Assembly (NCBI GenBank): GCA_902516825.1
Contig: CABXZZ010000001.1
Span: 1 to 64,000 of the forward strand
DNA length: 64,000 nt
Reading direction: 5' to 3'
Source of the DNA: an uncultured SAR116 cluster alpha proteobacterium
GTDB taxonomy: Bacteria > Pseudomonadota > Alphaproteobacteria > Puniceispirillales > Puniceispirillaceae
Every line of letters begins with the position of its first letter. Position 1 is the first letter of the stretch. Position numbers and translations under genes: made by a program. Under the pieces are notes generated by a model. That model did no database searches. It worked only from the letters and a program-made list of their open reading frames with translations, and had not been told where the DNA came from. This document shows, in pieces, positions 1 through 64,000 of this stretch.

Positions 1-438
1 CAGGCGTCTATAATTACGCCTGCTGAATTAGCAGCTAGTGATCAAGATACTCCAACATCATCTCTTAATTCCGTGCGAGAAATTTTTGACGCTAACTCAG
101 AGAACATCCCTACGCTAACCGCTGTCGGTTATGCTGTAGTATCTTCTCAACCGGGTCAGTCAGATGCACAACGCCGCTTAATGGCAATAAGATCCGCACG
201 AATGGCTGCAATGCGTGATTTAGCTGAGCAAATACATGGATTGCAGGTAGATAGCTCCACTACTGTTATAGATTTAATGGTTCAGAATGATACATTCCGC
301 GGCATTGTTTCTGGCACGATCAGAGGGGCACGCACTGTTCGTATCAATCCTACCGGCGCTGATACATACGAAATCGTTTTGGAGATAGATAGAGAAATGA
401 TTAATTACCTTATTGATACAGGTCGAAGAGTTGCCTAA
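1..438 (+). CDS. flgP: FlgP/LPP20-family flagellar outer-membrane lipoprotein, 5' end missing
   Basis: The frame is open from base 1 to a TAA at 436-438, so the true start, signal peptide and lipobox lie before the window; a GTG at 73 is not needed as a start. The visible 145 residues contain an Ala/Arg-rich helix (MAIRSARMAAMRDLAEQIHG) followed by a beta-rich tail, the pattern of the LPP20/FlgP family. In Vibrio and Rhodobacter sphaeroides FlgP sits at the outer-membrane end of the basal body and works with FlgT in the ring surrounding the LP ring. The next gene is flgT, which supports the call. Family membership is by recognition of pattern and context, not by a search. Confidence 0.72.
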   Translation, partial: QASIITPAELAASDQDTPTSSLNSVREIFDANSENIPTLTAVGYAVVSSQPGQSDAQRRLMAIRSARMAAMRDLAEQIHGLQVDSSTTVIDLMVQNDTFRGIVSGTIRGARTVRINPTGADTYEIVLEIDREMINYLIDTGRRVA

Positions 439-484
439 CTCGATTATCTAAGCGTCTTGGCTAGCAAAGAAAAAAGGTAAAAAA

Positions 485-1663
485 ATGTCGGATATGATAT
501 CTAAAATGCAATATCAACTTGGTTTACGTATTTACTATATTATTGGCATTTTAATTATTGGCATTATGCTAATTGCAATATCTGTTGCAAATGCAACACC
601 AACTAGCCCATTTCAATTTACAATAGCTATTGGCAGAGCAGCTATTACAACCGATGTGCCAGAAGAGCTCGCCAGAATGAGAGCTCTTGAGGATGCATTG
701 TACTTGGCCGCTTTGCAGGGTGGTGCAAATATTAACGGTTTTTCCGCTGTTTCTACCGATACATCTGTGAAAGACCATTTTGTGGTTCGCCCTTCAAGCA
801 AAATACTTGACTACACAATATTATCGGAAGAAAAATCAGATACTAAGGTAGAAGTTAAAATAAGAGCTGCTGTCGGAAATCTACCTCAGAAAAAATGTAA
901 CAACTCTCGTCCTATTAACATAACATTATATCGCCCTCATACATTTATAGATATGAGTGTTCCCGCCTGGATTGAAATTCACCACACAAAATTATTTAAC
1001 GCGATGTTATTTAATCTAGAAAGCAATCCACTTGTAAACACCAAAAATGCAATGAACGTCAGACTGTCACCAGCGAAGTTAAGAACAATCGAAGAACAGT
1101 ATGATTATGCAAGCTTACTTTCCCCTCAAATACGGGTTAAAAATGGCGATTATGCAATTATCCCTACGCTACACCTTTCCACAAGCGATAAAACTACACT
1201 TTTCGAAACATCTCGTCAGGTCAAAATCAAACTTGGCCTCAAGGTATTCAGCGGCGGCAGTTATAATTTTGTGGGAGAGTACGAGAAATCTGCATTATTT
1301 GAAAATGATAGAATAGCGCTTTTCCAAAATTTAGCCGATCTAGATAAACCAAGCCGAGAAGAATTGATTGAAGTTATGGGGGCCCTCATTAAGCCTTTAA
1401 CTTCAGAAATGATAACAATACTTGGCTGCCAAGTATTAAATGAGACACTGTACCTAGATAGTCAGCGTCTAACTGTGCAACTCGGAAGTAATCAGGGTAT
1501 TAGTCCAAATATGCTCGCCATAACTTCTGGTAAACATACACCTTGGACCGTTTTACGAGTGGTTTCTGTTTCTGCAAATACAGCAATCGTTGAGCCACTT
1601 GATAAAGCAAGAGAATTAAGAGATCTTGAGGGAAAAACAGTTGAATTCATGGAGTTGAACTAA
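485..1663 (+). CDS. flgT: Flagellar assembly protein FlgT (H-ring)
   Basis: A 392-residue exported protein. Residues about 18-38 are a hydrophobic signal/anchor ending in ANA. The N-terminal domain carries the family's alanine-rich helix (PEELARMRALEDALYLAALQ). The C-terminal domain, about 325-392, ends in a small beta fold (VVSVSANTAIVEP) typical of FlgT. FlgT forms the H-ring outside the LP ring and helps hold the stator in Vibrio, and a distant homologue is needed for rotation in R. sphaeroides. AAGG about seven bases before the ATG supports this start. Its stop overlaps the next start by one base (TAATG), so the two are co-translated. Confidence 0.85.
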   Translation: MSDMISKMQYQLGLRIYYIIGILIIGIMLIAISVANATPTSPFQFTIAIGRAAITTDVPEELARMRALEDALYLAALQGGANINGFSAVSTDTSVKDHFVVRPSSKILDYTILSEEKSDTKVEVKIRAAVGNLPQKKCNNSRPINITLYRPHTFIDMSVPAWIEIHHTKLFNAMLFNLESNPLVNTKNAMNVRLSPAKLRTIEEQYDYASLLSPQIRVKNGDYAIIPTLHLSTSDKTTLFETSRQVKIKLGLKVFSGGSYNFVGEYEKSALFENDRIALFQNLADLDKPSREELIEVMGALIKPLTSEMITILGCQVLNETLYLDSQRLTVQLGSNQGISPNMLAITSGKHTPWTVLRVVSVSANTAIVEPLDKARELRDLEGKTVEFMELN

Positions 1664-2127
1664 TGTCCAATATATATAGAAAAAAAATTTCGGGTGTCCT
1701 GCTTGCTATTGGCTTTGCGCTAAATTCCTCACACATCGCTAACGCACAATCTCAACCAATTGTCGTGTTGGAATATCCAAATTTTAGCACAAATCAACAA
1801 AATTATTCAGATAATTTATTTATTCAAAATTATGACTACACAACAACACATAAAGTTAAAGAAAATGAGACACTTAGTCATATTTTGGAAGACTATTATT
1901 CTGGGAGCGGATTAAATATGAAGTTCGTCGAAATGGCAATAATTTTTCATAATAAGCACGCATTTGTTAAAAGTAACCCCAATTTTTTATTTGCAGAGAA
2001 AACTTTAAAGCTCCCTTCCCTTAACCAAATACAAGCAATGCTCTTAGGGAATAATGCGCCTGAGAGTTCGACAAAGTCAAAGTCTGGAAGCATTAGAAGT
2101 CAGGAAATCTACTTTATCGGAGGCTAA
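1663..2127 (+). CDS. Exported LysM/FimV-like protein in the flgT operon
   Basis: A 154-residue protein with an N-terminal signal peptide (positively charged start, hydrophobic stretch to about residue 28, cleavage after ANA). Residues about 60-118 match a LysM-like fold as in FimV: a 'KVKENETLSHIL' opening, then a helix with 'MAIIFHNKHAF' and 'NPNFLFAEKTLKLP'. LysM modules bind peptidoglycan, so a periplasmic wall-anchoring role beside the H-ring is plausible, but this is inference. Start overlaps the flgT stop by one base. No flagellar protein of this type is recognised by name. Confidence 0.6.
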   Translation: MSNIYRKKISGVLLAIGFALNSSHIANAQSQPIVVLEYPNFSTNQQNYSDNLFIQNYDYTTTHKVKENETLSHILEDYYSGSGLNMKFVEMAIIFHNKHAFVKSNPNFLFAEKTLKLPSLNQIQAMLLGNNAPESSTKSKSGSIRSQEIYFIGG

Positions 2128-2135
2128 TTTTTATT

Positions 2136-2864
2136 ATGGCACGCTATGTAGCTTTAATTATTGCTTTTTTATGTTTTACGACTCCCTCAAAGCTAATTGC
2201 CGAAACAGGTTTGAGTGGTGAGTCGATCAAAGCTACTATTCAAAACACTCTTAACCTTAACAATATTTCTGCATCACCTGTTATAAACGGTAAAAAACTA
2301 TTTCCAAAATGTGAGAATAATTTAATCATAAATCCTTTTCAAAAAGACTGGAAAACTGTTTCTGTAAAATGTGATGGCAAAACACCCTGGAAAATTATAG
2401 TTAGGAACAAATTTTTTGCTTCACTAGAGGCCGGCGAAAAAGCCAGTGCTACTGCTTTAAACAACAATAAAAAAAGGCAAAAATTTGGAGAAGTTAAAGT
2501 TGGTGCAATCAAACGTAGCATTAGGCGCGGGGATGTGATTATGCCCACTGACGTTATTGAAATAGGTATTCCTTTTAATAAAGCTACAGATATTTTTCCA
2601 AATTACGCAGATTTAATAGGAAGACGCGCCAAAACAACTATAAAAGCTCTTACACCTATATTTTCAAGACAACTTGAAACAAATTTCATGATTGAAGAGG
2701 ATATGCAAGTTACAATAATACATCACGGTAAGCACATATCTGTGAAAATGGACGGTGTTGCATTAGAAAACGGCCAATATGGCGATTGGATAAATGTCAA
2801 AAATACCACAAGTGGTAGAATAATTTTAGCAAAGGTTGTTGCTGAAAAAAAAGTAACCATATAG
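2136..2864 (+). CDS. flgA: P-ring assembly chaperone FlgA
   Basis: A 242-residue periplasmic protein with a signal peptide (hydrophobic residues 5-21). The SAF-type middle segment has 'IKRSIRRGDVIMPTDVIE', and the C-terminal beta domain has 'GDWINVKNTTSGRIILAKVV', both hallmarks of FlgA. FlgA chaperones FlgI during P-ring assembly around the rod. A GGAGG lies upstream of the ATG, inside the end of the preceding gene. The flgA-flgM-flgN order is the standard polar-flagellum order. Confidence 0.92.
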   Translation: MARYVALIIAFLCFTTPSKLIAETGLSGESIKATIQNTLNLNNISASPVINGKKLFPKCENNLIINPFQKDWKTVSVKCDGKTPWKIIVRNKFFASLEAGEKASATALNNNKKRQKFGEVKVGAIKRSIRRGDVIMPTDVIEIGIPFNKATDIFPNYADLIGRRAKTTIKALTPIFSRQLETNFMIEEDMQVTIIHHGKHISVKMDGVALENGQYGDWINVKNTTSGRIILAKVVAEKKVTI

Positions 2865-2866
2865 GC

Positions 2867-2893
2867 TAACATTTAGAGTAATTAGGTCGTTAT
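2867..2893 (+). promoter_or_regulatory. Candidate sigma28 (FliA) promoter for flgM
   Basis: TAACATTT at 2867-2874, an 11-base spacer and GTCGTTAT at 2886-2893 resemble the FliA consensus TAAAGTTT-N11-GCCGATAA. It is placed between flgA and flgM, 22 bases before the flgM ATG. flgM is commonly under FliA control. The same -10 octamer occurs upstream of fliD. Confidence 0.6.
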
Positions 2894-2914
2894 TACGTGT
2901 GAGGAGTAAAAAAA

Positions 2915-3220
2915 ATGGTTGATTCTATCAAACAATCAATGAATCGAGTCGATGTACAGCGTACACGTGCTAATGATACCGAACCGAAACTCGGAACAAA
3001 ATTTAACGATGTTAATAATCGGGCTTCGTTAGATAGTGCCAATGTTGACACCAGTAAAGTAGAGATGTCGGACAAGGTGGCGCAGTTAGCTCAACAACCG
3101 CCAATTGATACCGAAGCTGTCGCACGCATTAAAAACGCGATCGCTGATGGTAGATATCCAATTGACATTGAAGCTGTCTCCGATGCATTGATGGATGCGT
3201 ATCGCGATATGAAATCTTAA
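2915..3220 (+). CDS. flgM: Anti-sigma28 factor FlgM
   Basis: A 101-residue protein whose C-terminal half is canonical FlgM: 'EMSDKVAQLAQQPPIDTEAV' followed by 'IKNAIADGRYPIDIEAVSDALMDA', the segment that binds FliA. The N-terminal half is polar and disordered, as expected for a protein exported through the hook. A GAGGAG lies 9-14 bases before the ATG. It lies between flgA and an flgN-like gene and probably has its own late promoter (see 2867-2893). It holds FliA inactive until the hook is finished. Confidence 0.93.
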   Translation: MVDSIKQSMNRVDVQRTRANDTEPKLGTKFNDVNNRASLDSANVDTSKVEMSDKVAQLAQQPPIDTEAVARIKNAIADGRYPIDIEAVSDALMDAYRDMKS

Positions 3221-3248
3221 ATATATCTCTTTGTTAGAGGAGAGATAT

Positions 3249-3554
3249 ATGCGTGAAGAAAAAATTGATGTTTTCTTGAACACCTTCAGATTGCTTCTGG
3301 AAGGTGCCTTAGCTTGTCTAGATAACGGCAAAGCATTTAATCAAAAAATCAACGAAATTGAACAATGTTTGTTAAATGCCTCGCCCAGTTTGGTCTCTCA
3401 GTTAGCCCGACAACCCATTGAAATTGAACAGGGAGAAACAATAAGGACTATTATTGCCCTTATTGAAGAACTCGAATTAAAATCTAATGCCAAGTTGGAC
3501 TGGTTTCAAGATTTAGACAGACATTTAAAGCGAACACTTGCCAATGACATCTAA
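3249..3554 (+). CDS. flgN: FlgN-like export chaperone
   Basis: A 101-residue, mostly helical protein with no signal or membrane segment. The ATG at 3249 is chosen over an upstream TTG because AGAGGAGAG (3236-3244) is ideally spaced before it. Sequence similarity to FlgN is weak by eye; the call rests on size, helix content and position directly after flgM, where flgN stands in Vibrio and R. sphaeroides. FlgN is the chaperone for FlgK and FlgL; here the FlgK client would be an unusual 1739 aa. Confidence 0.55.
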   Translation: MREEKIDVFLNTFRLLLEGALACLDNGKAFNQKINEIEQCLLNASPSLVSQLARQPIEIEQGETIRTIIALIEELELKSNAKLDWFQDLDRHLKRTLANDI

Positions 3555-3590
3555 AAAAGGTCAAATAAAAAAGACCTTGAGGGGGACGAT

Positions 3591-4028
3591 TTGCAACAAA
3601 TTCCAGATATTACGCATTATTTAATTACCCAATTTACTGGACTTGTAATTCTTGCGATTGTGATGATTGCTTTTATTTTAATTATACAAAGAGCAGTGAC
3701 TAAATTAACGGATCAAATATATATTGACACATCCAAAATTGACAAAATGAACGAACAAATTGAAGATAGCCAACAAGCACTTGTTTCAATTTTGACGCAG
3801 AGTGATAAACTTTTTAAAGAATTTTTAGATTTAAATAAAAAACTCACTTCTATGCAGCAGGAACTATCTTTACTTTCTAGTGATTATTCTGGCAATAAGC
3901 AGGTAGCACAAGCAATAGAGTTAGCTCGAAAAGGCTTAAATACAAAATCAATAGTTGAAAAGACCGGCCTTTCTACTGAAGATGCAGATGCCATCGTTAG
4001 ATTTCATGGAGAAAACAGCCCTTCGTAA
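3591..4028 (+). CDS. DUF2802-like membrane-anchored protein
   Basis: A 145-residue protein with one N-terminal membrane helix (about residues 13-35), a coiled-coil-like middle (50-100) and a C-terminal helix-turn segment 'LARKGLNTKSIVEKTGLSTE' followed by DADAIVRFHG, the recognisable signature of the DUF2802 family often found beside polar flagellar or chemotaxis genes in gammaproteobacteria. The start is a TTG preceded by GAGGGGGA. Function is unknown. It follows flgN by 36 bases and is probably in the same transcript. Confidence 0.6.
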   Translation: MQQIPDITHYLITQFTGLVILAIVMIAFILIIQRAVTKLTDQIYIDTSKIDKMNEQIEDSQQALVSILTQSDKLFKEFLDLNKKLTSMQQELSLLSSDYSGNKQVAQAIELARKGLNTKSIVEKTGLSTEDADAIVRFHGENSPS

Positions 4029-4128
4029 CAACTCTTTTATTAATTTTGAGGGTAATTCTTTTATCTTGGAATTTTGGTCTTCGATTTTTATCAAAATTAA
4101 ACCAAACGTGAAGAAGTTTCGCCTCAAA

Positions 4129-4473
4129 TTACATTTTAAACTTATCGATGACGCATCTCACACTCTCATAGGTATTACCTACAAAGATTTGAATGGAGCC
4201 CGTTTTCCTATTAGCTATGAGCCGCACGCCCTCACCTTCCATACTTATTTCATCTTGTGTGAGTGATAAAATTTCAGCTTTAATAAGCTTAGAGGCAAAT
4301 TGCACATTCGCAATAGCGCCCCGTTTCAAATTCCCAACTGATATTTCGTAAAGAGCGGTTTGTCTTGGCTCACAGGAATAGTTCTCATAACTAAATCTAG
4401 TCAAATCATCACAAGCTGTAAAGACAAATACTGTTCCCAATAAGCATGTAAGCGATCTTCCCAATAATTTCAT
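4129..4473 (-). CDS. Small lipoprotein of unknown function
   Basis: A 114-residue minus-strand protein starting at an ATG preceded by AAAGGA; an ATG 21 bases further upstream is less well supported. A lipoprotein signal is clear: MKLLGRSLTCLLGTVFVFTAC, with Cys at residue 21 in an FTAC lipobox, followed by DD. Acidic residues after the lipid Cys can favour inner-membrane retention, but this is weak evidence. The rest is beta-rich with two further cysteines (SYENYSCEP and VRCVID). Not recognised. It sits opposite to its flagellar neighbours. Confidence 0.6.
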   Translation of the reverse strand: MKLLGRSLTCLLGTVFVFTACDDLTRFSYENYSCEPRQTALYEISVGNLKRGAIANVQFASKLIKAEILSLTQDEISMEGEGVRLIANRKTGSIQIFVGNTYESVRCVIDKFKM

Positions 4474-4566
4474 AACAAATCCTTTTAGAGGCATTTATTT
4501 ATACGTTTACCAACTAAATTTCCGCAAATTTGCAAAAATCAAAAGTAGGGTCTTCTCCTTGTTAAT

Positions 4567-5172
4567 TTAATTATTTTCTTCGGTTTCAGCTTCCTCGGTT
4601 TCAGCTTCCTCAGTTTCTGCTTCCTCGGTTTCTTCTTTTTCTTCAGAAATTGAAGAAACATTTTCTTTTAAACTATCGTCTAGTTCTCCCGCAGAATCCT
4701 CCACCTTTTCTGCTTTTCCTGCCGCTATCAGAACATCAGCTTCCTCACTGTGAACATCAACAATCACACCCTTTGGAAACCGTACTCCTTTGACAACACT
4801 ATTTTCCGTGATCCGCAACCTTATCCAGTTATTATCATCTTCATCGTCAGTATGGTCGACCGAATCATCCTCATAATCATCATTTGAAATATTCTGCTCA
4901 GGAGCTGTAAATTTAGATATTGGCGCTGCATCTTTTTTTTCTTGGATATCTAAAAGACGCTGCCTTAGCACATATACTCGTGCCGCAAGAATACCCAGCC
5001 TTTTTTGTTCAACTTCTTCTTTGGCAAGCAACTGCTTCAAAAATTCTATTGTTTCAGCAAATGTTTTACCATCACATGCTTCTATTAATTTTGCACGAAT
5101 AGCTACAACCTCTGGAGAGAGTAAAATAGAGCTTCCAGCGCCAGCACGGTTATCATCGAGAGAGAATTCCAT
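4567..5172 (-). CDS. Acidic protein of unknown function with a Glu/Thr/Ala repeat tail
   Basis: A 201-residue, strongly acidic protein, divergent from flgB. Residues 20-75 are helical with coiled-coil character, a central segment is Asp-rich (DDYEDDSVDHTDDEDD), then a small domain (WIRLRITENSVVKGVRFPKG) resembles a short beta fold, and the tail consists of EEAET repeats. No signal peptide or membrane segment. Not recognised. Its start lies 24 bases from the sigma54 site of flgB, so the two promoters face away from each other in a very short space. Confidence 0.55.
   Translation of the reverse strand: MEFSLDDNRAGAGSSILLSPEVVAIRAKLIEACDGKTFAETIEFLKQLLAKEEVEQKRLGILAARVYVLRQRLLDIQEKKDAAPISKFTAPEQNISNDDYEDDSVDHTDDEDDNNWIRLRITENSVVKGVRFPKGVIVDVHSEEADVLIAAGKAEKVEDSAGELDDSLKENVSSISEEKEETEEAETEEAETEEAETEENN
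4581..4640 (-). repeat. 15-bp tandem repeat coding the EEAET tail
   Basis: Three units of 15 bp (4581-4595, 4596-4610, 4611-4625), the first two identical, followed by a degenerate fourth to 4640. As the unit is a multiple of three, copy changes keep the frame. Confidence 0.85.
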
Positions 5173-5195
5173 TTTTAAACCTCAATATTTGATTT

Positions 5196-5211
5196 TGGCA
5201 TCTTACTTGCA
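5196..5211 (+). promoter_or_regulatory. Sigma54 promoter for flgBCDE
   Basis: TGGCATCTTACTTGCA matches TGGCA-N6-TTGCW exactly and ends 77 bases before the flgB ATG. Confidence 0.8.
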
Positions 5212-5288
5212 AATTCCACACCAAACCAAGGGATTATCCCTAATTATTTATTACGTATTTGAGTTAAGTTTAAGAGGTTTAAGAAAAA

Positions 5289-5675
5289 ATGAAAAGCATT
5301 GGCGACCATTTAAGATTTCATGCATCTGCGCTGCAATTGCGGTCTCGCAGAAATGACATTCTTGCATCTAATATAGCAAATGCGGCAACACCTAATTTTA
5401 AGGCTCGTGACCTCAATTATAAACAACAAATTCGTCAAGTTGATGGTTCTGGACCACTTAAAGCAACCAACAATAAACATTTTAATGTTGCTGTCAAAAA
5501 CCCACATCAAACACTTTTTTACAGGCAACCTATAAATCCGTCTATGGACGGAAATACAGTGGAATTAAGTGTCGAACAGCTTGAGTTCTCAGAAAACTCA
5601 GTTCGGTATCAAACATCTCTTGAATTTTTAAACAAAAGAATAGCTGGTCTTATGTCCGCTATTAGAGGCGAGTAA
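5289..5675 (+). CDS. flgB: Proximal rod protein FlgB
   Basis: A 128-residue rod protein with the axial-protein N-terminus 'RRNDILASNIANAATPNFKA' and the C-terminal heptad-like helix ending in 'FLNKRIAGLMSAIRGE'. Normal length for FlgB. First gene of the flgBCDEFGHIJKL block and downstream of a sigma54 site. Its TAA overlaps the flgC ATG by one base. Confidence 0.93.
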   Translation: MKSIGDHLRFHASALQLRSRRNDILASNIANAATPNFKARDLNYKQQIRQVDGSGPLKATNNKHFNVAVKNPHQTLFYRQPINPSMDGNTVELSVEQLEFSENSVRYQTSLEFLNKRIAGLMSAIRGE

Positions 5676-6091
5676 TGGCTGAAATTAAAAACGTATTTGA
5701 TATTTCTGGAAGAGCAATGGCCGCTCAATTAGTGCGACTTAATACAATCGCTAGTAACCTTGCAAACGCGGGCAACCTCGCAGCTTCGGAAGAAGAAGCC
5801 TACCGCTCACTTAAACCTGTTTTTGAAACACAATACGCTAACGAAGTAAAAAACAATGGTATTGCAACAACACAAGCTATTGAAATTGTTGAGTCAAATC
5901 GTCTGCCAGAAAAACTTTATTTGCCCGACCACCCGAGTGCTGACAAAGAAGGCTTTGTCTACAGTGCAGGGGTAAATATCGAAGAAGAATATGTCGAGAT
6001 GATGGAAGCAAGTCGTCAATATCAAAATAACGTTGAAGTGATAACCACTCTAAGAACACTTATGATGCGCACTATAAGTATGGGCAAATAA
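5675..6091 (+). CDS. flgC: Proximal rod protein FlgC
   Basis: A 138-residue rod protein. The N-terminal axial motif is '[20 protein letters not shown]', and the C-terminal motif is '[20 protein letters not shown]', characteristic of FlgC. It forms part of the proximal rod with FlgB and FlgF. Length is standard. It overlaps flgB by one base and is followed after 19 bases by flgD. Confidence 0.93.
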
Positions 6092-6110
6092 TATTAAAAT
6101 GGAGAAAATA

Positions 6111-6806
6111 ATGAGTAGCATAGACTCAAATAGCCAAGCACATTTAAACACTATCCTTGATAAAATTGGTGTCAAAAATTCTGATTCACAAAAATCTGCC
6201 TCTAAAGATAACTTGGGTCAGAAAGATTTCCTAAAATTAATGACAACTCAATTACAAAACCAAGACCCTTTTGCTCCAATGGAAAATGCAGAATTTATTG
6301 GCCAGATGGCTCAATTCTCTACCGTAACCGGCATTGCTGAAATGGGAGAGGCTCTTAAAAGCATCAGCTCCCAGTTAAATGAGTTTCGCATTGCTACGGC
6401 ATCAAACATGCTTGGTAGCTCTGTTATGATACCTGGAAATTACGCAAGAATTGACTCAGATCAGACTATTCATGGCATGGTTGACCTACCAAAAGCTTCT
6501 GCTCAAACTGAAGTACGTTTTACAGACGCAGCGGGTAACATTTTGCACAGTAAGCAACTTGGAGCACAAGCTTCGGGTCTGGTTGGGTTTAGCTGGGAAA
6601 ACATTCCAGCTGATATCACAGATAAGAATGAACCAATACGTATTGAAGCCTTTGCTGACTTCGGGAATGGTATTGAAAGCCTTACTCCGTCGATATTTGC
6701 AGAGGTCCTCGCGGCCTCTACTGGTGATGAAACCAAAGGTGTTGTTTTGGATGTTCGCGATTATGGCGAGATTCTTGCATCAGACGTACAGAAGTTTAGA
6801 CGCTAA
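6111..6806 (+). CDS. flgD: Hook-capping protein FlgD
   Basis: A 231-residue protein. The conserved N-terminal block '[20 protein letters not shown]' and '[18 protein letters not shown]' identify FlgD, the scaffold cap for hook growth. The ATG at 6111 is preferred over the one at 6099 because GGAGAA at 6101-6106 serves it. Middle domain (about 95-180) is the usual beta-rich FlgD fold. Length is normal even though the hook subunit it places is several times the usual size, which is worth noting for cap-hook geometry. Confidence 0.92.
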
Positions 6807-6851
6807 TAAAATAAAAAGAATGTTGAATAAGAAATTTAGGAGAGAGATGAA

Positions 6852-9800
6852 ATGTCATTCTATACCGCGCTTACAGGATTGAACGGCTCGCAGGCAGATA
6901 TATCGGCCTCATCAAACAACATTGCGAACGTTGGAACGACGGGCTTTAAAAGAAGCCGTGCAGAATTTGGTGATATTTTCGCAACATCACCATTGCAGAA
7001 TGCATCCTCTTCTATTGGTTCAGGTACAATTCTAAAAGGTATTAAGCAGCAGTTCACACAAGGTAACATTGCTGCTTCTTTAAATGCTCTTGACCTCGCT
7101 ATTTCTGGACAAGGATTTTTTGCACTGAAACCGTCTCTTACTTCTACCCAAACAGTTTATACAAGAAATGGTTCCTTGAATGTGAATAATGACCGTTATG
7201 TGGTTGACTCAGCTGGTCAATATTTACTTGTTTATCCTGTGAACGAAGATGGTTCTGTTACAGCAAAGGATCTAGATAGCGCGCTCCCTATGCAATTACC
7301 TGTTACTTCTGGTGACCCAAAAGCGACTGGAAATATTGAACTTGGAGTAAACGTTCCCGCTGCTGCTGAGGTGGTGCCCGATAAAACACAGTTTGCAGAT
7401 GGATACTCCTTCAATCCCTCGAACCCAGAAACATATACAAACTCAACTTCAATAACCATATTTGACGATCTGGGTAACCCAACAATTGCGACAATTTATT
7501 TTATTAAGACGCAGAACGCTTCCGCTGAGGACCCCACCAACAAATATGATACACGTCTTGTGATAAATGACACAGTTATTGACCCAGATCTTGTTAGCTC
7601 TGTCGATGATGCAGGAAATCAAATTTTTATAGACCGGTTTGGTTCTCAAACCACAGAAGTTCCCGATGATAACTACTTTCTTGAAGGAAAAGGGTCGCCT
7701 TTATATAAGTTGGATGATTTACAATCTTTGGTTGATTCTGAACCTACTAAAGTCAGAGGTCAGGTTTCTACTTTTGATTTTGGTGATGAGGGTGACAAGT
7801 TAGTTGAAATCGTAACTGATCCAGTGTTGTTCAACGCAACCCGCGAATCTGGCGTTGCAGATAGTCAAGTATTCTGGGGTAAAAATTTCTTAAGTATCAA
7901 GGTTGATGATATTGATACACCGGTGAATATCGATATTCGCCCAGGTAAATATAACGCTGAACAACTAGCGACCGAGGTTACACGAGCAATAAATAATAAG
8001 TTTGGTGATGATAGAAAATTCCAGATAGTGCAAAATGTGGACGATACATTAAACTTTAACTTCTTCAAATTACTACCCGATGGAACCTCCTCTGGACTAT
8101 CAAATGGTGAAATAGAAGTTGATTTGCTCAGTGATTCTTTCGTAACTGATGTTAACGGCATAGATCTTGATGGGGCATCGCCAGACTTTACTAACGAACA
8201 GTTTTTAGCACATGCTCAAGCGAGGATAAACGATGCACTTAACGAATATGCTGTTTCCTCGACTGACGATACAGTTCAGTACGCGACAGCGTTGGGTGTG
8301 AATGACAAACTATTTGCGAGAACGGCTGGTTCTCAAATGTCTGACGTTTTAGAGGCTACAGAAGTAGTAAAATTTAAACATTATTCCTCGTCGACAGACA
8401 GCCCAACAAAATTTGTTATTACCGATAATACCGAAATTCAGTCAGCCGATATTGATTCTACAACAGCAGACCCTACGACAGCGGCAAGTTATAATTGGTC
8501 CGTTTCTAACGAAATTTTTGACCAGGGTGACACGTTTACAATAAATGTAGATACAGATTATACATATTCATACACCGCCAACTCCGGGGACACAAGGAAC
8601 GAGGTTATTTCTGGACTTATAAGTCTAATTGGAACTGAGTTGGATGGATCATTTACTATCACTACTTCCGAGGATTCGTCTGGGTTATCCAATTTTACGA
8701 TAACTTCAGATGCAGTTGACACAGCGTTCAATTTTTCAGCTAGTTTTTCGGATTATTTACAGGGAGCATCAACGGATACCTACTATACAGCAACATCCTC
8801 CTCCACAACATCGACTGCTTACAACTTAGAAACAGATACCGTTGCTATCTATGACATTGGAGACCAAATTACTTTTTCTGCAATGATTAATGATGGGACC
8901 AGTGAAAATCAGGAAGTGATATCTTACACCATAACATCTGATGATATTGGAACAACAGCTGCCGATACCGCATTAAATGTTGCCACAGCAATTGCAACAG
9001 ACTTAAGCCCATCTAGTTTTTCCATAGCTCAAGCAGATCCAACTTCTGCTGAACTAACTATATCAATTGATGACCCTGCGAGTACGTTAGAGGCTGGTGC
9101 AACAATCACCAAAACTACAAATTCTTCAAATGATATTTCGGTTTCAGACAAATTTTTAGTCCACTCTTATTATGGCTCTCGCCCCGAATTAAGTGTTTAT
9201 GATAAAATGACTGCTGTAACTGCGGCGGATGATAGTCAAACTATTGAATATGACGGTACGGACACACTTAAAATATACGTTGACGACGCATCAGGTTTCA
9301 CACAGTTAGAAAATATTCGAATTGCTGGTAATTTTAGTGACGACGACATTGACTCGGGGGCTAACAACCTTATCAATGGTCGTGAATTCACAATCGCGAG
9401 TATCGACACGACAAACAATTTTATTACGATTTCGACCCAAGGGTTAGGTTTTGAAACTAACGCGCAAACCTTAATGTTCACATCGACAGATGTACATGTA
9501 TTAAGTGACGAATCAACGAACGTTGAAGCGTATTTTGAGGGAGCTGAGCAGGTTTATGAAGATGCGCCAATTGCCTTTAACAGTCAAAAAATAGTGCTCA
9601 GAGAAACCGGAAATATTAACAAACATGCATATACAAACGATGATATTGCGAATGTCACTGGTGGAAACGGAATTTTTGAAATTACAGAAACTATTTTCGA
9701 CCTAACTCAAGATGTTGACGGCACATCTACTAATTCGCTAAATATTCTCGGATTAAATGGACTAGCTCAAAGTGATACAAAAACTGTTTGGGTGGATGAA

Positions 9801-11339
9801 AAGAATCCTCCATTAAGAGTAAATTATGACGCTTTATCTCAGAAACTAGAGTTTTCGGTGGATAGAACTGTTTTAGGAACAGGAACTGATAGTAATTTCA
9901 ACTCTTTCACAGTATTTGGAAGTGATGAAGCACAAGAAACAAATAACCTAGGAATTCCTGCAAGGGATGACGCTACTGATGGGCTTATAAGAGGCGGTGA
10001 GAGATTACTCACTGGTACCTTTGTTGCGTCCGGAGCTGAAATTGCAGCAGATAAAAGCTATGGTCTCTCTGTTAAATATAATTCAGACACAAAGTCATTT
10101 ACTTTTGCAAGTGGAACTACAGGAGAAGAAATAGCAGCTAATGGCGCCTTAGGAGTAACTACCGACCAAAAAGCATCTTTTATTCAAGTTGGAAGAACAT
10201 CACTAACCAACGAAGAGATACTGTCCTCTCAGGGTAACGCTGATTTTTTAGGAGACAACCTTCTAATGGGAATTGGCGCAACTGCTGATACAATATTTAC
10301 AAATGGCACAGGACTTCGCTCAGAACCTGCTATATCACAGGGTGCAACAGCCAGAGAAGACCTAACAGAAGTATTCCGTCTGGGAACGGATAATAATGAA
10401 AATATATTCAACGTCTCTGTGAATGGTATTAACGGACTTATAGAAATTCCATCACAATTCTATGTTGGCTCTACACTTGCTGAAGCTTTAGAAGAAAGAA
10501 TTAACCAAATTGTTGACCCTGATACCGGTGAGACAGTAGGTGGAGTTACTGTAAAATATAATTCAAGTACAAATAATTTTACATTTACAACAGGAACTTC
10601 CGGATCCGATTCTACGATAAAAGTGAAAGGGACAGCAAGGCTAGGATTAGATAATGTTCCACTTGGCGTGGGTTCTGTTCCACAGATTTACAATCTAGTG
10701 CAGGCAACTAATGAGCAAGGTGTGGCGCTTTTTGTCGATGCTTCAGGAAATGTCGTGGAGACCCCTCCTGAAAACATGGTCGATGGATATTTCCCATTAT
10801 ATATTGATGAAGGAGAGTTAACCTTCGACAAAACAGGTAAACTTATATCCCCAAAAAATAATGTCCACTATGAAAAGCAAGAGGAAGGCTTCTCAATCGC
10901 TCTAGATGTAGATTTCGGACAGTCAACCCAGCTATCTCAGCCCTTTTCGGTTCTATCAGTAGAACAAGATGGTTTTACTTCCGGTCGACTTGACGGATTA
11001 GAAATCGACGCTTCTGGAACAATCCGTGCGAACTATACAAACGGTCAGAATAATCCGCTCGGTAAAATCGTAGTCGCTAATTTTAATAACCAGAATGGTT
11101 TAAAACAGATTGGTAATGCCACATATGTTGAAACGGCCGTTTCTGGAACACCTCAGGTGGGTGAGGCAGGTGCAGAGGGATTTGGTAATATTTTATCTGG
11201 CTCTCTTGAACGATCAAATGTTGATATCACAGAAGAACTAGTAAACCTAATTACAGCACAAAGAAACTTCCAAGCATCTGCGAAAGCGATCGAAACTACA
11301 ACTGGCCTAACACAGACCATTATTAACATTAGGATGTAA
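6852..11339 (+). CDS. flgE: Giant flagellar hook protein FlgE (1495 aa)
   Basis: The ends are canonical: N-terminus 'SASSNNIANVGTTGFKRSRA', C-terminus 'LSGSLERSNVDITEELVNLI' followed by the final coiled-coil helix. The usual FlgE is about 400 residues; here roughly 1,100 extra residues lie in the surface-exposed middle. The insert is Thr/Ser/Asp/Asn-rich, predicted beta-rich and cysteine-free as far as read. Within it are two related beta units (nt about 8521-8735 and 8852-9075, both opening with D-x-GD) and two flagellin_IN-like units near 10070-10165 and 10545-10650 (VKYNS-x4-FTF pattern). No frame break is seen. It is preceded by AGGAGAGAG. Follows flgD by 45 bases. Confidence 0.93.
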   Translation: MSFYTALTGLNGSQADISASSNNIANVGTTGFKRSRAEFGDIFATSPLQNASSSIGSGTILKGIKQQFTQGNIAASLNALDLAISGQGFFALKPSLTSTQTVYTRNGSLNVNNDRYVVDSAGQYLLVYPVNEDGSVTAKDLDSALPMQLPVTSGDPKATGNIELGVNVPAAAEVVPDKTQFADGYSFNPSNPETYTNSTSITIFDDLGNPTIATIYFIKTQNASAEDPTNKYDTRLVINDTVIDPDLVSSVDDAGNQIFIDRFGSQTTEVPDDNYFLEGKGSPLYKLDDLQSLVDSEPTKVRGQVSTFDFGDEGDKLVEIVTDPVLFNATRESGVADSQVFWGKNFLSIKVDDIDTPVNIDIRPGKYNAEQLATEVTRAINNKFGDDRKFQIVQNVDDTLNFNFFKLLPDGTSSGLSNGEIEVDLLSDSFVTDVNGIDLDGASPDFTNEQFLAHAQARINDALNEYAVSSTDDTVQYATALGVNDKLFARTAGSQMSDVLEATEVVKFKHYSSSTDSPTKFVITDNTEIQSADIDSTTADPTTAASYNWSVSNEIFDQGDTFTINVDTDYTYSYTANSGDTRNEVISGLISLIGTELDGSFTITTSEDSSGLSNFTITSDAVDTAFNFSASFSDYLQGASTDTYYTATSSSTTSTAYNLETDTVAIYDIGDQITFSAMINDGTSENQEVISYTITSDDIGTTAADTALNVATAIATDLSPSSFSIAQADPTSAELTISIDDPASTLEAGATITKTTNSSNDISVSDKFLVHSYYGSRPELSVYDKMTAVTAADDSQTIEYDGTDTLKIYVDDASGFTQLENIRIAGNFSDDDIDSGANNLINGREFTIASIDTTNNFITISTQGLGFETNAQTLMFTSTDVHVLSDESTNVEAYFEGAEQVYEDAPIAFNSQKIVLRETGNINKHAYTNDDIANVTGGNGIFEITETIFDLTQDVDGTSTNSLNILGLNGLAQSDTKTVWVDEKNPPLRVNYDALSQKLEFSVDRTVLGTGTDSNFNSFTVFGSDEAQETNNLGIPARDDATDGLIRGGERLLTGTFVASGAEIAADKSYGLSVKYNSDTKSFTFASGTTGEEIAANGALGVTTDQKASFIQVGRTSLTNEEILSSQGNADFLGDNLLMGIGATADTIFTNGTGLRSEPAISQGATAREDLTEVFRLGTDNNENIFNVSVNGINGLIEIPSQFYVGSTLAEALEERINQIVDPDTGETVGGVTVKYNSSTNNFTFTTGTSGSDSTIKVKGTARLGLDNVPLGVGSVPQIYNLVQATNEQGVALFVDASGNVVETPPENMVDGYFPLYIDEGELTFDKTGKLISPKNNVHYEKQEEGFSIALDVDFGQSTQLSQPFSVLSVEQDGFTSGRLDGLEIDASGTIRANYTNGQNNPLGKIVVANFNNQNGLKQIGNATYVETAVSGTPQVGEAGAEGFGNILSGSLERSNVDITEELVNLITAQRNFQASAKAIETTTGLTQTIINIRM
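8521..9075 (+). repeat. Two related beta-domain units inside FlgE
   Basis: Unit A (about 8521-8735, opening DQGDTFTINV) and unit B (about 8852-9075, opening DIGDQITFSA) share a GD opening, a Tyr-Thr strand, a helix with spaced Ile/Leu/Ala, then a closing Thr-Ile strand. Similarity is at protein level only and boundaries are approximate. Confidence 0.45.
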
Positions 11340-11377
11340 CAGGTGACAAAAATAGTTAAGCAATATGAGGCTAAATT

Positions 11378-12136
11378 TTGGATAAGTTAATTTACACAGC
11401 GTTCCAATCTATCAATAATGCATTGGATAATAAAGCCATTCGAGCTCAAAATCTCTCTAGTACTAATACTCCTGGTTTTAAAGCAGATATGAGCATTGGA
11501 AGCGCTGGTTCTGGATATCTTGAGCAATTTGATACTCTTTATACAAGGGCATTCCCTGTAATAAACGAAAAAAACGGATTTATCTCTGCAAGTGGACAAA
11601 TACGTCAAACTAGCCAATATCTTGATCTGGCAGTCCGAGGAGATGGATTTTTCTTGGCCCAAAAAGATGGTACTTCACCGTTTTTAACACGGCGTGGAGA
11701 TATGCAGATTAATAATCAAAACATTTTAACTAATGCTGCAAATGAGACTATTTTAAGTAATGATTTAAACCCAATTATTGTTCCACCTCATAGAAAAATG
11801 ATCATCTCTGAAGATGGTAATATTTCTATTGAACCTCAAAATAGTCCACCTGGTACTATAGTGCAGGTTGGGACTATAGGATTAACTCTAGGTGGAGAAG
11901 AACCATTAAAAAAATCTGTTGACGGAAGAATTAGGACTGAAAATGGTGGTGTTCCTGCACCAGACCAACAACCTAGACTCGCGCAAGGGTACATTGAAGA
12001 AAGTAACGTAAATATGATCGAACAATTGGTAGGTTCGATAGAGGAACAAAGACGTTATGAAGTTAATGTAAAGATGATTAAATCAGCTGAGGCGATAGAC
12101 CAAGGCGGTTCCAGCCTTATGCGAATGCCTTCTTAA
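11378..12136 (+). CDS. flgF: Proximal rod protein FlgF
   Basis: A 252-residue rod protein. The N-terminus 'LDNKAIRAQNLSSTNTPGFK' and C-terminus 'QGYIEESNVNMIEQLVGSIE' are the FlgF forms of the axial motifs. Start is TTG at 11378, needed to include the N-terminal helix; TGAGG lies upstream. Length normal. It follows the giant flgE by 38 bases and lies before the sigma54 site of flgG. Confidence 0.9.
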   Translation: MDKLIYTAFQSINNALDNKAIRAQNLSSTNTPGFKADMSIGSAGSGYLEQFDTLYTRAFPVINEKNGFISASGQIRQTSQYLDLAVRGDGFFLAQKDGTSPFLTRRGDMQINNQNILTNAANETILSNDLNPIIVPPHRKMIISEDGNISIEPQNSPPGTIVQVGTIGLTLGGEEPLKKSVDGRIRTENGGVPAPDQQPRLAQGYIEESNVNMIEQLVGSIEEQRRYEVNVKMIKSAEAIDQGGSSLMRMPS

Positions 12137-12191
12137 GACATCATCTTAATTTCTTTCAAAACTTTCAATCTCGCGCTTAAGCATAGTTAAT

Positions 12192-12207
12192 TGGCATAAC
12201 AATTGCT
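12192..12207 (+). promoter_or_regulatory. Sigma54 promoter for flgG
   Basis: TGGCATAACAATTGCT matches TGGCA-N6-TTGCW and ends 39 bases before the flgG ATG. It splits flgBCDEF from flgGHIJKL. Confidence 0.8.
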
Positions 12208-12246
12208 TACCTTCTACAGTATTTTATTTTGCAGGAGAAGCACGAT

Positions 12247-13035
12247 ATGTCTACCAACTCAATGCACGTTGCCAAGACTGGCCTGAATGCCCAACAAACA
12301 AGAATGCAAGTAATCGCTAACAATTTAGCAAACGTCAATACAACTGGATTTAAAAAGGACCGTGCAAACTTTGAATCGCTTCTTTATCAAGTTAGACGTA
12401 ACTCAGGTGAACAAACATCAGCGGAGACTAATCTGACCTCTGCCTTTGCTGTTGGTACTGGAACACGTGTATTAAATACCCAAAAATTATTCACTCAGGG
12501 TAGCTTAGTTACCACAGATAATGCACTCGATGTCGCCATTGAAGGCACTGGCTTCTTCCAAGTTCTTCTTCCAGATGACCGCATTGGATATACAAGGAAC
12601 GGCGCTTTTTCTAGAAATGCAGAAGGTGTTTTAACAACAGGAAGCGGTTATGTGGTACAACCGGAAATACAAATACCAGAGGGGGCCTCTCAGATAAATG
12701 TATCTAGTGACGGGGTCGTTTCTATCGTGGCAGACGGGGCAGTTGTCGCAGAAGAGATTGGGGTTCTTACCCTTGCTGACTTTGCCAACCCGAGAGGTCT
12801 TCAGCCAATTGGGGAGAGTTTTGCTGCAGAGACACAAGCTAGTGGGCCTCCAATTATTGCAAACCCACAAGAGCAAGGATTTGGGAAATTAGTGCAAGGT
12901 TCCCTTGAGTCGTCAAATGTAAATGTAGTCCAAGAACTTGTGGACATGATAGAGACGCAACGTGCTTACGAAGTTAGCTCAAAGTCAATCTCTTCCGTAG
13001 ATGAGATGCTTCGTTTCCTTTCCCAGAATCTCTAG
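12247..13035 (+). CDS. flgG: Distal rod protein FlgG
   Basis: A 262-residue protein. N-terminus 'MQVIANNLANVNTTGFKKDR', the FlgG-specific segment following it, and C-terminus 'QGSLESSNVNVVQELVDMIE' are typical. The ATG at 12247 is chosen because GCAGGAG (12231-12237) serves it and because the start at 12229 would lie close to the expected sigma54 transcript start. FlgG polymerises as the distal rod inside the L and P rings. Length is normal. Confidence 0.94.
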   Translation: MSTNSMHVAKTGLNAQQTRMQVIANNLANVNTTGFKKDRANFESLLYQVRRNSGEQTSAETNLTSAFAVGTGTRVLNTQKLFTQGSLVTTDNALDVAIEGTGFFQVLLPDDRIGYTRNGAFSRNAEGVLTTGSGYVVQPEIQIPEGASQINVSSDGVVSIVADGAVVAEEIGVLTLADFANPRGLQPIGESFAAETQASGPPIIANPQEQGFGKLVQGSLESSNVNVVQELVDMIETQRAYEVSSKSISSVDEMLRFLSQNL

Positions 13036-13054
13036 ATTATTATTTAGGTATTTA

Positions 13055-13747
13055 ATGATGCGTTCCATTTTTTCTAAAACTATTTTTGCAACTTTTTGCT
13101 TTGTTAGTCTTTGCGGATGCAGCACTCACATGCAGAATACGGCAGCTCTTGAATTCGAGCCCATTTATCCAAACGAGCTTGACATTCCTATTCCGTCAAA
13201 TCCAACTGGCGGCATTTATTCAGAAGCAAAAGGAGGTCTTTTTGCAACAGATAAAAGAGCAAGTGTAATTGGAGATATTCTGACTGTAAACCTATCTGAA
13301 TCATTTTCTGCCACGAAGGCACAAACAGCTTCTTCGAGTAAATCTGATTCCTTTGATGTCACAATGCCTATTGGTCTTCCCAACATTGTAACAGGCGGTT
13401 TTAGCGAGGCGAATGCTTTAACAAGTGGTACCGAACAGTCTTTTTCAGGCTCAGGAGCGGCTGCACAATCAAATACTTTATCTGGATTCTTAGCTGTTAC
13501 AGTAGTTAGGGTACATAATAATGGGAATATGGAAATCGCCGGTCAAAAAAAATTAAACTTAAATAATGGGGATGAATATGTGCGTTTGACTGGCATAATA
13601 AGGCCAAATGATATCTCTGCCTCTAATTTAGTAGATTCCAGTCGCATCGCAAATGCTGAAATCACCTATGTTGGTGCTGGTCAAGTAGCGGACTCGGGGC
13701 GAAAAGGCTGGCTTAGTAACGCAATGAGAACAATTTCTCCTTTTTAA
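13055..13747 (+). CDS. flgH: L-ring lipoprotein FlgH
   Basis: A 230-residue outer-membrane lipoprotein. The start is at one of two adjacent ATGs (13055 or 13058). The lipobox LCGC puts the lipidated Cys at residue 22. The core has 'SVIGDILTVNLSESFSATKA' and the C-terminal 'VRLTGIIRPNDISASNLVDS', both diagnostic of FlgH. It forms the L ring. Followed by flgI after 12 bases. Confidence 0.94.
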   Translation: MMRSIFSKTIFATFCFVSLCGCSTHMQNTAALEFEPIYPNELDIPIPSNPTGGIYSEAKGGLFATDKRASVIGDILTVNLSESFSATKAQTASSSKSDSFDVTMPIGLPNIVTGGFSEANALTSGTEQSFSGSGAAAQSNTLSGFLAVTVVRVHNNGNMEIAGQKKLNLNNGDEYVRLTGIIRPNDISASNLVDSSRIANAEITYVGAGQVADSGRKGWLSNAMRTISPF

Positions 13748-13759
13748 GGAATAACAGCA

Positions 13760-14899
13760 ATGAGCAAAGTATATAAAAAATTGATTAAAGCTAGCTGTAC
13801 GCTATGTCTATTAGCCGGGCTTATATCCAATGCTAATGCGGACAGACTGAAAGATTTAACATCTATAAGTGGAATAAGAGATAACCCCCTTGTTGGCTAT
13901 GGAATTGTCGTTGGACTTGCAGGTTCAGGCGACGGAAATTCAGGGTTACTTCTGCAATCGATGCAAGCAATGGTCTCTCAATTTGGTTTAGTGACTAATG
14001 CGGCTGGCCTGTCTGGTAAAAATGCTGCAGCAGTCATGGTAACTGCAGAACTCCCAGCATTTTCAAAACCTGGTCAAGCGATCGATATTACTGTTTCAAC
14101 TTTAGGCGCTGCAAAATCATTGCGTGGTGGTACGCTTCTTATGACACCTTTAAAAGGTGCTGACGGCGATACATATGCGATTGCACAAGGTAACCTTGTC
14201 GTTGGAGGCCTTGGAGTTGAGGGAGGAGACGGTTCTTCAATTATTGTTAACATTCCAACAGTCGGACGAATTCCAAAAGGTGCAACTGTTGAGAAAATGG
14301 TGGAGTCCCCTTTCCTTAATAGTGATGTTTTAGTTTTGAACCTTAATCAGTCTGATTTTAGCACAGCAAGCCGCGTTTCAGAGGCTATAAATGATGTATT
14401 TGGTCCAGAGGTGTCTGTTCCTTTGGATTCCTCATCAATCAAAGTTCGCGCTCCGATAGACAAAGCGCAAAAGGTAACATTTATGAGCCTTCTTGAAAAT
14501 GTGGAAGTTCAACCAGCTAGCCCGGCTGCGAAGGTGGTTGTGAATGCGCGTACAGGTACAATTGTTATTGGTGGTGATGTACGTGTAACGCCGGCTGTTG
14601 TAACACATGGCTCTCTGACAGTGCGCGTATCAGAGGACATGGCAACAACACAGGGCCAGAATATCGTCGCCAACGGACAAAATGCAATCGTAACTGGCGG
14701 GGATGTAATACAGACTCCAGATTCAGAGCTTGGATTTAACGCAGAGACTGCGCGCGCCTTCGTTTTTGACACAGGTGTTGAGCTCTCTGACATAGTCGAT
14801 GCAGTAAATAATGTTGGTGCTTCTGCAGCAGACCTTGTCTCTATCTTAGATGCGCTTCGTCAAGCAGGCGCACTCCGCGCTGAAATCGTAGTGATATAA
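13760..14899 (+). CDS. flgI: P-ring protein FlgI
   Basis: A 379-residue periplasmic protein with a signal peptide cleaved after about residue 27 (ANA). The mature start '[20 protein letters not shown]' and the C-terminal '[20 protein letters not shown]' are nearly invariant in FlgI. It forms the P ring around the rod and depends on FlgA. Length normal. GGAATAA lies before the ATG. Confidence 0.96.
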
Positions 14900-14925
14900 T
14901 ACCGATAGAGAAACAAGAGAATACA

Positions 14926-15219
14926 ATGGAATTACCTTCTTTTTCTTCAGAACACATAACAAGGGTTGAGGTTTTAAATAAAAAGCCTGATAAAAACTCC
15001 GATTTACGCGAAGTGGCTGAACGTTTCGAAGCCATCTTTATTAATCAGATTCTAAAGCAAGCACGTGAAACAAAGCTTGCCGATGACCTATTTGGAAGTT
15101 CCGCGACTACCACATACGAGGAACTTCTCGATACACAAACATCAGAAGATATTGCATCAAACGTTAAACTTGGTATCGCAGACGCTCTGGTTCGACAGTT
15201 TTCTCGAGATGGAGAGTAA
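14926..15219 (+). CDS. flgJ: Rod-binding protein FlgJ, N-terminal domain only
   Basis: A 97-residue protein with the FlgJ rod-cap motif 'LREVAERFEAIFINQILKQA' and 'ETKLADDLFGSSATTTYEEL'. The C-terminal glucosaminidase domain found in enterobacterial FlgJ is absent, as in R. sphaeroides and most alphaproteobacteria, where a separate lytic transglycosylase does that work. No such enzyme is seen in this window. Ends three bases before flgK. Confidence 0.9.
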   Translation: MELPSFSSEHITRVEVLNKKPDKNSDLREVAERFEAIFINQILKQARETKLADDLFGSSATTTYEELLDTQTSEDIASNVKLGIADALVRQFSRDGE

Positions 15220-15222
15220 CCG

Positions 15223-18200
15223 GTGGCAAGTTTAATCGATATTGGTAAATCAGGCTTACAATCTTACCGACAAGCTCTGGCGGTGACTGGCCAAAATATA
15301 TCCAATATAAACACTGATGGTTATAAACGTCGTTCTGTAGAATTAGAGGAGGTCGCTGCAAATCAAGGTGGAATTTCTAGCACTAGTAATCAAACTGGTC
15401 TTGGGGTTCGTGTTGCAGATATTCGACGGTCTTTTGATGAATTTCTCTTAAATAAGGCAAGAAATGCGACCTCCTACTCAGAAACAAATCAGAAATATTT
15501 AACTTCAATTAATCAACTTGAGGATATTTTACTACCTGGAGAAGCTAACCTAGGAAATATGATTGCTAATTTTTTTGATGGACTTCAAGAAATCGCAGCA
15601 TCTCCAGCGGACCTTGCTCCTCGAGTGGCAGCAATGGAAAGAGGAAAAACTGTCGCAAATACTTTCAATCAACTTGCACAATTAACTAGCGAATTGAAAG
15701 ATGGTTTAGAATTTCAAATTCAGCAAGATATCAATGATATAAACATACTCTCAAAAGAATTATTTAATTTAAATAGTCAGCTATCTGGTTCAAGCACTAA
15801 AAATGCACCAAATGCACTTTTAGATAGTAGAGATGTTCTTATTGATAAGTTAAATCAACTTGCAGAAGTGACTGTTACGCTTGACCAAAAAGGCTCCGCA
15901 CTTTTAACCCTCGGAAGCAGTGGTAAAGGTCCGCCGTTACTAACAAAACAAGATAATACTGTTATTGGTTTTGATTTAATTTCGGACAAAGTGACTTTCT
16001 TATTAGAACCTGGAACATCCAACACGCCTACTTCACAGATTACGAATGGCTCCCTGCTTGGTTTATCCAACGCATACCAAACGATTCAATCTGTTGAATC
16101 CTCGATTGATAATCTAGCTCATATATTCAGTAGAGACCTTAATGAACTACATCTGAACGGTATTGATCTTGAAGGGGAAGATGGTAAAGAATTATTTCAC
16201 ACTGTTTCGATAGAAGCAGACGTAAATCCAACAAATTTAGGAAATACCACTGGGAATGTTCAGATATCCGATTTCAGAAAAGTGCAAAATGAGCCCCTCA
16301 CCTTTACCTATCAAGAAGAAAAAGATTTATGGATTGCCCGAAACCCCGCAAATGACGTCATCGCTCAGGGAAGAGAGACCGTCAGTTATTCTGGTTTTGT
16401 TGTAAGCTTTGTTGGAGAGGGCAAAGAAGGGGATCAAATTACAATCAAACCTGCCTATAATGCTGCAGCTAATATTAGTTTTGCACTTACTAGACCTGAG
16501 GAATTTGCAGCGGCATCAAGGCAACTGATAACATCTGATTATAATAATGTAGGTGTCGCTAACATGGAAGCTAAGTTAGCCTCTCCAATAATTGAAACTC
16601 AATTGCTACCAACCATAGAGGATAATTTTAGCAATCAATTGTCGATGATTGGGGCAACTGATTTTATCAGAAATGGTTCGGTTGCTGTAATCCCCGCTAA
16701 TACATCAAACATCGATTTAATAAGCCTGGTTCAACAGTCGCAACTCTCTTATTCCTTAACTGATGACGAAATATCATCTATCACATCTATGACATTAGTG
16801 GTTACTTCTGAAGAAGATACCGATAATGGGTCAACTCTCACCGCTACAAAAAAATATCTTTTCAGCGTAACGGATTCAGATGAAATTGAAACCTTAATTG
16901 AAGAAGGCGCAACAAGAGATGCCGAGGCAATAGCTAAACTTATTAACTTTGGTTTTATAAAAGCAGATGGCTACGACCTTGTAACGACCGACGGTGTTGA
17001 AAGTTGGGTCGCAGATAATTTAACTTATACGCTCCAAGATTTTGGAGGTTATGCATCTGGAAAGTCTAACCAACTCACATTTGCTTTAGCCGATGGTAAT
17101 TTTACCGAAGAATCTGAAATTTTTGCAAATAGTCTAAATATAAATGGAACGCTAACAAATAGAAATGAAGATATTACATCCATTCAAGTTTTTACAAAAG
17201 AAGGAAGGCATTTAGCTGGAAGCCGACTTGATGACTCACAATACGCCGAGCTATTTGTTGAGGAGAATGGTTTTAATGAAAACGCAGTATACAGGGATGA
17301 TTACCTCAACAGCAGTCTTGAAAATGGGTATCTCGGTATGTCAAGTGTTTATAAATCTGATACTACAAATCCATTGATAAATATATCAAACGACAACAGT
17401 GATACCGTCATATCGTTTAATGTTGATTTTTTCGACGGCGTAGATACCAATGAGGTTAGTTTTGATGGTAAAAAGGCTAGTGCGAGCACCTCATTATATA
17501 GAGTAAGCTTAGATGACGGAATAAACACTGCAATAGAAGCTACTATTTACCAGGGTCAAGTTCCTGGCAATACTGAAAATGACATCGCAGTTGCTATGGC
17601 TTCCAAAATTCGTGAAAAAGCTCCAGTAGTAAGTCTCACCGGCGCTGGCATACTGTTAGAACAGCAGAGTATCGATCCCCCGGTGGATTTCGTAACTCCC
17701 GAGGATGGCAACACCACAATTTTCTTAAGTAATAACATTCGTTATGAAGTAAGCAATGAAAATGGAATTTATAATGTAGTTGGAGGGCCCGATAATGCGT
17801 TATCGACTTTAGATTATGATAGCGCAAATAATCAGATCAAATTTATAACCTCTTCTGAACCAGATGATGGGGACAGCGTAGTAATTATTTTCGAAGAAAA
17901 AGAATATGTCATTAGTAAAATAAATGGCGAAATAGAAGTCAGTGGCGGGGAAGAAAACAGACTATCAGCTTTCATTAATTCAGGGATTTCTTTTGACGCA
18001 AATAACTTATCAAGGATGGATTTGAGTTCTGAAAGGCACCTCAGACATCAAAATATAGATTATATTATTTCAAGAGACGCAGCCGGAAATTTTTCGGTCG
18101 GTGGCGGCCACGATTATGCTATAAGCTTGAAGCTTTCCTATGACGAAGGTACAGATATTGGCACTATATCAAGTGAAATTAGACAATTAAAAATAGTGTC

Positions 18201-20442
18201 AAATGATGGTAGTCTCTCAGCGTCAGATATCAAGATACCGGGTTATGACAGCGACGTTGAGGAGATAACAGGTAATTTGGATGCAGCCAAGCGTTTTGGT
18301 ATTGTTACCAGTACAAATTCACCTTTCCTTGAATATAATTTCTATAATGTATCAGAAACTGACACGACAATATCGGATACAAAAGAAAAATTAAAAGCCT
18401 GGAGCCTAGAAGGGTTTGATGAAACTTTTTTTGCAGACCTTGCAAGTGACGGAGCTGGAGGAATTTTTGATTTAGGATTAGGCACATTTGAGGAAGACAG
18501 AACTTTTTCTGAAAATCTCTCAATTTCTCAAACTTCAGCGGACAACTCCCCTGTAATTCAGACCCTTAGTGGTTTTTCTGATACTGACATTGCATATTAT
18601 GCTGGGAAAACAATCACTTTTAGTGATGGAACAAATTCAGTAGATGTCAACTTTAGTATTTCAAATAATACTTCCTCATTATCTGATACGATAGCACTCA
18701 TTCAGGCGGCTGATGGCTATAGCGACCTTGACTTTACAGTATCTGAAGACCCAGATAATAATGATGTGATTTTAATTACTTTCAATGATGACGGCGATGG
18801 AGCTGCCAAAGCAGCAACTGCATCTGTTTCACAATCCCTAAAATCGTTCTCAACTTTTATTCCTGAAACTGTATCCTCAATAGAGGAATTAGTTGAACAT
18901 TTAAATTCAGAAATTAATTCGACGTTGGTAAATGCCAATGGTGATTATGTTGATTTATCCGGAACAGTAGTAGATGAAGAAAATTCTATAAAGAAATGGG
19001 TTCCTCAAAATCACTTAAATTTTCAGAAAGATGAAGACAGCTTACTTGTTACTTTCTTAAGTTCAAATATTAATTTTCAAACAGACAGTGAAATTTCTTT
19101 AACGGTCACAGGAGATAGCTCTAGAGCGCAAGAAGAACCGCAACAAGCTCTAGATATAAGAGTTTTTGGTGGTTTTTCTGTATCAGAGTTAGAGACCCTT
19201 GAGAACAAGGCTATTGCAATATCAAACGGCTCTTCAACTCTGTTAGTGGAATTTGAAACAGCTCCATCAGACCTTGATGACTTAGTGGAGCAAATACAAT
19301 CCCATAAACAGTATGATAATTTGGGATTTGAAGTGAGGGCCGGAACACAATCTTTAATTATTCAAGATCAAGATGAAAATTACCCCTTGATAAGAAATTC
19401 CAGTATTTCTGTAATAGAGGGATATCCGCTAGATTATGATATTTATGTTGACGGTAAAAATATTGTTACGACTTCTCCAACAAGTACAAATGCGACTGTT
19501 GCGATTAATGCTTCCTCCACCTCCTCTATTGGTGAGCGACTAACACTTACAGATTTGCCTGATGAAGACCTTATAGTCGTTTTGTCAGGAACAGGAACAA
19601 GAAAAATTTCTGCAAGTTTCGATATTAATCCTGAAACTACCCCCTATTTGGAGAGAGAATTAACAGTAAGAGTGGCAAGCCAAGTTGACGTTCATGAGGT
19701 TATCATACCTGATGTATCAGGCTTGAGTGACATATTCCAATTAGGCACATCCGTTTTTGACGCTAGTGGAATTGAAAACATAACGGAGTTTACAAATTTA
19801 ATCCATCAATTAGATGAGTATTCAGAGCTGCCATTTACAGTAAGTACAAACGACTCTGGGGATGGTATTTTAATGACTTACAAAACCCAAGGGTTTCAGG
19901 AATACATTACTGTCGTTAGTGATAACACACAGTATGATGTTGAACGGATTGTGGACTCAGACACTGCTACAATTATAGAATTTTTTGATACGGAGACTAA
20001 CACCTCAATCGCTACAAGGACACTTGACCAATTTGGGAAAACTACCGCCGCAGGTTACCAAATTGATCTAAATGGAATTGCTGCTTATGACGACCAATTC
20101 TTTATCTCTTCTAATAATAACGGCGTCGGTGATAATAGAAACATACAATCCTTGATTGCCAGACAGTCATCTGATGCAGATGGCGCGAACACAGGAGGTT
20201 TCCAAGAGATTTTTGGCACCATTGTGGCTGGTCTTGGCTCAAAAATACAGTCAAGTAAATATGCTACACAAGCAGCACAGACATTAAAAGACGCAAGTTT
20301 AGAAGCAGAGGCTTCTTATTCAGGCGTCAACTTGGATACAGAAGCATCCAGGCTTATCGAACTTCAACAGGCCTATCAAGCTTCTGCTCGTATCTTATCA
20401 ACTGCCCGCGACCTTTTTGATACATTAATTCAATCAATGTAG
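15223..20442 (+). CDS. flgK: Giant hook-filament junction protein FlgK (1739 aa)
   Basis: FlgK is usually about 450-650 residues. The N-terminal part to about residue 430 is canonical ('LAVTGQNISNINTDGYKRRS', then 'LTRPEEFAAASRQLI'). The C-terminal part from about residue 1613 is also canonical ('VGDNRNIQSLIARQS', 'YSGVNLDTEASRLIELQQAY'). Between them lie about 1,180 extra acidic, Ser/Thr/Asn/Asp-rich residues, inserted where other FlgKs have a short linker. Three copies of a module also present in FliD lie near residues 1110-1200, 1307-1399 and 1490-1568. The GTG start directly follows the flgJ stop. The frame is intact throughout. Confidence 0.92.
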   Translation: MASLIDIGKSGLQSYRQALAVTGQNISNINTDGYKRRSVELEEVAANQGGISSTSNQTGLGVRVADIRRSFDEFLLNKARNATSYSETNQKYLTSINQLEDILLPGEANLGNMIANFFDGLQEIAASPADLAPRVAAMERGKTVANTFNQLAQLTSELKDGLEFQIQQDINDINILSKELFNLNSQLSGSSTKNAPNALLDSRDVLIDKLNQLAEVTVTLDQKGSALLTLGSSGKGPPLLTKQDNTVIGFDLISDKVTFLLEPGTSNTPTSQITNGSLLGLSNAYQTIQSVESSIDNLAHIFSRDLNELHLNGIDLEGEDGKELFHTVSIEADVNPTNLGNTTGNVQISDFRKVQNEPLTFTYQEEKDLWIARNPANDVIAQGRETVSYSGFVVSFVGEGKEGDQITIKPAYNAAANISFALTRPEEFAAASRQLITSDYNNVGVANMEAKLASPIIETQLLPTIEDNFSNQLSMIGATDFIRNGSVAVIPANTSNIDLISLVQQSQLSYSLTDDEISSITSMTLVVTSEEDTDNGSTLTATKKYLFSVTDSDEIETLIEEGATRDAEAIAKLINFGFIKADGYDLVTTDGVESWVADNLTYTLQDFGGYASGKSNQLTFALADGNFTEESEIFANSLNINGTLTNRNEDITSIQVFTKEGRHLAGSRLDDSQYAELFVEENGFNENAVYRDDYLNSSLENGYLGMSSVYKSDTTNPLINISNDNSDTVISFNVDFFDGVDTNEVSFDGKKASASTSLYRVSLDDGINTAIEATIYQGQVPGNTENDIAVAMASKIREKAPVVSLTGAGILLEQQSIDPPVDFVTPEDGNTTIFLSNNIRYEVSNENGIYNVVGGPDNALSTLDYDSANNQIKFITSSEPDDGDSVVIIFEEKEYVISKINGEIEVSGGEENRLSAFINSGISFDANNLSRMDLSSERHLRHQNIDYIISRDAAGNFSVGGGHDYAISLKLSYDEGTDIGTISSEIRQLKIVSNDGSLSASDIKIPGYDSDVEEITGNLDAAKRFGIVTSTNSPFLEYNFYNVSETDTTISDTKEKLKAWSLEGFDETFFADLASDGAGGIFDLGLGTFEEDRTFSENLSISQTSADNSPVIQTLSGFSDTDIAYYAGKTITFSDGTNSVDVNFSISNNTSSLSDTIALIQAADGYSDLDFTVSEDPDNNDVILITFNDDGDGAAKAATASVSQSLKSFSTFIPETVSSIEELVEHLNSEINSTLVNANGDYVDLSGTVVDEENSIKKWVPQNHLNFQKDEDSLLVTFLSSNINFQTDSEISLTVTGDSSRAQEEPQQALDIRVFGGFSVSELETLENKAIAISNGSSTLLVEFETAPSDLDDLVEQIQSHKQYDNLGFEVRAGTQSLIIQDQDENYPLIRNSSISVIEGYPLDYDIYVDGKNIVTTSPTSTNATVAINASSTSSIGERLTLTDLPDEDLIVVLSGTGTRKISASFDINPETTPYLERELTVRVASQVDVHEVIIPDVSGLSDIFQLGTSVFDASGIENITEFTNLIHQLDEYSELPFTVSTNDSGDGILMTYKTQGFQEYITVVSDNTQYDVERIVDSDTATIIEFFDTETNTSIATRTLDQFGKTTAAGYQIDLNGIAAYDDQFFISSNNNGVGDNRNIQSLIARQSSDADGANTGGFQEIFGTIVAGLGSKIQSSKYATQAAQTLKDASLEAEASYSGVNLDTEASRLIELQQAYQASARILSTARDLFDTLIQSM
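18550..19923 (+). repeat. Three FliD-like modules inside FlgK
   Basis: Copies at about 18550-18825, 19141-19420 and 19695-19923. Copy 1 (LSGFSDTDIAYYAGKTITFS) and copy 2 (GGFSVSELETLENKAIAISN) align across their length with the FliD module GFTSSDLSSLNGRTLFL..., including a central helix and a following aromatic-Asp strand (GYSDLDFTVS in copy 1, GYSDMDFTVS in FliD). Copy 3 keeps only the second half clearly (EYSELPFTVS). Boundaries are approximate. Confidence 0.7.
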
Positions 20443-20452
20443 GAACTTTATT

Positions 20453-23673
<3,221 letters not shown>

Positions 23674-23677
<4 letters not shown>

Positions 23678-24732
23678 TTAGTATTGGACGACAAACCATA
23701 GGAGGTGATTCACCCTGTTATATCACGTTAGAAGCTGGGCCAACAATAAATGGTTTCGATTCTGCAAAACAATTAATTGATATCGCGGCAAATACAGGCG
23801 CTGATGCAATTAAATTCCAGTTATTGAATGCAAATGAGCTCGTTGCTGACAAAAAGCAGCAATTTAAATACGAAATATTAATTAATGCGGAAAAGCAACA
23901 AACTAAGAAAATATCAGAATCGCTTTACGATATTCTAAAAAGAAGAGAACTCACAGACGACGAATGGAAAGAATTAAAGAAATATTGTGATAAGAAAAAT
24001 ATAGAATTCTTTGGAACAATATTATCTGACCATTATCTTGAATTAATAAAAGAACTTAAAACAAATACAGTAAAAATTGCTTCTTCAGACATAAATCACA
24101 TACCACTTATAGTTAAGGCCGCAAAGACTGGAATGTGTATTCAATTAGACACTGGAAATGCTTCATATGATGAAATTTCTTATGCAATCAAAAAAATTGA
24201 GGAGCAAGGAAATAACAAAATCGTAATCCATCATTGCCCCACCGGATATCCAGCTGAAATCGAAAGTGTGCAATTAGCTGAAATAACCAAATTAAAAAGC
24301 CTTTTCCCCTATCCAATAGCTTTCTCTGATCATACACCTGGTTGGCATATGAATATAGCTGCAATATGTTTAGGAGCCAATATGGTTGAAAAAACAATTA
24401 CGGTAGATAGAACGACACCATCGGTAGAGCACATGTTCTCCTTGGAAAAAAATGAAGTTCAAAAATTTATCAAAGAGATTAGAGAAGTTGAAAAGGCCAT
24501 CAAAGATACTGAGAGGAAACTTAATCCAGATTTAAAAAAACGATATGCTACACGTAGAAGTATGTTTTCTAAAACTAACATAGAAAAAGGTACAAAAATT
24601 ACAGAAGAGCATATTGAATATAAACGTCCTGGCCTTGGCTTAGGACCCGAAAGGCTAGATGATATCTGTTTTAAAATCGCAAAAAATGACATCCCAGCAG
24701 GTACAATGATAGCCTTAGACCAACTGAACTAA
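23674..24732 (+). CDS. Divergent NeuB-family nonulosonate synthase-like protein
   Basis: A 352-residue NeuB-type barrel with a C-terminal SAF (antifreeze-like) domain (about 285-352, 'NIEKGTKITEEHIEYKRPGL'). The family condenses phosphoenolpyruvate with an amino hexose to give a nine-carbon acid. Seen: 'ADAIKFQ', 'KIASSDINHIPLI', 'HHCPTGYPAEI', 'SDHTPGW'. Two usually conserved positions differ: the EAGVNHNG motif reads EAGPTING (Ile25 for His), and EKHFTLDR reads EKTITVDR (Thr241 in place of a metal-binding His). A canonical PseI is coded at 40176-41225. This one may act on another sugar or be a specialised subfamily. Confidence 0.75.
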
Positions 24733-24741
24733 CTTTAGAAA

Positions 24742-25413
24742 ATGTCATCTATTTCTCATCCCATAGCGATAATACCCGCAAGGGGAAATTCAAAAAGGCT
24801 AGCTAGAAAGAATATCCTTCCATGGAAAGGTATACCGTTAGTTGCCCACTGTGTAAAAAATGCATTAGCAACTAATTTATTTTCTGAGGTTGTTGTTTCT
24901 TCCGAAGATGACGAAATATTAGAGATTTCAGCAAAAGTTGGTGCAAGCCCAATAAAACGTCAAGCAAATTTGTCCAAAGACAGTTCCACTGTAGCTGAGG
25001 TTTGCATGAGTGTTCTTCAGGACTATTCAAACATAAAACAGTTTTGTTGCATTTATCCAACTGCTGTAAAACTAACCTCTGAAACTATAAGGGATTCTTT
25101 CAAGACATTTGAAAAAACTGAAGATTGTGATTTTCTAATGGGTGTATCTTTATACAACTACCCCCCTCAACAAGCCTTAATACAAAACGAAAATGGCGAA
25201 TTAATTTTACTTAATCCTAAATTTGAAAATGTTCAATCTCAATTTTATAAAGAATGTTTCGTCAGCAATGGTACAATTTATTGGGCAAAAAACGAAGCAT
25301 TTCTAAAACAAAAGAACTTTTATGGTAAAAAATTGCATCCATTTATCATAAGCGAAGAACAAGTATCCGATATAAACACTCCTGAAGATTACGATATTCT
25401 GATAAAATCGTAA
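24742..25413 (+). CDS. pseF: CMP-nonulosonate (pseudaminic acid) cytidylyltransferase PseF
   Basis: A 223-residue CMP-sugar synthetase of the NeuA/PseF type. It activates the nonulosonic acid with CTP for transfer. The nucleotide-binding start 'AIIPARGNSKRLARKNILPW' and 'EVVVSSEDDEILEISAKVGA' identify the family; the short length and 'CIYPTAVKL' favour PseF over NeuA. It is the only cytidylyltransferase in the window although two NeuB-family genes are present. Last gene of the pse operon, nine bases after the preceding stop. Confidence 0.88.
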   Translation: MSSISHPIAIIPARGNSKRLARKNILPWKGIPLVAHCVKNALATNLFSEVVVSSEDDEILEISAKVGASPIKRQANLSKDSSTVAEVCMSVLQDYSNIKQFCCIYPTAVKLTSETIRDSFKTFEKTEDCDFLMGVSLYNYPPQQALIQNENGELILLNPKFENVQSQFYKECFVSNGTIYWAKNEAFLKQKNFYGKKLHPFIISEEQVSDINTPEDYDILIKS

Positions 25414-25465
25414 AAATTATAGAAAATAAAAATTTCTTTAAACTTTTTTTAATTCAAGACGTTTT

Positions 25466-25481
25466 TGGCATGAATCTTGTT
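25466..25481 (+). promoter_or_regulatory. Weak sigma54-like site before flagellin 1
   Basis: TGGCATGAATCTTGTT keeps the -24 GG and spacing, but the -12 GC reads GT. If used, the transcript would have a leader of about 150 bases containing the hairpin at 25601-25627. Confidence 0.4.
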
Positions 25482-25573
25482 TTCGTGTTCAAATTCAGTA
25501 AGTTGACCTTAAAATCAAATCAATTTATATCCTTTTTTCCAAGGCAATTACCGTGCCAAAACTAGAGTAAAAT

Positions 25574-25599
25574 TAAATTTTTTTTTAATATGACGTTTA
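25574..25599 (+). promoter_or_regulatory. Candidate sigma28 promoter for flagellin 1
   Basis: TAAATTTT (25574-25581), 10-base spacer, GACGTTTA (25592-25599). The expected transcript start, about 25606, falls within the left arm of the adjacent hairpin. Confidence 0.6.
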
Positions 25600-25600
25600 T

Positions 25601-25627
25601 CCTCCTGAGAACTATCAATTCAGGAGG
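25601..25627 (+). promoter_or_regulatory. Hairpin covering the flagellin 1 ribosome binding site
   Basis: CCTCCTGA (25601-25608) and TCAGGAGG (25620-25627) form a perfect 8-bp stem with an 11-base loop. The right arm is the Shine-Dalgarno sequence (AGGAGG, 25622-25627) of the ATG at 25633. In a long transcript the site would be closed; in a transcript starting near 25606 most of the left arm is missing. Confidence 0.65.
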
Positions 25628-25632
25628 TTTAA

Positions 25633-28600
25633 ATGGTCTCAATCAACACAAATATTTCCTCCCTTTTAGCTCAAAATAATACTAGACAGGTAAATAATGA
25701 GCTTGAAAAGGCGATGGAAAGGCTTTCATCTGGAATGCGAATTAACTCTGCTGGCGACGATGCGGCAGGATTAGCTATTGCTAGTCGGATGGAATCTCAA
25801 GTTCGCGGGTTGCAGGCCGCAATTAAAAATGCGAACGACGGTATTTCGGTTACTCAAACGGCAGAAGGTGCCATGGAAGAAATCGGTAATATCCTACAAA
25901 GAATGCGTGAACTAGCAGTACAATCTGCAAACGATTCAAATTCTGATGCCGACAGAGCCTATCTTCAACAGGAAGTAGCTCAACTATCCGATGAGATTAC
26001 ACGTATTTCTGAAACAACACAATTCAATGGTGTCAATGTTTTAGACGGAACATTTGCTGGTAAAACATTCCAAATTGGAGCAAATGCTAATCAGAGTGTA
26101 ACGTTAGATATAGCGAATGTTGCAGCCTCTTCTTTGGGTATAGGCGCCTCTTCAACTTCTTCTACTAGTTCTACAACAACAACCACAAGTGGTGTGCCAG
26201 AAGAGATTGGAAATCTTACATTTGATAGAGATGATAGATACGCCTTCCAACTAACCGACCGCGATACAGGCCTTTCTTATCGTATTAATCCCGCAGGTAC
26301 CGCAGCCACGTCTCCTTCAATTATATCTTTGGATCGATTGATTATCACCGATCATGGATTTAAAACAGGTGATGCTGTCTTTAATACTACCATGGTTGGA
26401 GCTCCAGTGAATACGGTTAGTACGCCTAGGTTCATCATAAAAATTGATGAAGATACATTTCAGTTAGCATCAAGCTACGGTGATGCAATCGCTGGCACTG
26501 CTATTACTTTAACAACCGTCTCTCAGCCCACAGTTACTGGTCTTGGTATATCTCTAACGAGAGCGGATGCAGACTCAAGAGCTGATTTTGCAGCACGTAT
26601 CAATTCAGGTTTAAAAGAATCTGCAGTAAATACATCTGTAACAGGTAATGCCGCTGCTGCATCAGTGTCAGCCTCTACTATGAACGCTTCAGCTGCAAGC
26701 GATGACACCTTTAAGTTTACTTTGATGGTTGGGGATACCACTCAAGAAGTTGATTTTGGTGGTCGTATGCTATCTACCAGTCTTCCAGGTGACTCTACTC
26801 TTGCTGCTGCAGATTATGTGCACGTAGCACAAGCAATGAGAGAAGAACTTCATTCGGTATTCGATGATAGTGTCTCTGTTACACAATCTTCAGGTGTATT
26901 TACCATTGAGGATGCCCAAGGTCGTTATCTTGAGTTAAGCCAGGGTGCTGGTAATGGTTATTTCTTTGGATCTGATGAGCAGAATAGTGGTTCAATCTAC
27001 GCGACTGCTACAACTCAAAACAACATCTCTGTTGCCTGGTCTGATGATGGAAGCAATCTAGTGATAAGTCACGCTGCTGCTGGCGGTGTGGATATTACCA
27101 ATTTTGCAAGTACTAGTACTGGTATAGCTACATTTGATGTTGCGGATACAGCAACAACTGGTGTATTGGAGCCTATTGTTCTTCAGGATACTTTGGCAGA
27201 TACAACTGCTTCTGTAAGAGGTATTATTGGTGAGAGTAAGATTGCTCTTAACTTCAGCAATACCTTCGGTTACGCAGCCGATGGAGGAGGTACAGCCAAC
27301 TCTGGACTAGCGGCAAACTATGTGTTTAAAATCACAGATGGTGCGGGTAATGCCTATGCGGACTTTTCTGGAACAACTTCAGCTCTGGATATTCAGCGTT
27401 TTAACAACACAGATGCGGCAATTGAGGCATTTGTATTAGCTAACCTTACTTCACATATTTCATCAACTGGTTTCAACGATGACCGTATTGATATAGGTGA
27501 ATTTGCTGTTGATTATACAGGCGGTATCTTGACAATCACTAACAGCGAAGGTCGTGACCTTAGAATAGAAGATGTTTCATCTTCCTATGGAACAATCACG
27601 GTATCAAAGCTTGATGGATTAGAAGGAACAGAAAAACTTTCATCTCAGGGGTATCAAACTTCGGAGGTGAGATTGGAGCGTGGTTTTGGCACTACAATCA
27701 CAGCAGCCACTGCGACTATGACAATGGTTCTTGATAGTGGTTCGAGCAGCGTTATAACTGTATCTGCTGCTTTTGTGGGCGGTACTGCTGCTGATACTGG
27801 TTGGGAGCAAGCAGCATTGCTAGAGGCAAGATTGCAGGCAGGAACTGCCTCTGAGGTTAGTACCCACCTCCGAGTTGCATATGACTCAACAACTGACGAG
27901 TTTGTCATTCAGAACACTCTTGGTAAGTCCATAGATATCACAGCAACGACAGCTGCAGGATCTGAAGGCCAGTATTTTAAAACTGCTGCCGCAAGCGGGG
28001 GTGCCAATAAGGCGAATGACGTGCTAGTTAGCTCAGGTATAACCTCTGGTGTGTTAACGGAGGCAACTTCTGTGAAGCTGACGTTTAGCCAGGATGATGT
28101 AGATACATTCATTCTTGGTGTAAACTCTCAGGTATCAACTGCTCGTAGCTTTAACTTCGCATCAGATACCTTTGCTTCAAGTACTTTCAAGACAAGTTTT
28201 GATAACCTCATGGCAAAACTAAACACAGAGTACTCGGGAACGCCGTTCTCATATGAAATGGACGCAGCTAATCGTGCAATTACGATTACAAATAGTAAAG
28301 GTGGTGAGATCTTCTTCGATTCTCATACAACCAACTCGACAGACCTTGAGCTTCAGTTGGATGTTATGTCTGGTGTGTTGCAGAATGCTTCTGATACGTC
28401 TGGTAACGGCGATGCTGTGATTAAGGCAAATGAGGCTGTGACTACTGCAACAGCTACTGGAGACGGAAGTGTAGAAACAACAACTTCTACTAGCTCTTCA
28501 TCCTCTAGCTATTCCACTGGTAACACAGGTATAGACCAGCTGACTATCGCTACTCAGGCTGGTGCCAACGATGCACTTGGAAGTATTGATGCTGCTTTAG

Positions 28601-28839
28601 CAACTATCCTTTCAGAAAGAGCAAAACTTGGTGCCCTTGAAAATAGGTTGGACCATACTGTGAATAACCTATCTAACGTTGCAACTAATACATCTGCAGC
28701 TATGGGTAGAATTATGGATGCTGATTTCGCTAGAGAGACAACTAATCTTACGAAATCACAGATCTTGTCTCAGGCAGCGACATCTATGCTGGCTCAGGCT
28801 AATCAGTCTAAGCAAAATATCCTGGCTTTACTTCAGTAA
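25633..28839 (+). CDS. fliC: Giant flagellin 1 (1068 aa)
   Basis: The D0/D1 ends are textbook flagellin: 'MVSINTNISSLLAQNN', 'MERLSSGMRINSAGDDAAGL', 'ILQRMRELAVQSANDSNS', and C-terminal 'ENRLDHTVNNLSNVATNTSA' with final 'QANQSKQNILALLQ'. Usual flagellins are 270-550 residues; here residues about 170-965 are a Ser/Thr/Ala/Asp-rich surface region. It includes an HGFKTGDAVF module (nt about 26346-26510) of a kind seen in large secreted surface proteins. No HExxH metalloprotease motif was found in the central region. Many Ser/Thr residues could accept nonulosonic acid. Strong AGGAGG ribosome site inside a hairpin; followed by a terminator, so it is monocistronic. Confidence 0.95.
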   Translation: MVSINTNISSLLAQNNTRQVNNELEKAMERLSSGMRINSAGDDAAGLAIASRMESQVRGLQAAIKNANDGISVTQTAEGAMEEIGNILQRMRELAVQSANDSNSDADRAYLQQEVAQLSDEITRISETTQFNGVNVLDGTFAGKTFQIGANANQSVTLDIANVAASSLGIGASSTSSTSSTTTTTSGVPEEIGNLTFDRDDRYAFQLTDRDTGLSYRINPAGTAATSPSIISLDRLIITDHGFKTGDAVFNTTMVGAPVNTVSTPRFIIKIDEDTFQLASSYGDAIAGTAITLTTVSQPTVTGLGISLTRADADSRADFAARINSGLKESAVNTSVTGNAAAASVSASTMNASAASDDTFKFTLMVGDTTQEVDFGGRMLSTSLPGDSTLAAADYVHVAQAMREELHSVFDDSVSVTQSSGVFTIEDAQGRYLELSQGAGNGYFFGSDEQNSGSIYATATTQNNISVAWSDDGSNLVISHAAAGGVDITNFASTSTGIATFDVADTATTGVLEPIVLQDTLADTTASVRGIIGESKIALNFSNTFGYAADGGGTANSGLAANYVFKITDGAGNAYADFSGTTSALDIQRFNNTDAAIEAFVLANLTSHISSTGFNDDRIDIGEFAVDYTGGILTITNSEGRDLRIEDVSSSYGTITVSKLDGLEGTEKLSSQGYQTSEVRLERGFGTTITAATATMTMVLDSGSSSVITVSAAFVGGTAADTGWEQAALLEARLQAGTASEVSTHLRVAYDSTTDEFVIQNTLGKSIDITATTAAGSEGQYFKTAAASGGANKANDVLVSSGITSGVLTEATSVKLTFSQDDVDTFILGVNSQVSTARSFNFASDTFASSTFKTSFDNLMAKLNTEYSGTPFSYEMDAANRAITITNSKGGEIFFDSHTTNSTDLELQLDVMSGVLQNASDTSGNGDAVIKANEAVTTATATGDGSVETTTSTSSSSSSYSTGNTGIDQLTIATQAGANDALGSIDAALATILSERAKLGALENRLDHTVNNLSNVATNTSAAMGRIMDADFARETTNLTKSQILSQAATSMLAQANQSKQNILALLQ

Positions 28840-28892
28840 GGTAAAAAAACAAGATAGTTTGTTTACATTCTGAATTTAAAAAATCAATATTT

Positions 28893-28920
28893 AGGGGGCA
28901 GAAATGCCCCCTATTTTATT
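28893..28920 (+). terminator. Rho-independent terminator after flagellin 1
   Basis: AGGGGGCA-GAAA-TGCCCCCT: perfect 8-bp stem (28893-28900 with 28905-28912), GAAA tetraloop, then ATTTTATT. The rest of the 28840-29144 gap is extremely A/T-rich and, apart from the flagellin 2 promoter, shows no gene. Confidence 0.9.
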
Positions 28921-29072
28921 AAAAAAAAATATTTTTTTATTTTTTTTTAAAATTCAATTGAAGTTTTTTAATTTTTTTAAATTATTGTATTTATTTATTT
29001 AATTACGAGTTGCATTTTTCATACCAAAATCTTTTAAGCTTAAAATTTTAAAGATCTCCCTAACATCAAAAT

Positions 29073-29098
29073 TAACACAAAAAAAATCAAGCCGTTTA
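29073..29098 (+). promoter_or_regulatory. Candidate sigma28 promoter for flagellin 2
   Basis: TAACACAA (29073-29080), 10-base spacer, GCCGTTTA (29091-29098). The -10 box is the closest in the window to the FliA consensus GCCGATAA. Predicted leader is about 40 bases, with no hairpin like that of flagellin 1. Confidence 0.55.
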
Positions 29099-29144
29099 CT
29101 TTTACGTTGATTGATTTTTAAACCTTTTTGAAATGGAGATGAAG

Positions 29145-32100
29145 ATGGTAGCGATTAACACTAATATTGCCTCTCTTTTAGCTCAGGAGAGTTCAAGAAA
29201 AGTAAATATTGAGCTGGAAAAGGCTATGGAGAGACTATCTTCTGGCCTTCGTATAAATTCAGCCGGGGATGATGCTGCGGGTCTTGCGATCGCAAGCCGA
29301 ATGGAAGCTCAAGTGAGGGGTCTTCAGGCAGCAATAAAAAACGCATCCGATGGTATTTCTCTTACACAAGTAGCTGAGGGCGCAATGGAGGAAATAAGCA
29401 ATATTCTCCATAGAATGAGAGAATTAGCCATCCAGTCAGCTAATGATTCTAACTCATATGATGAGCGTACATTTTTACAAGATGAAGTCCAGCAACTCGC
29501 AGATGAAATATCTAGAATTGCTCAGACCACACAGTTTAATGGTGTAAATGTTTTGGATGGAACTTATCAGAATAGATTTTTCCAAATCGGCGCTAACGCC
29601 AATCAAAATGTAGGAATTTCAATAGGTGATTTAGGTTCAGCAGCTCTTGGATTAGGCACTGGAAGTGGAATTTTCCAAACTCAGGGTAACCTACAAACTG
29701 GTGAAGCTGAGGAGCTTGGACGCGTTACTTTTTCAAGAGACGATGTTTATTCTTTTCAACTAACCGATAGAGATACTGGTCTATCCTATAGAATTGCAAA
29801 AGCAGCTCAGACAGGAACAGCAACCAGTTCCACTTTTGATACTATTACAGTTGCTAATCATGGTTTTATTACAGGCGATAAAGTAATCAGTTCTACTCTT
29901 GCTGGAGTAAGCACAACTGCATCAACCGTAAGATATATAATCAAAGTTGATGAAAACACATTTAAGCTTGCAACTAATCTTGGCAACGCTATCAACGGCA
30001 CGGCTCTAGATTTAACAACTGCTACCAACCCTAATATTACCGGGGTCGGCTTGACTCTAAGTCGGTCAGACGAAGACTCTAAAGTAGATTTCATTGAGCG
30101 TATTAATAGAGGCTTAAAAGAGTCAGCTTCTAATACTGCAATAACAGGTAATTCCTCGTCAAGAAGTGTTGATGCCACAACTTTTAATGCAGCATCAGCA
30201 GATGATTCCATGTTTAAATTCACCTTGACGGTGAATGGCGTAGCCGAAGATATAGATATAAAAAGCAGAGTTTTAGTTTCTGCGTCTGATACAACGGCTG
30301 TTACATATGCCGAAGCTGCTGCTTCGATGACTAAAGAGGTCGGGGGTCTGTTTGATGAAAGTATTAGCGTTTCCCATTCTTCTGGTGTTTTCACAGTGAC
30401 TGACGCTCAAGGAAGAGCATTAGTAGTTGAACAAGGAAATGGAACTGGCTACTTCTTTGGATCAGACGTTCAAAATAGCGGACCATTAGAGGTACAAGCC
30501 AATGAATTCAATGGTTTGACTGTTGAATGGGATGAAGACGAAATGGTAGTAAGACATGCAAATAGTGGCGGTGTTGATTTAACAAATTTCAGTAGTACTG
30601 GACTTGGCACGGCAACCTTTGATGTAGCTGACACTGCAATAAGCGCTTTAAAAGAGCCAGTTACTTTTCAGGACACCGCAGCGTCTACGGTGGGAAGTGC
30701 TAAAGGCGATATTGGAGAAAGCAAAATTGCTGTTAATTTTTCTAATACCTTTGGATATGCCGCTGATGGTGCTGGGACATCTAATACCGCCTTGGTAGCA
30801 GAATATGGTTTCAAAGTTACTGATGGTGATGGACACCATTATATAGCTTTTACGGCTGGTTCACTTCTGGATATTCAGCGAATGAATAATACGGATGCCG
30901 CTGTTAAAGCAGCCGTAGAGGCAAATCTAGCTGCACAAATTTTAGTTGGAGCAAATTCTGGAAACTTTAACGATAACAGAATATCTGCGGATGAATTTGA
31001 AATCGGTTATGCAAGTGGAATTCTTACAATAACTAACCTCGAGGGTCGTGACTTAGCAATAGAGGAGTTCACCTCAGAGCACGGGACTGCAACGGTGTCT
31101 CTACTAGATGGTCTTCAAGGATCTGAGCACCTTTCTTCGAAGTATTCTCACCATTCGGAAGTGCGTTTGGGAAGAGGATTTCAAACCACTGTTACTGCAT
31201 CTACTGCAACAATGACCTTCACAATTGATAGTGGAACAGCGAGTGTTAGAGATATCTCCTCTGCTTTTCCAGGAGGTACAAATGGTGACACTGGATGGGA
31301 GCAAGCTGCATTACTGGAAACTGCTCTTCAAGCTGGAACTGCAACTGGAGCAAATACAAACATTAGAGTTGCTTACGACTCTAGTACTGATGAGTTTGTT
31401 ATTACAGATATTGTTGGTAGGGAAATAAATATCACTGCAGTTACTGAGCCGGCTTCTTCTGGAACGGGGGCTTATTTTAGCAATAGTGCGTCGGTCGCCC
31501 AGTCAAATAAATATAATCCTGTGGCAACAAGTACTGATGTCGTTTCGGGGATATTAACTGAAGCAACAAAAGTTAATTTAACATTTTCGCAAGATGACGC
31601 AACTAGTGCCTCTTTTGCTCTAAATGGACAAACTGCAACTGCTGTTGACTTCAACTTTGACTCCGACAACTTTCATGGGAGCACATTTAAAACAGTATTA
31701 AATAATTTGATGAACACATTAAATGACGAGTATAATGGATCACCATTTTCCTATGAATTTGATCAGGATAATAGGACTCTTACAATCTTGCACTCAAAAG
31801 GCGGTGAAATATATATTGATAATTTTACAACGTCTGCTGAGAACTTATCCATTAATATGGAAGTTGAGTCAGGAATTGGTGAAGACACTATTATTTCCTA
31901 CGATGAAATTCTAACAGCAGCATCTGCTGAGGGAAGTGGTGAGAATTCGGGCAGACCTAGAATTAATGACGGGTCAAATAGCTCTGGTTTTTCTCAAGAT
32001 ACCAGTAATATCTCAGAATTAGATATATCCTCTCAAGAGGGTGCAAATTCAGCACTAGCTAGTATAGACAATGCTCTAATGTATGTACTCGCAGAAAGAG

Positions 32101-32321
32101 CAAGTCTGGGTGCGATTGAAAACAGGTTGGACCATACGGTTAATAACCTATCAAATGTGGTTACAAATACCAGTGCGGCGAAGGGGCGAATAGAGGATGC
32201 TGATTTTGCAGCAGAGTCTACAAAGCTCACCCGCGCTCAGATATTGGCGCAGGCTTCAACGTCAATGTTAGCGCAAGCTAACCAATCGAAGCAAAATGTT
32301 CTATCTCTTCTCCAGGGATAA
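29145..32321 (+). CDS. fliC: Giant flagellin 2 (about 1058 aa)
   Basis: A paralogue of flagellin 1 along its whole length, including the surface region (shared blocks: IGESKIA-NFSNTFGYAADG, GYFFGSD-QNSG, GWEQAALLE-LQAGTA, AFQLTDRDTGLSYRI-type). The ATG at 29145 (MVAINTNI) is chosen over in-frame ATGs at 29133 and 29139 because GGAGA at 29136-29140 serves it and because it matches the flagellin 1 start. Canonical ends: 'LSSGLRINSAGDDAAGL' and 'QANQSKQNVLSLLQG'. It most likely arose by tandem duplication; the two have since diverged in the outer domain. Ends before a hairpin that overlaps the next promoter. Confidence 0.95.
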   Translation: MVAINTNIASLLAQESSRKVNIELEKAMERLSSGLRINSAGDDAAGLAIASRMEAQVRGLQAAIKNASDGISLTQVAEGAMEEISNILHRMRELAIQSANDSNSYDERTFLQDEVQQLADEISRIAQTTQFNGVNVLDGTYQNRFFQIGANANQNVGISIGDLGSAALGLGTGSGIFQTQGNLQTGEAEELGRVTFSRDDVYSFQLTDRDTGLSYRIAKAAQTGTATSSTFDTITVANHGFITGDKVISSTLAGVSTTASTVRYIIKVDENTFKLATNLGNAINGTALDLTTATNPNITGVGLTLSRSDEDSKVDFIERINRGLKESASNTAITGNSSSRSVDATTFNAASADDSMFKFTLTVNGVAEDIDIKSRVLVSASDTTAVTYAEAAASMTKEVGGLFDESISVSHSSGVFTVTDAQGRALVVEQGNGTGYFFGSDVQNSGPLEVQANEFNGLTVEWDEDEMVVRHANSGGVDLTNFSSTGLGTATFDVADTAISALKEPVTFQDTAASTVGSAKGDIGESKIAVNFSNTFGYAADGAGTSNTALVAEYGFKVTDGDGHHYIAFTAGSLLDIQRMNNTDAAVKAAVEANLAAQILVGANSGNFNDNRISADEFEIGYASGILTITNLEGRDLAIEEFTSEHGTATVSLLDGLQGSEHLSSKYSHHSEVRLGRGFQTTVTASTATMTFTIDSGTASVRDISSAFPGGTNGDTGWEQAALLETALQAGTATGANTNIRVAYDSSTDEFVITDIVGREINITAVTEPASSGTGAYFSNSASVAQSNKYNPVATSTDVVSGILTEATKVNLTFSQDDATSASFALNGQTATAVDFNFDSDNFHGSTFKTVLNNLMNTLNDEYNGSPFSYEFDQDNRTLTILHSKGGEIYIDNFTTSAENLSINMEVESGIGEDTIISYDEILTAASAEGSGENSGRPRINDGSNSSGFSQDTSNISELDISSQEGANSALASIDNALMYVLAERASLGAIENRLDHTVNNLSNVVTNTSAAKGRIEDADFAAESTKLTRAQILAQASTSMLAQANQSKQNVLSLLQG

Positions 32322-32337
32322 GAAATCAAGCAACATG

Positions 32338-32367
32338 AATGTCAACTTACTCCGGTAAGTTGGCATT
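32338..32367 (+). terminator. Hairpin terminator after flagellin 2, overlapping a sigma54 promoter
   Basis: Arms 32338-32350 and 32355-32367 pair over 13 bp with one G-U, with a TCCG loop; core CAACTTAC/GTAAGTTG. The following CTTCTTGC is only moderately T-rich. The right arm contains the -24 element of the next promoter. Confidence 0.65.
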
Positions 32368-32376
32368 CTTCTTGCA
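32361..32376 (+). promoter_or_regulatory. Sigma54 promoter for the TPR-glycosyltransferase pair
   Basis: TGGCATTCTTCTTGCA matches TGGCA-N6-TTGCW. The expected transcript start, about 32387, lies after the first possible ATG (32384), which supports a GTG start at 32405. Confidence 0.78.
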
Positions 32377-32404
32377 ATCTTAAATGATTTTCAAGGCATT
32401 TATT

Positions 32405-34159
32405 GTGACACCCTCATATTATTTTAACAGTGACGAAAATCAGAATACCAAAAAATCATCTTTCAATAATTTTGGCTCACAGAGCAATCAAAAAAATAAA
32501 AGCCATCAAAGAGAAAGACAAGAGGAAGCTTATTCCAACAGTCTTAAAAAAGGCAAAATAAAATTAAGTCAAAAAGATTTTAAAAATGCCAAAAAAGATT
32601 TTCTTTCTGCTTTTTCAAGCAAGAAAACAATCGAAATAGCACATCTACTATCCACTTGTTTTTCAAATCTAAAAGAGTACGAAAAAGCAAGTGAATTTTT
32701 TGAGCAGAATTTGCACCATTATTCGGAAATTGGACCTTACTGGGGCATTCTTGCACTTCATCATTACCTAATTGAAGACGAAGAAGGGGCTGCAGGAGCC
32801 GCATTAAAAGCCATAGAAGAATTTAACATTCAAATCCCAGAAATATGGAAAATTTTTATATACTCGGCCAAAAAACTGAACCAAGTTGATTTGATCTATG
32901 ACATTTGCAAAAAACATTCGAAATTATCTCATCTTAATCCTTATATAATCGAGGGGTACATAACAGGATGCTGCTCTACGAACAACTACGAGGAGGCAAG
33001 TGATTATATCAAATCCATTGGATTAACAAAGGATAATGCTCTTAGATTTGGAGAGATATCTTCATCATTATGCACAATGGTAGCGGCTATTTTAGAGAAA
33101 ACTACTAATGATATCAAAGAAGAATTAAGTTGGAACCTTTTAGCAAATCAATTAAATCCAGACAATAGCCCAATAAGATGGAATCTATCACTTTCCCAAT
33201 TAAAAAATGGACAAATAGAAGTTGGAGCTAACAATTATGAGGCCAGATTTAATTGCAAAGAGTTTGTAAGCCCTATTGAAAAATTTAGAAAACCAAAATG
33301 GAATAAGAATATAGCGAATAATTCAAAAATACTATTATGGTATGAACAGGGAATTGGTGACGAATTGAGGTTTTTGTCGGCCCTACCCTTTTTTCTAGAA
33401 GATTTTCCAAACGTCATTATTGAACCAAGTGATAAAATCCTTGGACTTTTACAAAACTCATTTTCAAAATTAGAGGTTAGAAAATCAGTTTTTTATGAGG
33501 GATATACTGACCAAAAAGAAGATTTCGATTATCACCTTCCAATGGGGAGCATGTTTTACTACGTAATAGAAAAATATAAAGAAAAATTTATAGAAAAAGA
33601 CTTTTCTTTACTAGAATCTTTTCTTGAAGCCGACCATTTAAGAGTGAATTACTGGAAAAATAAACTAAAAAAATTAACTAGAAAACCTAAAATTGGGTTT
33701 TGCTGGAGAAGTGGCTTAATTACCCCAGATAGATCAAGAGAATATTCAACTTTAGATGACTGGAAACCGTTACTCACTCAAGAAGATTTTTCTTTTGTAA
33801 ATCTCCAGTATGATATAGATTATCAGGATTTTACTAATTTTCATCCAAATTATTCTGCCAATTTTTTAGAAACTGGTTTCCTAGATCAAAAAAATGATAT
33901 TGAGGGAGCTGCCAGTTTAATTTCAAACCTAGATTTTGTAATTTCTGCTGGCTCAAGTCCCTCAATGGTTTCTAATGGTCTTGGGATACCTACATTGGTA
34001 TTTTGCTCAAGTAACTTACATTGGCTTGGAAGAACAGATAAATTCTCAAAGTGCCCACTTTTTAAAAATTCATATATTTATCCAACTTTCAACGCCTCTG
34101 AAGATCCAAATCTAGTCTCAGACGTTTCCAAATTCATCAATAGATACTTCACCACTTAA
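32405..34159 (+). CDS. TPR-GT-B protein 1, probable flagellin glycosyltransferase
   Basis: About 584 residues. The N-terminal half (to about residue 280) is helical with TPR-like pairs ('EIAHLLSTCFSNLKEYEKAS'). The C-terminal half has 'LLWYEQGIGDELRFLSALPF', 'KPKIGFCWRSG' and 'DIEGAASLISNLDFVISAGS', the GT-B-like domain that follows TPRs in many proteins. This is the architecture of Caulobacter FlmG, where TPRs bind flagellin and the GT domain adds pseudaminic acid. The gene lies directly after the flagellins and between sugar-acid genes, under a sigma54 promoter. GTG at 32405 is chosen because an upstream ATG precedes the predicted transcript start; AAGG lies eight bases before the GTG. Confidence 0.72.
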   Translation: MTPSYYFNSDENQNTKKSSFNNFGSQSNQKNKSHQRERQEEAYSNSLKKGKIKLSQKDFKNAKKDFLSAFSSKKTIEIAHLLSTCFSNLKEYEKASEFFEQNLHHYSEIGPYWGILALHHYLIEDEEGAAGAALKAIEEFNIQIPEIWKIFIYSAKKLNQVDLIYDICKKHSKLSHLNPYIIEGYITGCCSTNNYEEASDYIKSIGLTKDNALRFGEISSSLCTMVAAILEKTTNDIKEELSWNLLANQLNPDNSPIRWNLSLSQLKNGQIEVGANNYEARFNCKEFVSPIEKFRKPKWNKNIANNSKILLWYEQGIGDELRFLSALPFFLEDFPNVIIEPSDKILGLLQNSFSKLEVRKSVFYEGYTDQKEDFDYHLPMGSMFYYVIEKYKEKFIEKDFSLLESFLEADHLRVNYWKNKLKKLTRKPKIGFCWRSGLITPDRSREYSTLDDWKPLLTQEDFSFVNLQYDIDYQDFTNFHPNYSANFLETGFLDQKNDIEGAASLISNLDFVISAGSSPSMVSNGLGIPTLVFCSSNLHWLGRTDKFSKCPLFKNSYIYPTFNASEDPNLVSDVSKFINRYFTT

Positions 34160-34187
34160 TTGTTAAGATTCAAAAAGAGAAACAAAA

Positions 34188-35927
34188 ATGAATAACTTGG
34201 CTAATGATCCCTCGGGTAAAGAGAACAAAATATGTTCTAAGCCCATCTCAACAAAAAAATTAAATAAAAAAAAGCTTAAGGCTTTGGACAAATTTGAGGA
34301 ATTAAACGGTATATCATGGCAAACTCTCAAAGAAAGAGGAATGATTTTTCTAGACTCTGAAAATTTTCCAAAAGCTAAGCTTTGTTTACTGAAGTCTCTG
34401 AATATGCACAAAGATTTGGAAGTTGTGCATAAATTAATGCTTTGCATGTCTCATTTAAAACAAACCAAGGAAGCCACTCAGATATTAGAAGAGAACCTGC
34501 AGCATTTTCAAACTGTTGGGCCATATTGGGCATTATTCGCTTTTTATGCACTAGGAGAAAAACAATACGAAACATCGTTTGGAGCAGTTTTACAAGCAAT
34601 CACCATATATGACCAAAATTTTCCTGAAATGTGGAAAATTTTTTCTTTATCCGGTTTAATGTGTGATCAACACGAGAAAACTAAACAAATAAGCAAATCG
34701 TACATGGATAAAGGTACTTTCAACGAATTTATTTTTGAAAGTTTTATTAATTCGTGTCTTCAGTTAGGAGATTCGAAGGAAGGACTAGATTTTCTTTACT
34801 CAACTACATTTGATTGGAAACAATACCCAATATTAATAGGTATTGCTGCCAATTTACATGGGCATTTTGAAAAGGAAAATTCAAATCAGCTTAAACTAAA
34901 TAAAAAAGCAGTTGAGCTTGCACCTGAGAATGAAAAACTTCGATGGAACCTAGCACTTTCACAACTTCGAAATGGTGATATAAAAGAAGGTCTAAATAAT
35001 TATGAGATTCGGTTCGAGTGGGATGAATACCCAAGCCCTGTAAGACAATTTAAAAATGCAAAAAGGTGGCATCCAGATGTGGACCCGGATGCACGTATTA
35101 TGCTCTGGTTTGAGCAGGGTATTGGAGACCAATTACGATTCTGGTCTGCTCTTCCTGATTTTAAAAAACGTTACCCTAACATAATATTAGAACCAATGGC
35201 TAAAACTGCTGAGATCCTTCAGTCATCTTTCCCAGACCTGGAGGTACGATGGAACAACATAAATCCAGAAAATTTATTTTCATACGAGGAAGATTTTGAT
35301 TACCATCTACCAATCGGTTCAATGTTTGGATTCGAAGTTCAAAAACATGCTGAAAAACTCAAGAATAAGGATTTTTCGCTAAATTGGAATTATCTCAAGC
35401 CTGATAAGTTAAGGAAAATGTATTGGGAACAAAAACTAAACACACTGTCAAATAAACCAAAAATAGGCTTCTGTTGGCGCAGCCAAAACACTAGTGGCCA
35501 TAGAAAAAGTGAATATACAGAGCTATACCAATGGCAAAATCTTCTGCAAAATCCAGATTTTAGTTTCGTAAATTTACAATATGACCTCAGTCATGAAGAG
35601 TTTTTGGAAAAGTACGGAGATTTCGAAAAAAGCTTTTTAAATACTGGTCATTTAGACCAAAAAGACGATTTGGAAGGAGCTCTGTCATTGATATCAAATT
35701 TAGATTTTGTTATTAGTGCGAGTGCAGCACCATCAATGATATCGAGTGCATCTGGCATCCCAACTATCATATATTCTTCTCCACACATGTATACCTATGG
35801 AAGGTTAAGTGCTTTTTCAAAATGTTGTCTATTTGGAAACTCGGTATCTTATTTAACCTCGGACGTGTCTAAAGATGGAAACTTAGTAACAGATATATCC
35901 AACTATTTAATTAAACGCTCTAAATAA
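34188..35927 (+). CDS. TPR-GT-B protein 2, probable flagellin glycosyltransferase
   Basis: A 579-residue tandem paralogue of the preceding gene with the same order of parts: TPR-like helices ('VVHKLMLCMSHLKQTKEATQ'), then 'IMLWFEQGIGDQLRFWSALP', 'KPKIGFCWRSQN' and 'DLEGALSLISNLDFVISASA'. The catalytic-half motifs are better conserved between the two copies than the TPR halves, which would fit one type of donor sugar and different acceptors. Two such enzymes beside two giant flagellins invite the idea of one enzyme per flagellin, or one for the filament and one for hook or cap proteins; this is not shown. GAGAAAC precedes the ATG, 28 bases after the previous stop. Confidence 0.72.
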   Translation: MNNLANDPSGKENKICSKPISTKKLNKKKLKALDKFEELNGISWQTLKERGMIFLDSENFPKAKLCLLKSLNMHKDLEVVHKLMLCMSHLKQTKEATQILEENLQHFQTVGPYWALFAFYALGEKQYETSFGAVLQAITIYDQNFPEMWKIFSLSGLMCDQHEKTKQISKSYMDKGTFNEFIFESFINSCLQLGDSKEGLDFLYSTTFDWKQYPILIGIAANLHGHFEKENSNQLKLNKKAVELAPENEKLRWNLALSQLRNGDIKEGLNNYEIRFEWDEYPSPVRQFKNAKRWHPDVDPDARIMLWFEQGIGDQLRFWSALPDFKKRYPNIILEPMAKTAEILQSSFPDLEVRWNNINPENLFSYEEDFDYHLPIGSMFGFEVQKHAEKLKNKDFSLNWNYLKPDKLRKMYWEQKLNTLSNKPKIGFCWRSQNTSGHRKSEYTELYQWQNLLQNPDFSFVNLQYDLSHEEFLEKYGDFEKSFLNTGHLDQKDDLEGALSLISNLDFVISASAAPSMISSASGIPTIIYSSPHMYTYGRLSAFSKCCLFGNSVSYLTSDVSKDGNLVTDISNYLIKRSK

Positions 35928-35959
35928 TATCAAATTTGCGGGCTAACTAATGATTTATT

Positions 35960-35975
35960 TGGCATTAATTTTGCA
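35960..35975 (+). promoter_or_regulatory. Sigma54 promoter for hisH-hisF-pseA
   Basis: TGGCATTAATTTTGCA matches TGGCA-N6-TTGCW; 34 bases before the TTG start of the hisH-like gene. Confidence 0.78.
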
Positions 35976-36009
35976 AATTTATGGCAGCTAATGTGGATGG
36001 GGAATTTCT

Positions 36010-36624
36010 TTGATTAAAGATATTGGAATTATAGACTATGATATGGGTAACATTAGTTCTCTATCAAATGCCATTATAGAAGTTGGCGGCAAACCCTCAA
36101 TAATTAATGATCCAACTTCAGTTGCGGGATTTTCTAAAATCATTCTGCCGGGAGTTGGGGCTTTCAAAGATGCAATTTCTAATTTAAAGAGCAAGCAATT
36201 TATTAGCGTTTTGAATGACTTTGCTTCATCGGGCAAACAAATCCTAGGTATATGCTTAGGGATGCAATTAATGTGTAAAACTTCATCCGAAAATGGCTAT
36301 TTTGATGGACTTGGTTGGTTCGATGCTGAAGTTAATAAATTACCAAAAACTAGTAATATCAAACTCCCTCATATCGGTTGGAATGAAGTAAATTTTTCCA
36401 AGCAAAATGCATTATTAGAAACTATAAAAGACAAGTCAGATTTTTATTTTGTACATGGATATCATGTTGAATGCAAAAATTATGAAGACATTTTATCAAC
36501 CTCTTCTCATGGGATAAATTTCGTCTCTGCAATACAAAATAAAAATATTACTGGAGTACAGTTTCACCCGGAAAAAAGTCAATCAGCTGGACTATCACTA
36601 ATTAAAAACTTTCTGGAGAGCTGA
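36010..36624 (+). CDS. hisH: HisH-type glutamine amidotransferase of a sugar-amidation set
   Basis: A 204-residue class I glutaminase. 'PGVGAFKDAI', nucleophile Cys in 'ILGICLGMQLM', 'HIGWNEV', and His/Glu in 'GVQFHPEKSQSAGLSLIKNF' are intact. TTG start at 36010, needed to include 'IGIIDYDMGN'. Genes of this type beside hisF-like and wbpG/pseA-like genes release ammonia for making acetamidino or similar groups on nonulosonic or uronic sugars rather than for histidine synthesis. Context (sigma54 promoter, sugar amidotransferase two genes on) supports that. Confidence 0.85.
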   Translation: MIKDIGIIDYDMGNISSLSNAIIEVGGKPSIINDPTSVAGFSKIILPGVGAFKDAISNLKSKQFISVLNDFASSGKQILGICLGMQLMCKTSSENGYFDGLGWFDAEVNKLPKTSNIKLPHIGWNEVNFSKQNALLETIKDKSDFYFVHGYHVECKNYEDILSTSSHGINFVSAIQNKNITGVQFHPEKSQSAGLSLIKNFLES

Positions 36625-36626
36625 TA

Positions 36627-37385
36627 ATGCTTAAGAAACGTTTAATCGCAGTTTTGATAGTAAATGGAAAGTACGTAGTCCAGAGCGTAAAATTCAAACA
36701 TACTAACGCGATTCATTACGATGCAGCAGAGGCTATTGAATGCTTCAACAAATGGTCAATAGATGAAATTATTATTCTAAATGTTTCGAGGACTGAAGAA
36801 ACAAGAATGGAGTTTAGTAAGACTATAGAGAATATATGCAAAAAATGCTTTCTTCCAGTGGCAGTGGGGGGATGGATTACAGATATAAATTATTCCAGAG
36901 AATTATTTTATAAAGGTGCTGATAAACTTATTCTAAATACCGCCTTTCACACTAATCCTGCTCTTTGCGAGAGTTTAGCGTCTAAGTTTGGAACTCAGAG
37001 CATTACAGCCTCAATTGATGTAAAAAAAGAGAATAAAAGAACAACCGTTTGGGTAAACCGCGGCAGAATAAATACTGAATACCATCCATCAGATTGGGCG
37101 AAACGTGCTGTTGAACTGGGCGCCGGTGAAATATTCTTTAATTCAATTGACCATGATGGAGCAAGAAAAGGATATAATTTAGTTACGTTAAACGATATTT
37201 GTTCAAGCGTAAATGTACCCGTAATAGCTTTCGGAGGGGTTTTTAATTGGTCCCATTTGTCTGAGGGAATAAGAGAAGGAGCTGATGCAGTAGCTTTAGC
37301 TAATCAACTTCATTACACAGAACATAGCGCTCGTAGAGCAAAAAAATTTCTGATAAATGAAGGTCTAAACGTTAGGAGTATTTAG
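36627..37385 (+). CDS. hisF: HisF-like cyclase homologue lacking the catalytic Asp11
   Basis: A 252-residue (beta/alpha)8 barrel aligned with HisF from the first residue. Canonical HisF begins with a KRIIACLDVK-type sequence; here 'KKRLIAVLIVNGKYVV' has Ile11 in place of catalytic Asp11. The Asp of the SIDVK segment (Asp130 in Thermotoga HisF) is kept, as are 'VAVGGWITD' and 'AFGGVFNWSHL'. Loss of Asp11 argues against imidazole glycerol phosphate synthesis and for a role as ammonia conduit between the HisH-like glutaminase and the following amidotransferase. Two bases after hisH. Confidence 0.85.
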   Translation: MLKKRLIAVLIVNGKYVVQSVKFKHTNAIHYDAAEAIECFNKWSIDEIIILNVSRTEETRMEFSKTIENICKKCFLPVAVGGWITDINYSRELFYKGADKLILNTAFHTNPALCESLASKFGTQSITASIDVKKENKRTTVWVNRGRINTEYHPSDWAKRAVELGAGEIFFNSIDHDGARKGYNLVTLNDICSSVNVPVIAFGGVFNWSHLSEGIREGADAVALANQLHYTEHSARRAKKFLINEGLNVRSI

Positions 37386-37393
37386 GAGATATC

Positions 37394-38686
37394 ATGAAAT
37401 ATTGTAAAAAATGTCTTTATCCCATTAATGCAAAACCTACAATTATTTTTGATGATGATGGAGTATGTAGTGGTTGTAGATATCATGAAAGCCGAGTTAA
37501 ACTTGAAATAGATTGGAAACAAAGAAAAATAATATTTGAGCAAATTATTGATGAGGCAAGAAAGCTCAAAAAGATACGCGGCAACTCTCACGACTGCATA
37601 GTGCCTGTTTCTGGTGGAAAGGACTCCCATTATCAGGTATGGCTTTTAAAAAAGAAATATGGGTTAAACCCGTTACTTGTCACTTTTAATCATGCGTTTA
37701 ACACTTCATCTGGACTTAGAAACTTAGAAAATTTGATTGAAAAATCTGGCTGCGATGCAATACGGTATTCAGCTGGTTTAGACTCAGTATATCGAATTAG
37801 CAGTTATATGTTGAAGGAAGTTGGTGATATTACATGGCATTATCATGCAGGAATAAGAACCTTTCCCTTTCAGATTGCAGTTAAATATAACATTCCTCTT
37901 GTGATTTGGGGGGAACATGGCTTTGCTGAACTAACCGGCATAGTATCTCTTGAAGATTTTGTTGAACACACCAGATGGACGCGCAAAGAGCATGACATGA
38001 GGGGATATGAGCCCGAGACATTAATTGGTAAAAATAACATTACCAGAGCAGATATAGCACCCTACATATATCCTTCTGAAGATGAAATAGAAAACACCGA
38101 AGTTCGAGGCATTTACTTGAGTAATTTTTTTGATTGGAATGCAAAATCACATGCTGAATTGATGATGAGGGAATGGCAGTTTTCTCCTATCACCTTCAAA
38201 AGGGATAGGACTTTTAATCTTTATTCAAAAATTGAAGATCATGCGAATGACGTTCATGATTACCTAAAATATCTAAAATTTGGATATGGCAGAGCGACTG
38301 ATGATGCATCTATGGAAATAAGACACGGAAGGCTTACTAGAGAAAAAGGAATTCAATTAGTACAAGAATATGATTCCAATGAGCCCTCAACGTTAGAGCA
38401 CTATTGCGATTTCTTGGAAATAACTAAAACTGATTTTTACAAAGTTGTAGAGAACCAACGTGACCCAGAAATCTGGCAAAAAAATAAATCTGGAGAATGG
38501 GAGGTTAGAGATGCTGTGTGGTTCAACACAAAAGCGCAGAAGAATAATAAAAAAGAAAATGAATCAACTGAAAACAGCACTTTTAGCGAAAAAAATCGTC
38601 AATTGTATTTTAATCCCAACCTCCCTCCTTTAAAATTTGGGGATAGAGCAGTTGATGAGGCTGACTTAAAGTTCAGGGCGTTATAA
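37394..38686 (+). CDS. pseA: N-acetyl sugar amidotransferase, WbpG/PseA family
   Basis: A 430-residue PP-loop enzyme. The N-terminus has two CxxC pairs ('YCKKCLYPI' and 'GVCSGCRYH'), a probable zinc site, followed by the ATP-binding 'CIVPVSGGKDSHYQ'. The family (WbpG in Pseudomonas O-antigen, PseA in Campylobacter) turns an N-acetyl group into an acetamidino group using ammonia from HisH/HisF partners, both present just upstream. The last about 55 residues are a polar tail. GGAG precedes the ATG. The stop overlaps the end of a convergent pseudogene by six bases. Confidence 0.82.
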   Translation: MKYCKKCLYPINAKPTIIFDDDGVCSGCRYHESRVKLEIDWKQRKIIFEQIIDEARKLKKIRGNSHDCIVPVSGGKDSHYQVWLLKKKYGLNPLLVTFNHAFNTSSGLRNLENLIEKSGCDAIRYSAGLDSVYRISSYMLKEVGDITWHYHAGIRTFPFQIAVKYNIPLVIWGEHGFAELTGIVSLEDFVEHTRWTRKEHDMRGYEPETLIGKNNITRADIAPYIYPSEDEIENTEVRGIYLSNFFDWNAKSHAELMMREWQFSPITFKRDRTFNLYSKIEDHANDVHDYLKYLKFGYGRATDDASMEIRHGRLTREKGIQLVQEYDSNEPSTLEHYCDFLEITKTDFYKVVENQRDPEIWQKNKSGEWEVRDAVWFNTKAQKNNKKENESTENSTFSEKNRQLYFNPNLPPLKFGDRAVDEADLKFRAL

Positions 38687-39644
38687 AGAATCAGTCTCTC
38701 GTTTAACTAAATTGGTTGAAAGCATTTTTAATTTTTTTTGAGCAATAAATTCTGAGTTACCGCTTCCAGTAATATCTTCGAAATTGGGGAATCGCGAAGA
38801 TAATGCCACGGAGCGGTAAATTTTCCTAACATTTTGTCTTTTTGCAAACCTTCTTAATCTCTTCGGGGTCTGAAATTTATTTTTGTCGTAATACCCAAGT
38901 ATATCACTCTTAGATACTTTAAGTCTCACAGGTGCCTGAGGTAAATTTTGAAGCATTACGCAAGAATCCACGCCAAGCATTTCCTGAAGTGTGATTCTAT
39001 CAATATCGAAAGATATGCCATAATCTTTAGAGGTCTTTTTGAACTTCTCAAATATTTCCTAAAAATTTGATGGCGAAATATTATCAATAAGAGTTTTGAA
39101 TTCTTTATTCACACTTTAATATTCCCTTGCTGCTGGAATAATATGGTCCTCTAATAGCCCACCGTTTACGTTAAAAACAGTAAATAAATGGCCACTTTTT
39201 TTTGTAACTCTTGAGAGCTCAGAAAAAGCACATTCTATTTGATAATAATTTGCAAGATTGAGCAAAACACCATGACAGCACACAAAATCAAATTCTTAAC
39301 CTTCAAAGGGAAAAGATATAACATTTACACTTTGAAATTTAATGCTACCTTCCGCCAATCCTTGTTTTTTTGCTTTTTCTCTTGCTATTGGGATGAGATC
39401 CTCCCCAAGGTCAACACCTGTCACTTTTGCGCCAAGATACTTAAATTTAATTGATAATTTTGCCCTGTCCCCGCAACCTGCATCCAATTGTTTCTTATTA
39501 GAAACAAAAAATTTTGTCTACCCCAAAATAATCAGGCTCAATCATAGACATGAACCTGTCCATAGCTATCTGATTTCCAGCGACTCTTTTATGCTGTTCA
39601 TAATAAATCTCACGAGTTTTTTCGTTTATTAGTTTTTCATTCAT
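38681..39644 (-). pseudogene. Decayed SAM-dependent methyltransferase
   Basis: Reading the minus strand from an ATG at 39644 gives 'MNEKLINEKTREIYYEQHK', then a break. Removing one base from the 6-base homopolymer at 39506-39511 restores the frame into 'LDAGCGDRAKLS' and 'GAKVTGVDLGEDLI', the SAM-binding motif I of class I methyltransferases. In-frame stops then occur at 39296-39298, 39116-39118 and 39059-39061, each followed by continuing sensible protein ('EFDFVCCHGVLLNLANYYQ', 'GYYDKNKFQTPKRLRRFA'). One frameshift and three stops over about 320 codons with otherwise good sequence indicate recent inactivation. It heads the minus-strand sugar-acid group. Confidence 0.85.
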
Positions 39645-39667
39645 CTAACTTTTCCTATGATGTCTCA

Positions 39668-40105
39668 TCATCCAATCCTAAATGAGGTTTGAATAGCTTT
39701 AAACTGTAATTTATTTAGGTTCGATTTTAATTTTTTATTCTCAAAAGGCACGTTAATATAAAAGTAATCTGGAATAATCGTTTTTACACTTTTCTCGGGT
39801 CGATAGTTATCTTTTATAAAATTTAAACACCAACTAATTAAATCTATATCTTGGTTTTGAACGTTAATGCCTATAGAGTTGTCGTCTTTTAAATATACTG
39901 AGCCAATAGGTTCTTCGCCATCTTTTATAATAAACCATGCTTTATAAGGGTTATTAATTACAAAATTCTTATGTTCAGTATAGCTTGGAACTTTGCTGTG
40001 ACTTATAAAAAATTCGCGACTTTTTAATAAATCGTATAAAACGTCAATATGATACTTAGAGCATGAGATCATCTCAGCAGAATAATTCCAATTCTTATCA
40101 GTCAT
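39668..40105 (-). CDS. GNAT-like acetyltransferase (possible PseH role)
   Basis: A 145-residue protein. 'HKNFVINNPYKAWFIIKDGE' followed by 'EPIGSVYLKDDNSIGINV' resembles the central strands of GNAT acetyltransferases such as those acting on sugar amines. The pathway from PseC to PseI needs an N-acetyltransferase (PseH), none other is seen in the window, and pseI is the next gene, so a PseH-like role is reasonable but unproven. The C-terminus is unusually Lys/Asn-rich. Confidence 0.5.
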   Translation of the reverse strand: MTDKNWNYSAEMISCSKYHIDVLYDLLKSREFFISHSKVPSYTEHKNFVINNPYKAWFIIKDGEEPIGSVYLKDDNSIGINVQNQDIDLISWCLNFIKDNYRPEKSVKTIIPDYFYINVPFENKKLKSNLNKLQFKAIQTSFRIG

Positions 40106-40175
40106 CTTTATTTAAATTTCCAAATTAGAAATCGGTAACAACAATGAATATTTAAATTATACATTTTGCTCTATA

Positions 40176-41225
40176 TCAGTCAAAATCATCTGCCGTAACC
40201 CTAAAACCTCTCTTAATATTGTTTTTCACTTTTTTACCCAAGACATTATAATAATATTTTGGTTCTAAGCCAAAACCGGGTCTGATTCTTCTTACATGCT
40301 CCTCCGTTATAACATCCCCTACCCTTAAATTTTCAACAAAGTATAGTGAGCGTCGAAAAATTTTATTTTCCTTTTCAAGTTTTGATCTGGAGCAGCTATT
40401 TTCTCCCAAAGCATGATATGTTTCATCTGTCTTAATGACTAACTCTCTCATTTCATCAGGTTCAAGAGAAAAACTACTGTCAACACCACCTTGATCTCTT
40501 GAGAGTGTAAAATGTTTTTCTATCAGAGATATACCTAATGCTGTTGCAGCTATTCCTGCGACTGTTCCCCTAGTATGGTCAGACAACCCAACATGTACAG
40601 AAAATTCTTTTTTTAACAAATTAATTCTAGCTAAGTTTGCTGACGATAGTGGGGTCGGATAGCTGCTTACGCAATGGAAAATAGCTAATTCTTTGCAACC
40701 ACCAGATTTAACTGTTTCAAGCGCCTCACCAATCTCTTCAAAAGTTGCCATTCCAGTTGAGATTAGCATGGGCTTTCCCTTTGACGCCACGTATGACAGC
40801 AATGGTAGGTCTGTTATTTCAAATGAAGCAATTTTATAAGCTGGAGTATTGAGCGTTTCTAATAAATCTACCGCAGTCTCGTCAAAGGGAGTAGAGAAAA
40901 TAGTAACACCAACTTTTTTTGCGTAACTAAATAATTTTTTGTGCCAAACATATGGTGTAAATGCCTCACCATATAATTCATATAGGGTTTTACCTTTCCA
41001 AATACCTTTTTGAATTTTAAAATCGTCAAGATTGCAATCTATTGTCATGGTATCAGGCGTGTATGTTTGAATTTTTACAGCATGAACTCCACAAGATTTA
41101 GCAGCCTTAATAGTCTCAAACGCTCTCTCGAGACTACCATTATGATTAGCTGATATTTCAGCAATCACAAATGGACTGTTGTCTGTCGAGATTGTATGTT
41201 TACCTATTTTTATCGGCTTAAGCAT
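40176..41225 (-). CDS. pseI: Pseudaminic acid synthase PseI
   Basis: A 349-residue NeuB-family synthase with PseI-type motifs: 'FVIAEISANHNGSLERAF', 'VKIQTYTPDTMTID', 'KIASFEITDLPLLSYV', 'GLSDHTRGTVAG' and 'EKHFTLSRDQGGVD', so both metal-binding His positions are kept, unlike the paralogue at 23674. A C-terminal SAF domain follows ('LRVGDVITEEHVRRIRPGFG'). It condenses the 2,4-diacetamido hexose with phosphoenolpyruvate to give pseudaminic acid. It overlaps the upstream formyltransferase gene by eight bases, hence one operon on the minus strand. Confidence 0.92.
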   Translation of the reverse strand: MLKPIKIGKHTISTDNSPFVIAEISANHNGSLERAFETIKAAKSCGVHAVKIQTYTPDTMTIDCNLDDFKIQKGIWKGKTLYELYGEAFTPYVWHKKLFSYAKKVGVTIFSTPFDETAVDLLETLNTPAYKIASFEITDLPLLSYVASKGKPMLISTGMATFEEIGEALETVKSGGCKELAIFHCVSSYPTPLSSANLARINLLKKEFSVHVGLSDHTRGTVAGIAATALGISLIEKHFTLSRDQGGVDSSFSLEPDEMRELVIKTDETYHALGENSCSRSKLEKENKIFRRSLYFVENLRVGDVITEEHVRRIRPGFGLEPKYYYNVLGKKVKNNIKRGFRVTADDFD

Positions 41226-41847
41226 TCCTGGAGTCCTTTGAGAGCTTTAAACGTGTTATCTCTTCGGAGATTATCGTATTCCAACCCATAAAATCTTTGG
41301 GGAGATCTGACTTTTTATGGATGGTACCGTGTTCCCTTTGCTCAAACGATTTCCATCTTAAATCAAGCATGTCATCAATATTTGCTATCAACATTTTCTC
41401 AATCTCTATTTTTAACCTCTGATGCGCTTTTAGAAAAGTAAACTTTTGTTCATCTATATCTATTTTTTTTCTAAAAATGATCGGCCCAGTATCTATTCCC
41501 GCATTCAATTCATGTATAGTGATGCCACATTTATTCTGGTCATAAAACGCCCAAAATATTGGGTGAGCACCCTTATTGTAGGGTAAAAATGACATGTGAA
41601 GATTAATAATTGGACACCCAATAGTCTTAATAATTTCACTGGACAATATATGCCTGTAACCAAAACTTATTGCTAAGTGATAATTGTCAAAACAAATATT
41701 ATTTTCACAATGCGTAACCTCATATCCCCTAACTTCAAGGTCTTTAATAAGTCTAGTAGAATTGGTATCGTAGCCAAGAAACAATATTTTGTTACTTTTA
41801 TTATAATGACTCGAAAAATTCATCTTACCAACATCTCGACGGTTCAT
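41218..41847 (-). CDS. Formyltransferase-family sugar-modifying enzyme
   Basis: A 209-residue protein with the core of the formyl-THF transferase fold: 'INLHMSFLPYNKGAHPIFWA' (Asn and His of the catalytic set) and 'HELNAGIDTGPII' (Asp). Such small stand-alone enzymes put formyl groups on amino sugars in surface polysaccharides and glycoproteins. Lying before pseI, it could make an N-formyl variant of the flagellar sugar acid. The start may be the ATG at 41847 or an internal one at 41823; neither has a strong ribosome site. Confidence 0.72.
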   Translation of the reverse strand: MNRRDVGKMNFSSHYNKSNKILFLGYDTNSTRLIKDLEVRGYEVTHCENNICFDNYHLAISFGYRHILSSEIIKTIGCPIINLHMSFLPYNKGAHPIFWAFYDQNKCGITIHELNAGIDTGPIIFRKKIDIDEQKFTFLKAHQRLKIEIEKMLIANIDDMLDLRWKSFEQREHGTIHKKSDLPKDFMGWNTIISEEITRLKLSKDSRNA

Positions 41848-42089
41848 TTTTTAAGATTATTAATATCAATTTTTAATTTATAAAAATTACAAAAAAATTT
41901 AGACTAATCCTAAGTAGAACAATTCTGCACATTTTGTGCCAATTAATAATTGAATTTCTAAACATCTGCATATGTATAAAATAAACTTCTTTATACATAA
42001 TTTTTGAAATGTTATGTTAAATTACAAAGTGTTTTTATCTCACAGAAGAAAGCTTGTGAAAATTTGAAAATTTATATTAGGTGTGATTA
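41848..42089. other. Non-coding divergent intergenic region
   Basis: Very A/T-rich spacer between the minus-strand sugar operon and the plus-strand gene at 42090. I see no convincing sigma54 or sigma28 site and no RNA gene; housekeeping promoters for both directions presumably lie here. Confidence 0.4.
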
Positions 42090-42575
42090 ATGTACTGCCC
42101 TCCGTGGATTTTTGATATTTGTGTTGCTCGAACAGCATCGGAATTTCTTTATTCTGAGCTCAGCCTCACCCCATTTGCAGCGAAATACTCCAAAGGACTT
42201 TCCTCGATATATGAGCCTATAGAACCTAACCAGATGGAGACACCAGCAGAGGGTTTGATAGCTTTTTTGGGAGAAATAGAGGCAGGGGAAAGTGCGGTTG
42301 ATTTTCTTAAATATTACACATATTTCAGACTATATTTTGAGACGAATAGTGTTATGCGAAAGCTGAAACCTCTTTTTGGAAACATTGAAGATCCTGTTAA
42401 AAATATGGATTACAATGAAGACAAAGCTTTTAAAAACTTTAAAGCCTTTATATTTTCTTTACGTTCTAATATAATTGAATTACCACCATCTGAATGGGCC
42501 TTGGAAAATGACGAAAATATACCTAAACTTCAAGCTATCATAGCGACAGAGGTTAACGTTTTAGACATATTTTAG
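42090..42575 (+). CDS. Protein of unknown function next to fliD
   Basis: A 161-residue soluble protein, helical by composition, starting 'MYCPPWIFDICVARTASEFL' with two early cysteines, a Glu/Ala-rich middle and an aromatic stretch 'LKYYTYFRLYFETNSVMRKL'. No signal peptide, membrane helix or known motif. AGGTG lies ahead of the ATG. It ends three bases from the end of the convergent fliD. Not recognised. Confidence 0.6.
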   Translation: MYCPPWIFDICVARTASEFLYSELSLTPFAAKYSKGLSSIYEPIEPNQMETPAEGLIAFLGEIEAGESAVDFLKYYTYFRLYFETNSVMRKLKPLFGNIEDPVKNMDYNEDKAFKNFKAFIFSLRSNIIELPPSEWALENDENIPKLQAIIATEVNVLDIF

Positions 42576-42578
42576 TTA

Positions 42579-45173
42579 CTACTTTTGCATAGATCCTTTC
42601 CAACCCTCCATCATATTTGTGATAGTTGTCTCGGTTGACTTTAAAGATGCTATAGCCGCCTCCATAGCTCCAAATTGGGCATTATATCTTTCTCTTAGCG
42701 TCTCCATTTTATTGTCAAGCTCCAAAAGGCTATTGCTATTATCGGTTAAATTGTCATTCAATGAAGCTATTTTCTCTTCAATATCACCTGAGGTAGATAA
42801 AACAGATGTTGCGAATGCAGAAATACTATCCATAAGCGACCTTCCAATATAGATATTGGTGTCATCGGCACCTGTACTTGTTGTAATTGAAAGACCAGAA
42901 GTATCTCCGCTAGCTGAGGTATAAATGCTTCCAGAATTTGCAAGTGTGGTATCCCCGATAGTGCCAACACCACTGTCATCAAGCATGAAAGAATAAACTC
43001 CTGCTGTGTAATCATCACCGAGCATCTGTGCAGACACTAAACTAGAACCAGCGGTCACTCTACTATTAAATAACGCTGAGTATTGGTCTTGGTTTTGCTC
43101 ATAATATTCTTTGAATGTATCAATATCCAGTGTGTAAGAGCCATCTTGCTCAGTTTTGAGACCAAAATATGCTAAATAAATAGAATTATCGTCGAAACCA
43201 TCTATACCTGCAGAAACCATTGATCTTAGTTGATTTTTCAGATAGTTGGCAACTGTGTCTCCGGCGAGAGGACCAGCTTCTACACCAAAACTACCTCTAT
43301 CTGTTAGTGTATCAATGCTAGAAATTATGGTATTTAGTTGGTCTACAAACAAAGACATAGCCAATAGCGCCGTATCAGTGTCGAATGAAGAAGAAAAAGA
43401 GGTTTGGGACGATGTAGTATCTTGGAGAGTTAGGGTGTATCCATCTATTAAGTCTGATATCGTATTTGATGCTCTGGTAACTGTAACACCGTCAATAGTT
43501 AAATTAGCATCAGAAGCCGTGACTGTTTCCGTAGTATCAAGGAAGCCAACATCTGCCAAACTCACATTTCCTGCAGAAGAGTTATAGGTGAGTGTAAGTG
43601 CATTTGTTCCAGCTGAAACAGTAAAATCCATATCACTATAGCCTGTCGCTGAAGTAATTGCCGTTACAACGGCAGCTAGGTCAGCTGGCGTTGAACTAAA
43701 TTCTACTGATAGCGAATTAGTACCATCGTGAAAAAATAATGTCTTTCCGTTAAGAGAACTTATTTCAGAACTAGTAAAGCCCGCAACTGATTGGACCTCC
43801 GCTGTAGAACTAGCTACTCCTTTGGTTGTTTGAGTAACGGCCAAAGCACTAGAAGGCAAAATGCTTACATCTGATAGCTCAACATCTCCATCTGAAGAAT
43901 TAAATGTTAAAGTTAAAGCATCTGTTCCAGCCGCAACAGTAAAATCCATATCACTATAGCCCGTCGCCGAAGTAATTGCTGTGACAACAGCAGCTAGGTC
44001 TGCTGGGGTTGAACTAAACTCTACTGACAGCGAGTTTGTGCCATCATGAAAAAATAAAGTTTTTCCATTAAGAGAGCTAAGGTCTGATGACGCAAAACCA
44101 GAGACTGACTGAACTTCTGCAGTATTACCTGTTACACCCTGTGTTGTTTGAGTCACTGTCATATCTTTGGCAGGATTATATGAATTTGAACCCTCGGTTT
44201 CATAATTCGTAAGGTAATACAACTGACTATCATCTGGACCGCCTGTTGACAAAATACTCACATCTGCAAGTTCAACGTTACCATCAGAGGAATTATAAGT
44301 AAGGGTAAGCGCATTAGAGCCCGCTGAAACAGCAAAGTCCATATCGCTGTAGCCTGTTGCGGAAGTAATAGCTGTAACCACAGCAGCAAGGTTTGCTGGT
44401 GTTGAACTAAAGTCTACAGATAACGAGTTTGTACCGTCGTTTAAAAATAATGTCCTTCCATTAAGAGAACTTAAGTCTGATGATGTGAACCCAGCAACTG
44501 ATTGAACCTCTGCTGTTGTATTTAAAACACCTGCTGTTGTTTGGCTGACTGTTTTACTAGTACCCATAGAAATTCGCATAGCGTTGCTTTCACCCTCCTG
44601 CGATTTTAGAACTAGGGCATAATTAGAGTCGGATTTTTTCATTATTGAAGCTGTTACACCCAAACCTGCTGCATTTATTGCAGACTTAACTTCTAAAAGG
44701 GTATCGGAGCCATTGCCAATAGAAACGGTCCCTCCTGTAGTATCACTATTTACGGTAAAACTTCCGCTGGCCCATGTTCCAAATTCAAAAGTTAAGGCAC
44801 CAGTTCCGACATTTGTTGTTTCAGATGCGAATCCGTCAAAAACCATAGTTTGTCCTGCAGCGAGTTGGCTTATCGACATAGTACTGCTGAATTCACCTGC
44901 TAAAGATGAATCAGATATTTCAAGGTCAAAATCACTGCTGATATTGGAAATAGTTAACCCTGTAACACCATCAAGCTGGGTTAAATTAGTGCTTAGTTCA
45001 GAAAAATTTTGTTTTAATGTTCCAAAACTTGAGATTGAGACCTCTATCTCTTCAGTTTTCTGTGTAATTAATGTTTCAGCGGGCGCCCGTTCCGCTTCGA
45101 CCAAAGAATCTATTATTTCTTTGGTATTCAAGCCGCTTCCTGCATTCAAAATATTTATGTAATCTGTCGTCAT
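42579..45173 (-). CDS. fliD: Giant filament cap protein FliD (864 aa)
   Basis: FliD is usually 400-550 residues. Canonical ends: N-terminus 'LNAGSGLNTKEIIDSLVEAE' with 'LITQKTEEIEVSISSFGTLK', C-terminus 'LDNKMETLRERYNAQFGAME' and 'STETTITNMMEGWKG'. A FliD_N-type domain is followed from about residue 206 to 545 by three tandem copies of a roughly 100-residue module, and then the FliD_C domain ('DGVTVTRASNTISDLIDGYT' onwards). The repeats account for most of the size increase. It caps the growing filament and would have to fold giant flagellins. Likely late promoter upstream at 45223-45253. Confidence 0.94.
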   Translation of the reverse strand: MTTDYINILNAGSGLNTKEIIDSLVEAERAPAETLITQKTEEIEVSISSFGTLKQNFSELSTNLTQLDGVTGLTISNISSDFDLEISDSSLAGEFSSTMSISQLAAGQTMVFDGFASETTNVGTGALTFEFGTWASGSFTVNSDTTGGTVSIGNGSDTLLEVKSAINAAGLGVTASIMKKSDSNYALVLKSQEGESNAMRISMGTSKTVSQTTAGVLNTTAEVQSVAGFTSSDLSSLNGRTLFLNDGTNSLSVDFSSTPANLAAVVTAITSATGYSDMDFAVSAGSNALTLTYNSSDGNVELADVSILSTGGPDDSQLYYLTNYETEGSNSYNPAKDMTVTQTTQGVTGNTAEVQSVSGFASSDLSSLNGKTLFFHDGTNSLSVEFSSTPADLAAVVTAITSATGYSDMDFTVAAGTDALTLTFNSSDGDVELSDVSILPSSALAVTQTTKGVASSTAEVQSVAGFTSSEISSLNGKTLFFHDGTNSLSVEFSSTPADLAAVVTAITSATGYSDMDFTVSAGTNALTLTYNSSAGNVSLADVGFLDTTETVTASDANLTIDGVTVTRASNTISDLIDGYTLTLQDTTSSQTSFSSSFDTDTALLAMSLFVDQLNTIISSIDTLTDRGSFGVEAGPLAGDTVANYLKNQLRSMVSAGIDGFDDNSIYLAYFGLKTEQDGSYTLDIDTFKEYYEQNQDQYSALFNSRVTAGSSLVSAQMLGDDYTAGVYSFMLDDSGVGTIGDTTLANSGSIYTSASGDTSGLSITTSTGADDTNIYIGRSLMDSISAFATSVLSTSGDIEEKIASLNDNLTDNSNSLLELDNKMETLRERYNAQFGAMEAAIASLKSTETTITNMMEGWKGSMQK
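43545..44560 (-). repeat. Three tandem ~100-residue modules in FliD
   Basis: Copies at about 44250-44560, 43860-44160 and 43545-43850. Each opens with a V-x-QTT-x-GV linker, then AEVQSV-GF-SS-SSLNG and ends near SIL/GFL. Copies 2 and 3 share a run of more than 35 identical residues, while their DNA differs at many third codon positions. The copy 1-2 spacer contains an extra 'YYLTNYETEGSNSYNPAKDM' segment. Confidence 0.9.
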
Positions 45174-45222
45174 TTCGAATTCTCATTCAAAGAATGTCTA
45201 AATTTAACATCTCATGTTTAAG

Positions 45223-45253
45223 ATAACGACAATCTAGTGCAAATTTTATGCCT
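45223..45253 (-). promoter_or_regulatory. Overlapping sigma28 and sigma54 candidates before fliD
   Basis: On the minus strand TAAAATTT (45248-45241), 10-base spacer and GTCGTTAT (45230-45223) form a sigma28-like site. The same stretch reads AGGCATAAAATTTGCA (45253-45238), a sigma54-like site with one -24 mismatch. The two could not be occupied at once. fliD starts about 50 bases downstream. Confidence 0.5.
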
Positions 45254-45398
45254 AAATGAATCCAAGATATTTTATAAAATAGAATTAACTTCTATGAAAA
45301 TAATTTAATTACAAAAAGTTTTGAGCACAGCGTGTTTATGGGTATGGTTAAAAAGATTTTTTTACGAATTTTTAGCAAAAAAGCGGGTGTTAGTGAAA

Positions 45399-47129
45399 AT
45401 GTCAAAAACTAAACCTGACTATGATATTGTTTCCTCTTTGCGATTAATACCTATTGTCATGATAACTGGCATCGGTTTTGGCATAATGATGTCTTTAGTT
45501 TCAAATGCTTTCGTTGGTGGTGTGGACTTCGTATTTAACACTAGAAATCAATTTAGTTTTCTAGAATTCCACTTTTTAAGTAAAAAATTTTCCGCAGCAC
45601 CTATCATTTATCTTTTAATAGCTGTTTGTGCATTGCTATTAGTTCGACGCCTTTTTTCCATAGACCGTTGGCATGGACCGGCAGACTCCATTTACGCAGC
45701 GCATCGGACTGACAATGAATTAGACATTAAGTCAGGTTTTGGCTCAACAATTGCTGCATTTATTTCAGCAGGAAGTGGAGCCTCAGTAGGGCAATACGGG
45801 CCATTAGTTCATTTCGGCGCCACGGTTGGAAGTTATATAAGAAGACTTACTAAAGGAACTATAAGCGCGGATGTATTCATCGGTTGTGGGGTCGCGGGGG
45901 CTATAGCTGCGGGCTTCAATGCACCAATTGCAGGGACTATCTTTGCATGTGAGACTATTTTAAGGCACTTTTCTTTGCGCGCGGTAGCTCCCGTTGCAAT
46001 TACTAGCATAACAGCCGCTGGGATTAGCAAGATTTTCTTCGGTAATTTAAATACTTTTTCATTATCTGGAGTTTCACCAGACTTAATGTATTTATTACCA
46101 CTAGCTCTTGTATCTGGCCCAATATTTGGTTTTTTGTCAATTATTTACATGTTGATGCTTCGGAAATCAGCTGCCATCGCGAAGGCTACTAACTGGTTGC
46201 CTTGGAGACTACTATTAATAGCGGCTATCTTAACTGGCGCTGTTGGGATGTTTTTGCCAGAAATTCTTGGTTTAGGAATTGAACATATTGAGAACATATT
46301 GAACGATGGTTTCCCAGTTTATTATTTATGTTTACTATTATTGGGAAAACTAGTCATAACCAGCGTTTGTATTGGTTTTGGTATGTTTGGAGGAATATTC
46401 TCTCCTGCCTTATTTATTGGGGCAACAGCCGGAGCATTGTTTACCAAATTGGCTACGGTACTTGGCGGTGCGACCGTTGGTTTAGCTATTGGCCCGGGAC
46501 TCATAATATGTGGAATGGCCGCAATATCTAGCACCGTTGTTGGCACCCCAATAGCTGGCGTGCTAATTATGCTGGAATTAACAATGAGCTACGAACTAGC
46601 ACTCGCCGCTATGTTGAGCGTTGTAACAAGTGCTTTGATTTCACATTTATTATTTGGCCACTCATTTTTTGATAGACAATTACTCGACCGGGGAATTGAT
46701 ATATCTCAAGGAAGGAGTCAAATAGAGTTAATGGAGCAACCTATTATGCATCTAGCAACCGATGATTTTGTTCAACTTTCTAGAGAAACATCAATAAAAA
46801 GCGCAATTCGTCAAATGGCTGAAGCGAAAGTAAGCGAAGCATATGTCACCACCAACGGAAATAAATTTTTGGGCAAAGTAAGTCTTCATGGTTTGTTAAA
46901 CAGTGAAGATGCACTTTTTGTAACCTCTTCTTTAATAGAGAACCCTACAAATATAAAACATGATGCCTCACTTCAACAAGGAATTGAAATTGCGAGTGAA
47001 TTTGTCGGCGAATCTATACCCGTCATTAATTTTGAAACAGGCGAATTACTTGGTGTATTGAGTGAAGCAGATCTATTCCAAGCATATTTATCTACACAGA
47101 ATAAAATTATCGACTTAGAAAAAAAATAA
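45399..47129 (+). CDS. ClC-family anion channel/transporter with C-terminal CBS domains
   Basis: A 576-residue membrane protein with about ten hydrophobic segments, then two CBS-like domains (about 450-575). ClC signatures: 'GSGASVGQYGPLVHFGATVG', 'GFNAPIAGTIFACETIL' and 'FGMFGGIFSPALFIGATAGA'. The gating Glu of the usual GREGP motif is Tyr133 (GQYGP), and the proton-path Glu (second E of the FIIEE-type motif) is Thr186. The ATG at 45399 is chosen since upstream sequence from a TTG at 45321 reads as leader. No evident link to flagella; it stands alone between fliD and fliS. Confidence 0.85.
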   Translation: MSKTKPDYDIVSSLRLIPIVMITGIGFGIMMSLVSNAFVGGVDFVFNTRNQFSFLEFHFLSKKFSAAPIIYLLIAVCALLLVRRLFSIDRWHGPADSIYAAHRTDNELDIKSGFGSTIAAFISAGSGASVGQYGPLVHFGATVGSYIRRLTKGTISADVFIGCGVAGAIAAGFNAPIAGTIFACETILRHFSLRAVAPVAITSITAAGISKIFFGNLNTFSLSGVSPDLMYLLPLALVSGPIFGFLSIIYMLMLRKSAAIAKATNWLPWRLLLIAAILTGAVGMFLPEILGLGIEHIENILNDGFPVYYLCLLLLGKLVITSVCIGFGMFGGIFSPALFIGATAGALFTKLATVLGGATVGLAIGPGLIICGMAAISSTVVGTPIAGVLIMLELTMSYELALAAMLSVVTSALISHLLFGHSFFDRQLLDRGIDISQGRSQIELMEQPIMHLATDDFVQLSRETSIKSAIRQMAEAKVSEAYVTTNGNKFLGKVSLHGLLNSEDALFVTSSLIENPTNIKHDASLQQGIEIASEFVGESIPVINFETGELLGVLSEADLFQAYLSTQNKIIDLEKK

Positions 47130-47153
47130 CCTTTTCGATTTCTTAATTTCAAA

Positions 47154-47516
47154 TCACGCTAAGATGTCAATTTGGTCTCTAAATCTTGGCATCTCCTCAT
47201 GTATATTTGATGTACGTGCATCTCGAGTTGCTGCCATATTCTGAACATATCCAGGAGACATTCCTGAACGTGCAATTAGAAACTGCTCTGAGCTAATTGA
47301 AGAAGGAGTTAAACGCGGGTGTGATATTGTTGTCTGAGGACGGTTTTCTTCATATTTATTTGAACGTGTGCTCTCTTCTAGCGGAGCCAATCCATAGATT
47401 GTTTGTTGCAATGTTGGCATAGTGTTTGCACGTAGGGATGTAAGCGGCTGAGCTCCTGTTTCATTTTTTTGCTGAGGCAAGGCGGGACTCAATTGTGAAG
47501 ACACTGGGTAAAACAT
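47154..47516 (-). CDS. Uncertain small protein opposite the fliS promoter region
   Basis: An open frame of 120-129 residues (starts at 47516 or 47543), Gln/Ser/Thr/Pro/Arg-rich, without signal peptide, membrane helix or known motif; it ends 24 bases after the ClC stop region on the opposite strand. A perfect sigma54 match for the plus strand lies inside it, so it may be chance, or real with an overlapping promoter. No similarity recognised. Confidence 0.35.
   Translation of the reverse strand: MFYPVSSQLSPALPQQKNETGAQPLTSLRANTMPTLQQTIYGLAPLEESTRSNKYEENRPQTTISHPRLTPSSISSEQFLIARSGMSPGYVQNMAATRDARTSNIHEEMPRFRDQIDILA
47415..47430 (+). promoter_or_regulatory. Sigma54 promoter for fliS-fliT
   Basis: TGGCATAGTGTTTGCA matches TGGCA-N6-TTGCW. 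It would give a leader of about 130 bases before fliS. No plus-strand gene lies in between. Confidence 0.65.
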
Positions 47517-47571
47517 ACAGTAAATTAACAGATTTCTTTGCAAAACACAAATACTAGAGACGGAAATTACA

Positions 47572-47964
47572 ATGAACTATGGCAAAATGTTAGACGCATA
47601 TTCGAATTCTGAAAAGAAAGCAGTGATCGAAGCAGAAGATTCCCACGCAATGGTGCTTCTTTTATTTGACGAACTAATTAAAACAGCTCGTATCTTCAGT
47701 AAAAACATAAGTGCTGACACTGGAGACTTAAAGCTTAGGTCAGAGACAATGAGTAAAGCTCTAACTATTATTTATGCGCTCCAATCTAGCCTTGATTTTG
47801 AGAGAGGTGGCGAAATAGCTGAGAATTTATATAGACTTTATGAATATACACGTGAACAAATTTTGATCGATAATAAAAGTGGTAAGGCTGCAGGTATACT
47901 AGTGGCGATTTCTTCACTAGAGGATATTAGAGAGGCTTGGGTTGAGATCAGATCAATATTATGA
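47572..47964 (+). CDS. fliS: Flagellin export chaperone FliS
   Basis: A 130-residue helical protein with the FliS pattern: 'MLDAYSNSEKKAVIEAEDSH' then 'MVLLLFDELIKTARIFSKNI', and 'ALTIIYALQSSLDFERGGEI' followed by 'AENLYRLYEYTREQIL'. FliS binds the C-terminal D0 helix of flagellin, which is standard in both giant flagellins here. Normal size. Its stop overlaps the next start (ATGA, 47961). Confidence 0.92.
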   Translation: MNYGKMLDAYSNSEKKAVIEAEDSHAMVLLLFDELIKTARIFSKNISADTGDLKLRSETMSKALTIIYALQSSLDFERGGEIAENLYRLYEYTREQILIDNKSGKAAGILVAISSLEDIREAWVEIRSIL

Positions 47965-48254
47965 ATAAACTTCAAAATGCACTCAAACTTTTCAATGATC
48001 TCTCTGTAGATTTATATCAGGCCATCAGTAAAAATGATTACGAAACAGTATGTGACATAACCACAGAACAAAGAAAATTGATACAGGGACTTGCTATCTC
48101 TGATATTATTGTGAATGCAGAACTAAGAACAAATTGGGAGCAAGCCCTCGAGCAGTTTAAGTCTCAAAGACGGAAGCTACAAATTGACCTCAAAAAGCTT
48201 AATAATAATACGCAAAAAAACTTGAAACGTTTAAAAGGATATTCCCAAAAATAA
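47961..48254 (+). CDS. fliT: FliT-like export chaperone
   Basis: A 97-residue helical protein overlapping fliS by four bases, with 'NALKLFNDLSVDLYQAISKN' and a basic coiled-coil C-terminus. Similarity to FliT is weak by eye; the call rests on size and position, as fliT or an equivalent (FliD chaperone) normally follows fliS. Convergent with fleQ; the 52-base gap holds no clear terminator. Confidence 0.5.
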   Translation: MNKLQNALKLFNDLSVDLYQAISKNDYETVCDITTEQRKLIQGLAISDIIVNAELRTNWEQALEQFKSQRRKLQIDLKKLNNNTQKNLKRLKGYSQK

Positions 48255-48306
48255 CTGACGAATTTACTTTAGCTGTAGCTATAAAAATATTTGGTTAGTG
48301 CAGCAT

Positions 48307-49410
48307 TTAAGTTTCTTCCACATCTAGCAACTTTTCATGACTTTTTATCGGTTTTTCAATCATAAGCTTTTTCATTTTTTCTATCAAAGTTGTCCTACGC
48401 AGCTTTAAAGAAGAAGCCGCTTGACTGACCATTCCCTCAGTTTTCGCCAGAGCAGCCTCAATCAGAACTACTTCAACATCTCGTAAATGTCTTCTCAGAT
48501 CAATTGTATCAAAATAGGAAAACCAATCCTTGTAGTGAGAGGGATGCGGGATTGGATTTTCTACATCCGGCAACTTTTGAATCTCCTCTTCAGATAGCAA
48601 ATCGGCGGTAGCATCCCACAATAATGACTGTTCTTCGTCACGATCCGGAACTTTTAATCTCAGCAAATTTTGACGAACGTTATTATTATTTATTTGGCTA
48701 TCTGGGAATAAAACACTTGCGCGTTCTATAACATTGCGCAATTCACGGACATTACCTGGCCAGGGATACCTAGACAATTCTGCCAAGCCAGTTTCGTCAA
48801 AATGAGGTATAGTTAAATTAGGTATCTGGTTTGATATAGCTTTCACTAAGACAGGAATATCTACTGCACGTTCTGCTAGCGAGGGAACCTGAATAGGGAA
48901 TACGTTTATCCGATAAAATAAGTCCGACCTGAATAGTCCCTCATCAATTTTCGTTTGCATATTTTGATGCGTAGCGCAAACAAGGCGAAAATCAATTTCT
49001 ATTTCTTCGTTGCCACCTACACGCTGGATGACTCTCTGTTCAAGTGCTCTTAAAAGTTTGGACTGAAGAGGAATAGGCATATCACCAATTTCATCAAGGA
49101 ATAACGTACCTCCATTGCTTTGTTCAAATCGTCCCAACCTGGTTTTTTCAGCGCCAGTAAATGAGCCTTTCTCGTGACCAAATAGCTCTGACTCGAGCAA
49201 TTCAGAAGGGATAGCAGCGCAATTTACGGATATTAATTTGCCCTTTCTTCCTGACAATTCGTGGATGGCTCGTGATATCACCTCTTTTCCCGTGCCAGTC
49301 TCACCTTGCACCAAAACTGTAGTGGTTGTTTTTGCAACAGCTTGAACAAGATTTTTTACTTCTTTGATTGCAACTGACTTGCCAATAATAATGTCATCAA
49401 TTCGTGTCAT
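48307..49410 (-). CDS. fleQ: FleQ-like sigma54 activator without N-terminal regulatory domain
   Basis: A 367-residue bacterial enhancer-binding protein. The AAA+ domain begins at once: Walker A 'GETGTGKE' at residues 36-43, GSFTGA loop at 82-87 (the sigma54-contact loop, Ser for the usual Ala), 'GGTLFLDEIGDMP' Walker B, 'YPWPGNVRELRNVIERA'. The C-terminus has a Fis-type helix-turn-helix ending 'SSLKLRRTTLIEKMKKL', closely like FleQ/FlrA. The FleQ N-terminal domain is missing, as in R. sphaeroides FleQ, which works with FleT. Divergent from fleT across a 219-base gap. Confidence 0.85.
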   Translation of the reverse strand: MTRIDDIIIGKSVAIKEVKNLVQAVAKTTTTVLVQGETGTGKEVISRAIHELSGRKGKLISVNCAAIPSELLESELFGHEKGSFTGAEKTRLGRFEQSNGGTLFLDEIGDMPIPLQSKLLRALEQRVIQRVGGNEEIEIDFRLVCATHQNMQTKIDEGLFRSDLFYRINVFPIQVPSLAERAVDIPVLVKAISNQIPNLTIPHFDETGLAELSRYPWPGNVRELRNVIERASVLFPDSQINNNNVRQNLLRLKVPDRDEEQSLLWDATADLLSEEEIQKLPDVENPIPHPSHYKDWFSYFDTIDLRRHLRDVEVVLIEAALAKTEGMVSQAASSLKLRRTTLIEKMKKLMIEKPIKSHEKLLDVEET

Positions 49411-49573
49411 GTACTATACCTTACCCACTATTAGCGTCATTATTTTGTTCACATTTAACTAATAAAAGCAATACTCGTGTCAGATTTTTGAATATATGTA
49501 AAGTTGGAAACAATTGTTATTTTTATGTTTTTTTTCAGTTAGTTAATAACTTTATTTGTAGTTTTTTATTTTT

Positions 49574-49589
49574 TGGCAAGGTTTTTGCC
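49574..49589 (+). promoter_or_regulatory. Sigma54 promoter for fleT-fliEFGHIJ
   Basis: TGGCAAGGTTTTTGCC: exact -24 TGGCA and -12 TTGC with correct spacing. It ends 40 bases before the fleT ATG. Lies in the fleQ-fleT divergent region, whose remaining A/T-rich sequence must hold the fleQ promoter. Confidence 0.78.
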
Positions 49590-49629
49590 TTATTCAAACA
49601 GGCTAATTATTTTGAGTAAGGAAAAGAAA

Positions 49630-50808
49630 ATGAGCGACGTTCACTTAATTACAGCTATGTTTGCTTCGGTGGACCGCCTAACTAATATTTTGCAGGTTCG
49701 TCACATACCTTTTAACTGCACTGATAATTTCGATCAAGAAAATGCATCTTCTACCAAATGCAAAACTCTTATTATCAGTCATGACTATATGTGTAAGGTG
49801 GGAAAAGATGCTGTCATTGACTTCGCTAAATCTGCGAAAGCTAGCCAAGTTTGTGCTGTAAGCAACAATCAACCAGAGTTCAGAATTAGCTCCGAACTTG
49901 GCGGTAAGTTACTCATATTCAGCCTTCCAAATGCGACAAACGATGTTATTGCCGAAGACTATGGGTTGCAAATGCTAACAACGCTTATATCTGACCAAAG
50001 TGCAATAGCAGCGTCTGATGAGAAAAGCCTAAAATTATTTGAGTTGGCAAAACGTGTTGCCCGAACGGACGTTACTGTATTTATTAATGGTCCAACTGGA
50101 ACTGGCAAAGAAGTTTTGTCCAAATTAATTCACACTCACTCGAAACGTGCTGAAGCAGGTTTTGTTGCCGTAAATTGTGCGGCAATTCCAGAAAATATGT
50201 TAGAGGCTCTATTATTTGGCCATGAGAAAGGCTCATTTACCGGCGCATCTACAACAAATAAGGGAATCTTTAGAGCAGCAGATGGGGGAACATTATTACT
50301 AGATGAAATCTCTGAGATGCCGATTTCTTTACAAGCGAAATTATTGCGAGCTTTGCAAGAAAAATCTATAACACCTATTGGTTCTCAGGAATCTATCCCA
50401 GTTGATATCAGGGTAGTTGCAACAACCAACAGAAATATGGTTGAAGAGATCAGGAACGGTAATTTTAGAGAGGACTTATACTACAGATTAAATGTTTTTC
50501 CTCTTTCAACATTAAGCTTGGTAGATAGACCATCAGACATCATTCCTATTTCGACAGTTCTAATTAGCAGACACTGTCAAGATAAACAGGCCATTCCCTT
50601 TTTATCAAGACCAGCGTGCAATTTACTAGTTAATTATGATTGGCCTGGCAATGTGCGCGAGCTAGAAAATGTAATTCAACGCGCCCTGGTATTGTCAGAT
50701 GGCAAAACTATCAGTGCAGAAGATATCATAATTGATAATGCTCTTCATGATGGTGGATGTCAGGCGCATATTCAAAATATGTTAGAAAAACAAGCAATTG
50801 CAGGATAA
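49630..50808 (+). CDS. fleT: FleT-like sigma54 activator without DNA-binding domain
   Basis: A 392-residue enhancer-binding protein. Residues 1 to about 140 are a divergent receiver-like or unknown domain. The AAA+ domain has Walker A 'GPTGTGKE' at about 154-161, 'HEKGSFTGA', 'GGTLLLDEISEMP' and 'YDWPGNVRELENVIQRA'. The protein stops about 35 residues after that, without a Fis helix-turn-helix. R. sphaeroides FleT has the same plan and lies likewise before fliE. The ATG at 49630 is chosen because an earlier in-frame TTG (49573) lies inside the promoter. Followed by fliE after ten bases. Confidence 0.85.
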   Translation: MSDVHLITAMFASVDRLTNILQVRHIPFNCTDNFDQENASSTKCKTLIISHDYMCKVGKDAVIDFAKSAKASQVCAVSNNQPEFRISSELGGKLLIFSLPNATNDVIAEDYGLQMLTTLISDQSAIAASDEKSLKLFELAKRVARTDVTVFINGPTGTGKEVLSKLIHTHSKRAEAGFVAVNCAAIPENMLEALLFGHEKGSFTGASTTNKGIFRAADGGTLLLDEISEMPISLQAKLLRALQEKSITPIGSQESIPVDIRVVATTNRNMVEEIRNGNFREDLYYRLNVFPLSTLSLVDRPSDIIPISTVLISRHCQDKQAIPFLSRPACNLLVNYDWPGNVRELENVIQRALVLSDGKTISAEDIIIDNALHDGGCQAHIQNMLEKQAIAG

Positions 50809-50818
50809 GGGGTATAAT

Positions 50819-51133
50819 ATGACTAGTATAAACTCATCAATCGCAAAAATTGATGGCCTACATGATAGGGTTTTGGAAAAGGCCTCTGAAACTCTCAATC
50901 AATCTGGCCAAAATGTAAATTTTTCAGACCGAATGCAGAATGCACTAACCGAAGTTGCTGATGCCCAAAAGCAAGCCGCTGATAGCATGAAAGCATTTGA
51001 CCTAGGCGTGGAAACTGACCTTAGTAAGGTAATGGTTGACCAGCAAGTATCCTCTCTTGGATTTCAGCTTACTTTGAATGTGCGAAATAAGATGTTGAGT
51101 GCATATAAAGATATTTTGAATATGCCAGTTTAA
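50819..51133 (+). CDS. fliE: Hook-basal body protein FliE
   Basis: A 104-residue protein linking MS ring and rod. The C-terminal 'LSKVMVDQQVSSLGFQLTLN' followed by 'VRNKMLSAYKDILNMPV' is diagnostic. The ATG at 50819 follows AAGGGG; an upstream TTG would overlap fleT. Normal length. Confidence 0.92.
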   Translation: MTSINSSIAKIDGLHDRVLEKASETLNQSGQNVNFSDRMQNALTEVADAQKQAADSMKAFDLGVETDLSKVMVDQQVSSLGFQLTLNVRNKMLSAYKDILNMPV

Positions 51134-51188
51134 TCTTCCAAGCGATCTTTATGATGACTGCGAAACCAATTTAATTAGGAAATAAAAA

Positions 51189-52901
51189 ATGGCAGAAACT
51201 ACAACAATGGATAATATGAATTCAACCGCAGTAGTTGAACAAGGTGGCGGTGTTTTGTCTAATGTGCGGAGATTCACTTCTGATCCTAGCTTCAAGAAAT
51301 CCCTACCAACTATTATCGCTGTAGTTGTTGCAGTATTGGGCCTTATTTTGTATGTAGCGTTGCAACAACCTAGCCTAACACCGTTATATGCATCGCTACC
51401 AGAAGCTGAAAAAGCACGTGTTGTAGATGCTCTAAAAAATGCTGGTTATGATGTGTCGATAGACCCCTCAACTGGGGATGTTTTGGTACCAACAAATGAT
51501 TATCATCAATCAAGAATGACCCTTGCAGCGCAAGGACTACCGGCTTCAATTCCTGATGGCTATTCTGCCGTTGCTGATATCCCAATTGGCTCTAGCAGAT
51601 CTGTTGAAAATATTAGATTAAAACAAAGTCAAGAGATTGAGCTAGCGCGGTCGATCGGAGAAATTCAAAGCGTAATTGCAGCTCGCGTTCATCTTGCCAT
51701 TCCTGAGAAGTCCGTTTTTGCGAGGACATCAATGGCGCCAACTGCGTCAGTTTTTGTCCAATTAAATGAAGGAAGAACATTAAGCAGACAGCAAGTTAAT
51801 GCTATAATTCATCTAGTTTCGTCATCAGTTCCTAGCCTTGCTAAGTCTGATGTGACGGTAGTCGATCAATATGGGGGATTGCTCTCCAATCCTAATGATG
51901 ACCCAGCTAGTGCGCTTTCCGATGCACAGCTGGAACACCGTATAAAAGTTGAAGCAATCTACAGAAGCCGAATTATATCCTTAGTTTCTCCTCTTGTCGG
52001 GGCAGGAAACGTAACCGCGCAGGTGAATCTTGATATTGATTTTACAAAAAGTGAAATTACAGAAGAAAGCGTTGACCCAGAAGGAAATGCCCTACGCAGT
52101 GAGCAAAAAAGCCTTGATTTAACTGCGCAAGAAACCGCAAAAGGCGTACCTGGTGCAACTACTAACAGGGCTCCAACACAAGCGCAAATTTCCACCCAAC
52201 AAAGTCCAGGTAATGACCCAGACGAATTTAAAACTCGCTCTTCAAACGAAGTGCGTAATTATGAAGTTAGTCGTAAGGTAGAGACAACCCTTAGACCATC
52301 AAATAAGATAAACCGAATTCAAGCGTCAGTATTAGTCAGGGAAAAAGAAAGCGTAAATCCTGAGACTGGTCTTTTAGAGGCCGTAGCTTTAACACCAGAG
52401 CAAATTGCCAATATTGAGCAACTCGTAACGAATGCTATTGGCATTAATCTAGAGCGCGGTGACCAATTAACTGTGGATAGTGCCGCTTTCGTGTCAGATA
52501 TTGAGGGTATCTCCAAACCCTGGTACGAAATCGATTTTTTCATCAATCTAGTTCAACAGGTTATGACTTTCCTTATAATGGGCGTTGTTGTTCTTGGAGT
52601 TATCCGCCCACTAATCAACAGGATTATGATACCAACAGCATCTGGGAAGCCTGGAGAAGCAATGGTTGGGTTGGATGATGATGTCGATTTAGAAGAAGTT
52701 GAAATTCAAGAAGGGGAGAGCCTTGAAGATATTAAAGCAAAATTGAAACCTAAAAAAGCATCAATTTCACCTGAAATGTTAGATACGGCAAACTCCTATG
52801 ATGATAAGGTAGCTATTATAAGAATGATCGTTGGTGAAGAATCTGGTCGTGTCGCCAATGTATTTAAGTCCATGATGAGTGCCGACAAAGAGCCTTCATA
52901 A
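51189..52901 (+). CDS. fliF: MS-ring protein FliF
   Basis: A 570-residue membrane protein with helices at about 38-58 and about 450-475. Seen: 'LYASLPEAEKARVVDALKNA', 'VENIRLKQSQEIELARSIGE', 'ARVHLAIPEKSVFAR', 'TVVDQYGGLLS'. The cytosolic C-terminal tail, ending 'RVANVFKSMMS', is the FliG-binding segment. Standard length. GGAAATAAAAA precedes the ATG. Confidence 0.95.
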   Translation: MAETTTMDNMNSTAVVEQGGGVLSNVRRFTSDPSFKKSLPTIIAVVVAVLGLILYVALQQPSLTPLYASLPEAEKARVVDALKNAGYDVSIDPSTGDVLVPTNDYHQSRMTLAAQGLPASIPDGYSAVADIPIGSSRSVENIRLKQSQEIELARSIGEIQSVIAARVHLAIPEKSVFARTSMAPTASVFVQLNEGRTLSRQQVNAIIHLVSSSVPSLAKSDVTVVDQYGGLLSNPNDDPASALSDAQLEHRIKVEAIYRSRIISLVSPLVGAGNVTAQVNLDIDFTKSEITEESVDPEGNALRSEQKSLDLTAQETAKGVPGATTNRAPTQAQISTQQSPGNDPDEFKTRSSNEVRNYEVSRKVETTLRPSNKINRIQASVLVREKESVNPETGLLEAVALTPEQIANIEQLVTNAIGINLERGDQLTVDSAAFVSDIEGISKPWYEIDFFINLVQQVMTFLIMGVVVLGVIRPLINRIMIPTASGKPGEAMVGLDDDVDLEEVEIQEGESLEDIKAKLKPKKASISPEMLDTANSYDDKVAIIRMIVGEESGRVANVFKSMMSADKEPS

Positions 52902-52966
52902 TAGTGTATTGCGAAACTAATAAATGTTTTACCATAGATTTAATCTAAATTAATGTGAGAGAAAAA

Positions 52967-54010
52967 ATGGCCGAGTCACAAAACAAATCAGATGATGCTG
53001 ACAAATCAGTATATGAGTCATTAAATGGTATCCAAAAATCAGCTATATTGATGATGCTACTTGGCGAGGAAGAAGCGGCTGAAATAATCAAGAATCTTGG
53101 ACCAAAAGAAGTTCAAGCACTGGGAGCTGCAATGTATTCCGTTCAAGGTTTAGGGCAGGACACTGTAAACGAAGTACTAGACGAGTTTTTGCATATAATT
53201 AAACAACAAACTAGTCTGGGGCTTGGTGCTGGTAACTATATAAAAAACGTGCTGAATAAAGCAATCGGAGAAGAGCGTGCCCAATCTGTTCTAAGCAGGA
53301 TTTCACCATCAAACTCACAGCGACCTATAGAGATTTTAGATTGGATGGATGGCCCATCAATTGCTGATCTTATTTTAGATGAGCATCCGCAAATTATTGC
53401 GTTAATAATTTCTTATCTAGATTCGGGATTAGGCGCGGATGTTCTAAATCTACTACCTGAAGAAATGCAAGCTGATGTCATCGCTCGAATAGCAAACCTT
53501 GACACTGTTGGGCCAGATGCACTGCTTGAACTTGAAGATGTAATGCAGAAGAAATTCAAAGCCAATACGTCTCTTCGCGCTACTCAGGTGGGCGGCATTA
53601 AAGCAGCTGCTGCAATTATGAACTTCACTAATCAAGAGCAAGAAAGCAAAATTATGAAATCTCTTGGCAAGGATGACAAACATCTCGTTATTGCCATACA
53701 AGAGAGTATGTTTGTATTTGAAAATCTGCTTAAATCAGATGATAAGTCCCTTCAAATGCTTCTTAGAAATGTCGAAACTGATGACCTTATTCTGGCCTTA
53801 AAAGGCGCAGATGATATTCTTAGGGAAAAATTATTTTCATGTATGTCATCTCGTGCAGCAGCAAATATTGTTGATGAAATGGAAGCGCTTGGACCCGTTC
53901 GGTTAAGCGAGGTTCAAGAGGCTCAGAAACGCATTATTAATGTTGCAAGACGCATGTCAGATGAAGGCTCTATCGTGCTAGCCGGGCGTGGCGGAGACGA
54001 CTATGTCTAA
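52967..54010 (+). CDS. fliG: Motor switch protein FliG
   Basis: A 347-residue C-ring protein. N-domain 'GIQKSAILMMLLGEEEAAEI', middle 'ILDWMDGPSIADLILDEHPQ' including the EHPQ motif, and C-domain torque helix 'VETDDLILALKGADDILREK' with the conserved charged residues. The ATG at 52967 has GAGAG before it; an earlier GTG at 52955 is poorly supported. Contacts FliF, FliM and the stator. Confidence 0.96.
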   Translation: MAESQNKSDDADKSVYESLNGIQKSAILMMLLGEEEAAEIIKNLGPKEVQALGAAMYSVQGLGQDTVNEVLDEFLHIIKQQTSLGLGAGNYIKNVLNKAIGEERAQSVLSRISPSNSQRPIEILDWMDGPSIADLILDEHPQIIALIISYLDSGLGADVLNLLPEEMQADVIARIANLDTVGPDALLELEDVMQKKFKANTSLRATQVGGIKAAAAIMNFTNQEQESKIMKSLGKDDKHLVIAIQESMFVFENLLKSDDKSLQMLLRNVETDDLILALKGADDILREKLFSCMSSRAAANIVDEMEALGPVRLSEVQEAQKRIINVARRMSDEGSIVLAGRGGDDYV

Positions 54011-54051
54011 TTTAAAAGACTTGTCTTGATTGTATTGATTGGAAACTCTTA

Positions 54052-55374
54052 ATGGCAACTGAACCAATGACCTATGCTGACGAACAGGCTGAGATGCCAA
54101 ATGCGCTTGAAGATACTGAAATCGCAAGACTTATGAAACTTGTGAGTGAGTCAGGCTATAAAAAGTCAGAAGACGCCCCAACTTTAAAAAAGCAGGCGTT
54201 TATGCCAAGATCACTTGTTGAAATAGCAATGGAATCACAGAAGAATCGAGAACAAAAAGAAAGTACAACAAACACCGAAACAAATCAAAAAGGAAGTATA
54301 AATCAAAGCGCAGATATAGATGTCCAAGGTGAAGGGACTATCAGCGATAACCCTACTGGTGAAAGTTCAATTTCAAATGAATTGACCTCTCAAACAAAGG
54401 ATACGGAGCTAGCCGATTTGGCACCTCCTTCCCTGTCAGATAAAGATATTATTAGGACTGAAGTTTCTCAACAGCCTAACACACAAGATGAAAACCTAGA
54501 CGCAGATAAGAACTCTGAAGAAGCTGATGTTTTGCAAGCTTCAACACTGCCAAAAAATAATAAAGATGATGAAAATGCCAAATTGGAAATTACTCAAAAT
54601 GAGACAAGTGACTTTAATAAGGAAATCTTGACGGAAGCTGAGCTTTCCAAGGCAGTTGAGAATGCATCCGCGCGCTATGATGAGGGGTTTAGTGCTGGAC
54701 TGGAAGCTGGAAGAAATGAAATCAAGAAAGCACTAGAGCAGAAATTTTCTGAAAAACAAAATACATTTGAATTGCTAATAGCTAAACTAACTAGTATGAG
54801 CTCTGCGGAAACAAAAGAATTGGAAGCAGATATTCAGGCAGCTATTTTGTCGCTCGCGAGTGAGAGGGCTGGAATTGCAATTTTAGAAATGCCAGAAAAC
54901 TTTATGACTCGAATTGAACAATTAATGAGCCGCCTTGGTAGTAGTTTAGATAGTCCTATAATCAAATTGAATATGGCCGACCTAAGACATATCGAAGCAG
55001 CAAAAGAAAACTCCGAAACACTCTCAAATATAAGAATCATTGGGGATGAAACGCTCAACCACGGAGATATTTCGATTAGTCTTGCTGGTATCGAAATAGA
55101 AGACATTATTGAAAATAGAACCTTTGTTTACCCAATAGATGTTGATTTAGAAACAGATATGGAACAGCCTTCCTCAGAACTTCATTCTGATAAATTAGTC
55201 CGCCCTGAAACCGTTGATAAGAACACTTTGAAGGATGATATTTCAGACGACATTAATGAGAATAAAACAGACCAAGAAGAAGCTCAAGCGATCCCAAACC
55301 AAGAAATCGGGGATGAAAAACAAAATATTGAGGATGAAAATTCTGATATTAATCCGTCAGATGGGGTAGCATGA
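54052..55374 (+). CDS. fliH: Export regulator FliH, enlarged (440 aa)
   Basis: FliH is usually 230-300 residues. The core, about residues 200-365, has the heptad helix 'ARYDEGFSAGLEAGRNEIKK' (with the GxxxG-like pattern of FliH) and the C-terminal beta domain 'NIRIIGDETLNHGDISISLA'. The extra length is an acidic low-complexity N-terminal insert (about 60-190) and an acidic C-terminal tail (about 370-440). Both look disordered. FliH controls the FliI ATPase. Overlaps fliI by four bases (ATGA). Confidence 0.88.
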   Translation: MATEPMTYADEQAEMPNALEDTEIARLMKLVSESGYKKSEDAPTLKKQAFMPRSLVEIAMESQKNREQKESTTNTETNQKGSINQSADIDVQGEGTISDNPTGESSISNELTSQTKDTELADLAPPSLSDKDIIRTEVSQQPNTQDENLDADKNSEEADVLQASTLPKNNKDDENAKLEITQNETSDFNKEILTEAELSKAVENASARYDEGFSAGLEAGRNEIKKALEQKFSEKQNTFELLIAKLTSMSSAETKELEADIQAAILSLASERAGIAILEMPENFMTRIEQLMSRLGSSLDSPIIKLNMADLRHIEAAKENSETLSNIRIIGDETLNHGDISISLAGIEIEDIIENRTFVYPIDVDLETDMEQPSSELHSDKLVRPETVDKNTLKDDISDDINENKTDQEEAQAIPNQEIGDEKQNIEDENSDINPSDGVA

Positions 55375-56693
55375 TATCAGTAAAAGATCGACTTACACAA
55401 AGTATTAGCTCTGTCTCTTTGGAAAAAACGGTATCTATTTCAGGTAGAGTAAATAGATATGATGGGCAAATGGCAGAATGTGACGGATTCCCAGCAACAA
55501 TCGGTTCGTTATGTCAGATTGATACCGAAACAGGTATTCCAGCAACAGCCGAAATAATTGGGTTTAATAAAGGGAATAATTTATTAAGCCTACATGATTT
55601 TGGAGCACGGATCAGCGTCGGCGCCAAAGTTTGTGTCATTGATGATGGTTATTTGATACCAGTTGGGGTCGGATTACTTGGGCGGGTTACTGATGCTCTT
55701 GGAAAACCTCTAGATGAGATGCCCCTTCCCAAACTCAATAGCAAATGGCCTCTTCTCGGCAAAGAATTGAACCCACTTGCAAAAAATCCCGTAGACACAC
55801 CACTAGATGTCGGCGTTCGGGCAATTAATAGCCTTCTTACCGTCGGAAAAGGTCAGCGCATTGGTATTATTGCGGGCTCTGGAGTGGGAAAATCAGTTTT
55901 GCTTGCAATGATGAGCAGATATACAGAAGCAGATATTGTTGTTGTCGGTATGATTGGCGAGCGTGGAAGAGAGGTCGGGAGTTTTGTTAAAACCATTCTT
56001 TCGGGTGAGGCAAAAAAACGCACCGCTGTTGTTGCTGTACCAGCAGACCGCTCTCCACTGTTGCGGATAAGAGGTGCAGAGAGAGCGACTGCTATCGCTG
56101 AATTTTTTCGAGATCAAGGTAAAAATGTTCTTCTTATAATGGATTCTCTTACTAGAGTTGCGCATGCGCGTCGTGAAATTGGCCTTGCACTTGGCGAGCA
56201 GCCTACGTCAAAAGGTTATCCACCATCTGTTGTGTCCATGATTCCACGTTTGATTGAGAGAACAGGGAGTGGTATCAAAAATCAGGGGACCATTACAGCT
56301 ATTTACACAGTACTAGCAGATGGGGATGACGCAAATGACCCGGTCGTCGACACAGCACGAGCCATTTTGGATGGTCATATATTGTTATCTAGAAAACAAA
56401 CACAAATGGGCATTTACCCAGCTATAGATGTCCCCATGTCCATTAGTCGAGTTATGAGCGAAATTACGGATGAAACTTTACAGAAAAGCGCGCAAAAATT
56501 TCGCCGGCTTGTCTCGTTATATATGGAAAATCGTGATTTAATTTTAATGGGTGGCTACACCTCTGGACAAGACCCAGAATTAGATGAAGCTGTTGCACTT
56601 TGGCCAAGATTAATGGCGCACATACAACAGGTTGAAACACAAAAAGCTGATTTTATCGAAAGTAAAGATGCATTAAATAGCCTGATGAAATGA
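55371..56693 (+). CDS. fliI: Flagellum-specific ATPase FliI
   Basis: A 440-residue F1-beta-like ATPase. Walker A 'GIIAGSGVGKSVLLAMM' at about 165-180, 'MIGERGREV', Walker B 'VLLIMDSLTRVAHARREI', 'GEQPTSKGYPPSV'. Energises and orders substrates at the export gate. Full length and intact. Confidence 0.96.
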   Translation: MISVKDRLTQSISSVSLEKTVSISGRVNRYDGQMAECDGFPATIGSLCQIDTETGIPATAEIIGFNKGNNLLSLHDFGARISVGAKVCVIDDGYLIPVGVGLLGRVTDALGKPLDEMPLPKLNSKWPLLGKELNPLAKNPVDTPLDVGVRAINSLLTVGKGQRIGIIAGSGVGKSVLLAMMSRYTEADIVVVGMIGERGREVGSFVKTILSGEAKKRTAVVAVPADRSPLLRIRGAERATAIAEFFRDQGKNVLLIMDSLTRVAHARREIGLALGEQPTSKGYPPSVVSMIPRLIERTGSGIKNQGTITAIYTVLADGDDANDPVVDTARAILDGHILLSRKQTQMGIYPAIDVPMSISRVMSEITDETLQKSAQKFRRLVSLYMENRDLILMGGYTSGQDPELDEAVALWPRLMAHIQQVETQKADFIESKDALNSLMK

Positions 56694-56724
56694 AACCTAT
56701 TTTAGAAAATTCTCGTAAATAATC

Positions 56725-57150
56725 ATGAAACAGAAATCAATATATGAGAGATATACTCTAAAGCAGCAAATTGATATTTCAAAAAGAGCTGAGACAATGC
56801 GCACGCTTAACTCGGAGCTTAAAAAATCTCAGGAATTAGCACAGCAACTTACAGAAATTGCGAAACAAACTAAAATTAAGACAGGTGAAACTAATGCAAT
56901 GTCTTTACGATCTTCTTCCTGGTATAGTAACGTTGTCCAAGAGCAGTTGGAAACGACAGAAAACAGAAATCAATTCTTACAACGAGAAGTAGATGACAAC
57001 CGCAGAACTCTTGCCAAAGCGGTTCATCGGAAAAATAAATCTCAAGAATCATGGCATCGTTATGAGGCTATTGAACAAGCAAACAAAGAAGAGAAACTTG
57101 AACAAGAACTCTTCAGCAGAAAACGAAATGCTAACAAATTTGGAAACTAA
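56725..57150 (+). CDS. fliJ: Export chaperone FliJ
   Basis: A 141-residue, highly charged coiled-coil protein, placed between fliI and fliK as usual. 'LKQQIDISKRAETMRTLNSE' and 'REVDDNRRTLAKAVHRKNKS' show the heptad pattern. FliJ couples FliI to FlhA. Identification is by order, size and coiled coil rather than by a sharp motif. Confidence 0.78.
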   Translation: MKQKSIYERYTLKQQIDISKRAETMRTLNSELKKSQELAQQLTEIAKQTKIKTGETNAMSLRSSSWYSNVVQEQLETTENRNQFLQREVDDNRRTLAKAVHRKNKSQESWHRYEAIEQANKEEKLEQELFSRKRNANKFGN

Positions 57151-57200
57151 AAAAAACTATTTTTGGACTATTAAGGGTCACTTTACCACCATAAAAAGTT

Positions 57201-57216
57201 TGGCATTTTATTTGCA
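57201..57216 (+). promoter_or_regulatory. Sigma54 promoter for fliKLMN
   Basis: TGGCATTTTATTTGCA matches TGGCA-N6-TTGCW; 41 bases before the fliK ATG. Confidence 0.78.
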
Positions 57217-57257
57217 TCGGGAACCGCAACAATTAATTCCAGAGCTAAATTGATAGT

Positions 57258-58781
57258 ATGACACACGTTACCAGCAGTACGAATTCAAGTATTTCATCCT
57301 CGCATAATGAAAAACAATCTGAAATATCTGATAATCAGACAGATACATTATTTAACGATTTATTTTCAATTGTAAGCGAACTTGATGCAGAATCGGTCGA
57401 GTTAATAGCCAGAAAATTATCTAAAAATGGCTCAATTGAGCCTGCGCTCAGCTCGGATGCGGAAAAAATCAACTTGTTTCCTGAAAATATTACCAAAAAC
57501 AACAAACTGGTTTTTAAAAAAGATGTTAGTAGTGAAGATCAAATACACGTGCTTACGCCTTTTATAGAACGATTAAACTCATTTCTTGAGAATAGAAATT
57601 CTGATGATGATAAAGCCAACGAGACATTAGAAATGGATTTCGTTGACAAAACTATAAATGAGGCAACTAATCTGAGTGCTATCTTAACAAATGCTGATAA
57701 GAACAGGGAACTTCCCATTCAAAAGGAACTTCGTGTATCACACCCTAACCTACCTTATGTAAACGTTAATTCAAATCCAATACGATACGGCAACTCCACC
57801 AGTTTTAAAAATGACGCGGATAAGAACGAAAAACTTTCGTTCGTTGTTAAACTAATAGAGGATGCTATTTTCTCAAGAAAAGCTAAGGAGCCCGTTTCTG
57901 AAAAAGAAGCCGATAAAAAAAATGCATCTTCTGCTAAGCTTACGGAATTCAGTGCATTGGATGAAGCCATTGAAGCCGTTAGTGAGCTTAAAAACAAAAA
58001 GAGGAGAAACATTGGGTTAGACGCAGCTACTAGCCCCAAAAAAATAGAGTTATCCGACTTATTGAGAGATAATCCCAAAAATAAAGATTACCTGAATACA
58101 GTGGAATCAAAGAATACTTCGATAAGTTATGCATCTGCAAGCGCGCCTAACAGTAAGAACAGAATGGCAGAAATCAACGCTCAAGCCCCAACAAGACAGG
58201 TAGAGTTAAGTCAACAATTAAACTCAAACTCTGTAAATCAAACATATACTCAGATTATTGGTGCAGACATGCATTCAGGTGGAGATAACGGGCAGGATGG
58301 TAGCGATAATCGGCAATCGTCCCAGCCGCTTCGAACAAGCTCTCCCCTTTCAGCTATTCAGAAGCTAGATATGGCGGACAAAGCCTGGAAAGAGGCGCTA
58401 TTACGACGTGTTGAAATGCAAATAAAAGATGGTGGTAAAACACTTGATTTATCGCTTAATCCTAAACAATTGGGCAGAATGACCGTTTCAATCAACATGG
58501 TTGGTGATGATACTTCAATTCAAATTTCAACAGAAACTTCCGCTGCCGCAACCTTGTTATTAGAATCAGAGAGTAAACTAGCACAGATGATGCACGACAT
58601 CGGATTGAGATTAAATCTGCTTCAAGCTGGATTATCAGGCAAAAACGACAAAAATTCGACACAGGATGAGAGCAGCAAAAAATCGGAAAACTCAGCCAAG
58701 AGCAAAACTGGTAATGAAACTAAAATAAATGAAATAAATTTAAATAAATTAGATAAATCAATTTTAAATATAGTTGCATGA
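57258..58781 (+). CDS. fliK: Hook-length control protein FliK
   Basis: A 507-residue protein. The long N-terminal part is polar and disordered-like, as expected for a molecular ruler. The C-terminal switch domain has 'ALLRRVEMQIKDGGKTLDLS', 'LNPKQLGRMTVSINMVGDDT' and 'HDIGLRLNLLQAGLSG', the conserved FliK core. FliK measures the hook and switches export from hook to filament; here it must do so with a giant hook subunit although its own length is within the normal range. Confidence 0.92.
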   Translation: MTHVTSSTNSSISSSHNEKQSEISDNQTDTLFNDLFSIVSELDAESVELIARKLSKNGSIEPALSSDAEKINLFPENITKNNKLVFKKDVSSEDQIHVLTPFIERLNSFLENRNSDDDKANETLEMDFVDKTINEATNLSAILTNADKNRELPIQKELRVSHPNLPYVNVNSNPIRYGNSTSFKNDADKNEKLSFVVKLIEDAIFSRKAKEPVSEKEADKKNASSAKLTEFSALDEAIEAVSELKNKKRRNIGLDAATSPKKIELSDLLRDNPKNKDYLNTVESKNTSISYASASAPNSKNRMAEINAQAPTRQVELSQQLNSNSVNQTYTQIIGADMHSGGDNGQDGSDNRQSSQPLRTSSPLSAIQKLDMADKAWKEALLRRVEMQIKDGGKTLDLSLNPKQLGRMTVSINMVGDDTSIQISTETSAAATLLLESESKLAQMMHDIGLRLNLLQAGLSGKNDKNSTQDESSKKSENSAKSKTGNETKINEINLNKLDKSILNIVA

Positions 58782-58808
58782 TCTTATAATAATCTAAAGG
58801 AATGCGAG

Positions 58809-59384
58809 ATGGCTGAAGAAGAACAAGAAGAAAAAAAATCTAGAGGTGGTTTGATAAAAATCATTTTGTTTGCAGTCAGTGGCATTATGCTTGTTGTGAT
58901 AGGTCTTGGTGCTGGTTATTTCGTATTTGGAAGTAGCCAACCTGATCCATCTGAAGAAATTGAAGCCATCATAGAACGAAAAATGGAAGAAGCTGAGGCT
59001 GAAAAAACAGCTGTGGATAATAACTCTCGCGAGAAGGTCTCAAAAGAAACTCCTGAACAAGAGAATTTTGTTACAATTTATTATGAATTTCCAGGAACCT
59101 TTACTACGAATTTACGTGGTTCTCGTAAAATGCTTCAAGTTGGAATTGGTGTTTCTACACAATATGACGATACTGTTATGATTAATGTGGAGTCACACGA
59201 ATTGGCACTTCGTTCAACAATATTGGGTGTTTTAAGCGAATTTGGTGAAGATGACATTCAGGGTTCAAATGGCAAAGCTGCACTTGCTTCTGCGCTAAAA
59301 GAAGGCATAAACAATAAATTAATATTGTTAGAAAATTTTGGTGGTGTGGGAGAAGTTCTATTTACCTCATTTGTCCTTAATTAA
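58809..59384 (+). CDS. fliL: Stator-associated protein FliL
   Basis: A 191-residue protein with one membrane helix at about 17-38 after a Glu/Lys start, an acidic linker and a periplasmic domain: 'YEFPGTFTTNLRGSRKMLQV' and 'NKLILLENFGGVGEVLFTSF'. FliL rings the stator; R. sphaeroides FliL interacts with FlgT and MotB, and flgT is also present here. AAGGAATGCGAG precedes the ATG. Confidence 0.92.
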   Translation: MAEEEQEEKKSRGGLIKIILFAVSGIMLVVIGLGAGYFVFGSSQPDPSEEIEAIIERKMEEAEAEKTAVDNNSREKVSKETPEQENFVTIYYEFPGTFTTNLRGSRKMLQVGIGVSTQYDDTVMINVESHELALRSTILGVLSEFGEDDIQGSNGKAALASALKEGINNKLILLENFGGVGEVLFTSFVLN

Positions 59385-59411
59385 GAATGAACTTTATTAG
59401 GAGTAATAAAA

Positions 59412-60389
59412 TTGGCCTCTACCCGTAAGTTAAGCACTGAAGAAGTCAATGCGCTAATTGAAGGGCTAGATGGCAGTGATGAAGAAACAAATTCCTTTGA
59501 AAGTGTTGATAATGGAAATGTAAGGCCGTTTGTATTTGGTTCGGATGACTTATCTCTAATGGGAGATTACTACGCTCTTCGGATGATTAATGAGCGATTT
59601 GCTCGGTTTGCAAGAAGCATTTTTTTGCCAATGCTTAGGCTTCAACCTCGTATTTCGTCATTTCCACCAGAGGTAAAGTCATTTGATGAATACGCTGCAA
59701 ATATCGATGGGTTTATGAGTATGAATATAAGCCGCATGGAAGAGTTACGCGGCAACATGATGATGGTGATTGATCCCACATTTATATCGATCCTTACAAA
59801 TGCATATTATGGTGGCAAAATCGAGTCTTTAAAAAACAGACGCTCTGAATTCACAACTACAGAAGACCGGCTCATAGAATTAATCACAAAAGGCCTTAAT
59901 AACGTTCTTCAAGATGCTTGGAACGACTTAACACCAACTACAATTTCATATCTAAGTAGAGAAATTAATCCGCAATTCGCATCATTTGTCGACGGCTCAG
60001 ATTTAGTAATCATATGCTCGTTCGTCGTTCAACTGCCAAATATCGATGCAGCCAGTTTTGATATAATATACCCGCTTCAAATTCTAAAACCGATAGCATC
60101 GCAACTCCGCTCTCGTGTTCAATCAGATATGTCAGACAATGATGAGACATGGCGAGAGCGAATGGAAAAGGCAGTTCTCGAGATTCCACTTAAAATTAAG
60201 GCAAAATTAAGCGAGCCCAAACTACCTATGAAAACATTAATAAACTTGAAACAGGGAGATGTCTTCCCAATCCAAATTGGTGAGGGCGTCGAAATACTAA
60301 TGGATGAAGAGTTATTGTTCAAAGGTGAAATAGGCGAAGTAAGCGGTCAAGCTGCTGTTAATTTAACTTCGAGAATCACTAAAATTTAA
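59412..60389 (+). CDS. fliM: Motor switch protein FliM
   Basis: A 325-residue C-ring protein. N-terminal 'LSTEEVNALIEGLDG' corresponds to the CheY-binding peptide. Middle domain: 'NERFARFARSIFLPMLRLQP', 'EELRGNMMMVIDPTFISILT'; C-terminal SpoA domain from about 255. The start is TTG at 59412 after GGAG. Length normal. Confidence 0.94.
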   Translation: MASTRKLSTEEVNALIEGLDGSDEETNSFESVDNGNVRPFVFGSDDLSLMGDYYALRMINERFARFARSIFLPMLRLQPRISSFPPEVKSFDEYAANIDGFMSMNISRMEELRGNMMMVIDPTFISILTNAYYGGKIESLKNRRSEFTTTEDRLIELITKGLNNVLQDAWNDLTPTTISYLSREINPQFASFVDGSDLVIICSFVVQLPNIDAASFDIIYPLQILKPIASQLRSRVQSDMSDNDETWRERMEKAVLEIPLKIKAKLSEPKLPMKTLINLKQGDVFPIQIGEGVEILMDEELLFKGEIGEVSGQAAVNLTSRITKI

Positions 60390-60446
60390 TACAAATTTTT
60401 ACTAGTGTTTTCAACTAGTTTAAAAGAGGAGCAGAAAGGACAACAG

Positions 60447-60746
60447 ATGTCTGATGAAAACGAAACAAAGAATGAAGAAAATGTAGGTTATGATAACTTA
60501 CGTATTCTCGAGAATATTGAAGTAAATCTCACGGTTGAAGTTGGAAGCGCTGAGCTTAAAATTCGCGACCTTCTGCGACTAAGTGAAGGCTCTATTATAG
60601 AACTTGACAGGTTAGCAGGTGACCCACTAGATATTTTGGCCAATGGTACCATGATAGCTAAAGGAGAAGTTGTTATGGTTGGAGAGAGATTTGGCATTCG
60701 CTTCTCTGAAATCGTATCACCAGAAAAAAGAGTAGAAAACCTATAA
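60447..60746 (+). CDS. fliN: Motor switch protein FliN
   Basis: A 99-residue protein. 'NIEVNLTVEVGSAELKIRDL' and 'LDRLAGDPLDILANGTMIAK' then 'GEVVMVGERFGIRFSEIV' are the conserved SpoA fold of FliN. The ATG at 60447 follows AAAGGACA; an upstream GTG at 60405 is less likely. Confidence 0.94.
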   Translation: MSDENETKNEENVGYDNLRILENIEVNLTVEVGSAELKIRDLLRLSEGSIIELDRLAGDPLDILANGTMIAKGEVVMVGERFGIRFSEIVSPEKRVENL

Positions 60747-60790
60747 ATAAGTAGCTTAAAGTGATAGGGAATAGAATAGTCAATATTATG

Positions 60791-60810
60791 ACATTCAGCT
60801 TTTTGAATGT
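60791..60810 (+). terminator. Weak hairpin after fliN
   Basis: ACATTCA (60791-60797) pairs with TGAATGT (60804-60810) around a 6-base loop, without a T tract. Possible weak terminator between the fliN and fliO units. Confidence 0.3.
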
Positions 60811-60886
60811 TAAATCACATAAAACACTAAAATAATATCAATTAAATACAAAGTGTTAAACGAATTAACAAAATATTTGGTCAGTA

Positions 60887-60902
60887 TGGCACGCGTTTTG
60901 CC
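60887..60902 (+). promoter_or_regulatory. Sigma54 promoter for fliOPQR-flhB
   Basis: TGGCACGCGTTTTGCC matches the consensus TGGCACG-N4-TTGC at every defined base, the best site in the window. It ends 40 bases before the fliO ATG. Confidence 0.85.
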
Positions 60903-60942
60903 TTTTTAAAACATCTTATTCAGTTAAGGGTTTTTCAAAGCA

Positions 60943-61428
60943 ATGGTTGCCATCAATCCATTTAGTTACGAACAGGTTGCAATTATATTTCTATTCCTAT
61001 CCGTCATGGTAGGAGTACTTCTATTTGTGCGCCTCAACAGAGGCAAGCTAAAATTGAAACTTCAACCTGAAAAAATAATTAATATCTTAGAGGATACAGC
61101 TATTTCTCAAACAGAGCGTCTTCGCTTAATAAAAGTTGGAGATGAAGCATTTTTGATGTCCTCTGTAAAGGGGCAATCGCCACAACTCATTAAACTGGAG
61201 TCAGAAAACCGCGCAATTAAGCTGGCTGAAAAACAGATAGAATTAAGCCAGAAAAAATCAAAATCGATTCACATAAGGTCACCATTTGACCTCCGAACAC
61301 CCAAAAAACCTAAAATTGACACAAACACAGCAGCTAACTCACAAGCTAATGCTGCCCAAACAGAATCAATATTTAATGCGATTAAGCAAGCCCGCGATAA
61401 AAACCCCTTACTAGGACTAGATAAATGA
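60943..61428 (+). CDS. fliO: Export gate assembly protein FliO
   Basis: A 161-residue protein: one membrane helix (about 12-30), then the small FliO cytosolic domain ('LEDTAISQTERLRLIKVGDE', 'FLMSSVKGQSPQLIKLE') and a polar tail. FliO helps assemble the FliP ring. Overlaps fliP by four bases. Confidence 0.88.
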   Translation: MVAINPFSYEQVAIIFLFLSVMVGVLLFVRLNRGKLKLKLQPEKIINILEDTAISQTERLRLIKVGDEAFLMSSVKGQSPQLIKLESENRAIKLAEKQIELSQKKSKSIHIRSPFDLRTPKKPKIDTNTAANSQANAAQTESIFNAIKQARDKNPLLGLDK

Positions 61429-62267
61429 ATTTTTTGTCGTTGATAAAATCAAATGTTAAATTTTGGAATGGTAAAAAGCCTCACAAAATAAAATTAGCAT
61501 TAATATTCGCCAGTATTTTTTGTTTTTCGATATTAAGCAGTAATGTAGCAATTTCTCAAACAATGTTAGAAACAAGCCTTTCTGGTTTACCAGCATTAAA
61601 TGTAATAAATGGTGATGGTGTAGCAGGCACCACCTATTCTTTGTCATTACAAATTCTGGCTCTTATGACCGTGTTGACAATTCTTCCTTCACTTGTATTA
61701 GGAATGACCTCTTTTACTAGAGTAATAATTGTTTTATCGATTCTCAGACAAGCAATGGGTACACAGCAGACTCCACCTAATCAGGTTCTTATAGCAATAG
61801 CATTATTTTTAACTTTTTTTATTATGGCTCCTACATTTGAGACTTTATACAATGACGCCATTTCCCCCTACCTTGAGGGTCAGATGGCGGCAGATATCGC
61901 AATTTCAGATGGAACAAATGTTATGAAACAGTTCCTCGTTCAGAATACCAGAGTAACAGACTTAAATATGTTCTCAGATATGGTTGGCATTTCAAATTAT
62001 GAGTCGTCAAAGGAGGTGCCTCTATCAGTGTTGTTGCCAGCATTTATTACATCAGAGCTAAAGACTGCCTTTCAAATAGGCTTTCTTCTGTTCCTACCTT
62101 TTCTTGTCATTGACATGGTTATTGCCTCCATTCTGATGTCTCTTGGCATGATGATGCTAAGCCCTATGCTAGTAGCTATGCCATTCAAATTATTATTATT
62201 TGTCTTGGTAGACGGATGGGCAATGACAGTTGGCTCTCTTGTTGCCACCTATTCTATCGGAGGATAA
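61425..62267 (+). CDS. fliP: Export gate protein FliP
   Basis: A 280-residue membrane protein with a cleavable-type N-terminal segment and four core helices. 'MTSFTRVIIVLSILRQAMGT', 'QTPPNQVLIAIALFLTFFIM' and 'LLPAFITSELKTAFQIGF' are nearly invariant. Forms the pentameric export pore. Confidence 0.96.
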   Translation: MNFLSLIKSNVKFWNGKKPHKIKLALIFASIFCFSILSSNVAISQTMLETSLSGLPALNVINGDGVAGTTYSLSLQILALMTVLTILPSLVLGMTSFTRVIIVLSILRQAMGTQQTPPNQVLIAIALFLTFFIMAPTFETLYNDAISPYLEGQMAADIAISDGTNVMKQFLVQNTRVTDLNMFSDMVGISNYESSKEVPLSVLLPAFITSELKTAFQIGFLLFLPFLVIDMVIASILMSLGMMMLSPMLVAMPFKLLLFVLVDGWAMTVGSLVATYSIGG

Positions 62268-62269
62268 AA

Positions 62270-62548
62270 ATGAACGCCGCGTATTTATTTGATCAGAATG
62301 TCGAATTTTTGAGAATTGCGTTTTGGCAGATTATTATGGCAGCTGGCCCGTTGCTGGCAATAGCCCTTGCAGTTGGACTTATTATAGGGATAATTCAAGC
62401 GGCTACTTCCATCAACGAAATGACGCTAAGTTTTGTCCCAAAACTTGTTATTGTAATGATATCATTTGGACTTCTTTCTAGCTTTATTTTAACCCAGTTA
62501 TCTGATTATTTTGGGTTTATTTTTGATCAAATCGTTAATATCAGCTAA
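62270..62548 (+). CDS. fliQ: Export gate protein FliQ
   Basis: A 92-residue protein with two membrane helices; 'AVGLIIGIIQAATSINEMTL' followed by SFVPKL is the FliQ signature. ATG at 62270 after GGAGGA. Confidence 0.95.
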   Translation: MNAAYLFDQNVEFLRIAFWQIIMAAGPLLAIALAVGLIIGIIQAATSINEMTLSFVPKLVIVMISFGLLSSFILTQLSDYFGFIFDQIVNIS

Positions 62549-62554
62549 TCCGAT

Positions 62555-63376
62555 ATGCTTCCACTTACAGCCCAATCAATGACCGGACTACCAGGACTTG
62601 AGCTCCAAGGACTTATTACGGTTATTTTACAGTTTTTTGTGGCTATGTTGAGAATTGGTGCGTTTATGATTTCATCTCCACTACTTGGTGCAAGATGGGT
62701 CCCCTTACAAGTAAGATTAACCATGAGTGTCATGCTAACACTTATTATTTGGCAATATACGGCCCCCGTCAGTGTGGAAGTACTTACCTCAAATCAGGTA
62801 ATATTTATCGTATTCTCCGAAATTATTATAGGACTTTCTGCTGGTCTCATTTTAACGATCTGGTTTTCGGCTGTAATGCTAGCAGGTGAGAAAGTAGCAG
62901 GCTCGTCCGGATTGAGTTTCGCAGCGCAAATAGACCCGTCTACTGGCGGTCAAACACCTGTAGTTAGTCAAATTTTTTACCTTTTTCTGCTGGTATTATT
63001 TACAAGCACTGATGGCCATTTAGTAGCTATAAACACACTTCTTGATTCCTATCGAATTTTGCCAATTGGCATTACACCGTCATTTGAAATTTTTATATCT
63101 GCGGGAATTAGTGCCGCGGGGACAATGTTTTATGCGGCTTCAATAATCATGTTGCCATTTTCTGTAATTTTACTGTTGATTAACGTTAGTATTGGCATAA
63201 TTACTCGCTCTGCTCCATCTTTAAATCTTTTTTCAATTGGTTTTCCTATCACACTTATAGGTATATTTTTTGTTTTATATTTTTCAACTAACTCCCTGGC
63301 TAATTCATTGAGCAATTTAACAGATTCAAGCTTGATAAACTTAAAAGAAATAATGGAGGGTATGTTCGATGGCTGA
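62555..63376 (+). CDS. fliR: Export gate protein FliR
   Basis: A 273-residue polytopic protein: 'MLRIGAFMISSPLLGARWVP' and 'EIIIGLSAGLILTIWFSAVM', later 'NVSIGIITRSAPSLNLFSIG' with FPITL. Single copy in the FliP5Q4R gate. Its stop overlaps the flhB start by eight bases. Confidence 0.95.
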   Translation: MLPLTAQSMTGLPGLELQGLITVILQFFVAMLRIGAFMISSPLLGARWVPLQVRLTMSVMLTLIIWQYTAPVSVEVLTSNQVIFIVFSEIIIGLSAGLILTIWFSAVMLAGEKVAGSSGLSFAAQIDPSTGGQTPVVSQIFYLFLLVLFTSTDGHLVAINTLLDSYRILPIGITPSFEIFISAGISAAGTMFYAASIIMLPFSVILLLINVSIGIITRSAPSLNLFSIGFPITLIGIFFVLYFSTNSLANSLSNLTDSSLINLKEIMEGMFDG

Positions 63377-64000
63377 AGAATCCCAAGATGGTCAGGAGAA
63401 AACCGAAGAACCCTCCCAACGAAAAATCGATAAGTCCAGGGAAGATGGTCAGGTACTACAATCCAAGGAAATGTTTGTGTTTTCCTCTATTGCAATGGGC
63501 CTTCTTATTTTTCTATTTATACCCGAGTTTGCAATACCAAGTATGAATCAATGGGGGAGACTATTTCAAATAGAAAGTAAAGAACAACTCTCCAGCCTTC
63601 CTTTTATACGTCTATATCAAGTTTTTGAGATCATCGTCATTATTGCGTTATTTTTAGGTGTTCCGTTGATGATAGTAAGCCTTTTAACACAACTAGCAGT
63701 CGGTGGAATAAATTTTGCCCCTAAAGCAGCCGCGTTTAAAGGCAATAAGATTAATCCTATAAAGGGGTTAAAACGAATGTTCTCGATGAAAGGGTTAGTA
63801 GAACTTGGGAAGTCTGTGCTTAAAGTTGTCCTATTAATTGGTCTTGCAGCTATTGTGATTTACATAATGCTACCTCAATTGCTCCAGATCTCGCATGGTT
63901 CTCTTAAAAGTGCGTTAGAAGTTATGTATTATGCCTTCCCATTTCTAATAGGAACGCTGCTAACCGCTTTAGCCGTAATCGCTGCTATTGATTATTTCTG
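63369..64000 (+). CDS. flhB: Export switch protein FlhB, 3' end missing
   Basis: The first about 210 residues of FlhB: 'EKTEEPSQRKIDKSREDGQV', then membrane helices and 'NKINPIKGLKRMFSMKGLVE'. The window ends before the cytosolic domain with the NPTH autocleavage site. FlhB with FliK controls the hook-to-filament switch. Confidence 0.95.
   Translation, partial: MAEESQDGQEKTEEPSQRKIDKSREDGQVLQSKEMFVFSSIAMGLLIFLFIPEFAIPSMNQWGRLFQIESKEQLSSLPFIRLYQVFEIIVIIALFLGVPLMIVSLLTQLAVGGINFAPKAAAFKGNKINPIKGLKRMFSMKGLVELGKSVLKVVLLIGLAAIVIYIMLPQLLQISHGSLKSALEVMYYAFPFLIGTLLTALAVIAAIDYF

Follow-up and report, generated by a model that had tools for sequence, protein, structure and literature searches.

A tandem pair of putative FlmG-like TPR-glycosyltransferases beside two giant flagellins in an alphaproteobacterium of the SAR116 order

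The window, by which we mean the whole stretch of 64 kb that was analysed, is the first part of a 107-kb contig from a 62% complete genome; the host lineage is an alphaproteobacterium of the SAR116 order. It contains two tandem genes, T1 and T2, for proteins with a predicted TPR-type N-half and GT-B-type C-half (TPR-GTs). The forward strand carries the genes from PseB to PseA/WbuX, and PseI, a formyltransferase and FliD are encoded on the opposite strand, in the following order:

21388..22488, + strand: PseB-type UDP-GlcNAc 4,6-dehydratase (inverting); TIGR03589, 538 bits, cut-off 407.8
22478..23677, + strand: PseC-type aminotransferase; TIGR03588, 438.7 bits, cut-off 423.5
23674..24732, + strand: divergent NeuB-family nonulosonate synthase; Pfam NeuB, 2e-66, under the PseI and NnaB cut-offs
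24742..25413, + strand: CMP-nonulosonate cytidylyltransferase (PseF-like); TIGR03584, 186.9 bits, just under the cut-off of 205.7
25633..28839, + strand: giant flagellin FliC1, 1068 aa; Flagellin_N 2e-47, Flagellin_C 2e-25
29133..32321, + strand: giant flagellin FliC2, 1062 aa, sister of FliC1; Flagellin_N 5e-45, Flagellin_C 1e-27
32361..32375, + strand: sigma54-type -24/-12 site TGGCATTCTTCTTGC (TGGC-N7-TTGC), upstream of T1-T2
32405..34159, + strand: T1, 584 aa; predicted TPR solenoid (residues 25-283) and GT-B domain (309-583)
33344..33373, + strand: EQGIGDELRF motif of T1, conserved in 40 homologues
34188..35927, + strand: T2, 579 aa; predicted TPR solenoid (residues 20-277) and GT-B domain (304-578)
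35960..35974, + strand: second sigma54-type site (pattern match), upstream of HisH2
36010..36624, + strand: HisH2-type glutamine amidotransferase (sugar amidation partner), grouped with HisF2 and PseA/WbuX; TIGR01855, 5.6e-68
36627..37385, + strand: HisF2/WbuZ-type partner of the sugar amidotransferase; TIGR03572, 2.8e-65, best family, below cut-off
37394..38686, + strand: PseA/WbuX-type N-acetyl sugar amidotransferase; TIGR03573, 342 bits, cut-off 203
40176..41225, - strand: PseI pseudaminic acid synthase; TIGR03586, 478.7 bits, cut-off 340
41218..41847, - strand: sugar N-formyltransferase, paired with PseI (identical pairing in G009:C1); Formyl_trans_N 2e-17
42579..45173, - strand: FliD filament cap, 864 aa; FliD_C 5.5e-33, FliD_N 6.8e-11

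T1 and T2 are separated by a gap of 28 bp and lie directly downstream of both flagellins, and nonulosonic acid (NulO) genes stand on both sides of the flagellin/TPR-GT block. An initial annotation had described two tandem TPR-GTs next to two flagellins, between NulO genes and behind a sigma54 promoter. The open reading frames, the Pfam flagellin matches, the further family matches and the sigma54-type site at 32361-32375 bear out this layout. The sigma54-type pattern was found 16 times in the window compared with 2.2 expected, a count that none of 100 shuffles reached. The open reading frame of T1 offers either an ATG at 32384 or a GTG at 32405, with AAGG just 5' of the GTG. As the sigma54-type site implies a transcription start at about 32387, which is downstream of the ATG, the GTG is the better start codon, in agreement with the earlier choice. 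All axial proteins are unusually large, and T1-T2 lie near fliD. A phage or plasmid origin was considered and rejected, since there was a single distant phage match and the plasmid matches were mainly to Azospirillum replicons.

T1 and T2 share 42% identity across 534 aa (E 3e-146). Both contain EQGIGD(E/Q)LRF and GFCWRS, which corresponds to the GIGD-LRF and GFCWRS motifs reported in the initial annotation. Across 40 aligned homologues there is no variation at the E, Q, G and D of EQGxGD, at the G and W of GFCW or at the Q of NLQ, and because these residues are kept in both copies neither T1 nor T2 looks dead. The best Pfam TPR match in either protein was TPR_8 with an E value of 8.6e-4, which is below the cut-off, and sequence searches against Pfam, NCBIfam and the PDB assigned the C-half to no GT family. 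The AF2 models of the two proteins, built with 40 homologues, are confident, with pLDDT values of 86.4 and 86.9, and consist of about 15 helices followed by a GT-B fold; in the helical solenoid at residues 20-283 the block pLDDT was mostly 75-95. In Foldseek the T2 model matched best to the TPR glycosyltransferases SPINDLY and OGT as well as to TPR superhelices, and its GT half matched heptosyltransferase II (1psw). According to these models the N-half is a TPR-type solenoid of about 300 aa, weak by sequence but clear by structure, and the C-half is a GT-B domain of about 290 aa. The TPR-like and GT-B-like halves that had been proposed earlier are thereby recovered.

Similar loci were found in a scan of named genomes with the TPR-GT alignment, which was blind to gene context and returned 75 loci. 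Flagellar genes were present in the fetched flank of 31 of them and a flagellin in 17, for 12 of these within 1 kb; a NulO synthase accompanied 16 loci and tandem TPR-GTs occurred in 13. The closest arrangements, with the order NulO operon, TPR-GT, TPR-GT, flagellin, belong to Solimicrobium silvestre and an Oxalobacteraceae MAG, and tandem TPR-GT pairs inside flagellar clusters were detected in Tepidicaulis and a Rhodobiaceae MAG. TPR-GTs beside flagellin and NulO genes, several of them in tandem, recur across many proteobacteria, and the pair in the window joins this known type. Moreover, we examined a set of 73 genomes of the order, chosen for a completeness of 80% or more and with the window genome itself included. 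A flagellin was found in 31 of the 33 genomes with a TPR-GT (Fisher p 1e-5) and NeuB in 22 of the 33 (p 8e-6), p values that ignore phylogenetic relatedness. The TPR-GT copy number correlates with the counts of flagellins (rho 0.56) and NeuB (rho 0.59), again uncorrected for relatedness. The flagellin correlation is not 1:1, and a strict rule of one enzyme per flagellin was therefore rejected. The idea that every member of the family uses a NulO as donor was likewise rejected: 11 genomes of the order have a TPR-GT without NeuB, so that not all members can be NulO transferases. Maf (PF01973), the common alternative to such enzymes, exceeded the cut-off in one of the 73 genomes of the order, G023, on the contig with its flagellins and NeuB, which looks like Maf replacing the TPR-GT. 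The window genome gave no Maf match above the cut-off, and T1 and T2 have no PF01973 match in Pfam.

T1 and T2 are likely FlmG-like cytoplasmic protein O-glycosyltransferases, a statement on their mechanism and not on their division of labour. The name 'FlmG-type', already given in the initial annotation, is well supported by the architecture, the fold, the neighbourhood and its recurrence, the features from which the likeness was drawn. By comparison with FlmG, the TPR solenoid at the N-terminus would bind flagellin monomers, and the GT-B domain at the C-terminus would move a CMP-activated NulO to Ser/Thr of the flagellin core. FliC1 and FliC2 would be glycosylated in the cytoplasm, before export. 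Their mid-domains contain 23-26% Ser+Thr across more than 800 residues; giant flagellins as such have already been described (PMC6248924).

The sugar is probably a NulO. With regard to the CMP-pseudaminic acid pathway, PseB, PseC and PseI exceeded their cut-offs, the PseF-like enzyme fell just under and a formyltransferase is present; in the 62% complete genome PseG gave sub-threshold matches only and PseH was not identified. Pseudaminic acid itself, which the initial annotation named for Caulobacter, is supported in part: the divergence of one synthase, the missing PseG in an incomplete genome and the 11 genomes of the order with a TPR-GT but no NeuB count against a purely pseudaminic donor. 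The donor may be of pseudaminic type, probably including amidated or formylated forms. The divergent NeuB has a 74% identical ortholog upstream of a flagellin in the genus-mate G003. The contig of G003, the nearest relative, terminates within the flagellin. The genus-mates G001, G005 and G009 each possess one close TPR-GT with a GT half 38-42% identical to those of T1 and T2, adjoining a different NulO pathway (NeuB_NnaB, NeuC and NeuD in G001), and FlgK, FlgL, FlgH and FlgI remain about 62-88% identical across these genomes. Since the close TPR-GT adjoins a different NulO pathway, the transferase and the genes for its donor seem to be replaced jointly.

This apparent joint exchange bears on the possibility that the two enzymes decorate the same flagellins with different activated sugars. 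For instance, one could take pseudaminic acid and the other an amidated or formylated derivative of it, or whatever the divergent NeuB produces. The two NulO synthases, the amidotransferase (HisH2/HisF2/PseA) and the formyltransferase in the locus point in the same direction, as does the divergence of the two GT halves to 49% identity. However, the PseF-like gene is the only close CTP_transf_3 match in the assembly, besides one weak match, and tailoring of the sugar could precede or follow its transfer without a second transferase. Moreover, in G009 the pair of PseI and formyltransferase sits away from recognised flagellar genes and may therefore serve another glycan. Taken together, we consider a division by donor rather unlikely.

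In the tree T1 and T2 are sisters (0.91) inside a clade (0.999) with the homologues of the genus-mates, and FliC1 and FliC2 are sisters as well (0.93). The duplications of the enzyme and of the flagellin were thus separate events within the same lineage. T1 and T2 arose by a tandem duplication within the lineage, in parallel to that of the flagellin. Such a duplication could have served dosage, with overlapping and partially redundant enzymes supplying activity for two giant Ser/Thr-rich flagellins. The adjacent genes with their short gap and single promoter-like site, the long Ser/Thr-rich mid-domains and the family-typical divergence without skew are consistent with this explanation. Nevertheless, it is distinctly unlikely, as an identity of 42% lies well below what a recently made dosage copy would retain and the conserved motifs kept in both T1 and T2 imply selection on each. 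The TPR halves of T1 and T2 are 34% identical and the GT halves 49%. Compared with a fit on 2171 pairs this is the family-typical proportion (z -0.59), so that no TPR-biased divergence was detected, and both lobes of the GT half have diverged about equally (z 0.51). Therefore, the way in which the sequences have diverged speaks neither for specialisation by acceptor nor for specialisation by donor.

Related genomes of the order contain TPR-GT sets in which the two halves behave differently. In G022, a family-mate whose complete genome is a single contig with 12 Flagellin_N matches, five TPR-GTs are interspersed with the flagellins. The GT halves of the five show 98-99% identity at the protein level and 99-100% at the DNA level, whereas the 240 residues before the GT are 47-61% identical; the near-identical stretch begins several repeats before the GT and runs to the stop codon or slightly beyond it. 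A GT fragment in decay, interrupted by four stops, is also found near these genes. G070, which belongs to a different family of the order, has a neighbouring pair of TPR-GTs behind a flagellin, with 95% identity in the GT half and 35% in the TPR half. One of these two proteins has an extra N-terminal domain. The simplest reading of these sequences is one donor and several acceptors, with gene conversion or domain shuffling keeping the GT the same. Our literature search found no paper on flagellin glycosyltransferases with a constant GT and a variable TPR half, an absence that is not thereby proven, and such sets look like a new form of the known type.

The sets of G022 and G070 lend indirect support to acceptor specialisation as a route open to the order and are not proof for T1 and T2. 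The acceptor specialisation suggested in the initial annotation is plausible but unproven. In its favour are the parallel, lineage-specific duplication of the flagellins and the sets with constant GT and variable TPR in two lineages; against it, or neutral, are the proportional divergence of the T1 and T2 halves (z -0.6), the two NulO synthases and the single FlmG that serves six flagellins. A division by acceptor, whether the enzymes serve different flagellins or separate sites on shared giant flagellins, is the most likely one, put tentatively at somewhat under an even chance. A broader proposal, possible but doubtful, is that flagellin TPR-GTs of the SAR116 order evolve as modules for targeting: gene conversion or shuffling of domains would keep the GT half near-identical, the TPR half would be exchanged and diversified, and several enzymes would in this way deliver one sugar to different flagellins or sites. 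T1 and T2 would be an older outcome of this process.

The hook, the junction and the cap had also been suggested as second targets; nothing in the analysis supports this, which leaves FliD a candidate acceptor without support. A related scheme, in which one enzyme starts the glycan and the second lengthens it or modifies FlgE, FlgK or FliD, might draw on the unusual size of the axial proteins and the vicinity of fliD. It is quite improbable, as the sequence gives it no support, the sister paralogues T1 and T2 have the same architecture, and in other genomes it is flagellins that recur as the adjacent partners.

The choice of acceptor by cytoplasmic O-glycosyltransferases is poorly understood (PMC7591256). 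The natural sets with constant GT and variable TPR near many flagellins are ready-made domain-swap experiments, and the shared GT half with differing binding halves in the relatives hints at how target choice evolves. T1 and T2, together with the two flagellins and the two NulO synthases, form a small system for separating acceptor from donor specialisation. Furthermore, the locus would extend flagellin glycosylation by TPR-GTs to marine bacteria of the SAR116 group, which almost entirely lack Maf.

The closest known system is FlmG of Caulobacter crescentus (CCNA_01524). Ardissone et al. (2020) reported that its TPR half binds flagellins and that modification with pseudaminic acid requires the two halves together, a single FlmG modifying six flagellins (PMC7591256). 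FlmG resembles T1 and T2 in its length of about 590 aa, with a TPR N-half of about 300 aa and a GT-B C-half of about 290 aa, as well as in having a flagellin partner, NulO pathway genes, which FlmG needs, and no Maf. In contrast, T1 and T2 are a tandem pair and not one gene, and they lie in a flagellin/NulO cluster, whereas the flm genes of Caulobacter have dispersed locus tags (PMC7591256). Maf proteins such as Aeromonas Maf1 likewise transfer NulO to flagellin in the cytoplasm and are encoded near flagellin and NulO genes, and PMC13317340 cites Maf paralogues that differ in their site specificity. However, Maf is another transferase family (PF01973), and in Maf-1 the TPR part is C-terminal (PMC13317340). 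OGT and SPINDLY (GT41), the best Foldseek matches, share the N-terminal TPR superhelix followed by GT-B. Nevertheless, they show about 10% identity to T1 and T2, a low whole-chain TM-score and different donors; the Glyco_transf_41 Pfam signature is absent from T1 and T2, and the likeness to GT41 is one of fold only. Solimicrobium silvestre and the Oxalobacteraceae MAG also have two adjacent TPR-GTs, there directly before the flagellin, together with a NulO operon. They differ from the locus described here in their legionaminic/neuraminic-type pathway genes, in gene order and in GT halves that are about 30% identical.

In the single-contig family-mate of the window's genome (G022), the GT halves of the five TPR-GTs were 98-99% identical, whereas their TPR halves differed strongly. 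Four of the five form divergent inverted pairs, and a common 5' end (368 bp, 99.7%) links the first gene to the fourth. Because of this layout and the common 5' ends, an inversion or shuffling between these genes is conceivable. Two adjoining TPR-GTs of G070, from another family of the order, were 95% identical in their GT halves and 35% in their TPR halves. The first of them carries an extra N-terminal domain which reads like a methyltransferase.

L045:3818-12080 and L160:11216-12922, five TPR-GTs of G022
L162:10496-14835, adjacent TPR-GTs of G070
L173:6462-8129 (G000:C15), third TPR-GT of the window's genome, 555 aa

The third TPR-GT of the window's own genome is distant (about 24% identical), and no flagellar or NulO gene was recognised near it. 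Some other loci (L061, L082, L094, L113 and others), mostly from Azospirillum, encode proteins in which a single chain, about 2000-2500 aa long, holds three or four GT domains belonging to the TPR-GT family.

Within the window, all axial proteins are giant: FlgE has 1495 aa, FlgK 1739 aa, the flagellins 1068 and 1062 aa and FliD 864 aa. Flagellin open frames in order-mates reach 2101 aa (G030). The inverted repeat after fliC2 overlaps the -24 element of the sigma54-type promoter-like site of T1, the first TPR-GT of the tandem. In the NulO block, a SAM-dependent methyltransferase-like reading broken across several short ORFs is probably a decayed gene.

6852-11339, 15223-20442, 25633-32321 and 42579-45173, giant axial-protein genes
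32343-32362, perfect 8-bp inverted repeat, CAACTTAC-TCCG-GTAAGTTG
39116-39644, minus strand, methyltransferase-like fragments

Among 73 genomes of the order, Maf exceeded the cut-off only in G023, where it lies on one contig (G023:C41) with the flagellins and NeuB of that genome, an apparent non-orthologous replacement of TPR-GT by Maf. A gene set closely resembling that of the window, with flagellar, TPR-GT, PseI and HisH/HisF/PseA genes, was found at L075 on a contig labelled as an Akkermansia muciniphila MAG, which is probably mislabelled or misbinned.
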